Source: Candidatus Terraquivivens yellowstonensis (GTDB taxonomy: Archaea > Thermoproteota > Nitrososphaeria_A > Caldarchaeales > Wolframiiraptoraceae). From it: DNA of 32,049 bases. The position numbers were made by a program, and so were the translations under genes. The DNA lies in contig JAKCEW010000001.1 of NCBI GenBank assembly GCA_023539445.1, positions 1 to 32,049 of the forward strand, read 5' to 3'. Positions 1 to 32,049 of this stretch are shown here, piece by piece; the first letter of the stretch is position 1; every line of letters starts with the position of its first letter. The notes under the pieces were generated by a model, which was given only the letters and a program-made list of their open reading frames with translations, was not told the origin of the DNA and did not search any database.

Positions 1-61
1 CTAAAAATAGGTTGATGCTAAATTACAATTTCTGTACTTTCTCTTCTTGGAATTCATACTA

Positions 62-1654
62 TTATATGAGCGGCGTAATGCTTACACCATGGACGCATCT
101 ACTTGCATAGATTGCCAAGGCTAGGCTCCAGAAGCAATCGTCATGCGTGTTATCCGGATGGTAGAACTTTAAGCTTCCGTCTTTTGTCAACGTGTATTTC
201 TCAACGTTTAGCTCCGCGATTAACCTCCTAGTTAATTCGCTATCCTCTGGATACGGTATATGTAACCGAGAAGTGCCGGTCCACTTTCCTCTACTATCCT
301 GTTTGCAACCCTCTTGCATCTTCTGCTTGAGGTAGCAAGCTATCTCGGCCTTCTTAGGTCCCGTTAGGATTATACCCTCTAAGTTCGGTATTTGGACGTT
401 CAGCATATCCTCCGCAACGTACTCGCCAACTCCGGTCTGATCAACCAGAATCTTGTGAGGTGAGCGCCATCTTTCTGAAAGCACCTTTACGTAGCCTATG
501 ACGGCGGAGTAGGGCGTTTCGAGTGGCCATATTTTCACGTGCCTGACGTACAGCTCATCGCCAAGTTTCTCGACGACCGAGAGCACAGAGTAATCAACCT
601 TCTTGCCCAAATCCAGACCCATGTAAAATTCACCCGCGTGGTATTCCTCAAAATCCCAGAACTTCTCCTCCGCATCCAAACAACAATTTATCAAGTCCTG
701 CGTCAGCCAGCTACCTTCGTCCGAGACGAATTCGGCCTCGTACTCTCTCTTGAAAAAGTTCATGTCCTTGGACTGCATCTCACTATCAATGAAGCTCATG
801 GGTATGATTCCCTCTTCCACAGCCTCGCGCCAGGTCCAGACCTGATGGCTCCACTCTGGTGCTACATGCGGGTCTTTGAAGATTCTGTAAAAGTAGTTGT
901 TCATGCCCCAAGGCGTGGAACAGGCTATCAACTGAGCGCCCTTCTCCCAACGCGTTGCCATCATAGGTTTCAGTACACCCTCGAATAGCTCCTCGTCATC
1001 AGGGATGAATGCAGCTTCGTCAACTATTATGAAGTCGCATGTCTCGCCCCTCAGGCGGTCGAGGGCATACGGGAAAGCTTCTATCTCGCTTCCGTTCGTG
1101 AGTCTGACTTTTGTCTTAAGCTCCTCTAGAACCCAAGCCTTTCGCGCAACTGGGTCCATCATGGTTAGAAGTTCCTTGACCTTGCGGAAGGATACCTTCG
1201 ATTGTCTGAAGCTTGGGGCACAGTAAATAGCCTTTGAGTCCGGATGCGTTATGCAGAATAAGATTGTCTTAGCGGCGAGTGCGTACGATTTTCCAGACTG
1301 ACGACAGCCCATAACGGCTATTCTTTTTGACTGGTCCGCGATGAGCTTAAGCTGATACGATGTCGGCTTGAACTTCATGAACGTTTTGCAAAAAACATCT
1401 GGAGTTTTAAGCTCGTCAATTGGGTGGTCCTTGATTCGCTGGTAGAGCATGTTGACTGCCCTGAGTTCGGTCTGGTCTCTCGGAGTTATCCTTTGGAATA
1501 TGCGGATAGCCCTTTGGGGCACGCCTGCTATAGCTGCTAGCGTTTCAGCAACGTACTCGATGGTCGCTTTGCATCTCTCCATGACGTCACGCTGCTTCAG
1601 CTCGGCTAATACCTGCCACCACTTCCTCCAGCTTCTTGGCTGCGCCTGCCACAT
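62..1654 (-). CDS. Terminase large subunit (TerL), DNA-packaging ATPase/nuclease
   Basis: This is the motor that pumps viral DNA into the procapsid and cuts concatemers. The 530-aa protein has the usual TerL length and two-domain order. The N-terminal ATPase shows Walker A GCRQSGKS (116-123), Walker B FIIVDE (208-213) and the coupling motif CSTPWG (245-250). The C-terminal RNase-H-like nuclease shows the acidic residues D347 (MGLDLG), D405 (ILVDQTG) and D505/D506 (HDD). No key residue is missing. It is the last gene of the leftward block visible here, downstream of the putative small subunit. Its ATG sits three bases after the stop of the 46-aa ORF, which suggests translational coupling. Portal and capsid genes probably continue beyond base 1. 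The identity is secure; packaging type cannot be told. Confidence 0.93.
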   Translation of the reverse strand: MWQAQPRSWRKWWQVLAELKQRDVMERCKATIEYVAETLAAIAGVPQRAIRIFQRITPRDQTELRAVNMLYQRIKDHPIDELKTPDVFCKTFMKFKPTSYQLKLIADQSKRIAVMGCRQSGKSYALAAKTILFCITHPDSKAIYCAPSFRQSKVSFRKVKELLTMMDPVARKAWVLEELKTKVRLTNGSEIEAFPYALDRLRGETCDFIIVDEAAFIPDDEELFEGVLKPMMATRWEKGAQLIACSTPWGMNNYFYRIFKDPHVAPEWSHQVWTWREAVEEGIIPMSFIDSEMQSKDMNFFKREYEAEFVSDEGSWLTQDLINCCLDAEEKFWDFEEYHAGEFYMGLDLGKKVDYSVLSVVEKLGDELYVRHVKIWPLETPYSAVIGYVKVLSERWRSPHKILVDQTGVGEYVAEDMLNVQIPNLEGIILTGPKKAEIACYLKQKMQEGCKQDSRGKWTGTSRLHIPYPEDSELTRRLIAELNVEKYTLTKDGSLKFYHPDNTHDDCFWSLALAIYASRCVHGVSITPLI

Positions 1655-1657
1655 GAT

Positions 1658-1798
1658 TCACGCCACATGGCCTAGCATTTTCGGGAGGTAAACTGGACAG
1701 CGATTGTTGTAAAGATTTGTGAGGTGTTCCTCGTTGCTGGAATGGCCGTACTTCAAGCAGCAAGCCGTGTTGTGACCGCGGTCAGGGCTCTCGTACAT
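1658..1798 (-). CDS. Small 46-aa viral protein, Cys/His-rich, unknown
   Basis: A short reading frame fills the 127-base space between the putative small and large terminase genes. From the ATG at 1798 it gives 46 residues with several possible metal ligands (H9, C13, C14, H19, H25, C34, H44). It overlaps the end of the upstream gene by 17 bases, and its stop lies three bases before the TerL ATG. This is the tight spacing expected of a coupled gene. Starts further upstream at 1828 or 1837 are possible and would lengthen the overlap; none has a clear ribosome-binding site. I do not recognise a family. It could be a non-coding spacer that happens to be open. Confidence 0.4.
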   Translation of the reverse strand: MYESPDRGHNTACCLKYGHSSNEEHLTNLYNNRCPVYLPKMLGHVA

Positions 1799-2432
1799 CC
1801 TCTTCGGTGGAGGGCTTACGGTCTTCATGCGCCTCATTCCCTTCGGGGAGCAGAAAGGATGTCGCACCATCCTTTGTAGCTATCTTTGCGAGTGCTTTCT
1901 GTGCCTCCTCTGCTACTCTCTCGAACTTTGCCTTCTGGCTTAGCTTGAAAAACTTTACCACAAGCTCGAGAAACTTCTGACCGTCCTTGACGTCACCATC
2001 CTCGAAGCAACGCCTTGCCATCTCGTAGCACTCCTCAGCAAGCTCTCTAGCCACAGCGTCATGGTCGAGCCAGCTTTCAACATGCGCAAACTTTCGCCGC
2101 CCGGTCTCTACCTCCTTCTGAGATTTCAGAGCACGCTTCAGCAAAATCTGCTTTATCTCCCGCTGCAACCGCTCGTCCCGCTCTGGGCCGAGCTTCCTTA
2201 GGCGCCTGTAGAGCTCCTTAAAGCGTTCGTACTCGCGCCGAATTAGTTCAGCATCTGTGGAAAAATTTTTCCCCGGATGCTTAACTAAATACTCTTCATA
2301 CTTCTTTGCTACCGTATATACTCTGCCAAGAGTTTTTCGTGTGGCTTCACCGTAGACCTCTTTGGCAACTTCGGCATAACCCAGACCCTTTGATAGCAAC
2401 TCGACAATCCTCTTCTCTATACCCCTACTCAT
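1782..2432 (-). CDS. Putative terminase small subunit (HTH DNA-binding)
   Basis: The 216-aa protein begins with a helix-turn-helix-like stretch (about residues 5-40, including 'GYAEVAKEVYGEATRKTLGR'). The rest is highly charged helix and probably coiled coil. That architecture and its place two genes before TerL fit a small terminase subunit, which recognises viral DNA and feeds it to TerL. The ATG at 2432 is preferred because GAGGGGG lies six bases upstream. An ATG at 2438 and a TTG at 2453 are alternative in-frame starts. The chosen start overlaps the stop of the zinc-ribbon gene (ATGAGTAG). Small terminases diverge quickly, so the call rests on the fold guess and position; a generic viral DNA-binding protein is the alternative. 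Confidence 0.6.
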   Translation of the reverse strand: MSRGIEKRIVELLSKGLGYAEVAKEVYGEATRKTLGRVYTVAKKYEEYLVKHPGKNFSTDAELIRREYERFKELYRRLRKLGPERDERLQREIKQILLKRALKSQKEVETGRRKFAHVESWLDHDAVARELAEECYEMARRCFEDGDVKDGQKFLELVVKFFKLSQKAKFERVAEEAQKALAKIATKDGATSFLLPEGNEAHEDRKPSTEEDVREP

Positions 2433-2580
2433 GACCATCCCCCTCGGGCTCAAGCTCTACGATGGTCAAGACCCACAACCTGCCGCAAACGTTACACCTC
2501 ATCAGGTAACATCCGTTGTCTATGCCTTTGACGTCCAAAGCTTGGCCGCATGCATCGCATCTAAACTCGATGGCCCTCAT
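2425..2580 (-). CDS. 51-aa zinc-ribbon protein
   Basis: A compact reading frame encodes 51 residues with two CxxC knuckles, C8-x2-C11 (RCDACG) and C29-x2-C32 (RCNVCG). The 17-residue spacing between them is typical of a rubredoxin-like or ribbon zinc fold. Its ATG overlaps the stop of the upstream membrane-protein gene as ATGA (2577-2580). Its stop overlaps the start of the putative small terminase. These end-to-end overlaps and the intact zinc ligands argue strongly that it is translated. The role is unknown; small zinc ribbons in viruses often bind nucleic acid or partner proteins, which is inference only. Confidence 0.72.
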   Translation of the reverse strand: MRAIEFRCDACGQALDVKGIDNGCYLMRCNVCGRLWVLTIVELEPEGDGHE

Positions 2581-2813
2581 GACCTTTTGCGCTCCAGCAA
2601 AGCCTCCATCAGGCTACCGAAGCCCCATCCGGACAAGAATATCCCGAGTTGCCACAAGCCCTCAGTCCTCCCAGCCAGCAGCAAGTATATTGCGGTTGCC
2701 GCAAAGGCAGAGGATATGAGGGCATAATAGTCCTGACGATCAACGTAAAGCCTCACCTTACCGACCTTCACAGTTATCCTAGCACTTTTTTTGGGTAGTT
2801 CCCTTCTTCTCAT
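2577..2813 (-). CDS. Small membrane protein, two predicted TM helices
   Basis: The 78-aa protein has a basic N-terminus and two hydrophobic segments, roughly residues 29-47 and 52-72, with a short polar loop between. It ends in a charged tail (LLERKRS). The gene overlaps its upstream neighbour by 35 bases and its downstream neighbour by ATGA, so it sits firmly in the leftward packaging operon. A hairpin membrane protein of this size could be a holin-like or membrane-anchoring protein, but nothing in the sequence proves this and I recognise no family. Confidence 0.6.
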   Translation of the reverse strand: MRRRELPKKSARITVKVGKVRLYVDRQDYYALISSAFAATAIYLLLAGRTEGLWQLGIFLSGWGFGSLMEALLERKRS

Positions 2814-3192
2814 ACCAATATCCCTCGGGCCTTGCTTTTAGAAGAATCGTGCTAACACCCTCAAAGCCTCCGTTTTTTGTACAAACCTTAAGAGACTTGA
2901 GCGCCTCTTTTTCAACGAGCCTAACCACCTTCTTGAGCAGAACGAGCGGTATGGATGTCCACGTTTCCGTGTCACCACTCCTTTCCGTAACGACTATGAA
3001 GTGCGGAGCATGAAACTTCTCGTCCTTCAGTATTCCGATGAATTGACCTACAGTTTCTGTCACGGTTGCTATCGGGATCTCGTTTATGTTCACGTCTATG
3101 GGTACTTTCGATATCGTTGCCGCATCGAGCCAGATGACCTTAACCCAATCGCCCTTTTTGAGCTTCTTCAACTGCTTGTTGAAATCCATCAT
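2779..3192 (-). CDS. Viral protein of unknown function, beta-rich
   Basis: The 137-aa protein starts with a lysine-rich segment followed by 'KKGDWVKVIWLDA', which resembles the first strands of a small beta-barrel. Alternating hydrophobic strands follow (IPIATVTETVGQFIGIL, HAPHFIVVTER). No catalytic motif is visible. Its start overlaps the stop of the connector-like gene as ATGA (3189-3192), and its end overlaps the small membrane-protein gene. Position suggests a structural or packaging accessory protein, but I do not recognise it. Confidence 0.6.
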   Translation of the reverse strand: MMDFNKQLKKLKKGDWVKVIWLDAATISKVPIDVNINEIPIATVTETVGQFIGILKDEKFHAPHFIVVTERSGDTETWTSIPLVLLKKVVRLVEKEALKSLKVCTKNGGFEGVSTILLKARPEGYWYEKKGTTQKKC

Positions 3193-3524
3193 TCTTTTGC
3201 ACCCGCCAAGCCGAAGTACCTGAACCTTGAGCGGTAAGTTTCCACCAGTTTCTCACACCTTATCATAAGCTCCCTTGCCTTCTCGACGTTGTTTCTATCA
3301 AAAAGGAATAGCGCCGCCGCACAGTCCGCTGCAGCTTCCATTAATATTCTCGGTGGGTCGTTCAACGGTATATCAACGTATCCTTGTAGCATCGCATCGA
3401 TGAACGCATCGGCTGCCTGCAGCTTGTTATCTATATCTGCGCCGTAAACCTTCTCAAAGTCTGACCTCTCGTTCGGGTTCGGTACTAGACGCTCTATAAC
3501 CATATTTCTTGAGGCGTATGTCAC
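3189..3524 (-). CDS. Putative head-tail connector (Mu gp36/DUF1320-like)
   Basis: The 111-aa protein has an N-terminal basic/aromatic segment, then a helical core reading 'NKLQAADAFIDAMLQGYVD', 'IPLNDPPRILMEAAADCAAA' and a final helix. The order 'helix - GY - P-L - DPP - helix' resembles head-tail connector proteins of the DUF1320/Mu gp36 type, which join the portal ring to the tail. It is the first gene of the leftward block. The longest form starts at GTG 3524, about 29 bases after a TATA-like box (rc TCTTTAT, 3551-3557), which would suit a leaderless message. An ATG at 3503 is the alternative. The family call is by eye and moderate. Confidence 0.5.
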   Translation of the reverse strand: MTYASRNMVIERLVPNPNERSDFEKVYGADIDNKLQAADAFIDAMLQGYVDIPLNDPPRILMEAAADCAAALFLFDRNNVEKARELMIRCEKLVETYRSRFRYFGLAGAKE

Positions 3525-3550
3525 ATTCTTGAGCGCTAAACTGGTAAGAG

Positions 3551-3557
3551 ATAAAGA
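3551..3557 (-). promoter_or_regulatory. TATA-like box for the leftward packaging block
   Basis: On the minus strand the sequence reads TCTTTAT, centred about 29 bases before the GTG at 3524. No ribosome-binding site precedes that start, so a leaderless transcript is likely. The match to an archaeal TATA box is only moderate. Confidence 0.35.
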
Positions 3558-3601
3558 GAGCCGACCGAGCGGCCTCCCCGAACGTCTGCCGGCTAATCTA
3601 A

Positions 3602-3608
3602 TTTATAA
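3602..3608 (+). promoter_or_regulatory. TATA box for the rightward tail block
   Basis: TTTATAA is centred 25 bases before the ATG at 3630, the normal distance to an archaeal transcription start. No Shine-Dalgarno sequence precedes the ATG, so the first tail gene is probably translated from a leaderless message. It lies in the 105-base divergent region 3525-3629. Confidence 0.5.
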
Positions 3609-3629
3609 CCCGTGAATGCAACATGACGG

Positions 3630-4058
3630 ATGTCAACGATAGAAAAGTTTAACATCGTCGAGAGCAGACTCGTCGAGATAGCCAAGAGCGTTCAAGGCGT
3701 CCAGAACGTATCCGTTGCCGAGCACCAAGGCGTCAACGTATTCCCACGCGTTTATGTATGGGTCAGAAGGGGAAGGAGTCAAGACCTAAGGGTCAGCGGC
3801 ACAAAGAGACAGCACAGGTGGACTTTTGAGTACGTGATAGAAACGCTGAGTGGAGATCCAAGAAGGAGCTATGAGGAGGCAAAGCGCATCCACTGGTCAA
3901 TTTACGACGCGATAATGGCGGACAGAACCCTCGGGATTAAAGAATTCACGGTCTTCGCATATCCGAGTGCTGAGTTCGAGAGAATTGAAGGAAGGACTGG
4001 GTCCGGTGATTACGGCCACGTATGGGTTCAGAGGGTTGAGGTGGAGCTCGAAGTATGA
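3630..4058 (+). CDS. Putative tail terminator / tail completion protein
   Basis: The 142-aa protein alternates helices and strands in the manner of tail-terminator proteins. It has an N-terminal helix (VESRLVEIAKSVQGVQNV), a strand pair (FPRVYVWVRRG), then 'WTFEYVIET', and a long helix 'SYEEAKRIHWSIYDAIMADR' followed by C-terminal strands ending VQRVEVELEV. Such proteins cap the tail tube and set its length at the head side. It is the first gene of the rightward block, shortly before the tail tube gene, which is the usual neighbourhood. The family is inferred from pattern and position; another neck protein is possible. Its stop overlaps the next start as ATGA. Confidence 0.5.
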   Translation: MSTIEKFNIVESRLVEIAKSVQGVQNVSVAEHQGVNVFPRVYVWVRRGRSQDLRVSGTKRQHRWTFEYVIETLSGDPRRSYEEAKRIHWSIYDAIMADRTLGIKEFTVFAYPSAEFERIEGRTGSGDYGHVWVQRVEVELEV

Positions 4059-4585
4059 AGGCGAGGCCCGTTTTACTATTGTTAGCATCAACACTATCAT
4101 TTGCCGCCGGCTCACTTATCACGGTTTTCTACATTCAGCCAAAGATCTTCGCAGAGTCTATCGTGAGGCTGATCACATGGCCCACAAATGTCCTGCCTGA
4201 ATATCTCAAAGGCATGACGACATCATTCGTTGAATGGCACTACAGTATTGTTTCCAATCCCGCAGTCGCTTGGGCCTTTGGAATCCTCACGGCCTTCTCC
4301 GCCTGTGTCATGGCATACGCAGCTTGGAGGTTGGCCTTGATCTCGAGGGGGTTCAGGAAAGCTGCCCTTGCAGCCGGTGGTGGATATGTTGCAACCGCTT
4401 TGGCACTCACAGGCCTAAGCGGAGAGTTCAGGAGAGCCAAGATGATCTTCATTCCTCTCGCAGCCATGCTCTTCATCTTTGTTCTCATAGGCTTGATTCT
4501 GATGCGTCTGAATGAAAGGGTTGCGCAGCCCCGGAGGACGGGGGCGCAGAAGCCCGAAAGGGCGAGGAGGGTGAATAGAGAATGA
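4055..4585 (+). CDS. Membrane protein, about four TM helices
   Basis: The 176-aa protein opens with a signal-anchor-like helix (PVLLLLASTLSFAAGSLITV). It then has hydrophobic segments near residues 71-97, 101-121 and 130-150, and a basic, arginine-rich C-terminal tail (from about 155). It overlaps both neighbours by ATGA, so it is translated with the tail genes. Integral membrane proteins inside a tail operon may act in lysis, superinfection control or DNA entry, but no motif indicates which. I do not recognise a family. Confidence 0.65.
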   Translation: MKARPVLLLLASTLSFAAGSLITVFYIQPKIFAESIVRLITWPTNVLPEYLKGMTTSFVEWHYSIVSNPAVAWAFGILTAFSACVMAYAAWRLALISRGFRKAALAAGGGYVATALALTGLSGEFRRAKMIFIPLAAMLFIFVLIGLILMRLNERVAQPRRTGAQKPERARRVNRE

Positions 4586-4740
4586 ATTGGGAAGACTACG
4601 TGATTTTGTTAACTGGTCTGGCAAGTTTCTTCGCTGCCATATCACAATTGGAGCCTAGGCTTGCAATCGTACCGATAGTCCTAGGAGCCATCATCAAAGC
4701 GTTGAAGGATATCAAGACTGAGCTTGAAAGGAGGGGTTAA
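4582..4740 (+). CDS. 52-aa small membrane protein
   Basis: A short frame of 52 residues (MNWEDYVILLTGLASFF...) has one or two hydrophobic segments, about 7-20 and 27-38, and a charged C-terminal tail (KDIKTELERRG). Its ATG overlaps the stop of the preceding membrane-protein gene (ATGA, 4582-4585), and its stop is one base before the tail-tube ATG. The end of the gene carries the GGAGGGG that serves the tail tube. Perfect packing between neighbours and a coherent membrane profile support it as a real gene. It may work with the upstream membrane protein, for example as a holin pair, but this is a guess. Confidence 0.65.
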   Translation: MNWEDYVILLTGLASFFAAISQLEPRLAIVPIVLGAIIKALKDIKTELERRG

Positions 4741-4741
4741 T

Positions 4742-5629
4742 ATGCCTAGGTACCTTGGAGTTGGAAAGGAAAGCACGTATGGAACAGCAACAGCAGCGAC
4801 CGTCTGGTACGACATAATCCGCGAGAACATGGCCGCAAAAAGGACGACGATACTTGACAGGGACACAGTGGCCGACAGGCAACTCAGTAAGGTGGCGAGG
4901 GGCGAGGAATATGTCGAAGGAGAAATCGAAATGTACCTGAATTCTCAGCAAATAGGTCACCTACTGCTCTCATGTCTCGGTAATGTTGTAACAACTGGTA
5001 CGGGACCATACACGCATATATTTTCCGTTGCCGATTCCTTGCCATCGCTAACCCTTCGCTCTGGCCTAGACAATGTAAAAGAGAAGATTGTTATGGGTGC
5101 TGTCGTGGACACTTTGGAGATAGTGGCTGAGGTTGGTAAAGCGAGGGCCAGGGCAGGAATCATAGGAAGACAGCTTATGTTTGGTGACGTGGGTAGCCCA
5201 AGCTTCACGGAAAAAGAAGACTTTACGCATGGTGACGTGACTATAACGATTGGTGACACAACGAAGAGGCCAAGACGTATGATGCTCAGGATTGGTAACA
5301 ACCTCGAACGGGTTCACGTATTAGGTGACTACTACCTGTCGAAGTTGAAACCAAAGAAGTTCGAGGTTACGGGCTCGTTTGAGCTAGACTTGGAAAGCGA
5401 GGCGGAGTACCAAGACTTTCTTTCATTAACGCCAAGGAGTTTAAACATCAAATTCGAAAAGGATGACCATAAAATAGAGTTTGACATAGAGCGCTTCGTG
5501 TATACAGATGCTAAGGTTGAAGTTCGCGGCCGAGAGCTTCTCGTGGCCAGCTTTGAGTTCGTCGCGCTAAAATCAGACCTACAAGACGCTGTCAAGATCA
5601 TACTCGTGAATGACGATGAGGGGTACTGA
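4742..5629 (+). CDS. Major tail tube protein
   Basis: This 295-aa protein would polymerise into the tail tube. The N-terminus 'MPRYLGVGKESTYGTATAAT' followed by 'GEEYVEGEIEMYLNSQQIGH' and 'LLLSCLG' is a hallmark of phage tail tube proteins. The remainder is a series of strands, consistent with a tube beta-sandwich plus a further beta domain (FEVTGSFELDLESEAEYQDF). The start at 4742 is chosen because GGAGGGG lies about six bases upstream; a GTG/ATG-like longer form from 4724 would lie inside the 52-aa gene. It is followed by the tail chaperone genes, as expected. Confidence 0.82.
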   Translation: MPRYLGVGKESTYGTATAATVWYDIIRENMAAKRTTILDRDTVADRQLSKVARGEEYVEGEIEMYLNSQQIGHLLLSCLGNVVTTGTGPYTHIFSVADSLPSLTLRSGLDNVKEKIVMGAVVDTLEIVAEVGKARARAGIIGRQLMFGDVGSPSFTEKEDFTHGDVTITIGDTTKRPRRMMLRIGNNLERVHVLGDYYLSKLKPKKFEVTGSFELDLESEAEYQDFLSLTPRSLNIKFEKDDHKIEFDIERFVYTDAKVEVRGRELLVASFEFVALKSDLQDAVKIILVNDDEGY

Positions 5630-5631
5630 GC

Positions 5632-5928
5632 TTGAAGGTCAAGTTAGATGATAAAGAATACGAAATAAGGCTGACAGTGAAAGCATGGCCACTTCTCGTG
5701 TTCATAGATGACAGAAGACTTAACGCACCGAAAAGTGCTGAAGAGGCTATCAAGAGGGGGGAAGAACTGGACCAAGCGTTGGAAAAGCTCATGGAGATGT
5801 GCGTCGCACCAAAACCACCAAAGGAGTTATGGGGTAAACTACTCGGCATAATCAACATCGAAGAAAATAGGCAACTCAAGGAAGCAATAGAACTCTACGA
5901 AAAATTTCGTGGAGAGCACCGAGGGTGA
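5632..5928 (+). CDS. Tail assembly chaperone, first part (gpG-like)
   Basis: The 98-aa protein starts with a short beta segment (VKLDDKEYEIRLTVKAWPLL) and continues as charged helix. Its position directly after the tail tube and before the tape measure is the standard place of the first tail chaperone, which coats the tape measure during assembly. It begins with TTG at 5632, two bases after the tail-tube stop, with GAGGGG about ten bases upstream. The second chaperone-like frame follows in another frame; an A5 run near the end (5900-5904) could permit slippage. No long sequence signature exists for this family, so the call is positional plus general profile. Confidence 0.65.
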   Translation: MKVKLDDKEYEIRLTVKAWPLLVFIDDRRLNAPKSAEEAIKRGEELDQALEKLMEMCVAPKPPKELWGKLLGIINIEENRQLKEAIELYEKFRGEHRG

Positions 5929-5929
5929 A

Positions 5930-6082
5930 ATGTTGATTCTGAATGTAGCGTCGCTTGCTTTTGAACTTGGAATAAGGCCAAGCGACTTGCTCTCTAGTAG
6001 CCTATCAGATTTTGTATTGGACATGAAGATTGCTGAATTGTACAAGCGGAAGGTTGAGAACATTATGAGGGAAAGGACATGA
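5930..6082 (+). CDS. Tail assembly chaperone, second part (gpT-like)
   Basis: This 50-aa frame, 'MLILNVASLAFELGIRPSDL' then a helical tail, has the look of the short downstream part of tail chaperones: a hydrophobic helix, 'G(I)xPS', then a helix-rich end. In many tailed viruses this part is made only as a frameshift extension of the first chaperone. Here it also has its own ATG at 5930 with GAGGGTGA just upstream, one base after the previous stop. The frame is open upstream to 5891, so a fusion product is possible. Its stop overlaps the next start by ATGA. Confidence 0.6.
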   Translation: MLILNVASLAFELGIRPSDLLSSSLSDFVLDMKIAELYKRKVENIMRERT

Positions 6083-6537
6083 TTCAGATTGAGGATCGCG
6101 GCTTCAAGAAAGTTTTTGAATTGTTAAGCGAGGATAAGATGTCTGAGGTACTGAGCGAGTTAATCAGAACCTCTACTCAGAATGTCAAGGATTTTGTGAA
6201 AGACGTCATACCAGTTAAGACAGGAAGGTTGAGGGACTCTGTAAGGAGCGAGGTATTATCGACACATGATTGTCAGGTGATTGTGGGGAATGCCAACGCA
6301 CATTATGCATTCTTCGTTTTTCATGGAACAAGACCGCATGTCATAGAGCCAAACAACGCGAAAGCGCTAAGGTTCGAGGTAAACGGCCATATAATCTTCG
6401 CAAGAAAAGTATTCCATCCAGGAACTGAGCCCATACCGCTATGGATGTATTTGGTAGAATCGATGCACGTTACCCTACCTAAGTTTGCACAAGAGGTACT
6501 TGACAGAACGTTGAGTGTATCACAAAAAGGTGAGTAA
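6079..6537 (+). CDS. HK97 gp10-like tail/neck completion protein
   Basis: The 152-aa protein contains 'PVKTGRLRDSVRSEV' (residues 45-59), then 'HYAFFVFHGTRPHVIEPN' and 'RKVFHPGTEP'. This succession (P-x-x-T-G-x-L-R-x-S, Y-x-x-F-V-x-x-G-T, then H-P-G-T) is characteristic of HK97-gp10-like proteins, small virion proteins at the head-tail joint. Usually the gene lies before the tail tube; here it lies after the chaperones. It overlaps the previous gene by ATGA. The call is fairly secure from motifs. Confidence 0.78.
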   Translation: MIQIEDRGFKKVFELLSEDKMSEVLSELIRTSTQNVKDFVKDVIPVKTGRLRDSVRSEVLSTHDCQVIVGNANAHYAFFVFHGTRPHVIEPNNAKALRFEVNGHIIFARKVFHPGTEPIPLWMYLVESMHVTLPKFAQEVLDRTLSVSQKGE

Positions 6538-6616
6538 AACGTGCTTAACTTAAGTGTCAGAGCACATCCAGGTTTAGGAAAACTTAATTGGAACCTGTAT
6601 CAATCCAATAAAAAGC

Positions 6617-6781
6617 ATGAACGTACGCATAGCCTATGTTCTAGGACTATTAATCGTTGGGCTCATTTTCTTGCTTTGTGCCATAATTTACGAGCTTTTC
6701 TTGGTGGGCGTTATAGGCTTCATCTTCATATTTTCAGCCATCTTAATCTGGAGTTTAACGAAAAGGCACTATGCTGTGTGA
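6617..6781 (+). CDS. 54-aa membrane protein, two TM helices
   Basis: The frame encodes 54 residues that are almost wholly hydrophobic: about residues 5-25 and 28-47, joined by a short turn with Y-E, and ending in 'LTKRHYAV'. The positive-inside tail and regular hairpin indicate a real membrane protein rather than chance. It fills the space between the gp10-like and tape-measure genes, and a different frame across the same DNA lacks any such pattern. No clear ribosome-binding site precedes the ATG. A holin or small membrane regulator is possible; I recognise no family. Confidence 0.6.
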   Translation: MNVRIAYVLGLLIVGLIFLLCAIIYELFLVGVIGFIFIFSAILIWSLTKRHYAV

Positions 6782-6848
6782 ATATTGAGAGCCTAACTTT
6801 CGATTTCTACACTATGGCTTTCAGGGCGGGTGCTGTATTAGGTTGAGT

Positions 6849-8543
6849 ATGGAGTATGAAATTTCCATCAGACTAAAGGGCATAGACGATGCCACACCTA
6901 CATTCAAAGATGTGACCTCCGCGATAATCGAGATGCGGAAGGGTAATGATGTTGCTAGACAGTCATTTAATGAGCTCTACAAAGAAGTCCGTGAGCAGCA
7001 AAAGATCATCCGTGTTCTGAAAGAGGAGGCAAGCGGTGCTGGTCTGACCTTTGAAGTTTTCAAAGATACGCTCAACAAATTCGGCAATGTCATGAGTGGG
7101 GTTAATAGCATCATGACGCGATGGAATCTCTTGCAAACACGACTGAACACTGCCCAAATAGCTCTCAATCAAGCACAAAGGGATTACAACGAAGCTGTTG
7201 AAAGGTTTGGACCAAATAGCGAGCAGGCAAGAAAAGCACTCGAAAGGTTGCATGAAGCACAAAAAAAGATGAACCAAACACAAATCGAGACCATCTTTCA
7301 AATGACCGCACTCGGCATAAATGCTATAACCCTAGTGCCAAAATTCATGGAACTGTATAAATCGCTTAGTGCCCTCATAGCCGTCAAGAAAATCGCAGCG
7401 GCAACATCGGCACAACTTGCTGCTGCTCAGACTGCATCAGCGGCAGCAGGTGCTGCTTCAGTACCCGGCCATCTTGCAGCTGCCGGAGGGATAACTGCAG
7501 TAGGTACAGCCGCAGCCGCGGCGTCGAAGCCTCTTGCAATTTTCAAAGCTCTTCTTGGTCCTCCGGGCTGGGCTTTGTTAGCAGGTGCGGCCGTGGCTGT
7601 GACGGCATTCTTCGCTACAGTAGGTTCTCAATCAGTTGCCGCGGAAAGAAGTTTAACATCATTCCAAAGCACAACAACTGGGACTTTCACAGCAGTTGCA
7701 TCAGAGGCTGAGATTATGGCCAGCTCGGTCTCCACATCTTTCGAGAAGATGGGACAGACACTAAAAATTTCGGGTCAGGAGTTTGCAAGCTATGCCGACT
7801 ACATTTCTGATATTACCTACAAAGCCCTGAAGAGAATCGAAGAAATCAATGCACAAATGCAATACGAGTACGAGAGGAGCATTCCTTGGTATGCGGGCAG
7901 ATACGGCGCGGAGGCGCAACTCATGCGTGAGGGACGTTGGAATGAGTTGGCGAGTATGCAAAGGGCGGGTAGCACTGGCGGATGGGGTTTCAACGTTGAG
8001 GAGCTCAGGCGTTACGGCACACCCATACCGATTGAGTGGTATTCGTCGCTCGCATCGCTCAGGCAATACTTCTACGGAAAGACGGAGATCACCTATGAGG
8101 AGATGCTCAAATCAAGCCCCGGCGCGCTCCAAGCGCAAATCGATTACATCAAATACTTTATCAGGACTCAAGAGAAGACTTTAGCCGCGAAGTATATTCC
8201 AGCATATCGCGAAGAGCTGGAAAAGCTAGAGCGGGCGTTGAGCGAGGTCACCAGAAGGCTTGAGGAGGAGCAGAGGAGGCGCGAGGCGGAGAGACAATAC
8301 AAGCGCCAGCTTGAGGAGTGGGTTGAGAGGAAAGAGTGGATGCGCGTGTTGGGCATACTGCCTGCCGTAGCATTACCAACAACACCAAAGGATTGGATTG
8401 AGCTTGCCAAAAAATACTCGGGCATCCAGCCTCCCAGCACGACTATAGTGATAAACAACCTCGAGGTGAAGGCCGATGACCCAAAGAAATTCCTCGATAA
8501 GCTGACGGAAATCGCGTCTTTGCGGGGTGAGGCTCCTGCATGA
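6849..8543 (+). CDS. Tail tape measure protein
   Basis: The protein (564 aa from ATG 6849; TTG 6843 is an alternative) sets tail length and is threaded through the tube. It starts with a beta strand typical of tape measures (MEYEISIRLKGIDDATPTF). Long amphipathic helix follows (about 30-150), then an Ala-rich hydrophobic segment with probable membrane helices (175-262, including 'GPPGWALLAGAAVAVTAFFA'). The C-terminal part is charged coiled coil (about 430-490). It is the longest helical protein of the block and follows the chaperones. Its moderate length predicts a fairly short siphovirus-like tail, roughly 80-90 nm if 0.15 nm per residue applies. Confidence 0.85.
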   Translation: MEYEISIRLKGIDDATPTFKDVTSAIIEMRKGNDVARQSFNELYKEVREQQKIIRVLKEEASGAGLTFEVFKDTLNKFGNVMSGVNSIMTRWNLLQTRLNTAQIALNQAQRDYNEAVERFGPNSEQARKALERLHEAQKKMNQTQIETIFQMTALGINAITLVPKFMELYKSLSALIAVKKIAAATSAQLAAAQTASAAAGAASVPGHLAAAGGITAVGTAAAAASKPLAIFKALLGPPGWALLAGAAVAVTAFFATVGSQSVAAERSLTSFQSTTTGTFTAVASEAEIMASSVSTSFEKMGQTLKISGQEFASYADYISDITYKALKRIEEINAQMQYEYERSIPWYAGRYGAEAQLMREGRWNELASMQRAGSTGGWGFNVEELRRYGTPIPIEWYSSLASLRQYFYGKTEITYEEMLKSSPGALQAQIDYIKYFIRTQEKTLAAKYIPAYREELEKLERALSEVTRRLEEEQRRREAERQYKRQLEEWVERKEWMRVLGILPAVALPTTPKDWIELAKKYSGIQPPSTTIVINNLEVKADDPKKFLDKLTEIASLRGEAPA

Positions 8544-10840
8544 GCTTCCCCTCGCTCTTGCTGAGGATTAAAAAAGCGGATGGATCGTGGCAAGATGTTT
8601 CTTTTGGTATCGCAAATACCGAGCTTCAGTTGAAATGGGGGAGGGAGGCGGAAGAGCTGAGTTTCTCACTGAGTGCCGAGGGTAATGAAGCAATCATACC
8701 GCTTTTTCAGACGGGCAGGGATGTGGAGCTTTACATCAATAACGTTCTGAAATTCGCTGGTTTTATAATCGAATACAGGCCGAGCGTCGAGCTAAATGCT
8801 CGGAAGATAGCCTGCAAGGCCGTAAGCTATCTCATGCTGCTGGACAGGGTCGAGGTGAACGAACAGTATGCGCCGACCGAAGTATCCCAAATTATCAAGG
8901 GTATTGCCGAGAGCGCGGGGCTTTTAACCTCGGGCATCGAGCCGACGGGCCTTATCCTTTCGCCGAATTTCAGACACCAGAGTGGCCTAAAAGCGTGCTT
9001 GGAATTGGCGGAGAAGGCTGGATGCATCATCAGAACAACACCTGAAAAGGTTTTGTTGTTCAAGCCCCGGGGATTCGGCAATAATATTATAACAAATCCG
9101 TCATTCGAAGTCGATGCCGGCTGGACGTTAAAGCAGTATGTCGGCTCTCCCTCGGTCGCTTATGATACTTACGATGCTCGTTCAGGTAACAGTTGCATAA
9201 AGATTGATTGTATTAATGCGGGAGACGTTGGTGGAGTTGAGCAAGTAATAAACGTCGAAGCGGGAAAGCGCTACAGGTTCTCGGTATGGATGAAAGGGAC
9301 GAATACGGGCAGGCTTTCGGTCACATGGCTTGCCTCAGACGGCTCCGAGATTTCTACGGATTTGCAAGATTTGGCGCTAACGTCAGAATACAGAGAAATA
9401 GTTGTTAATGCCGTCGCACCACCGAGTGCGGCTCAGGCAAGGGTTTCCGCCATATGTTTAGGCCAAGGCGTCGGGCGGATCGATGACATGTATGCCGTGA
9501 AGGTTCATGAGTTGCTCGACACGAAAAACATAATCAAAGCATCAAAGAGCGAGAAGGATTACCTCAGACGTAATAAAATCATAGTTGTTGGCGGGTGGGA
9601 CGAGAACGGCCAAAGGATTGAGGCGGTGGCGCAGGAGGGCGCGGGCGACAGACCCCTGACAATCTACGATTTGACGATAACGAGCGCCCAGGATGCCGAG
9701 AGAATCGCGAGGCAGAAGCTTGAGCAGCTAAAGGTCACGCCCGTTATGCTTGATATCTTGGCCGATGGTGATGCGGGATTCGAGGCTGGCGATTACGCGT
9801 ATGTAGAAATCGGATGGCTCGGCATCGACGGTTATTACCTTATTGAAAGCGTTGAGCATGATTTTTCGGGTAGGATTTTTCTGAGCAGACTTTCGCTCGT
9901 GAACCCTGAGTATGTTCACAAGGATTATCTCGAGAGTCTGGCCGATACGCTGAGCAAAACCAAGCGAATCGAGCTGCCCACACCATCAGCCGAAAAGGAA
10001 AAAACGCCCGCATCAACGACGGTTTACAGACTCATAAATTACCCGCCCCTTGAGTTGGAGAATGCGCAAAACATTATGCTGGACTCGAACGGCTATGCAA
10101 CGCTATCCTCTGGTGCCACATTCGGCAGTTTCGAGATATTGTGCACGCCTGTCGCCATACTGTTCAGGCGATGGCTCAGGGTAGGAGCCGATTTTGATGA
10201 GCGAGAGGGCGATGTGATCGTGAAACTAAAACGCATTTCGGATGGTTATACCGAGACCATCATGATAGATCCTCCGGGCACTTATGAAATACCGTATCTG
10301 CCCGATGCTCGTGGATTGTGGACGGAGGACAGCTCGGAATGGGATGCTGAGGGTGCCAATTTGAGTGATTTTGATACTAGACTTTTCGGCAATAAGAGTG
10401 TCAAAGCCGTCGCGTCATCCTCGCCTTTCCGTGTGATATACCCAAAAACAAGGGATGCGAGCTGGGATCTAAGCGGTTTCAAGGAAATGGTGCTGTGGAT
10501 ATTAGCGAATGCTACATGTATAGCGAGCGTAAGATTGCATACCGATAGCGCCAATTATTTTATGAAAACATTTACGCTCGAGACCGCTAATGCTTGGATA
10601 CCATACACGTTCAAGCTGTCGGAGTTCACACAATCGGGCTCTCCCTCGCTCTCGAATATAAACTACTTCTCGCTCGAGTTCCAGAGTCCCGTGACATGGG
10701 TCGCTATAAATGCTGAATTCGTGTTTGTCAAGTATGGTTATGAGAAAATAGCGCTCGTTTTCGAACTTTCGCGTCCCTCGGCGGACAAACAGAGCCCTGT
10801 AGTAAAAGAGGCGAGGTTTGTATGGGTGGGTGGTGAATAA
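8540..10840 (+). CDS. Tail tip hub protein with inserted and C-terminal beta-sandwich modules
   Basis: The 766-aa protein follows the tape measure by ATGA overlap. Residues 1-180 and 324-475 look like the two halves of a gp27/Tal-type tail hub, for example 'DVELYINNVLKFAGFIIEYR' and later 'YLIESVEHDFSGRIFLSRL'. Between them, residues 181-323 form a self-contained jelly-roll resembling carbohydrate-binding modules ('NPSFEVDAGW', 'GKRYRFSVWMKG'). After a Pro/Lys linker (476-495) a second beta-sandwich spans about 590-735 ('LWTEDSSEWDAEG' to 'WVAINAEFVFVKY'). The hub should close the tail tip and the modules may touch cell-surface glycans; ligand binding is inference. Confidence 0.75.
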   Translation: MSFPSLLLRIKKADGSWQDVSFGIANTELQLKWGREAEELSFSLSAEGNEAIIPLFQTGRDVELYINNVLKFAGFIIEYRPSVELNARKIACKAVSYLMLLDRVEVNEQYAPTEVSQIIKGIAESAGLLTSGIEPTGLILSPNFRHQSGLKACLELAEKAGCIIRTTPEKVLLFKPRGFGNNIITNPSFEVDAGWTLKQYVGSPSVAYDTYDARSGNSCIKIDCINAGDVGGVEQVINVEAGKRYRFSVWMKGTNTGRLSVTWLASDGSEISTDLQDLALTSEYREIVVNAVAPPSAAQARVSAICLGQGVGRIDDMYAVKVHELLDTKNIIKASKSEKDYLRRNKIIVVGGWDENGQRIEAVAQEGAGDRPLTIYDLTITSAQDAERIARQKLEQLKVTPVMLDILADGDAGFEAGDYAYVEIGWLGIDGYYLIESVEHDFSGRIFLSRLSLVNPEYVHKDYLESLADTLSKTKRIELPTPSAEKEKTPASTTVYRLINYPPLELENAQNIMLDSNGYATLSSGATFGSFEILCTPVAILFRRWLRVGADFDEREGDVIVKLKRISDGYTETIMIDPPGTYEIPYLPDARGLWTEDSSEWDAEGANLSDFDTRLFGNKSVKAVASSSPFRVIYPKTRDASWDLSGFKEMVLWILANATCIASVRLHTDSANYFMKTFTLETANAWIPYTFKLSEFTQSGSPSLSNINYFSLEFQSPVTWVAINAEFVFVKYGYEKIALVFELSRPSADKQSPVVKEARFVWVGGE

Positions 10841-13306
10841 GTGCCTCAGGAAATAAAGTATTCGAAATTGGAAGGTGAAATGGCGACCTACGTCCTCGGC
10901 AATACTATTCCCGCCGAGGATGAGCAAAAAGTCAGCACATTAAGGCAATCATTTTCGCAATCAATAAGTGAGGGGACGGTTATCCAGCAGGCCTCGACGG
11001 GTTCGACCTTCGACGTTTACGGGAGCAGATGGGTCGCACAACCAATAATTAATGCCACCTCGAACGTTCTCAAGATAACCAAGGTTGCGTGGTATGGGGT
11101 AAAGGGTGGGACACCACCAGGAGATTTAAGAGCCGAGATCCGCAAAATAAACCCATCGTTAAACGAAATCGCAATCTATACGCTAGGCACGGACACGCGG
11201 CTGGCGCAGTATGAGCCTATTGGCGGAGATTATATGGTGGCGCAGGCGTTCTATGTCCCCGTAAGCACGCGCCTAACAAAGGTTACATTCACAATCTGGA
11301 AACCGACGCAGAATGCGAAGTTGGCGCTCAAAAAGAGGAAGTTGCTCTGGAGGTTTGATAACCTGTTTGATTTAACGTGGACTGTACCGTCGGCCAGCGA
11401 TAACATACCGGCCACCTCTGGAACTTATTGGCCGAGAGAGGTGCTGAATATTTCCGATGCCGTTTTTGAGGTAGAGTTGAGCGCAATATACAACTATTCG
11501 GGAACGTATATAATATTTGGTACGAGGGCGAGCGATACAAATAATGCATACGGTTTTTATGCAGGATATTCCTCTACGGCAAAGTTTTATAAAAAAATTG
11601 GTGGTGCGGAAACGGTATTAATAAGCTACCCCACTCTCTCAGGTAACGCGGTTTATCTTACACGAATCAGGCAGGTCGGTAGCCTTCATCAAGTATATTT
11701 TGCGCACACAAATGACGTTAGGGAGGTTACAGATTCAGCGCGCTCATCTGGCTCGGTATTTGTAACAATAGGTGTTAATGCCGCATACCCTAAGGCGGAT
11801 AACATTCGAATATATGAGTCCGATGCAAATTACATTATCATTTACGGGCTATCGCCCGACAACTATGTGGAGCTCCTCGATAATACCAACGCGGTCATAG
11901 CGACAGCTACGGCCGATAGTCAGGGCATCGCAAAGATATACGTATTCAACTTACCGAAAAACACACCATTCCGCGGCATGAAAGTATATACCGATTCCTC
12001 AAAGAGGACGACGCTATACTCAACAGGCTCATCCGAAGTAATATACGACAACATCTTTTCAGGGGACGAATTCGAATACCAAAGCTCGCCGAGCTACACT
12101 ATTCAGGACTTGGAGGTTTTGCTTGTCGAATGTAATGATGATAGAAGTCCGAATTTAAATAAAGTTATAACTACGCGAACAGTATCGGCATCGAGTATAG
12201 GAACATCGCCGGCAACCGTAACTATCAGTTTCTCTCCAGATTATCCGGCCTTAACAGGCGGCAAGTATTATGCAATCGTCCTGAGGCAGAAAGGTGGCGG
12301 CACGACCTTTACGCCCTATGCCGTTAGACTCAGGGAAACGCACCGTCAAAGAGAGCCGACGTATTACCCGTTTTTCCGCTCTGTTGATGGAGGGTCGACG
12401 TGGAAGCGACAGGGCGGCATATTTTGTATTGAAGGGAGCATATACATGATGGCATTAGCGCCGAGCCTTTACCCCGATGCTGTCCTTGCCTCGGCATCAT
12501 GGACGGCTTCAGAAATTGGCACATCAGCCGCTTGGTATGAAAAAGCCCTTGATACGCCCGTGTATCTCGCGCCGGGGGATGCTGTAGTACTATTAATTTA
12601 TCAGTCTGGAGGCCTAGGCAGTAGCAGCAACTATTACAGGGTTAATTATGCCACATGGACGGATAATAACACGAGCGCAAACGACCTATACGGTCCGCTT
12701 AACAAAGATTATTGGAAATGCTATCTTTTCGCATTCTTGTCGAGCACGGATGGAGGTGTTACATGGAGCGCAACAACCAACGGAGACCTGAGCTTCCAGA
12801 TAAAGGGCTATACGGCCGTGCCTCTATTCTCAACAAATCTCGTCCTTGACGAAAAAATCAAGCGCGTTAGAACGACGGTAACTGCTAGGGTTCTCAGCGG
12901 CAACACGATATATTTCCTCACGAAGGTTGGCGGTTCTCAGGTAAAGGAATCATCAACGACTGCCATGTTTTTAACGGACGTCATTGCATTCCCAGAAAGC
13001 GAGGCAATACCCGATACGGGTACTGTTACGCTAACGATTTATGTCATGGGGACGGGAGAGGTATGGGAAATCAGGACGCAACGTTTTGTCTGCAATGAGA
13101 AAAAGACAATAACGCCGAAAGACTTGGGCTTTGCGGAGCTATATCTTCTCAAGGCAGAGATCCCGACGGGCGGAAGCATCAGAATCAACGAAAAAACCGA
13201 ACTGGGAGGGGGGACGCATTCGTTCTCGGAGTTCAATTATCCCGTTAAGAAGGTGGAAATAATCAACACAAATACGGCAACCCTGCACTTTTTAGGGGTG
13301 AAGTGA
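10841..13306 (+). CDS. Receptor-binding / tail fibre protein with lectin-like domain
   Basis: The 821-aa protein starts at GTG 10841, directly after the hub stop. It is almost entirely strand-forming and rich in Ser, Thr, Tyr and Asn, as tail fibres are. About residues 170-330 read like a concanavalin-type lectin ('FEVELSAIYNYSGTYIIFG', 'RIRQVGSLHQVYFA'). Two later segments repeat one scheme: a 'SxxxIGTSxA' strand, then 'G-x-x-YYAIVL' or 'PGDAVVLLIYQSGG', then 'S(V/T)DGGSTW' or 'STDGGVTW' (about 450-535 and 550-650). These look like tandem beta-sandwich modules. Host-surface recognition is the likely role, from position and composition. Confidence 0.65.
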   Translation: MPQEIKYSKLEGEMATYVLGNTIPAEDEQKVSTLRQSFSQSISEGTVIQQASTGSTFDVYGSRWVAQPIINATSNVLKITKVAWYGVKGGTPPGDLRAEIRKINPSLNEIAIYTLGTDTRLAQYEPIGGDYMVAQAFYVPVSTRLTKVTFTIWKPTQNAKLALKKRKLLWRFDNLFDLTWTVPSASDNIPATSGTYWPREVLNISDAVFEVELSAIYNYSGTYIIFGTRASDTNNAYGFYAGYSSTAKFYKKIGGAETVLISYPTLSGNAVYLTRIRQVGSLHQVYFAHTNDVREVTDSARSSGSVFVTIGVNAAYPKADNIRIYESDANYIIIYGLSPDNYVELLDNTNAVIATATADSQGIAKIYVFNLPKNTPFRGMKVYTDSSKRTTLYSTGSSEVIYDNIFSGDEFEYQSSPSYTIQDLEVLLVECNDDRSPNLNKVITTRTVSASSIGTSPATVTISFSPDYPALTGGKYYAIVLRQKGGGTTFTPYAVRLRETHRQREPTYYPFFRSVDGGSTWKRQGGIFCIEGSIYMMALAPSLYPDAVLASASWTASEIGTSAAWYEKALDTPVYLAPGDAVVLLIYQSGGLGSSSNYYRVNYATWTDNNTSANDLYGPLNKDYWKCYLFAFLSSTDGGVTWSATTNGDLSFQIKGYTAVPLFSTNLVLDEKIKRVRTTVTARVLSGNTIYFLTKVGGSQVKESSTTAMFLTDVIAFPESEAIPDTGTVTLTIYVMGTGEVWEIRTQRFVCNEKKTITPKDLGFAELYLLKAEIPTGGSIRINEKTELGGGTHSFSEFNYPVKKVEIINTNTATLHFLGVK

Positions 13307-13678
13307 ATGAGGAAAAGGATCACGATTTTAGAGTTTAGTGAAGAACAATTAATCGATGCCGGCTTTGATATCGAGGCGTTATACCGCAACCTCGGCTTAT
13401 CACGCAGCAGCTCAATAACCCTGCATGCTGACGGCAGGTTAATCTTGAGCATAAGTGAAGATGACCTCTCAAAGGTTGATGCGGTAAAGGGCATGCTGGG
13501 CCAGCCAAAAAGCGAGAAGACCGTCGTGATCCGAAAACCAGAACCCCCGCCTCCGCAACCGTCGACCGAAATAACAGCAACATCCTCGGAAATTGAGTGT
13601 CCGTTTTGCCGTGCAAAGCTCAGGCTGAAAATGGAGAAGGCGGTACAAGATGGTATTGCTGAGAGTTCGCTCACCTGA
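13307..13678 (+). CDS. Small viral protein with C-terminal CxxC knuckle
   Basis: The 123-aa protein has a compact alpha/beta N-terminal part ('ITILEFSEEQLIDAGFDIEA'), a proline-rich linker (about 77-88, 'PEPPPPQPST') and a single zinc-knuckle-like half, 'IECPFCRAKLRLKM' (C98, C101). One CxxC alone would need a second pair from another subunit to hold zinc. The ATG follows the fibre-protein stop directly. The gene overlaps the ABC-ATPase gene by 29 bases, so the two are probably co-translated. I do not recognise the family. Confidence 0.6.
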   Translation: MRKRITILEFSEEQLIDAGFDIEALYRNLGLSRSSSITLHADGRLILSISEDDLSKVDAVKGMLGQPKSEKTVVIRKPEPPPPQPSTEITATSSEIECPFCRAKLRLKMEKAVQDGIAESSLT

Positions 13679-15125
13679 GATTAAGCCACTAATAAGTTTA
13701 AAAATCGATAAGAGCTTCAAGACCGTCTCTAAGGTAACGAAAAGGACGGTTCAGGTGGGCGAGGCATTCGGTATAGGTGTGGATGAGGAGAAGGTATTCC
13801 CTGTTTTCAAGGACTTCATGGTCGAGATTAACCCGGGCGATATCGTTTACGTAACAGGCGAGAGCGGCGGAGGGAAGAGCGTCCTCCTGAATGAGCTCGC
13901 CAAGCTGCTCTCGAAGTATAGCGAGTTCAGGCCAATAGTGACGGATAAAACCATGCAGATAGACCCGAACGAGATATTGATACATGGTGTGGGGAAGGAT
14001 ACGGCTGAAGCTATAGAGATTTTAAGCTTCGTAGGTCTCGGCGAGGCTTTTCTTTTCCTCAGGCGTTACAAAGAACTGAGCGACGGGCAAAAATATCGAT
14101 ACCGGTTGGCGAAGGCATTTTGGACGGGTGCGAGAACGCTCATTTTTGACGAATTTTGTGCGACATTGGACAGAACGACGGCGAAAGTTGTTGCATATCT
14201 CGCCCAGAAATTCTGCAGGAAGAGAGGAATTACGCTAATAGTCGCAACAACACATATAGACCTGCTCGAGGATTTGAACCCGAATGTTTACATCAATAAG
14301 AAATTCGGGACGGATGTCGATGTCAAATACTTCAAACCGGAGCCTAGGCCGTGTAGCGTCCTTAGGGATTTGAAGATATCAAGGGGGACATACGAAGATT
14401 ACAAGAAGCTCGCGCTGTTTCATTATAAGGGCTCTCATCCTGTAGGAATTACGGACATTTTCAAGGCGGAAATTGGGAATGAGGTCGTGGGCATCATAGT
14501 GTATGTTCTCACGTATCTCAATTTGAGGCCAAGGCACGTGGCGCTACCGCACCTCCTTGAAATATGTCGGAAAGAGGGGTACAAGGCATTGGCAGAATAC
14601 ATTAACAAAAACTTCAGGAGGATTGCGAGGGTGGTCGTCGCCCCGAAATACAGGGGCATAGGCTTGGGCGTCAGACTCGTGAAGGAGACCATGCCTCTGG
14701 TCGGCGTGCCTTATGTTGAGACGCTGGCCGTCATGGCCAAGTATAACCCGTTTTTCGAGCACGCAGGCATGAAAGAGGTGGAATACGAGCGGAAATATGA
14801 TGAACGGCAGCAAAAGGTCTTGGAAATCTTGGAAAGCATGGGACTTGATGTTGAACTTTCGAAGAGTAAAAAGAGAAATCTGGAATGGCTCAGGACATTG
14901 AATAAAAAGCAGGTCAAAAAGGTTGCAAATATTCTCAAGCAGCTCTTGGCTGGGAAATTCACGAGTCCGAGTATAGAGAAAAAACTGAAAGAGGAGAAAT
15001 ATACGCTAGAGGATTTGGCGGAGGCGATTACGTTGTTCAGGGCAAAGCCAAAATATTATATATGGAAAAATCCGAGCTTTGCCGAGTTTCCTGAACCCCT
15101 TGCACAAGAGGTGCTGAACGCATGA
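13650..15125 (+). CDS. ABC-type ATPase fused to GNAT acetyltransferase-like domain (COG2401-like)
   Basis: The 491-aa protein has a complete soluble ABC ATPase in its first half: Walker A GESGGGKS (70-77), signature LSDGQ (143-147), Walker B TLIFDE (163-168) and H-loop His at about 202 (ATTHID). The second half (about 244-380) looks like a GNAT fold, with the acetyl-CoA loop 'YRGIGLGVRL' (334-343) after strand 'RIARVVVAP'. The C-terminal 110 residues are helical. This combination matches the family described as ABC-type ATPase fused to a predicted acetyltransferase; its substrate is unknown. No membrane segment exists, so it is not a transporter on its own. It lies inside the viral operon with overlaps at both ends. 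Confidence 0.8.
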   Translation: MVLLRVRSPEIKPLISLKIDKSFKTVSKVTKRTVQVGEAFGIGVDEEKVFPVFKDFMVEINPGDIVYVTGESGGGKSVLLNELAKLLSKYSEFRPIVTDKTMQIDPNEILIHGVGKDTAEAIEILSFVGLGEAFLFLRRYKELSDGQKYRYRLAKAFWTGARTLIFDEFCATLDRTTAKVVAYLAQKFCRKRGITLIVATTHIDLLEDLNPNVYINKKFGTDVDVKYFKPEPRPCSVLRDLKISRGTYEDYKKLALFHYKGSHPVGITDIFKAEIGNEVVGIIVYVLTYLNLRPRHVALPHLLEICRKEGYKALAEYINKNFRRIARVVVAPKYRGIGLGVRLVKETMPLVGVPYVETLAVMAKYNPFFEHAGMKEVEYERKYDERQQKVLEILESMGLDVELSKSKKRNLEWLRTLNKKQVKKVANILKQLLAGKFTSPSIEKKLKEEKYTLEDLAEAITLFRAKPKYYIWKNPSFAEFPEPLAQEVLNA

Positions 15126-15619
15126 AGCTTGCAAAGTTGATATCAATTCTTGTTATCTTAGTTTGTTCAATATACCTCCTGGTGCTCGCTATTTCCAGCA
15201 TACCGAAATGGGAATCCACGGAGCAAACGACACTCACGCCCCAGACCGGGGCATGTTCTGGGAAGGCCCTTTGTATTGTAGGAAAGGTTACGGCGGTAAT
15301 AGACGGTGATACGCTAGAGATCAACGGCATAAGGATAAGGCTCGCACTGGTGAATACACCTGAAAAGAATGAACCAGGTTATGAGGAGGCAAAAGAATTC
15401 ACAAAGAGAGTGTGCGCCGTCGGGATCTCCGCTGTAGCGGACCAAGACGATGGCCAACCGTATGATAAATACGGCAGAGTCGTCGCAAAAGTAATTTGTG
15501 ATGGAGTGAATCTGAATGCAGCATTATTGGAAAACGGACTTGCCAAGATTCTTACTACTTACTGCTCAAAAAGCGAGTTCAAGACGGAGTGGTGGGCGAG
15601 GGCGTACGGTTGTGATTAA
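15122..15619 (+). CDS. Secreted or membrane-anchored thermonuclease (SNase-like)
   Basis: The 165-aa protein has a hydrophobic signal-anchor (residues 5-26), then a staphylococcal-nuclease domain: 'VIDGDTLEINGIRIRLALVN' (59-78), 'TPE' and 'DKYGR'. By alignment with SNase from memory, the catalytic residues are present: R73 (R35), E81 (E43) and R119 (R87). The Ca2+ ligand D40 appears as N78. Six cysteines lie outside the membrane segment (45, 51, 98, 126, 148, 164), suggesting disulfides and an extracellular location. It likely cuts nucleic acid outside the cell. The start overlaps the ABC-ATPase stop by ATGA, so it belongs to the viral operon, of which it is the last gene. Confidence 0.85.
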   Translation: MKLAKLISILVILVCSIYLLVLAISSIPKWESTEQTTLTPQTGACSGKALCIVGKVTAVIDGDTLEINGIRIRLALVNTPEKNEPGYEEAKEFTKRVCAVGISAVADQDDGQPYDKYGRVVAKVICDGVNLNAALLENGLAKILTTYCSKSEFKTEWWARAYGCD

Positions 15620-15630
15620 GCCATCTGGGA

Positions 15631-17151
15631 TTAACCTTTCATAGCTTCGTCTATGTCGTACTCCTTGTCCTTGTTCAACTCCTTCCTTATCCTCTCAGCC
15701 TCTCTTTCGCTTCCCGATGCTCTATTAAGTGTCTTGTCTATCTCCTTTTCGATTATATTCGTTGGGTTAGCAAACTTTTTCGGCCACCTCGCCTTCAACC
15801 ACTCTTCATAGCCAGCCCATTTGAACGGACCGTACAAACCTTGCGCTATATCCAGCCTATCCCTCTGGGCACCTCCAAGCCACATCTGCACAATCTTAAA
15901 GTCCCTGTAGTATTTCTCGAGGTCCATCTCAAATACGTAACCATATGAGCCCATGAGCTCCATGGCCTTGTTTGCGCAGAACATGGCAGCCTCGCCAGCA
16001 AAAGAGCGCGCAGTCGAAAACTTTGCGGTCATGTGGGGTTCCCAAAGTTCGCCATATATCTCGGGGTGCATGAGTTGCCAAGTAACTGACAGATAATATT
16101 GCCTAGCTAAGTCAACCATCCTGTACATGTCGGCTAGAATGGATGCGAAATAAGATCTCTCCCTTACAGGCTTTCCTGCAATCTGTCTGTTTTTTGTCCA
16201 CTCAAGAGCGATCTCCAAGCATGCTGTCGCAATTCCCGTAAGCCTTGCCGCGGCGGCTAATCTACCGGCTCCGATAACGTATCCATGAATTATCTTAGCA
16301 CCGTTACCTGGCTTAACATCAACTCTATACTTGGCTGGAACCTTAACATTTTCGTACCATATCTCGACGTTCTCGTCGGTCCAACAAAAACCACATTTTT
16401 TGTAAGGTAGACCAAACTTGACACCTTCGGCGTTGTACGGATGATATACCATACCTGCAGCATCCTCGCCTCTGCTCGGATCCTCTGTCACGACAACCCA
16501 GTATCCAAGATGGCCTGCAAATTTGTCTGGCCACTTTTCGTGCCACTTATCCCAATATGATGGATCGCCAGCCGGACCTGGCCAAATCTTGTGCCCATTT
16601 AACACCCAGAAGTCCCCTTCCTTTTTAACGATCACCGTGTTCAGGGTCCTCAATTCTAGGGCCGGGTCTTCTATGTTTGCACCACCTTCTGGCTCGCTGA
16701 TATTTACACACGATATGTATGGAACGTTGCCGGTCAATTTTGGTGCAAACTCCTCGAGTAAATCCTCCCTTACTTGTACCCTGTTGTACATGAACGATAC
16801 TATCCAGTGTGTTTTGCCCACCAAAGTCGCTAGCCCGACGTCGCCGCGAGATAGTTCTTCATTGATCATGTATCTGACTATTGGTGACAGTGCCAGACCA
16901 CCGTACTCGCTTGGTAAGTTTGAGATAGTTAACCCCAGTTGATGACACTTGTAATACAGCTCGAATAACGTCTTATGTGCCAACTCTTCATCGCGGTGCC
17001 ACCCACCCTCTAAATTCTGCCTATTGGGCAAGACTTCCTTGTCAACAAACTCGCGTATCCTTTTGGCCATTATGATTTCTTCTTCGGTGCAAAAACATCT
17101 GGGATACTTATGCTCCGGTGATAAAAGGAGATAATTTGCTTCGGCCGACAT
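15631..17151 (-). CDS. Acyl-CoA dehydrogenase family flavoprotein
   Basis: The protein (506 aa from ATG 17151; TTG 17160 adds three) shows the acyl-CoA dehydrogenase fold. Numbered from the longer form it has an N-terminal helical domain ending 'NLPSEYGGLALSP' (81-93), a middle beta-domain FAD segment 'CVNISEPEGGAN' (151-162), and a C-terminal helical bundle with 'LMGSYGYVFEMDLEKYYRD' (402-420). The family oxidises acyl-CoA to enoyl-CoA and passes electrons to ETF. The usual glutamate of the 'IYEGT' motif is not present: the matching stretch reads MWLGG (426-430). The protein is also longer than usual (about 380-400) because of a middle insert and a charged C-terminal tail. A TATA-like box lies at 17183-17190 (minus strand). 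Confidence 0.8.
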   Translation of the reverse strand: MSAEANYLLLSPEHKYPRCFCTEEEIIMAKRIREFVDKEVLPNRQNLEGGWHRDEELAHKTLFELYYKCHQLGLTISNLPSEYGGLALSPIVRYMINEELSRGDVGLATLVGKTHWIVSFMYNRVQVREDLLEEFAPKLTGNVPYISCVNISEPEGGANIEDPALELRTLNTVIVKKEGDFWVLNGHKIWPGPAGDPSYWDKWHEKWPDKFAGHLGYWVVVTEDPSRGEDAAGMVYHPYNAEGVKFGLPYKKCGFCWTDENVEIWYENVKVPAKYRVDVKPGNGAKIIHGYVIGAGRLAAAARLTGIATACLEIALEWTKNRQIAGKPVRERSYFASILADMYRMVDLARQYYLSVTWQLMHPEIYGELWEPHMTAKFSTARSFAGEAAMFCANKAMELMGSYGYVFEMDLEKYYRDFKIVQMWLGGAQRDRLDIAQGLYGPFKWAGYEEWLKARWPKKFANPTNIIEKEIDKTLNRASGSEREAERIRKELNKDKEYDIDEAMKG

Positions 17152-17182
17152 AACACTCAAACCTGAGTTTTGTGTAAAAGGT

Positions 17183-17190
17183 CTATAAAG
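17183..17190 (-). promoter_or_regulatory. TATA-like box for the acyl-CoA dehydrogenase gene
   Basis: The minus strand reads CTTTATAG, centred about 27 bases before the TTG at 17160 and 36 before the ATG at 17151. Transcription from here would give a message with no leader or a very short one. Confidence 0.45.
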
Positions 17191-17249
17191 CTTACGTTAG
17201 TATGCATGTTAGAAGTTTTCTGAAATAATTCGTGCAAAGAGGCAGGTTC

Positions 17250-17255
17250 AAAAAA
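17250..17255 (-). terminator. T-tract behind the MFS transporter gene
   Basis: Reading the minus strand, a run of six T lies 25-30 bases after the transporter stop. Archaeal RNA polymerase commonly terminates at such T-tracts without a strong hairpin. Only weak pairing flanks it. Confidence 0.3.
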
Positions 17256-17279
17256 CTGCTTTTCACATCACGGTCATTT

Positions 17280-18503
17280 TTATCGATGCGCTAAAGCTTT
17301 ACCATCCTTCTCCCTAAAGTAAAAGGCGGGCGATATCAAAGCTATGGCAAAGGAGCTGAAAATCAGCATGACGGCCGGTATATAGATGCTCCAAACAAAG
17401 TTGCCTGTAAGGTCCCTTAGGAGACCCGTGAGCCATGGAGATATCAGAGAGCCCGTGAAATGTATACCATTCATGAGACCAAATGCCGTTCCGTGTAGCC
17501 TACTGGGAATCATCTCTTGGAGTAGCGCGTAAAGTGGAGCGACGAAGCCCCAGTATAGTAGGCTAATTATGGTGTAAAAAGCTATCAGCGATACCAAGCT
17601 CAAGTTCGTTGAGAGGGCGTAGCCGAACAGGAACAAGAATACTGACATGAGGGCAATATCTAAGACCACTATTAACTTCCTGCTAATACCCTTCAATTTC
17701 AAGGTGTCACTCAGGTAGCCCATCGAGATTAAGCTTGGAACTGCTGCTATGCCTATGATGGATGCAAGCAGCGAAGATACCATAACGTCCCCTATGCCCA
17801 TCTCTATGAATATCGTTGGAGCCCACGTGGCCAGCACCCAAAACGCATATATGCATGGTATGCCAGCGAGGCACATCAGTAAGAAGTTCTTGTTCTTAAG
17901 AAGTTCCAAGAATGATTTCAGGTCGCTGTTTCCGTTCGAGGGCGTGTTCTTGAGTAATATGAACATTATTATCGAGACGATGAAGGAAGGTATCGCAAAG
18001 AGTATGAATACCCATCTCCATCCCATCAACGACGTTATCAGGCCGCCTAGGTAAATACCGAGGACCGTTCCAAGACCTATGCCTATGAAGGATATACCTT
18101 GGCTTATTCCCGCACTGCCCTTCGGCGCATACGCCGCAACGATTGGGCGATCATTACCGAAGTATAAGCCCTGAACAACACCTGTTGCCATTCTCGCTAC
18201 CAAGAGCTGATGGAAATTGTTTGCGAAAGCCGTGAAGATTGACAGCATGCCCCATAGCATGCTGGACAGGCTTAGCACGAGTTTTCGGCCGAGTTTATCG
18301 CCTATCCATCCGGAAGGGAATTGCGCGGGAAGGTAAGTGTAGAAGTACGCGGTAACAAGAAGACCGGCCTCTGCATATGAAAGATTAAACTCTTGCTTTA
18401 TACTTACCAAAGCAGACGAGAGCGCCATCCTTATCATGGATATTGAGATCCACCCGAATATCATCACCAACCATACGGTATGGTGACGCTTCCATCCTCG
18501 CAT
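17280..18503 (-). CDS. Major facilitator superfamily transporter
   Basis: The 407-aa protein has about twelve hydrophobic segments in two six-helix halves, separated by a hydrophilic loop near residues 190-205. The conserved loop between helices 2 and 3 is 'GWIGDKLGRK' (65-74), the MFS signature. This marks a secondary transporter driven by a proton or solute gradient. The arrangement resembles anion- and sugar-phosphate-type transporters, but the substrate cannot be read from the sequence. A TATA box at 18530-18535 lies about 29 bases before the ATG, and no ribosome-binding site is present. Its neighbour is an acyl-CoA dehydrogenase homologue, so an organic-acid substrate is conceivable. Confidence 0.88.
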   Translation of the reverse strand: MRGWKRHHTVWLVMIFGWISISMIRMALSSALVSIKQEFNLSYAEAGLLVTAYFYTYLPAQFPSGWIGDKLGRKLVLSLSSMLWGMLSIFTAFANNFHQLLVARMATGVVQGLYFGNDRPIVAAYAPKGSAGISQGISFIGIGLGTVLGIYLGGLITSLMGWRWVFILFAIPSFIVSIIMFILLKNTPSNGNSDLKSFLELLKNKNFLLMCLAGIPCIYAFWVLATWAPTIFIEMGIGDVMVSSLLASIIGIAAVPSLISMGYLSDTLKLKGISRKLIVVLDIALMSVFLFLFGYALSTNLSLVSLIAFYTIISLLYWGFVAPLYALLQEMIPSRLHGTAFGLMNGIHFTGSLISPWLTGLLRDLTGNFVWSIYIPAVMLIFSSFAIALISPAFYFREKDGKALAHR

Positions 18504-18529
18504 CTTAGAGTATCCCGACTAACGTCGAG

Positions 18530-18535
18530 TATATA
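18530..18535 (-). promoter_or_regulatory. TATA box for the MFS transporter gene
   Basis: TATATA, read on the minus strand within CCTATATAC, is centred about 29 bases before the ATG at 18503. The gene lacks a Shine-Dalgarno site, so the transcript is probably leaderless. Confidence 0.5.
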
Positions 18536-18579
18536 GGTTTGACAACGCTGAACGTATGCAGGATTACAGCATGCCATAC

Positions 18580-18603
18580 TTTTTGGCTCATATGAGCCAA
18601 AAA
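18580..18603. repeat. Perfect 24-base palindrome, candidate operator
   Basis: TTTTTGGCTCAT is followed at once by its exact reverse complement, with no central spacer. It lies between the divergent MFS and 94-aa genes, about ten bases upstream of the TATA box at 18614-18619. This is a natural place for a dimeric regulator to bind. A spacer-less dyad makes a poor RNA hairpin, which favours a DNA site. The regulator is unknown. Confidence 0.55.
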
Positions 18604-18613
18604 CTCTGTGAAA

Positions 18614-18619
18614 TTATAT
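18614..18619 (+). promoter_or_regulatory. TATA box for the 94-aa gene
   Basis: TTATAT is centred about 30 bases before the ATG at 18646 and lies just downstream of the 24-base palindrome. The start has no Shine-Dalgarno site at a usable distance. Confidence 0.5.
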
Positions 18620-18645
18620 TAAGGAGTTAGAATAGTAAACGCTTC

Positions 18646-18930
18646 ATGTGCGGTAACAAAAAAGGCGAATACATTTTAGAAATGAATCATGTTGAAGAGC
18701 TGGAATTAAAGATACTCAAGTTACCAAGACCTATAAAAAGTGTGGAGGAGTACATCAACGACGTTGATTTAAAAGAGCAGACAGAATGCGTAATGAGTGT
18801 TAAGATGCCACCATACTTAAGAAATTGGGAAGAGGTTGAAATGATGGTATACGAGATGGGTTTTGAGGTTGTCGAATGGCATACGGGGGATACGAAAGAT
18901 TTGGTGTTGGTGAATAAGATACCGTTCTAA
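18646..18930 (+). CDS. Conserved-looking 94-aa protein of unknown function
   Basis: The 94-aa protein is acidic and appears to be a small alpha/beta domain. Its last third, 'NWEEVEMMVYEMGFEVVEWH' followed by 'DLVLVNKIPF', reads as helix-strand-strand. Two cysteines (C2, C48) show no metal-binding spacing. It has a good TATA box and a palindromic operator-like site upstream, so it is probably a regulated single gene. The fold faintly recalls small sulfur-carrier proteins of the TusA type, but the catalytic 'CPxP' motif is absent. I assign no function. Confidence 0.6.
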   Translation: MCGNKKGEYILEMNHVEELELKILKLPRPIKSVEEYINDVDLKEQTECVMSVKMPPYLRNWEEVEMMVYEMGFEVVEWHTGDTKDLVLVNKIPF

Positions 18931-19074
18931 TATGGAGGTTTTTCGGGAAGCTTCCAGATTTCGAGAAGAACCAACCATGTGGCAAAATAGTAAAAACTTA
19001 TTACAGTTCTGATTATGCCTAATTCTTGAATTATGAAGAAAATTTTATTCGAAAAATTTTTATTGTTTTAAATA

Positions 19075-19082
19075 CATATAAA
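19075..19082 (+). promoter_or_regulatory. TATA box for the large KaiC-like gene
   Basis: CATATAAA is centred about 29 bases before the ATG at 19108, within a long AT-rich stretch (19010-19085). It places transcription start near 19105. That excludes the in-frame GTG at 19096 as the main start and supports a leaderless ATG. Confidence 0.55.
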
Positions 19083-19107
19083 CTTCCGAGAAGATGTGGA
19101 AAATATC

Positions 19108-20874
19108 ATGGAGGAGTTAAAATCCATTCTCCCTAAGGCTTTTGAATCTCTCTTAGGACCTAATGGTGCCAAGGTTCTCAGGTTTCATGTCGAGCGAAAG
19201 CTTGGTCAAGACATGTATGACGTCTTCTACAAAGATCCGGGCAGGTTCTATAGGGCCTTAAGCGACCTATTCGGCATTGGAGCTGAATCGCTAATGCGGC
19301 TAGTTGCCCGATGGTTGAATGAGAACGGCTATTTGAAGGGTCTAGACGCGAATGAGTTCGTGAAGCTCCTGAAAAAGGGTGGTGAGGAGGTGCAGGTATT
19401 AAGCAAGTCTTTCAAGCTTCCTTACCAAGTCGGTGTCACGGGTGAGAGCGAGTTCTTTGTTAGGACGTGCGTGCCCGGTCTTGATGATGTTATTTCGGGC
19501 TTTCCGAGGGGTGGCGTTATCTTAGTCTCCGGAAAGCCTGGATCCGGCAAGACTATAATGAGCATGACATTCCTATATCGTGGCGCCTTGGAGGCCGGTG
19601 AGCGGGGCGCATACGTCTCAGTATACGAGGGCAAGGATAGGTTCCTCCAGCTCGCCAAAGGTCTTGGAATGGATTTCGAGAAACTTGAGGAAGAGGGGTT
19701 ATTCAATCACATCTGGATGCCGATTACGATGGAAGCTGGAGCCGCGACAGCTGTAAACACGATCCTCGAGCAAGTCGAGTCTATTGGTGCGAGGAGGCTC
19801 GTAATAGACTCCTTCACAGCATTAAAGCAACAGTTCAAGGACCGGGCTGAGGCACGAACATTCCTACAAACCCTCTTCTCGAAGGTGGTTGAGGAGCTCA
19901 AATGCACCACGATCCTAATCAAGGAGGGTGACCCATTGACAGGACCGCTGGACTTCGAGGAATACGTCGCAGATGCAGTACTACACCTCGAGAAAGATTA
20001 TTTCGATAAGAGGCCGCTACGTCGCCTAGAGGTCCTGAAGCTCAGGGGGGCAGAGATAATATTCCCATGGCTACTCTGCACGATCCATGAAGGGTTCAGG
20101 GTAATATCTTGTCGGGAGGTTCCCAAACTTAGGGAGCCCGCCCAATATGTGACTCCTGAGGAGTGGCCGCCGTCAGACCCGCCCGGAGCCTACACAACCG
20201 GGATACCGGACCTAGATCACGAGATAGGCGGATATCCGCAAGGATCAACAATACTTTTCGAAATCGATCCAAAGCTTACTTTTCAGGAATACGTTATGAT
20301 AACTGCTCCAGCGGCAGCAAGCTTCCTCCTCAAGGGCAGGCATTGCTTAGTAATCCCAAGCGGAGGCGTTAGCCCAGATAACATGAAGGGAGTGAGTGGT
20401 TATTATGGGGTAAGTGAGCAAATATTCTTGGAACGCTTCCACATATTCTATGAGAAGGGTGCACCGATTAGGAAGGAGCAGAACATAATAGAAGTTGATG
20501 TTAGGAATGTTGAGGAGGCAGGTAAGCAACTTATAGAATTTGGTGTAAAGCTTGTCGAGGATACTGGCAACCCAGTACTCGTGATTGTAGGTGTTGACAG
20601 GGTTTTTCGGATAGTTGGTGAAGGGATGTTTGGGCCAATATCCTCAGCCCAAGATGTTGTGAAACAGAGACGGGGCTTAATGTTCTGGATTGCTAAACCC
20701 ATCATGCCTTGGATTGTCGAGAGGCTCGCGCCAATAGCTGACATGTACTTCAAGATAACACGAGAACATGGATGCTTGCTCTTCTACGGGATAAAACCCA
20801 GAACGCCGCTCTACGCAATCCAGCTAAAACCCGACAAAACACCGCCAATACCAAACCTAATACGAATGGTATGA
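19108..20874 (+). CDS. KaiC-like RecA-family ATPase with degenerate second domain
   Basis: The 588-aa protein has three parts. An N-terminal helical domain (about 1-100, 'LLGPNGAKVLRFHVERKLGQ') resembles a sensory or adaptor domain seen before archaeal KaiC domains. A KaiC/RecA domain follows with Walker A GKPGSGKT (about 142-149) and a Walker B 'RRLVIDSFTAL' (near 230). A second KaiC-like half starts around 361 ('TTGIPDLDHEIGGYPQGSTI') but has 'EIDPKLTFQE' where Walker A should be. The second half is thus unlikely to bind ATP. Archaeal proteins of this type act in signalling; the partner is unknown. The gene stands alone, with its own TATA box and a tRNA gene downstream. Confidence 0.8.
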   Translation: MEELKSILPKAFESLLGPNGAKVLRFHVERKLGQDMYDVFYKDPGRFYRALSDLFGIGAESLMRLVARWLNENGYLKGLDANEFVKLLKKGGEEVQVLSKSFKLPYQVGVTGESEFFVRTCVPGLDDVISGFPRGGVILVSGKPGSGKTIMSMTFLYRGALEAGERGAYVSVYEGKDRFLQLAKGLGMDFEKLEEEGLFNHIWMPITMEAGAATAVNTILEQVESIGARRLVIDSFTALKQQFKDRAEARTFLQTLFSKVVEELKCTTILIKEGDPLTGPLDFEEYVADAVLHLEKDYFDKRPLRRLEVLKLRGAEIIFPWLLCTIHEGFRVISCREVPKLREPAQYVTPEEWPPSDPPGAYTTGIPDLDHEIGGYPQGSTILFEIDPKLTFQEYVMITAPAAASFLLKGRHCLVIPSGGVSPDNMKGVSGYYGVSEQIFLERFHIFYEKGAPIRKEQNIIEVDVRNVEEAGKQLIEFGVKLVEDTGNPVLVIVGVDRVFRIVGEGMFGPISSAQDVVKQRRGLMFWIAKPIMPWIVERLAPIADMYFKITREHGCLLFYGIKPRTPLYAIQLKPDKTPPIPNLIRMV

Positions 20875-20961
20875 AATTCATCAGACTCAGGAACCCTATA
20901 CAATTTTAGTGATGAATCAACGGCTTCCAAATCTTTCGGAACTTTTCGTCGAACCGGGACA

Positions 20962-20970
20962 TTTATAAAT
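20962..20970 (+). promoter_or_regulatory. TATA box for the tRNA-Arg gene
   Basis: TTTATAAAT lies about 47 bases before the mature tRNA 5' end. Transcription would start near 20991 and leave a leader of about 22 bases for RNase P to remove. Confidence 0.6.
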
Positions 20971-21012
20971 TAAAATATTCAACTTGATTACGTACCAGTT
21001 GGGTATCGGGAT

Positions 21013-21087
21013 GGGCCCGTGGCGTAGAATGGATAGCGCACCGGCCTTCTAAGTCGGGGGTCGCGGGTTCGAATCCCGCCGGGCCCG
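21013..21087 (+). tRNA. tRNA-Arg (anticodon TCT)
   Basis: A full cloverleaf is visible. The acceptor strands GGGCCCG (21013-21019) and CGGGCCC (21080-21086) pair completely, with G21087 as discriminator. The anticodon stem CCGGC/GTCGG (21041-21045 with 21053-21057, one G-T pair) encloses the loop CTTCTAA, giving anticodon TCT, which reads AGA. The T arm is GCGGG-TTCGAAT-CCCGC. There is no intron in the anticodon loop and no encoded CCA. The gene for the tRNA-splicing endonuclease lies just downstream on the other strand. Confidence 0.96.
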
Positions 21088-21092
21088 TTTTT
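21088..21092 (+). terminator. T-tract terminator after tRNA-Arg
   Basis: Five T follow the tRNA 3' end directly, the usual archaeal stop signal for a short stable RNA. Confidence 0.5.
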
Positions 21093-21132
21093 ATCAATAA
21101 CAAAAAACAAGATGTTGTGTATAAATGGGCCC

Positions 21133-21702
21133 TTAAGCTTTCCACCATTCAAACGCTAAATATGTGACTTGTTTATTCATTAGATTCGGGATCGCTATGA
21201 CGAAGCGCTTCCTGACGGTCGTCGCCAACCTGCCTGCCCTTATCAGCTCTGCGGCCGAAAGCTCATCATCCTCAAGCTTGACTTGTACTATAAAGGGCGC
21301 ATGGTCTATCCCCGGACCGTGCTTGTAGACTGCAAAATCGCTCCCGAATTTTATGCCCGGTGTGACAACAAAACCCCTATCCCTTAAGTCCTTATACACC
21401 AAATACTTTTCTTCGAACTTCTCATAATTCCTTTTTCCGTACTCTTTTAGTTCATCCAGCTTCATCAACACGTTGTTTTTCTTAACACTGATGATTCCTT
21501 TCTCCACCAAATAAACTGCCTCTATTACATCGAGAATGAGCGGCGCTTCGAAGTCAAAGGTCTTGGGCTTGGGTATGCCAAGCGGCTTTCCATAGTATCC
21601 TAACTTGTAAAGCTCCCTCCCTTTCCTTACATCCCAAACTATTATGTTATCTTGAACTAGGTCTGCGATTATTTTCTCTTGGTCGCTTAAAGCATGCGTC
21701 AA
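21133..21702 (-). CDS. endA: tRNA-splicing endonuclease EndA
   Basis: This enzyme cuts introns out of precursor tRNA and rRNA at bulge-helix-bulge sites. The 189-aa length matches the homotetrameric archaeal form. The catalytic domain is in the C-terminal half: 'GSDFAVYKHGPGIDHAPFIV' supplies the catalytic Tyr and His, and 'RLATTVRKRFVIAIP' supplies the Lys. It ends with 'YLAFEWWKA', a typical C-terminus. The start is a TTG at 21702, immediately after the stop of the DUF47 gene, so translation is probably coupled. No ATG is available in frame near the N-terminus. The gene converges on the tRNA-Arg gene. Confidence 0.9.
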   Translation of the reverse strand: MTHALSDQEKIIADLVQDNIIVWDVRKGRELYKLGYYGKPLGIPKPKTFDFEAPLILDVIEAVYLVEKGIISVKKNNVLMKLDELKEYGKRNYEKFEEKYLVYKDLRDRGFVVTPGIKFGSDFAVYKHGPGIDHAPFIVQVKLEDDELSAAELIRAGRLATTVRKRFVIAIPNLMNKQVTYLAFEWWKA

Positions 21703-22368
21703 TTAGAACACCGTAAGTGAGAGCGTCCTTAATGTTTCAACGGATTCTTCAGCTTTGTCCGCTATGTCCTCAAGCATAGACACTATTTCCCTTATGAGAA
21801 ACATGTGACCCACCTTCATATCGCTCTGAAGGATTACTAGGCTTAGGTTTCTGTATATGTCGTCAATTTCCCTTTCTGCATTATCTATTTCTGTGACCTT
21901 TTTCATGAAAGTCTCTGAATCGAGTGCGACGCTTAACAACGCCTCCCTTAATTTACCGAGGATTGAATGAACCGCCTCGCCCAGCTGGAGTATCCCCTTG
22001 AAGATGTCTTTGTTTATCTTGAACTTTATTTTTACTAAGCTCACGAGTCTGTATGCGATTCCTTCTAAAGTGTCGGCGATTTTTTCAAGAGTGTTCATCA
22101 ACCTTATGAAGTCCTCCTTGCTCGTTAATAGCGCCCCCACATTTGCAATGTCCTTTTCTATCATTCTCCTAATGTTCCGTTCCTCCTCGTCAAGCTTCAG
22201 GATCGCATCATATTTGGCCTCTATGTCTTTAAGGGGGACCTCATTCATAACATCCTCTATCATTAAGAGGACCGACCTAGAGATTTCCATAACCTTTCGG
22301 ATTTGGTCTTGCAGTAGTGAGAGCAACCTAGCACAGTACTCTTCTTCCCTATCCCTTGGTAGAGTCAT
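21703..22368 (-). CDS. DUF47 / PhoU-like helical protein
   Basis: The protein (221 aa from ATG 22368; a GTG at 22377 adds three residues) is all helix. It has the two PhoU-like repeats expected of DUF47 proteins, with acidic motifs such as 'LDEEERNIRRMIEKDIANVG', 'NTLEKIADTLEGIAYRL' and 'VTEIDNAEREIDDIYRNL'. DUF47 members are thought to regulate phosphate transporters, often of the Pit type, but no such transporter is next to it here. A TATA-like AATAATATTA (22391-22400, minus strand) is 28 bases before the ATG, suggesting an additional promoter. It is followed directly by endA. Confidence 0.8.
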   Translation of the reverse strand: MTLPRDREEEYCARLLSLLQDQIRKVMEISRSVLLMIEDVMNEVPLKDIEAKYDAILKLDEEERNIRRMIEKDIANVGALLTSKEDFIRLMNTLEKIADTLEGIAYRLVSLVKIKFKINKDIFKGILQLGEAVHSILGKLREALLSVALDSETFMKKVTEIDNAEREIDDIYRNLSLVILQSDMKVGHMFLIREIVSMLEDIADKAEESVETLRTLSLTVF

Positions 22369-22431
22369 GCTGTTCACTTTTAAGAACGAATAATATTATT
22401 TTAAACCTTTTCCTATTCCTACTCTATGGGT

Positions 22432-23901
22432 TCAATATCTTAACTTTTCCATGAGGTACCTTTTGAGGTCCTTGATAGCTATCCTTTCTTGGTTCATCGT
22501 ATCTCTATCCCTGATAGTAACGGTTTCGTCTTCCATCGTTTGATAGTCTATAGTTACGCAAAACGGCGTGCCTATTTCGTCTTGTCTCCTATAACGTCTA
22601 CCTATGGAGCCACTATCGTCATAAACCGTATCAAAGTCCAGCTTTAATGATTCGTAGACTTCTTTCGCCTTTTTGTCCAAACCATCCTTGGTAACGAGCG
22701 GGAAGACCGCTACTTGAACCGGTGCCAACATGGGCGGAAGTTTTAAGACCGTCCTTTCGCTTTCCTTCACGTAACTATGCTCCAATATGCAGAGGAGGCT
22801 TCTGTCAACACCCATGGAAAGCTCGAATACATGTGGTATGATTTTTTCCCCATCATCGTAAACACTCAAATCCTGACCACTAACTCTAGAGTGACCGGAG
22901 AGGTCGTAGTCTGTCCTGTTGTTGCAAGCAACCAGCTCTATCCATCCGATGCTCGTCAAGACCTCTACATCCCATGCTTCCTTCGCATAAAATGCTCTTT
23001 CCTCATCACTCAACTGTCTTAGCCTGAATCTTTCCATGTCAATGCCTACGATTTGGTAGAAACGCTGTATGAGGGCAAGGTAATAGGCTACAAGCATGCT
23101 AGATATAAGACCTGTTTCAACACTCTCCTTGCAAGATACTTTGAGGATTTTATCCTCGTTCAAAGGCTTCAATCTTAGAATGAAGTCCTCGTATTCGCGC
23201 GCCTTTGGGAAATCGTTCGCCTTCTTCGGGTTGAAAAAGACTTCGATTTCTGCTTGATAAAATTCTCTAAGCCTAATCAAAGATTGTCTGGGCGATATTT
23301 CATTCCTAAAGCTCTTACCGTATTGCGCAATCGCAAACGGGAGTTTCTTTCTCATTGTTTTGTAAATCCTAAGGAAGTCAACAAATATGCTTTGGCAAGT
23401 TTCCGGTCTAAGGTAACACTCATCCCCCGATACACCAACGTTTACTCTGAACATCATGTTAAACTTTGAAACTTTGTCAAGCTTACCTTTGCAATTTGGG
23501 CAGACCACATTATGTTCTAAGATAAGCTTATCCATATCTTCCGTGGCTAACCTCTCAGGTACTGGAAACCCTAGAACTTCCTCAAGCAACTTATCAGCCC
23601 TGAAGATGGCATTGCACGATTTGCACCTAGTTATCGGATCGGTGAAGCTCTCAAGGTGTCCGGACGCTACGAATACCCTTTTTGGCATTATTTGAGAGCC
23701 GTCTATCTCCACCATTTCATCCCTTCTAATCAGCTCTCTTCGCCAAACCTCTATGTACTTGTTCTTCATTGAGACTGCCAGCGGCCCGTATTCGTAGAAG
23801 CCTGCAGGCGCATCGCTATATATCTCAGAAGATGGGAAGAAGAAGTTTCGCTCAAGTGCCAGCCTGACTATCTCGTTGTATAACGAGGTTGTTGATTCCA
23901 T
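22432..23901 (-). CDS. glyS: Glycyl-tRNA synthetase (class II, archaeal/eukaryotic type)
   Basis: The enzyme charges tRNA-Gly with glycine. The protein (489 aa from ATG 23901; GTG 23925 gives eight more) shows 'SDAPAGFYEYGPLAVSMKNK' near the N-terminus and a zinc-binding pair CKSC and CPNC. Class II motif 2 is 'FRNEISPRQ', the motif 3 region reads 'FELSMGVDRSLL', and the C-terminal anticodon-binding domain includes 'GRRYRRQDEIGTPFCVTID'. All belong to the homodimeric GlyQS type rather than the bacterial alpha2beta2 form. It lies 14-38 bases after the membrane RING gene on the same strand and before the DUF47 and endA genes, so these may share a transcript. Confidence 0.95.
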   Translation of the reverse strand: MESTTSLYNEIVRLALERNFFFPSSEIYSDAPAGFYEYGPLAVSMKNKYIEVWRRELIRRDEMVEIDGSQIMPKRVFVASGHLESFTDPITRCKSCNAIFRADKLLEEVLGFPVPERLATEDMDKLILEHNVVCPNCKGKLDKVSKFNMMFRVNVGVSGDECYLRPETCQSIFVDFLRIYKTMRKKLPFAIAQYGKSFRNEISPRQSLIRLREFYQAEIEVFFNPKKANDFPKAREYEDFILRLKPLNEDKILKVSCKESVETGLISSMLVAYYLALIQRFYQIVGIDMERFRLRQLSDEERAFYAKEAWDVEVLTSIGWIELVACNNRTDYDLSGHSRVSGQDLSVYDDGEKIIPHVFELSMGVDRSLLCILEHSYVKESERTVLKLPPMLAPVQVAVFPLVTKDGLDKKAKEVYESLKLDFDTVYDDSGSIGRRYRRQDEIGTPFCVTIDYQTMEDETVTIRDRDTMNQERIAIKDLKRYLMEKLRY

Positions 23902-23938
23902 ACCGCTTAGGGATTGATATAACACTTAGTTAAAAGGT

Positions 23939-24634
23939 TTATCTGATTACGGGCTTCTTACAGCTTGGACATATACCGTTTAACTTTACCCAAATGTCGA
24001 TGCAACCTTTATGGAATAACGTTTGACAGTTGCTGCACATAACAGTAGTTTCTGGGTCCAGCTCTTGATAACATATACCGCAAATTGCACCGGGAGGCAC
24101 ATCTGTTGCATGCAGTAATTCAACAGCCTCTTCAACAGCCGGGACTGAAGTTTCAAGAGAAGGAGGTACTGTATGAGGTAGCACTTCAATCCTGATAGGG
24201 GTGGTTATTATAGTGACGGCAGGAACGAACATTGCTATTGCCGAAAGATAGGACATGAACATTCCTATTTCTAAATGTCCCTTTACCTGCAACGCAGGTA
24301 TTACTACAAAATGTGCATAAGCTGGCGATGCAATAGCGAGAAGGGCTCCGACAAGCGCAGTGGCTCCGACGAGCCACTTTGCTGTCATTATATTTGATGA
24401 GGTGGAGGACAGCAAAAGCGCGATTCCACAAACTATACCGCCAGCAATTGACATGAAAAGAGACTCAGTGATGATGTATCCTTGTATGGGAGTTGTGGAC
24501 ATGGTGTCTGATATTACGGTGTACCATGACATGAGTAGCGTGAGGATATGAACTGCACCAATTCCGGCCACGATTAGTGCTAGTTTAAAAAACCGCCCCA
24601 ACACCGCTTGGGATGAAACCTCCAAACCCACCAC
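23939..24634 (-). CDS. Membrane-anchored RING-type zinc-finger protein
   Basis: The 231-aa protein has four predicted membrane helices (about 17-36, 58-77, 86-112, 123-145). A roughly 35-residue linker follows, then a cytoplasmic-looking zinc finger at the C-terminus. The ligands are C185, C188, C200, C203, H208, C211, C222 and C225, that is C-x2-C-x11-C-x2-C-x4-H-x2-C-x10-C-x2-C. The ligand order and spacing match the soluble RING protein at 25917-26147 almost exactly. Eukaryotic RING proteins with membrane anchors act as ubiquitin ligases on membrane proteins; a similar role here is inference. GTG 24634 is the start, 27 bases after an AT-rich TATA-like box, and the gene leads the glyS-DUF47-endA run. 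Confidence 0.75.
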   Translation of the reverse strand: MVGLEVSSQAVLGRFFKLALIVAGIGAVHILTLLMSWYTVISDTMSTTPIQGYIITESLFMSIAGGIVCGIALLLSSTSSNIMTAKWLVGATALVGALLAIASPAYAHFVVIPALQVKGHLEIGMFMSYLSAIAMFVPAVTIITTPIRIEVLPHTVPPSLETSVPAVEEAVELLHATDVPPGAICGICYQELDPETTVMCSNCQTLFHKGCIDIWVKLNGICPSCKKPVIR

Positions 24635-24655
24635 TCACTTTATTGTTAGAAATTT

Positions 24656-24668
24656 TTTATTTATTAAA
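24656..24668 (-). promoter_or_regulatory. TATA-like region for the membrane RING gene
   Basis: The minus strand here is an uninterrupted A/T stretch containing AATAAATAAAA, centred about 28 bases before the GTG at 24634. The start lacks a ribosome-binding site, in line with a leaderless transcript. The AT-rich context makes the exact box uncertain. Confidence 0.4.
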
Positions 24669-24772
24669 TATTTTTAGTTAGTGATTAATTGAGACTTGTT
24701 TTAAAATTTGATACTTCGCTTGCGCCCTGTATACTTTTTATACGAGCTTTATGTAAGACTTTGTGAGCTAAA

Positions 24773-25612
24773 ATGGGTTTTCTTGGAGGAAAGTCCAAAG
24801 AAGAGATCCTTAACGAGTTTAGAAGAGAGTTAGATGAGCTCAGGCTTCAGCTTGAGGAGAGGATAGATAATAGGATTAGTTCGCTTGAAAGAGCACTCAT
24901 TGAAGTTTCAGAAAACGTTAGAACACTTGCAAAAGAAAAAACATTTCCAGAAGAGTTCCTAGCGAGAGTAAGCGAGGCAGCAATGAGTGCAGAGAGTGTC
25001 GTTAAGGAGTTGAAAGTCATAAGAGAATACAAGGAATGGTTCGATTCCATCAAAGAAGGGCTTAACGATGTTTTAGAGTTGCTTTCACGAGAGAGGTCGA
25101 TGCTCAGGGAAGATGTGGAAAGGTTGATTAAAGAAAAAAGCGAACTTGAGGTTCTCAAAAACGAACTAAGAAAGTGGAAGGCAGATCTTGACGAGAAAGA
25201 GCACAAGCTATCAAACTTTAACGCATATGTTAAGGAGCTTGAGGATAAGAAAAACAGAATAGAGGCGGAGCTTAAGGATCTATCCCAACGTTACTTGACG
25301 TCCTTAGAAGAAATGCTACATAAGATTGATGAGGAAGTAAATAAGATAGATCGCATGTTTAAGCTAAAGGAGATAAGGCTTGAGAGGATTGCGAGAAAGG
25401 AGAGAGAATTATCGGACGCTCTTATGAGGATAAAGGAACGTGAAGAGATGATGCGCGAGCTAGAAAATAAAGTGCGAGAGATGAATGAAGAGATCTCCAA
25501 GCTAGAGGCAAAGAAAACAGAATTGTTAAATGATATAAACGAGCTTACAGAGCGCAAAGCAAATTTGGAAAAGTTGGTGGGAGAATTTAGAAAAGCTATA
25601 CTTACTCCTTAA
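24773..25612 (+). CDS. Long coiled-coil protein of unknown function
   Basis: The 279-aa protein is nearly all charged heptad repeat from residue 8 to the end, in two long runs broken around residues 58-70 and 160-175. A short glycine-rich head (MGFLGGKSK) precedes it. There is no ATPase motif, so it is not an SMC protein. It may be a structural or scaffold protein. A TATA box (CTTTTTATAC, 24734-24743) and a GTGAG five bases before the ATG support the start. It converges on the small coiled-coil gene of the ubiquitin-like cluster with a four-base overlap (25609-25612). Confidence 0.7.
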   Translation: MGFLGGKSKEEILNEFRRELDELRLQLEERIDNRISSLERALIEVSENVRTLAKEKTFPEEFLARVSEAAMSAESVVKELKVIREYKEWFDSIKEGLNDVLELLSRERSMLREDVERLIKEKSELEVLKNELRKWKADLDEKEHKLSNFNAYVKELEDKKNRIEAELKDLSQRYLTSLEEMLHKIDEEVNKIDRMFKLKEIRLERIARKERELSDALMRIKEREEMMRELENKVREMNEEISKLEAKKTELLNDINELTERKANLEKLVGEFRKAILTP

Positions 25613-25920
25613 TCTTTTCTAAGAGTTTTCTCCAAAGTTTCAATCAAACTATTGAAGGCCTCTATAAGCGAATCTATATGTGCAAGTATCTGATCTTGGC
25701 CTTTCTCTAGAGCCGCTAATCTGCTTTCCAATCTGTTTAATAAATCGGTGCTAGGCATTTTATTTTCAAGCGATTGAACCTTACTTGAGATTTCTTCAGC
25801 TTCCTCATGGACCATGGAAATTGCTTCAGCTAATTTCTTGACAGTATTGAGCGATGCCACTTTTCCAGCAGGCGTATCTACGTACTCAAGATCTATTACA
25901 AACTCTTCTTCCTCGCTCAT
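25609..25920 (-). CDS. Small coiled-coil protein in the E1-RING operon
   Basis: The 103-aa protein starts with an acidic, strand-like segment ('SEEEEFVIDLEYVDTPAG', 2-19). Two helices with heptad pattern follow (about 25-53 and 57-101). Its ATG overlaps the stop of the RING gene as ATGA (25917-25920), so it is translationally coupled to it. That placement makes a role with the RING or E1 proteins plausible, for example as an adaptor. No domain is recognised and a general coiled-coil function cannot be excluded. Confidence 0.7.
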   Translation of the reverse strand: MSEEEEFVIDLEYVDTPAGKVASLNTVKKLAEAISMVHEEAEEISSKVQSLENKMPSTDLLNRLESRLAALEKGQDQILAHIDSLIEAFNSLIETLEKTLRKD

Positions 25921-26147
25921 ACTACCATCTCCAGCACTGGCCTCTTACATATCGGACAGGCATTCCTTATACTTAACCAGCTATCAAAACACGCCTTATG
26001 ACCTACCGTTCCGCAATGAGGACATGTTGTTGTAGCAACACCCTCACTAATTTCGGAGGCACAAATCGGGCACATCCTGCTCACCGTCTTAGTTTTTGTC
26101 CAAATCCACTTGCCTACACAAGTCTCATTTCTTACCACTATTCTCAA
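25917..26147 (-). CDS. Small RING-finger protein, putative E3-like ligase
   Basis: The 76-aa protein is little more than a RING-type finger: C26, C29, C42, C45, H50, C53, C64 and C67, spaced C-x2-C-x12-C-x2-C-x4-H-x2-C-x10-C-x2-C. It corresponds in size and position to the small RING finger protein of the Caldiarchaeum ubiquitin-like cluster. RING proteins bring charged E2 and substrate together. The chosen start is TTG 26147, because GGTGAG lies about five bases upstream; this overlaps the E1 gene end by 23 bases. A start at the ATG of C26's preceding Met would leave only the finger. Confidence 0.82.
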   Translation of the reverse strand: MRIVVRNETCVGKWIWTKTKTVSRMCPICASEISEGVATTTCPHCGTVGHKACFDSWLSIRNACPICKRPVLEMVV

Positions 26148-27315
26148 TAAAGCTCACCTTTATGGGTATTGGCATGTACCGCCTACTCGTGTGGATATAC
26201 AATATGTCGTCGCTTTTAATGTTTATCTCTGACAGCTTTTGATCGTCTTTTAATATCCATTTTTTATACTGGATTTCGGGGTCCGGGATGCTAAATAAAG
26301 CACTTACCTTCTCCTTCAGATTCCATACACAGTCATCGGAATTGGCTGTTATCTCGATTGGTTCTCCTCCTTGCATAACATCACCGCAGACAAAGCAATC
26401 CTCCCTTCTTTTTAAAGGAACTTTGGTTAACCTTTGCGATGCACCATCGTATACTATAAGATGCTTTGTTACCTTTCCGATGCTCCCACCATGTATTATT
26501 TTTAGCACTTCTAAAGATGCCACACCCGATATAACTGATGCCCCTCCTTGAATCGCCGGCAACTTAGGCTTTAACAGATCCCTTAGTCTGATTATCTCTT
26601 CAGAAATTTTGCTATGCTCTTTTTGGAGCCTTTCTATCGGCGTGTATTTAAGGTCGTAAATTGTTTTTATACCCATAGAAAATAGTTCTTTAACAAGCTC
26701 GAAAGGTACCTCAATTTTGTTTTTCCTTAGGTCCTCGGCGAGGTCCTCTGGTTTACGTCTTCTGAGCGTACATTCGGCCAACTGCGTGTCCTTAGGGATT
26801 AGGGCGTCACCATGACATTCAAGACATGCCGTTTCTCCTGGTATTACAACCTGCACATTTCCGTATAGACCTTCGATTGCTGTGTCAACAAGCGGTTTCT
26901 TAAGTTCGACGGCAAGCGAGTTAAGCCACCTTCTCGTTGCCCAGTTGTCTAAGCAGGAGCAAAAAACATCCACATCTTTCAGCAAAGATTCATCAAACTT
27001 TCTTAAGTCCTCATAATAAGCATCAACCTTAACGTAGGGGTTTATCTTCTGAAGCTTCTCTTTGGCAACAATGGCTTTTGGCAAGCCTATATCAGAATCC
27101 TCAAAAAGCATTTGACGGTTAAGGTTCGAGAGTTCTACCACGTCGTTATCAACCAAGATTAGCTTGCCGATTCCTGCGAGGCAGAGGTTCTTTGCCAACT
27201 CGCAACCCGTCGCGCCCACGCCCGCTATTAAGACCGTTGAGTTCGAGACCTTCCACTGATTCCAGCCGCTGATTCTTATCTGCCTGTCATATCTTTCTAG
27301 CAGGTATGGCTCCAT
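26125..27315 (-). CDS. E1-like ubiquitin-activating enzyme
   Basis: E1 adenylates the C-terminus of the ubiquitin-like protein and captures it as a thioester. The 396-aa protein has a ThiF/UBA-type adenylation domain: nucleotide loop GVGATG (32-37), 'VDNDVVELSNLNRQ' (55-68) with the ATP-site Arg67, K80, and D123 in 'CLDNWATRR'. A candidate catalytic Cys182 sits in 'AECTLRRRKPEDL', as in UBA3-like enzymes. Structural zinc is probably held by C164/C167 and C307/C310. Residues 318-376 look like a beta-grasp ubiquitin-fold domain that would recruit E2. Thus it resembles a eukaryotic E1 half rather than MoeB. It has its own TATA box. Confidence 0.93.
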   Translation of the reverse strand: MEPYLLERYDRQIRISGWNQWKVSNSTVLIAGVGATGCELAKNLCLAGIGKLILVDNDVVELSNLNRQMLFEDSDIGLPKAIVAKEKLQKINPYVKVDAYYEDLRKFDESLLKDVDVFCSCLDNWATRRWLNSLAVELKKPLVDTAIEGLYGNVQVVIPGETACLECHGDALIPKDTQLAECTLRRRKPEDLAEDLRKNKIEVPFELVKELFSMGIKTIYDLKYTPIERLQKEHSKISEEIIRLRDLLKPKLPAIQGGASVISGVASLEVLKIIHGGSIGKVTKHLIVYDGASQRLTKVPLKRREDCFVCGDVMQGGEPIEITANSDDCVWNLKEKVSALFSIPDPEIQYKKWILKDDQKLSEINIKSDDILYIHTSRRYMPIPIKVSFIENSGKK

Positions 27316-27340
27316 TTACAGCCTGAAAGTTTATTCGAAT

Positions 27341-27350
27341 GATATAATAA
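27341..27350 (-). promoter_or_regulatory. TATA box for the E1-RING-coiled-coil unit
   Basis: The minus strand reads TTATTATATC, centred 30 bases before the E1 ATG at 27315. The ATG is preceded by CAGGCTGTAA, which is no ribosome-binding site, so a leaderless transcript is likely. It separates E1 from the Ub-E2 unit upstream. Confidence 0.55.
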
Positions 27351-27375
27351 CATTTAGGCTGAAACTTAAAAGGGA

Positions 27376-27390
27376 CATGGTAAAACCATG
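27376..27390 (-). terminator. Hairpin between the E2 and E1 genes, candidate terminator
   Basis: CATGGT and ACCATG form a six-base-pair stem with a three-base loop about 18 bases after the E2 stop. Read on the minus strand, it is followed by TCCCTTTT. It could end the Ub-E2 transcript or stabilise its 3' end. Confidence 0.4.
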
Positions 27391-27407
27391 AAAGCATGAA
27401 ATTTTGA

Positions 27408-27923
27408 CTACATTCGCCACTTTAGCTTTTTCTCAAATACCTTTTCTGGGGTTGCATAAAGCTGTATGTAGTACCTAACCCTATTGAAAAAAACGTCGGG
27501 CCTATATTTCATTTCATAAGCCGCTATCGAGTTAAGCGGGTCGTCTGGGTTTGGATTGGCTAATAGATTCTGGAGTGCCTCAACAATGTTCACGAGGTAC
27601 AACCCAGGTCTCCAGTCATCTTTAAAAATGGATTCGCATATCCTAGCAGGAACCTCGTCTGTAAAATTAGGATGCCATACCCTTGTATGCCAGATAACAT
27701 TTGGCGGCACGTATGGGTATGCCCTTGGTATTTTTATCTCTACCTTAAAGTACCCACCCTCATAATACCCAGAGCCCACTATCACACCTGTATAGTGTGT
27801 CAGGTCACCATCAACTATGTCGAATAATGGAGGGTCGCGCTCCTGCATCAATCTATACTCTACGGCCAACCTCTTATTCCATAGAGGTTCGGGTAATTCT
27901 GAGTAAGTCTCCAGAGGTGCCAC
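27408..27923 (-). CDS. E2-like ubiquitin-conjugating enzyme (UBC fold)
   Basis: The 171-aa protein has the UBC fold: N-terminal helix 'NKRLAVEYRLMQERDPP' (16-32), strands through 'YYEGGYFKVEIKIPRAYPYV', the HPN motif (84-86) and the catalytic Cys96 ten residues later ('PARICESIF'). A tryptophan and proline follow in the usual place ('DDWRPGLYL'), and two C-terminal helices close the domain. It should accept the ubiquitin-like protein from E1. The start is GTG 27923, inside the Ub gene; the N-terminal helix needs residues upstream of the next Met, so no later start works. The 50-base overlap with Ub implies coupled translation. Confidence 0.93.
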   Translation of the reverse strand: MAPLETYSELPEPLWNKRLAVEYRLMQERDPPLFDIVDGDLTHYTGVIVGSGYYEGGYFKVEIKIPRAYPYVPPNVIWHTRVWHPNFTDEVPARICESIFKDDWRPGLYLVNIVEALQNLLANPNPDDPLNSIAAYEMKYRPDVFFNRVRYYIQLYATPEKVFEKKLKWRM

Positions 27924-28155
27924 CCCCCACCGTTCTTGTTATGATGACCAGTTTGTCGCCTTCTGATATACCTAAGTCAGTAAGTGTTTCCGTTTCTTTT
28001 AAAGCTCTACCCTTGTAAGTTAAGTATGTAGTGTCTGGCGGAAGTTTCTTAATCGCACAGACCTTAGCCTTAATTGCCCCTATTGTTGCATTTGGAGAAA
28101 CTTCTAACTCTAGAGGGCTACCACCACCGACTGCAGGTATAACCTTGATTTTCAT
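27874..28155 (-). CDS. Ubiquitin-like protein precursor with C-terminal tail
   Basis: The 93-aa protein aligns by eye with eukaryotic ubiquitin across its length, notably 'TIGAIKAKVCAIKKLPPD' (24-41) against the ubiquitin helix. A glycine run G77-G79 stands where ubiquitin ends in GG. Fourteen or fifteen residues follow, so the protein must be trimmed before E1 can use it; the JAMM protease next door is the obvious candidate. At the K48 position of ubiquitin it has Arg50, while lysines corresponding to K27 and K29 are present (K29, K31). The ATG has GGGGGT about ten bases upstream and a TATA-like box at 28191-28200. Confidence 0.93.
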   Translation of the reverse strand: MKIKVIPAVGGGSPLELEVSPNATIGAIKAKVCAIKKLPPDTTYLTYKGRALKETETLTDLGISEGDKLVIITRTVGGGTSGDLLRITRTSME

Positions 28156-28190
28156 AAGTCTTTAACCCCCATTGGCATTCTATTTGTAAC

Positions 28191-28200
28191 ATATTTAAGT
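28191..28200 (-). promoter_or_regulatory. TATA-like box for the Ub-E2 unit
   Basis: The minus strand reads ACTTAAATAT, centred about 40 bases before the Ub ATG. A transcript from here would have a leader of about 15 bases holding GGGGGT, so Ub, unlike E1, is probably translated with a ribosome-binding site. Confidence 0.45.
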
Positions 28201-28317
28201 ATTAACTTTTTAAAGCAGTTAGGGGTTACGTATAGACAACGCCGGGAATTCCTATATATTTTGGGCGCATTACGTTATAGGGCATCTAACGACTCCATTA
28301 ACCATTTCAAACGTTAA

Positions 28318-28325
28318 TTAATATG
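28318..28325 (+). promoter_or_regulatory. TATA-like box for the JAMM protease gene
   Basis: TTAATATG within an AT-rich stretch is centred about 29 bases before the ATG at 28350. The start has no clear ribosome-binding site. The 194-base space 28156-28349 holds this box and the divergent Ub promoter. Confidence 0.4.
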
Positions 28326-28349
28326 GTTAAACACTAATACGCAGGTTCC

Positions 28350-28985
28350 ATGAGGGCACGCATTTATCCTCTAGCTCTTGGTAAGATACTTCATCATGCT
28401 ATTAGTAACATTAATCAAGAAGTTGCAGGGTTAATGGTGGGAAAAGTAGTATCGGACGTTGTTGAGGTCTGGGATACCGTTACTGGTCCTCAACAGAGCA
28501 CGCCTGCATACGTTAAGCTCGAAGAGAATGTTATGGCCTTGGTTGCTGAAGTTTTGATAGAAAACCTTCCAGACCTATACATAGTTGGCTGGTATCATTC
28601 ACATCCGGGTTTAGATGTCTTTATGTCACCTATAGATGTCGAGACGCAAAAAGCCTACCAAACCATGTTTCCTAAGGCCATAGCGTTAGTTGTTGATCCC
28701 CTACAATTTAGCGCCAGCTGGAAAGTCTCGGACCTAAAGATCGGCGTGTTTAGAATAGATAAAAATGGAAAGGTCGTGCCAGTAAGGTTCACGCTTGGTT
28801 TACAACGGCGTAAAGTCCTTGAAAGCACGCTGGTAGGTCTCCAAATGCTTGATTTGATTCCTAGGAAAGCCGACGTGGCTGATGAGGAGAGTGTAAAGAC
28901 TAGTACCGCCAAAATGCTTGACCTTGATCATATAGTAAAGTTTTTTAGCAAAACCAAGAAACTTTTACCAAGTAGGAAGGGATGA
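28350..28985 (+). CDS. JAMM/MPN+ metalloprotease, Rpn11-like deubiquitinase
   Basis: The 211-aa protein carries a complete JAMM zinc-protease site: E24 in 'QEVAGLMVG', then H83-x-H85-x7-S93-x2-D96 in 'WYHSHPGLDVFMSPID'. Proteins of this type in eukaryotes (Rpn11) remove ubiquitin at the proteasome. In this setting it should cut the Ub precursor after its glycines and also reverse conjugation. A C-terminal helical extension (about 150-211) lies outside the catalytic domain and ends in a basic tail. The gene runs divergently from Ub and is followed by a coiled-coil gene. Confidence 0.93.
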   Translation: MRARIYPLALGKILHHAISNINQEVAGLMVGKVVSDVVEVWDTVTGPQQSTPAYVKLEENVMALVAEVLIENLPDLYIVGWYHSHPGLDVFMSPIDVETQKAYQTMFPKAIALVVDPLQFSASWKVSDLKIGVFRIDKNGKVVPVRFTLGLQRRKVLESTLVGLQMLDLIPRKADVADEESVKTSTAKMLDLDHIVKFFSKTKKLLPSRKG

Positions 28986-29035
28986 AATTAGATGCGGACT
29001 CCTCAAAGACTAAGGATTAGCTGGGAGGGGCCATA

Positions 29036-29833
29036 ATGCCAAAAAAGATAGTTATAAAGTTTAAGGAAGAAAAAATGGCGAAGGACGTAGTGGAAGAGAC
29101 CTCTCAGGTAGAACCTGAGGTGAGTACTGCAGAAATTGAGACGAAAATTCAAGCAAAACCGCCTGAAAGTATCGCTGCACCTAAAGATCTTGAGGCATCT
29201 ATTGTGAAAGAAGCTTTCGAAGGATACGACGCACTTATGGCAAAGTTACAAGAAATAAAGATACGGGAACAAATATTCCAAAAGATGCTTCTGGAGCAGG
29301 ACATCAGTATAGCAACTATCAAAGAGATATTGTCAAGATGGAATGCGATGAGGGAGCAAGTAATTGGTGAGTCGGCATCCTTGATTGAAAAAATTAATGC
29401 TGCTAAGAGTAAACTGGAAACAGAGTTTTCCAATATTGAGACAGATTTATACATCTCGGTCGTCGAATTGGATACGCTGAAATATAAGGAAAGTTCGAAC
29501 ATCCCTGTACCTCAGGAGCTTAAAGCAGGCTTAGAAACAAAAATCACAATCCTCAGACAAGAACTTTCCGAAAAGAAAAAGAAAATTAAAGAGTTGGAAG
29601 AAATGGTTAAGACGGTTACCGAGTTACCGAAAAAAATTCACTCCTTGACGACGTACACTGAGCTTGCTGACAAACTTTACGAAGAGCTGAAGGAAAAGCA
29701 TGGGGCGAAGTTTGGCCCAAGGGTTGACGAGTCTTTACAAAAAAATATAGAAAACATCATGCAGTCTTTGGGCATACCTAGGGAATATGCAATAATACTT
29801 ATCTGGAAGGAGGCGCAAGCCCCCGCCAGCTAA
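29036..29833 (+). CDS. Coiled-coil protein downstream of the JAMM protease
   Basis: The 265-aa protein has a basic N-terminal segment ('MPKKIVIKFKEEK'), an acidic, probably disordered stretch (15-50), a long helical region with heptads (about 55-205), and a folded C-terminal end ('AKFGPRVDESLQKNIENIMQ' to 'EYAIILIWKEA'). GGGAGGGG lies five bases before the ATG, and the gene begins 50 bases after the JAMM stop, so they are likely co-transcribed. This suggests a partner or substrate adaptor for the protease, but no known domain supports it. Confidence 0.7.
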   Translation: MPKKIVIKFKEEKMAKDVVEETSQVEPEVSTAEIETKIQAKPPESIAAPKDLEASIVKEAFEGYDALMAKLQEIKIREQIFQKMLLEQDISIATIKEILSRWNAMREQVIGESASLIEKINAAKSKLETEFSNIETDLYISVVELDTLKYKESSNIPVPQELKAGLETKITILRQELSEKKKKIKELEEMVKTVTELPKKIHSLTTYTELADKLYEELKEKHGAKFGPRVDESLQKNIENIMQSLGIPREYAIILIWKEAQAPAS

Positions 29834-29919
29834 CTCCCTTCATTTTAATTCAACTTTTAACGAATAAACACCATAAGAGTAAGAACCAAAAGCAACCATT
29901 AACATTATTTTATAGTGAG

Positions 29920-30363
29920 ATGATGGACGAAAAAGATTGGAAAATATTAAATGAACTTATTGAAGATGCTAGCCAAAGCGTCTCGGAACTTGCGATAAAA
30001 CTTAACATGCCGAGGACGACTGTTCAAGAAAGGATAAAGAAACTAAGGAGCAGGGGAATAATTAAAAAGTTTACTGTAATACCAGATTACTCAAAGCTCG
30101 GCAAGCCAGCTACGGCGTTTGTATTAATATCCTTTCTTCCAGGGGCAAACATTTCCCAGAAAAAACTTGGCGAGTACATAGCAACATTGCCCGATGTTCA
30201 TGAGGTTCACCTAATATCTGGCGAATGGGACATACTTTTGAAAGTAAGAGGGGAGTCGATACAATCAATAGGCGAACTCGTTATAGATAAGCTTAGGGCT
30301 ATTGAGGGGGTTGGTAAGAGCATGACGTGCGCATCGTTTCTTACGATTAAAGAGGAGTTCTGA
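29920..30363 (+). CDS. Lrp/AsnC-family transcriptional regulator
   Basis: The 147-aa protein has the Lrp/AsnC layout. An N-terminal winged helix-turn-helix (about 3-60) contains 'KILNELIEDASQSVSELAIK' and 'MPRTTVQERIKKLRSRGIIK'. A RAM domain (about 65-147) contains 'AFVLISFLPGAN', 'VHEVHLISGEWDILLKVRG' and 'VGKSMTCASFLTIK'. Such proteins sense amino acids or other small molecules and control nearby or global genes. ATG 29920 is followed by a second ATG at 29923. The zinc-ribbon gene starts six bases after its stop. Confidence 0.9.
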   Translation: MMDEKDWKILNELIEDASQSVSELAIKLNMPRTTVQERIKKLRSRGIIKKFTVIPDYSKLGKPATAFVLISFLPGANISQKKLGEYIATLPDVHEVHLISGEWDILLKVRGESIQSIGELVIDKLRAIEGVGKSMTCASFLTIKEEF

Positions 30364-30369
30364 TGGTGT

Positions 30370-30624
30370 GTGAAAACTCTAATATGTCCCGTCTGTAAAA
30401 GCGATAAAGTTAACTTATACTTGGGTGGATATGCAGGAATACTGTATCGATGTGCCTCATGTGGCTACGTCGGACCGGTAGTGATTGAGGTTGATGATCT
30501 AGACGCATTAAGGGAGCTTGAGGAATTATCCAAAAAGACGGGGACGTATCCAGCTGAAAAGGAGCATGTGGAGGACGACAGTAAAGCCCCAACAAAGAAA
30601 AGTAGGCGAGGGGGTGTTAAATAG
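30370..30624 (+). CDS. Small zinc-ribbon protein
   Basis: The 84-aa protein has an N-terminal zinc ribbon with 'CPVCKSDKVNLYLGGYAGIL' and a second knuckle 'RCASCGY' (C6-x2-C9 and C28-x2-C31). An acidic helix follows ('EVDDLDALRELEELSKK') and then a lysine/arginine-rich tail. It starts with GTG at 30370, just after the Lrp/AsnC stop, with GATGG upstream, so it is probably co-translated with that regulator. A nucleic-acid or transcription-related role is plausible; the exact family is not recognised. Confidence 0.75.
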   Translation: MKTLICPVCKSDKVNLYLGGYAGILYRCASCGYVGPVVIEVDDLDALRELEELSKKTGTYPAEKEHVEDDSKAPTKKSRRGGVK

Positions 30625-30663
30625 CTTAAAAGTTAAAAAACAACTTAGTGCGTACTGTATGGA

Positions 30664-31413
30664 GTGATAAGTTTGCGAACATATACCCGTACCGGTATAG
30701 AAGGTATTGATACTATGTTAGAGGGGCGCGGTATACCGAAGGGGCACGTGGTACTAGTTCTCGGTCCGCCGGGTTGTGGTAAAACAACGCTTGGCATCCA
30801 GTTTCTTTACAACGGCGCCGTTAAATTTGGTGAAAACGGTATCCTAGTGCTCCTTGAGGAAGAGCCTGAGATGGTTAAGCTCAACATGTTAAGGTTTGGA
30901 TGGGATTTAGAAAGATTGGAGAATGAGAATAAAATTGCCATAATCGATGCTTCACCAATACGCTTCATAACAAAGAGCGTTAGCTTAGGTGAAGTAACCA
31001 TCGGGAGTAAGGAATTTCAGCTCATATCTTTGATAGAAAGGATAAAAAAGGAGTGCGAAAGGATAAATGCTAAAAGGCTCGTTATAGATACACTCTCGAC
31101 GTTCATATTACAGTACCCGGATGAAGTAGAAAGGAGGGAGGCCATTATTGACTTAGTTCGGGGCATAGCTCCATTAAATTGTACAACGTTATTGATTTCA
31201 GAGCTTACGCACTCATCAGCTGAGAGAAAGTATCAAATTGAAGAGTACGTCGCCCATGGTGTGATACTTTTGCAAAGATTTTTTAGGGCTGGCAGCCTCA
31301 TCCATGCTTTCATAATTGAGAAGATGAGGGGCGTGAATCATGACACCCAGCCGAGACCGTATAAGATAACACAAGATGGGATCGTTGTATTTCCTACGGA
31401 AGTCGTTTTCTGA
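30664..31413 (+). CDS. KaiC-like RecA-family ATPase, single domain
   Basis: The 249-aa protein is one KaiC/RecA core. 'TGIEGIDTMLEGRGIPKGHV' leads to Walker A GPPGCGKT (34-41), then 'LLEEEPEM' with likely catalytic acid residues, and Walker B 'RLVIDTLSTF' (about 138-147). It ends with 'PYKITQDGIVVFP', typical of the archaeal KaiC-like group whose members act in signalling. It begins at GTG 30664; a TTG at 30673, six bases after GGAGTGA, is an equally good start. It lies 39 bases after the zinc-ribbon gene. Confidence 0.85.
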   Translation: MISLRTYTRTGIEGIDTMLEGRGIPKGHVVLVLGPPGCGKTTLGIQFLYNGAVKFGENGILVLLEEEPEMVKLNMLRFGWDLERLENENKIAIIDASPIRFITKSVSLGEVTIGSKEFQLISLIERIKKECERINAKRLVIDTLSTFILQYPDEVERREAIIDLVRGIAPLNCTTLLISELTHSSAERKYQIEEYVAHGVILLQRFFRAGSLIHAFIIEKMRGVNHDTQPRPYKITQDGIVVFPTEVVF

Positions 31414-31440
31414 GGCGCTAAGGGAAAATTAATTTGTTGT

Positions 31441-31449
31441 TTATATAAT
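31441..31449 (+). promoter_or_regulatory. TATA box for the KH-domain gene
   Basis: TTATATAAT is centred about 31 bases before the ATG at 31476. It lies in the short gap after the KaiC-like gene and implies separate transcription of the KH-domain gene. Confidence 0.55.
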
Positions 31450-31475
31450 ACCAGAAATTTTGAAAACATAGCGGG

Positions 31476-32049
31476 ATGTATCCTGAGAACTTGGAGCCAA
31501 AACACGGGACCCTTACGGTAACCATACCGAAAGACCGCATAGGCGTATTGATAGGGGTCAACGGTTCCGTGAAGAAAGCAATAGAGGAAAAGCTAGGCGT
31601 GAGACTCACGATCGATAGTAAAGATGGCGTAGTGTCAATAGAGCTTGCAAAATCTCCAAACGAAGGAGGAGACCCGGCGGCTATGTTTAAAGCCCGTGAC
31701 GTTGTAGTTGCGATAGGAAGAGGTTTCTCGCCGGAAAAAGCATTCAAACTTTTTGAGGAGGACATTGTGTTGGACATTGTACATTTAGAGGATTTTGTCG
31801 GCAAGAACGTGAATGACTTAGTTAGGGTCAGGGCCAGACTTATAGGAACTGGAGGAAAAACGAGGAAAATAATTGAGGAAAATGCTCATGTGCTAGTGTC
31901 AATATATGGGGATACCGTGGCAATAATAGGCGATCCTCAGGATGTTGAGGCTGCTAAAGAGGCTGTGATAAGGCTGATAACCGGCTCGCCACACAGCGCA
32001 GTGTATAAAATGCTTGATGAATATGCTAGGAAGCGAAAAGCGGGAAAGC
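31476..32049 (+). CDS. KH-domain RNA-binding protein, Pno1/Dim2-like (3' end cut by window)
   Basis: The first 191 residues are visible; the frame is still open at the window edge. The protein has two KH-like units: residues 11-80 with 'RIGVLIGVNGSVKKAIEEKL' (GxxG at 27-30), and residues 100-170 with 'ARLIGTGGKTRKIIEENAHV' and 'VSIYGDTVAIIGDPQDVEAA'. This two-KH pattern is that of archaeal Pno1/Dim2 homologues, which help mature small-subunit rRNA. The tail 'MLDEYARKRK' suggests that the end is near. It has its own TATA box. Confidence 0.88.
   Translation, partial: MYPENLEPKHGTLTVTIPKDRIGVLIGVNGSVKKAIEEKLGVRLTIDSKDGVVSIELAKSPNEGGDPAAMFKARDVVVAIGRGFSPEKAFKLFEEDIVLDIVHLEDFVGKNVNDLVRVRARLIGTGGKTRKIIEENAHVLVSIYGDTVAIIGDPQDVEAAKEAVIRLITGSPHSAVYKMLDEYARKRKAGK

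Follow-up and report, generated by a model that had tools for sequence, protein, structure and literature searches.

What is known of the ubiquitin (Ub) cascade in archaea is a minimal set of soluble E1, E2 and RING proteins. The locus studied here, within a window of 32,049 nucleotides (the whole stretch of DNA that was analysed) from the hot-spring archaeon Candidatus Terraquivivens yellowstonensis, raises the question of whether a second RING protein, anchored in the membrane, belongs to this system. The Ub cluster of the window comprises, on the reverse strand, genes for a ubiquitin homologue in its pro-form with GG plus a tail (27874..28155; ubiquitin 9.3e-13), an E2-like protein (27408..27923; UQ_con 5.9e-28), an E1-like protein with a C-terminal Ub-like domain (26125..27315; ThiF 1.2e-62, ubiquitin 1.5e-5) and the operon RING, henceforth srfp (25917..26147), an orthologue of the Caldarchaeum subterraneum E3 with biochemical proof (PMC5654768); a divergent, Rpn11-like JAMM deubiquitinase follows on the forward strand (28350..28985; JAB 2.2e-21). 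The gene in question, which we refer to as memRING (23939..24634, reverse strand, GTG start, 231 aa), encodes a four-helix membrane domain, a linker and a C-terminal RING. It starts 1,282 bases away from the srfp stop, which agrees with the placement of a second RING near the Ub cluster in an earlier, sequence-only reading of the window. Between the two RING genes lie a conserved, divergent coiled-coil gene (cc279; 24773..25612, forward strand) and a conserved small coiled-coil gene on the same strand as memRING (cc103; 25609..25920, reverse strand), whose start overlaps the srfp stop. On the other side, memRING is followed on its own strand, after a gap of 13 bases, by the glycyl-tRNA synthetase gene glyS (22432..23925, reverse strand). 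A third coiled-coil gene (29036-29833, forward strand) stands beside the JAMM gene, and the coiled-coil genes of the cluster are widely conserved in the order, with dN/dS values of 0.03-0.08 that indicate strong purifying selection. A separate region of the window (62-13306) looks like a provirus or its remnant, with large ORFs, a head/tail-like order and a terminase-like protein first.

We found that the C-terminal finger of memRING (residues 184-231; 23939..24085, reverse strand) is a RING. Its ligand pattern, C-x2-C-x11-C-x2-C-x4-H-x2-C-x10-C-x2-C, has the same eight ligands as that of srfp, and the finger alignment reproduced the claimed one-residue difference in one spacing (x11 versus x12, all other spacings being identical). 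The ligand order is C4HC3 and not that of RING-H2 (C3H2C3): in both archaeal fingers the position of the canonical fourth-ligand His is occupied by T, A, V, M or E, and an extra Cys is found three residues upstream of the third canonical ligand. This order and the PHD-like C-x2-C-x4-H-x2-C spacing speak for an alternative: a zinc module resembling PHD, C1 or FYVE domains, which would serve structure or ligand binding and play no part in ubiquitylation, and whose neighbourhood would be inherited synteny. Weak Pfam matches of the finger to PHD (PF00628; 23.2 bits, below the cut-off of 24.0) and to C1 point the same way. By contrast, zf-RING_2 (PF13639) matched memRING with 37.9 bits (curated cut-off 27.3, E=2.1e-9) and was matched by 25/25 aligned members, and the PDB sequence matches of the finger were RING E3s (RNF24, Arkadia, EL5, ZNRF1, Praja-1, HRD1 and gp78). 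An AlphaFold2 model of the RING alone, built without zinc, reached a pLDDT of 95, and its best 50 Foldseek matches were all RING or U-box proteins (e.g., RING1B, RNF13, RNF165 and RNF12, several of the matches solved with an E2), with no PHD among them. The model has the cross-brace RING/U-box fold (rmsd 1.3 over 49 columns to 4s3o_B, and 1.7 over 48 to 5d0i_B); the VIA comparison was less clean, with TFIIH p44 and spliceosome RING-like chains among the top rows, tied at Z 6-7.5. Structure modelling hence returned neither of the folds, zinc ribbon or PHD, against which the sequence-only reading had set its RING, and we reject both in place of a RING on profile scores, structural matches and the E2 residues described below.

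We then considered the residues through which RING domains contact an E2. All eight ligands were kept in 37/37 memRINGs, as was the proline after C7 (P223 in the window), while the second variable position of the CxxC motif (I187) was I in 36/37 and L in 1/37, and the helix position (W215) was W in 35/37 and Y in 2/37. The linchpin position after the last Cys (K226) was K in 19 of the 37, including the memRING of the window, and G, N or Q in the others. The equivalent positions of C. subterraneum srfp (I30, W58 and R69) are needed for its full activity (PMC5654768). Selection was uneven along memRING, with a dN/dS of 0.11 overall, 0.30 in the relaxed linker and 0.045 in the RING, the last being comparable to the values for E1, E2 and Ub (0.039-0.048; E2 0.039). 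The nearly invariant residues suggest that the RING of memRING bears an E2-type surface. They also count against a zinc module without a ubiquitin role: they hardly vary in memRING even though srfp of one family (f2; see below), with its ligands intact but the I and W gone, proves that such a finger can exist without E2-contact residues. The operon finger, whose ligands are arranged alike, moreover belongs to a proven E3 family, and we regard that alternative as distinctly unlikely.

The membrane domain of memRING (residues 1-150; 24185..24634, reverse strand) precedes the finger, and its four helices, noted in the sequence-only reading, were recovered by AlphaFold2 and by the K+R topology. 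In the full model (mean pLDDT 85, helices mostly >90) the helices span residues 8-34, 56-78, 82-115 and 123-144, short beta strands are predicted on the outside (36-41, 47-51 and 119-121), and the linker at 151-167 has low model confidence and is disordered. Averaged over 25 homologues, K+R counts were 2.4 at the N terminus, 0.4 in loop 1, 2.4 in loop 2 and 0.8 in loop 3. These counts place both termini inside by prediction, and thus the RING on the cytosolic side, with the E2.

Foldseek and VIA matched the membrane model throughout to the superfamily of claudins, TARPs, calcium-channel gamma subunits, GARLH4 and MP20. VIA Z scores against claudin-type folds were 11-13 (rmsd 2.7-4.0 over 124-146 residues), with 5gjv_E as the best match (Z 13.3, rmsd 3.8 over 143) and claudin-4 close behind (Z 13.1, rmsd 2.8 over 132); a Z of about 13 from a predicted model lies at the edge of the range reached by unrelated helical bundles. 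Sequence identity in these alignments was 4-13%. Neither PMP22_Claudin nor any other membrane-domain family was among the listed Pfam matches of 25 memRING members at E up to 10, and a profile of the transmembrane part alone found this domain nowhere outside memRING in 200 phylum genomes; a search for literature on archaeal claudin-like proteins gave nothing relevant. The likeness to claudin, PMP22, TARP and Cav-gamma proteins consists of a four-helix bundle with N-in/C-in topology, outside beta strands and a long third helix, all by prediction, whereas memRING differs from claudins in having no claudin Cys pair, no Pfam match and a fused RING. Given Z scores near the background of helical bundles, no link by sequence profile and such low identity, we describe this as a claudin/TARP-type tetraspan fold held in common by prediction, and not as membership of the superfamily.

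This predicted fold brings in another reading, namely that memRING is a membrane sensor or transducer, in which the claudin-like outer beta layer would respond to a signal from outside and control srfp, or access to the E2, instead of choosing substrates. W37 and G52, both conserved, sit at that end of the membrane domain which faces outward, and the known proteins of claudin/TARP-like fold are adhesion or auxiliary-subunit proteins, both of which would suit such a role. A common fold shows no function, though, and we consider this reading highly improbable.

To place memRING in a wider setting, we turned to its distribution in the order (Aigarchaeota/Caldarchaeales, i.e., Ca. Terraquivivens, Wolframiiraptor, Geocrenenecus, Pelearchaeum and Caldarchaeum subterraneum; 44 genomes). 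A full-length profile found memRING in 41/44 of these genomes and in 0/354 other genomes of the phylum, four of which gave weak, RING-only matches; a search for viral carriers gave none. An oddity specific to the window is ruled out by this order-wide presence, which, like the Pfam E value and the dN/dS figures above, also speaks against a product of chance. Of the three genomes missing memRING, two (G020 and G037) are fragmented assemblies, and the third (G006, 95%-complete) has the Ub cluster without memRING on a contig that ends in unrelated sequence, with glyS near the edge of another contig. E2 and Ub were found in 44/44 order genomes and in none of 17 phylum outgroups tested, so the co-occurrence of memRING with the Ub system, whose absence the sequence-only reading had named as refuting it, held, usually with adjacent genes. 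Nearly all genomes of the order encode two zf-RING_2 proteins, memRING and srfp.

Gene order was likewise conserved: glyS adjoins memRING in 36/36 loci examined (inverted in one), and families f1, f3 and f4 share the order glyS-memRING-cc279-cc103-srfp-E1-E2-Ub-JAMM. In family f2 the Ub-E2-E1 genes and JAMM are found elsewhere, while memRING, cc279 (and cc103) and srfp mostly remain together beside glyS; in genus g9, glyS-memRING alone remains and srfp is no longer adjacent. Order-wide presence and recurring gene order mean that memRING and the Ub system were inherited together once by the whole clade, without repeated, independent gain or loss, and hence that their co-occurrence is strong as evidence of conservation, not of repeated association.

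Two further loci were recorded in this comparison. In another genome of the phylum, one without an E2 or Ub match, an ORF (L123; G051:C69, 5811-6542, reverse strand) combines N-terminal hydrophobic segments with a C-terminal RING; this RING probably lies outside a Ub system, and it lends some weight to the zinc-module alternative, as a membrane RING in a genome without an E2 need not mean ubiquitin. Separately, in genus g9 a single ORF of 274-288 aa begins with a Ub-like domain that ends in GG and closes with an E2-like domain (G028:C2:193249-193947 and G040:C29:11575-12270, i.e., loci L121 and L122, and also in G041 and G043), with a JAMM gene next downstream and, in L121, an E1-like gene before the fusion. 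This is a second, Ub-E2 fusion system in that genus.

The two RINGs differ most in family f2. There, srfp kept all ligands and the linchpin K/R but had lost both contact residues (I replaced by A in 8/9 and V in 1/9, W by L in 9/9), whereas memRING kept I and W in 12/12 and had G at the linchpin in all; this split of hallmarks counts as a single evolutionary event. In the E2 of f2, loop 7 changed from PS/PG to PN (or AN), while the loop-4 proline motif was kept. With I and W lost from the operon RING and kept in memRING, memRING is the better E3 candidate in this family. The contrast thus points to memRING acting with the E2, in f2 perhaps as its principal partner, or else to a division of labour between both RINGs.

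The same split would also fit a reading in which memRING is a non-catalytic RING partner, i.e., one half of a heterodimer or a membrane dock for srfp, with E2 binding and linchpin on different partners. With I/W on memRING and K/R on srfp, the hallmarks in f2 are divided in just this way; moreover, most f2 genomes keep both RING genes and cc279 (and cc103) as one group despite the relocation of E1, E2 and Ub, and heterodimers of the RING1B-BMI1 type are among the top structural matches. Against this, both fingers mostly carry both hallmarks outside f2, srfp is not adjacent to memRING in genus g9, the split is one event, and C. subterraneum srfp is active in vitro without memRING (PMC5654768). 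We therefore consider a purely non-catalytic partner unlikely and a ligase in its own right the better reading.

A tree of RING domains (52 columns) separated memRING and srfp into two clades (96/89), each containing f2 as a clade, which dates the split of the two RINGs to before that of the families. An origin by duplication of a ligase, as the sequence-only reading had suggested, is plausible given that both fingers have the unusual C4HC3 set and form two old clades, whose root is unplaceable on 52 columns. The N-terminal tail of srfp carries an invariant G-x-W (G12 and W14) in all families (srfp alignment). In sum, C. subterraneum srfp resembles memRING in its eight ligands, in all spacings but for one residue, in its E2-contact residues and in its gene cluster; memRING differs in having four transmembrane helices, in lying outside the operon, in being conserved in its own right and in forming a separate finger clade.

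The sequence-only reading knew of no description of this gene as part of the archaeal system, and in this it did not stand: in Fuchs et al. 2018 (PMC6043591), ‘a second E3 protein’ is already noted next to the C. subterraneum operon and counted as one of two RING proteins described as ‘small’. This second E3 is almost certainly the memRING orthologue, since a Caldarchaeum genome (G027) encodes exactly two zf-RING_2 proteins, srfp and memRING, the latter being the only other one and beside the operon. The passages of that paper that concern it call it small and do not give its membrane domain, topology, distribution or selection. For an aigarchaeote, Grau-Bove et al. (PMC4327156) gave a count of as many as nine RING genes of C3H2C3 type. 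In the papers and passages searched, neither the membrane domain and its fold nor the retention of E2-contact residues or the shift in f2 is described. What is new, relative to that literature, is thus the membrane domain with its predicted claudin/TARP-type fold, and not the existence of a second E3. Among eukaryotic proteins, HRD1, gp78/AMFR, ZNRF3 and RNF13 likewise carry a cytosolic RING after a membrane domain, and HRD1, AMFR and ZNRF3 were among the sequence matches of the memRING finger. The membrane domains of eukaryotic membrane RING E3s are different ones, though, and their RINGs are C3H2C3 or C3HC4 as opposed to C4HC3; we saw no evidence for common descent of the two architectures.

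Finger type, topology, conservation, co-occurrence and gene order provide computed support for a membrane E3. The ligase identity proposed from the sequence is plausible, and we consider it likely that memRING serves the Ub system of the Caldarchaeales (Aigarchaeota) as a RING E3 ligase anchored in the membrane and works with the cluster's E2. Several findings count against this: a linchpin K/R is present in 19/37 memRINGs and replaced by G throughout f2, the co-occurrence goes back to one inheritance, G006 has the Ub cluster but no memRING, a genome without an E2 (G051) also encodes a membrane RING, and the closest neighbour is glyS and not a Ub gene. For E2 binding, ligase activity, substrates and the fate of the targets we infer the following. 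The four-helix domain with its outside beta layer would anchor memRING in the cell membrane, and a flexible, Pro-rich linker would hold the RING on the cytosolic side, where it would bind the cluster's E2 via I187, W215 and P223 and stimulate transfer of Ub onto membrane or membrane-proximal proteins. From there, Cdc48 might pull the modified proteins out and the proteasome break them down; the genome encodes two genes for the former and three for the latter.

To our knowledge, a RING ligase with a claudin/TARP-type tetraspan membrane part is known in no organism. A bolder reading, which we hold tentatively and think somewhat doubtful, is that memRING joins such a part to a prokaryotic membrane RING Ub ligase, that it has become the RING on which E2 binding mainly rests in one family of archaea, and that it is an archaeal precursor of, or a parallel to, the ubiquitylation of membrane proteins in eukaryotes. 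Judging from a conserved membrane RING beside the cluster, under selection as strong as that on the E2, diversification of E3s and their targeting to the membrane exist in an archaeon. Ubiquitylation of membrane proteins may thus predate eukaryotes or be a parallel development, and memRING offers a small, testable system for it, in which family f2 supplies an operon RING already mutated by nature.

Follow-up and report, generated by a model that had tools for sequence, protein, structure and literature searches.

Gene content of the locus

The window, by which we mean the whole 32,049-nucleotide stretch of DNA that was analysed, encodes five proteins at positions 25917-28985. Four of the genes, for ubiquitin (Ub), E2, E1 and a small RING protein, are read from the minus strand; that of a JAMM protease, which adjoins the Ub gene, is divergent and lies on the plus strand. 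With their neighbours on the small RING side, the genes are:

23939-24634, minus strand: membrane RING protein, 231 aa (orthologues; AlphaFold2 model; linkage to the small RING)
24773-25612, plus strand: 279-aa protein with coiled coil, its convergent gene flanked by those of the 103-aa protein and the membrane RING (synteny)
25609-25920, minus strand: 103-aa protein with coiled coil, its gene next downstream of that of the small RING (conserved position)
25917-26147, minus strand: small RING protein (srfp, E3), 76 aa (PF13639, E 6e-10)
26125-27315, minus strand: E1, 396 aa (PF00899, E 1e-62; UBA3 fold match; tree)
27408-27923, minus strand: E2, 171 aa (PF00179, E 6e-28; best solved relative UBE2K)
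27874-28155, minus strand: pro-ubiquitin, 93 aa (PF00240, E 9e-13; 134.9 bits to CsUb 2mqj)
28350-28985, plus strand: Rpn11-type JAMM protease, 211 aa (PF01398, E 2e-21; 207 bits to CsRpn11 6fju)

The original prediction had placed five open reading frames with intact active sites between 25917 and 28985, and an ORF check, Pfam matches and a reading of the residues confirmed them. A chance origin of the frames is excluded by synteny across the order and by the 80-92% identity of the Ub to its orthologues from the same genus. The start codons of E2 (GTG) and of the small RING (TTG) were picked by homology. Neighbouring genes overlap by 50 nt (Ub/E2), 23 nt (E1/RING) and 4 nt (RING/103-aa gene), coordinates that point to one operon. 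The 103-aa gene is probably a member of this unit and the 279-aa gene possibly one; searches with Pfam and NCBIfam profiles gave no informative family match for the former, and profile searches returned generic coiled-coil matches only for the latter. Scans of the window for sigma-70 promoters and for terminators did not rise above chance level, and sigma-70-type promoters are not expected in archaea. The cluster had also been called complete: its five parts are indeed all present, but as a boundary the term was overstated, since the locus holds at least one more system-like gene, that of the membrane RING, to which the two coiled-coil genes may have to be added.

The host assembly of the window measures 1.16 Mb and is 96% complete. 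Its E1 is 87-92% identical to those of Ca. Terraquivivens tengchongensis, ruidianensis and tikiterensis, and Ca. Terraquivivens MAGs are its closest named relatives. The genome belongs to a heat-loving archaeon of Terraquivivens, a genus of the Wolframiiraptoraceae in the order Caldarchaeales (PMC9246946), and the archaeal lineage first read from the cluster itself holds. Genome-wide profile searches found a single free-standing Ub (the sole free-standing PF00240 match), a single E2 and a pair of RING proteins; all four genes lie at this locus, with no further Ub, E2 or RING genes elsewhere. Proteasome subunits are encoded in the same genome.

Comparison with the Caldiarchaeum subterraneum operon

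The ubiquitylation operon of C. subterraneum has been reconstituted biochemically (PMC5654768, PMC6043591), and RING-stimulated transfer from E1 to E2 to substrate was demonstrated for its proteins (PMC5654768). Published CsUb has 87 aa, with a nine-residue tail, Cys79 and Glu81 (PMC6043591). One of our genomes, G024, encodes an 87-aa Ub with the tail CGEPIRRAA, and we take this genome as C. subterraneum because its Ub fits the published one. A match to the Caldiarchaeum cluster had been proposed from the window alone and is borne out by G024, in which the gene order is the same and Ub, E2, E1 and JAMM are orthologous. Both loci have the layout of the Caldiarchaeum-type operon, with co-directional Ub, E2, E1 and small RING genes and a divergent Rpn11-type JAMM gene by that of Ub: the genes, order and orientation of the C. 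subterraneum operon (Csub_C1473 for Rpn11, Csub_C1474 for Ub, and their neighbours) are those of the window, the catalytic residues are identical, and a second RING gene is adjacent in both. Six Aigarchaeota genomes from Tengchong, which belong to the same taxonomic order, each have all five parts (PMC6053391); the available part of that account is a parts list, in which no membrane RING, module structure or pro-peptide pattern appears.

The E1 and the kind of system

The E1 carries Cys182 (AECTLRR), which aligned with the catalytic Cys of yeast Uba1 (IPLCTLR), an intact nucleotide site and zinc cysteines 164/167/307/310 in two CxxC pairs. Its C-terminal ubiquitin-like domain (residues 315-378) scored 25.1 bits in one search, for which the cut-off is 25.4, and 28.6 bits in another. 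The catalytic Cys and the C-terminal ubiquitin-fold domain that mark a ubiquitin-type E1 are therefore both present.

In an IQ-TREE phylogeny of 27 rows that include few eukaryotes, the Caldarchaeales E1 proteins grouped with a Helarchaeota (Asgard) E1 and with two eukaryotic E1 adenylation domains (Uba1) at a support of 100/99, and ThiF, MoeB and Uba4 stood on the opposite side together with the two ThiF/MoeB proteins of the window's own genome. A grouping with ThiS/MoaD/SAMP-type systems, which the original prediction had named as one outcome that would count against it, was looked for with the E1 and was not seen, ThiF/MoeB/Uba4 splitting off at 100/99. The structure agrees. An AlphaFold2 model of the E1 (pLDDT 85.2) found UBA3 as its best match over all domains (E 1e-28, TM 0.70 by query), whereas ThiF and MoeB reached a TM of 0.50 and covered the adenylation part; a sequence search with the middle region of the E1 alone did not recover UBA3. 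Like UBA3, the catalytic subunit of the NEDD8 E1, the archaeal protein holds adenylation, catalytic-Cys and ubiquitin-fold domains in a single chain, but its catalytic-Cys domain is much smaller (about residues 182-250) and no gene for a partner subunit was seen.

These results bear on whether the locus is a sulphur-carrier system of the SAMP/ThiS/MoaD type joined by an E2 and no ubiquitin system at all. NCBIfam profiles lean that way, as they score the adenylation domain at 139-146 bits for ThiF/MoeB against 108 for Ube1, all of them below cut-off. Against this stand the separation from ThiF/MoeB/Uba4 in the tree and a UBA3 fold match that takes in the catalytic-Cys and ubiquitin-fold domains, which ThiF lacks. 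Moreover, the catalytic Cys, an E2 and a RING are all there, and the genome keeps separate ThiF/MoeB genes and a SAMP-type JAMM at other loci. On the E1 tree and the E1 fold, and with an E2 present that takes the locus outside that class, we reject the sulphur-carrier reading as extremely improbable.

The tree also touches on the origin of the operon. The two eukaryotic adenylation domains nest inside Caldarchaeales, on a branch of 2.24 changes per column with the fork left open, and this placement is unreliable because the branch is very long. Such nesting would suit a non-native operon acquired by transfer from eukaryotes or Asgard archaea; however, the operon occurs throughout the order with conserved synteny, and a published survey with wider sampling saw nothing to indicate a eukaryotic donor (PMC4327156), and we consider a transferred origin very unlikely. 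We conclude that the locus is, with high probability, the ubiquitin conjugation and deconjugation system of a Terraquivivens species, orthologous to the operon of C. subterraneum. For Ub and E2 the assignment comes from their orthology to the C. subterraneum proteins and from pairwise scores, the tree being one of E1.

Ubiquitin, E2 and the JAMM protease

The E2 has the signature of the UBC fold, HPN at 84-86 followed by the catalytic Cys96, the residue that had been singled out beforehand and correctly so. Its loop 7 reads WRP, not WSP as in C. subterraneum, and its contact with the E3 may differ. In the JAMM protease the zinc site (E...HxHx10D) is intact as read from the sequence, with E24, H83, H85, S93 and D96.

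Ub has GlyGly at 77-78, followed by Gly79 and 14 more residues, which gives a predicted pro-peptide of 15 residues (79-93); that of C. subterraneum has 9 aa and starts at Cys79. Replacement of Cys79 by Gly in CsUb made cleavage faster than in wild type (PMC6043591), and Gly79 is the natural residue in the window's Ub. Glu at position 79, by contrast, blocked CsRpn11 (PMC6043591); the Ub of genome G005 has Asp79. GlyGly at 77-78 is found in all 42 Ub sequences of the order, the window's included, and in 20 of these 42 species the protein ends exactly at GlyGly78. Across the 41 genomes in which both genes could be measured, a tail is present in 19/19 with a Ub-E2 overlap of at least 11 nt and in only 2/22 without one (with lengths of 2 and 4 residues), counts in which the cases are phylogenetically non-independent and the E2 start codon is uncertain for two of the 19 (G003, G004). 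The overlap in C. subterraneum is 35 nt, as against 50 nt in the window, and a number of species from families f1, f3 and f4 have the TGA stop of Ub within the E2 codons for Leu-Pro-Glu. Because the tail accompanies the overlap, the pro-peptide is most simply read as a by-product of the overlap between the Ub and E2 genes.

The JAMM gene is retained in all genomes of the order, including those of species whose Ub ends at GlyGly. Since it is conserved where Ub needs no processing, its conserved job is probably deconjugation, and the species with processing-free Ub offer a means to tell maturation and deconjugation roles of JAMM apart. With regard to chains, C. subterraneum Ub is modified by Ub at K4, K53 and K68 in vitro. 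In the sequences of the order K68 is conserved in 42/42, K53 in 32/42 and K4 in 22/42 (the other 20 have Arg). K68 is the sole invariant residue among the published chain-forming lysines, and chains would most likely form through it.

Distribution and module structure

Every one of the 44 genomes of the order gave an E2 match, as against none of 17 outside it; 43 of the 44 have a canonical E2, and the sole match of G043 (57% complete) is a second E2-like gene. The JAMM orthologue has the same distribution (44/44 and 0/17). Exactly two PF13639 RING domains are encoded in 36 of the 44 genomes and one in six, the exceptions being G033 with three (one a fragment) and G037 (81% complete) with none; outside the order, one of the 17 genomes has a single RING. 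The ubiquitin set is confined to the order and near-universal within it, and the membrane RING goes with it in nearly all cases.

Most f1, f3 and f4 genomes with adequate contigs share the gene order JAMM, Ub, E2, E1, small RING, 103-aa, 279-aa (reverse) and membrane RING. In eight f2 genomes Ub-E2-E1 lies elsewhere, and the small RING, 103-aa, 279-aa and membrane RING genes are still together with their order unchanged; in genus g9 the membrane RING occurs without these neighbours. As the RING group persists apart from Ub-E2-E1 in f2 and the membrane RING stands alone in g9, the locus divides into two modules, in which the partner of the membrane RING is the small RING and not Ub-E2-E1.

The two RING proteins

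The zinc ligands of the small RING are spaced C-x2-C-x12-C-x2-C-x4-H-x2-C-x10-C-x2-C. Both RING proteins are of the C4HC3 type (C-x2-C-x4-H-x2-C) rather than the C3H2C3 type of RING-H2, yet their best match is PF13639. The small RING has Ile before C2, Trp after C6 and Lys after C8, as active RING E3s have. The corresponding residues of the C. subterraneum small RING, I30, W58 and R69, are important for activity (PMC5654768). At these positions the window has I, W and K in both RING proteins, and the genus of C. subterraneum has I, W, R in the small RING and I, Y, G in the membrane RING, so that the two membrane RINGs differ by W and K against Y and G. Among f2 genomes, seven have A, L, R and one has V, L, K in the small RING, the membrane RING having I, W, G. 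Which of the two RINGs has lost E2-binding features thus varies between lineages, and this may reflect a division of labour.

The membrane RING has four predicted transmembrane helices (about 7-33, 55-77, 81-114 and 122-143), a disordered linker and a C-terminal RING at 184-224. The RING would face the cytosol, because the number of helices is even and the location of the E2 requires it there. The AlphaFold2 model (pLDDT 89.7, pTM 0.62) shows short strands within the first loop and the last, and all 50 Foldseek matches listed were claudins, TARP-bearing chains or a chain of a calcium-channel complex. The resemblance is weak, with a best E of 1.3e-3 and a TM by target of at most 0.59 among the matches listed, and a profile search with the membrane part gave no sequence family match; the claudin likeness of the model is possibly a convergent resemblance of fold. 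Eukaryotic membrane RING ligases such as HRD1 also combine a multi-pass membrane domain with a RING in a cytosolic tail, and the RING parts can be aligned, but kinship of the membrane parts is undetectable, the archaeal one having a weak likeness to claudins and consisting of four helices and a small beta sheet. Among 300 genomes sampled from the phylum, the full-length protein occurs in Caldarchaeales only, and among some 250 genomes outside the order matches were confined to the RING part, with none at full length. Fuchs et al. place 'a second E3 protein' next to the operon, in a paper from which the word 'membrane' is absent. We found no description of the membrane domain of this second RING in the literature examined, a scope outside which the original C. 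subterraneum genome paper falls, and nothing on point on archaeal membrane RING ligases.

We tentatively propose that the membrane RING might be a working E3 that ubiquitylates proteins of the cell membrane by way of its claudin-like four-helix domain; its function is one that we infer throughout. If so, ubiquitin ligases anchored in membranes would not be confined to eukaryotes, and throughout the order such a ligase would be the standard second half of a pair, with E2-binding features kept on one RING or the other; in f2, for instance, Ile and Trp have been lost by the small RING and retained by the membrane RING. The zinc domain could also have a structural role or bind something else, with linkage to the operon a matter of genomic inertia. 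Such a non-ligase role gains from the absence of Lys/Arg after C8 in 12/12 f2, both f3 and some f4 genomes, but it sits poorly with zinc ligands that are invariant at all eight positions in 41 of 41 aligned sequences, with Ile before C2 and Trp after C6 in at least 90% of them, with a linkage to the small RING that outlasts separation from Ub-E2-E1 in eight f2 genomes, and with the presence of all three determinants in the window's own family; we judge it unlikely. Since f2, f3 and Caldiarchaeum have Gly/Asn/Gln in place of Lys/Arg after C8, a membrane RING acting as an E3 may lack strong ligase activity in some lineages.

Proposed ubiquitin cycle

The genes, active sites, orthology and order-wide conservation come from sequence, and the enzyme steps follow the C. 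subterraneum literature, by analogy with which the enzymes would work here in the same way. JAMM would cleave pro-Ub after Gly78; E1 would adenylate Ub and then load it on Cys182; and Cys96 of E2, guided by the ubiquitin-fold domain of E1, would receive it. A RING protein would then stimulate transfer of Ub to substrate lysines or to those of Ub itself (K68 most likely in chains), and JAMM would also take Ub off. One E2 would serve two RINGs, the small soluble one and the one anchored in the cell membrane, the latter bringing ubiquitylation to membrane proteins.

As a kind, the cluster is already known; what the analysis adds is its division into two modules, the membrane RING and the species whose Ub needs no processing. 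It supports a ubiquitin cascade older than eukaryotes, as already established for the Caldiarchaeum relative. The order-wide membrane RING provides a concrete test for membrane-directed ubiquitylation in archaea, and Wolframiiraptor, which belongs to the same family and is in culture (PMC9246946), makes proteomics possible.

A second ubiquitin-like system in genus-level group g9

Four genomes of the Caldarchaeales genus-level group g9 harbor a second system, found in G028 and G043 and represented by matching hits in G040 and G041. In this system a single 272-residue protein carries a ubiquitin-like domain with VGG at its end, fused without a break to an E2 domain bearing the HPN motif and the cysteine; only in G028 (L143:6232-7050) and G043 (L144 around 4230-5048) was the sequence followed across the fusion. 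A JAMM protease gene adjoins the fusion gene, and the neighborhood also encodes a RING-like protein as well as a type II/IV secretion ATPase. This JAMM neighbor could be a protease able to cut the Ub-GlyGly-E2 fusion, and a natural fusion of this kind beside such a protease looks like an unusual arrangement.

Variation in and around the ubiquitin cluster

The genome under study (G000) encodes a second JAMM on the same contig as its ubiquitin cluster, approximately 10.5 kb beyond it (G000:C5:39424-39717, 161-aa frame), which is probably of the SAMP type. In three other Terraquivivens genomes (G002, G003, and G004; loci L044, L045, and L046), an insert of 0.84-2.0 kb between the E2 and E1 genes splits the operon. 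These inserts hold reverse-strand ORFs: one of 225 residues in each of G002 and G003, and others in G004.

The ubiquitin of G005 (L047) carries Asp79 as its first tail residue, directly after GlyGly. Since CsRpn11, the JAMM protease of Ca. Caldiarchaeum subterraneum, was blocked by Glu at this same position (PMC6043591), the G005 protein constitutes a natural test case.

Most small RING proteins keep a Gly-x-Trp motif (GKW, GFW, GEW, GMW) or similar near the N-terminus, including those of family-level group f2 that have lost the RING Ile and Trp.

A probable provirus

Positions 62-15619 of the window are a probable head-tail provirus, with the following features:

62-1654, terminase large subunit
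4724-5629, minor tail protein
6079-6537, neck protein
6843-8543, tape measure
8540-10840, tail protein
13650-15125, ATP-binding protein (phage-family match)
15122-15619, nuclease
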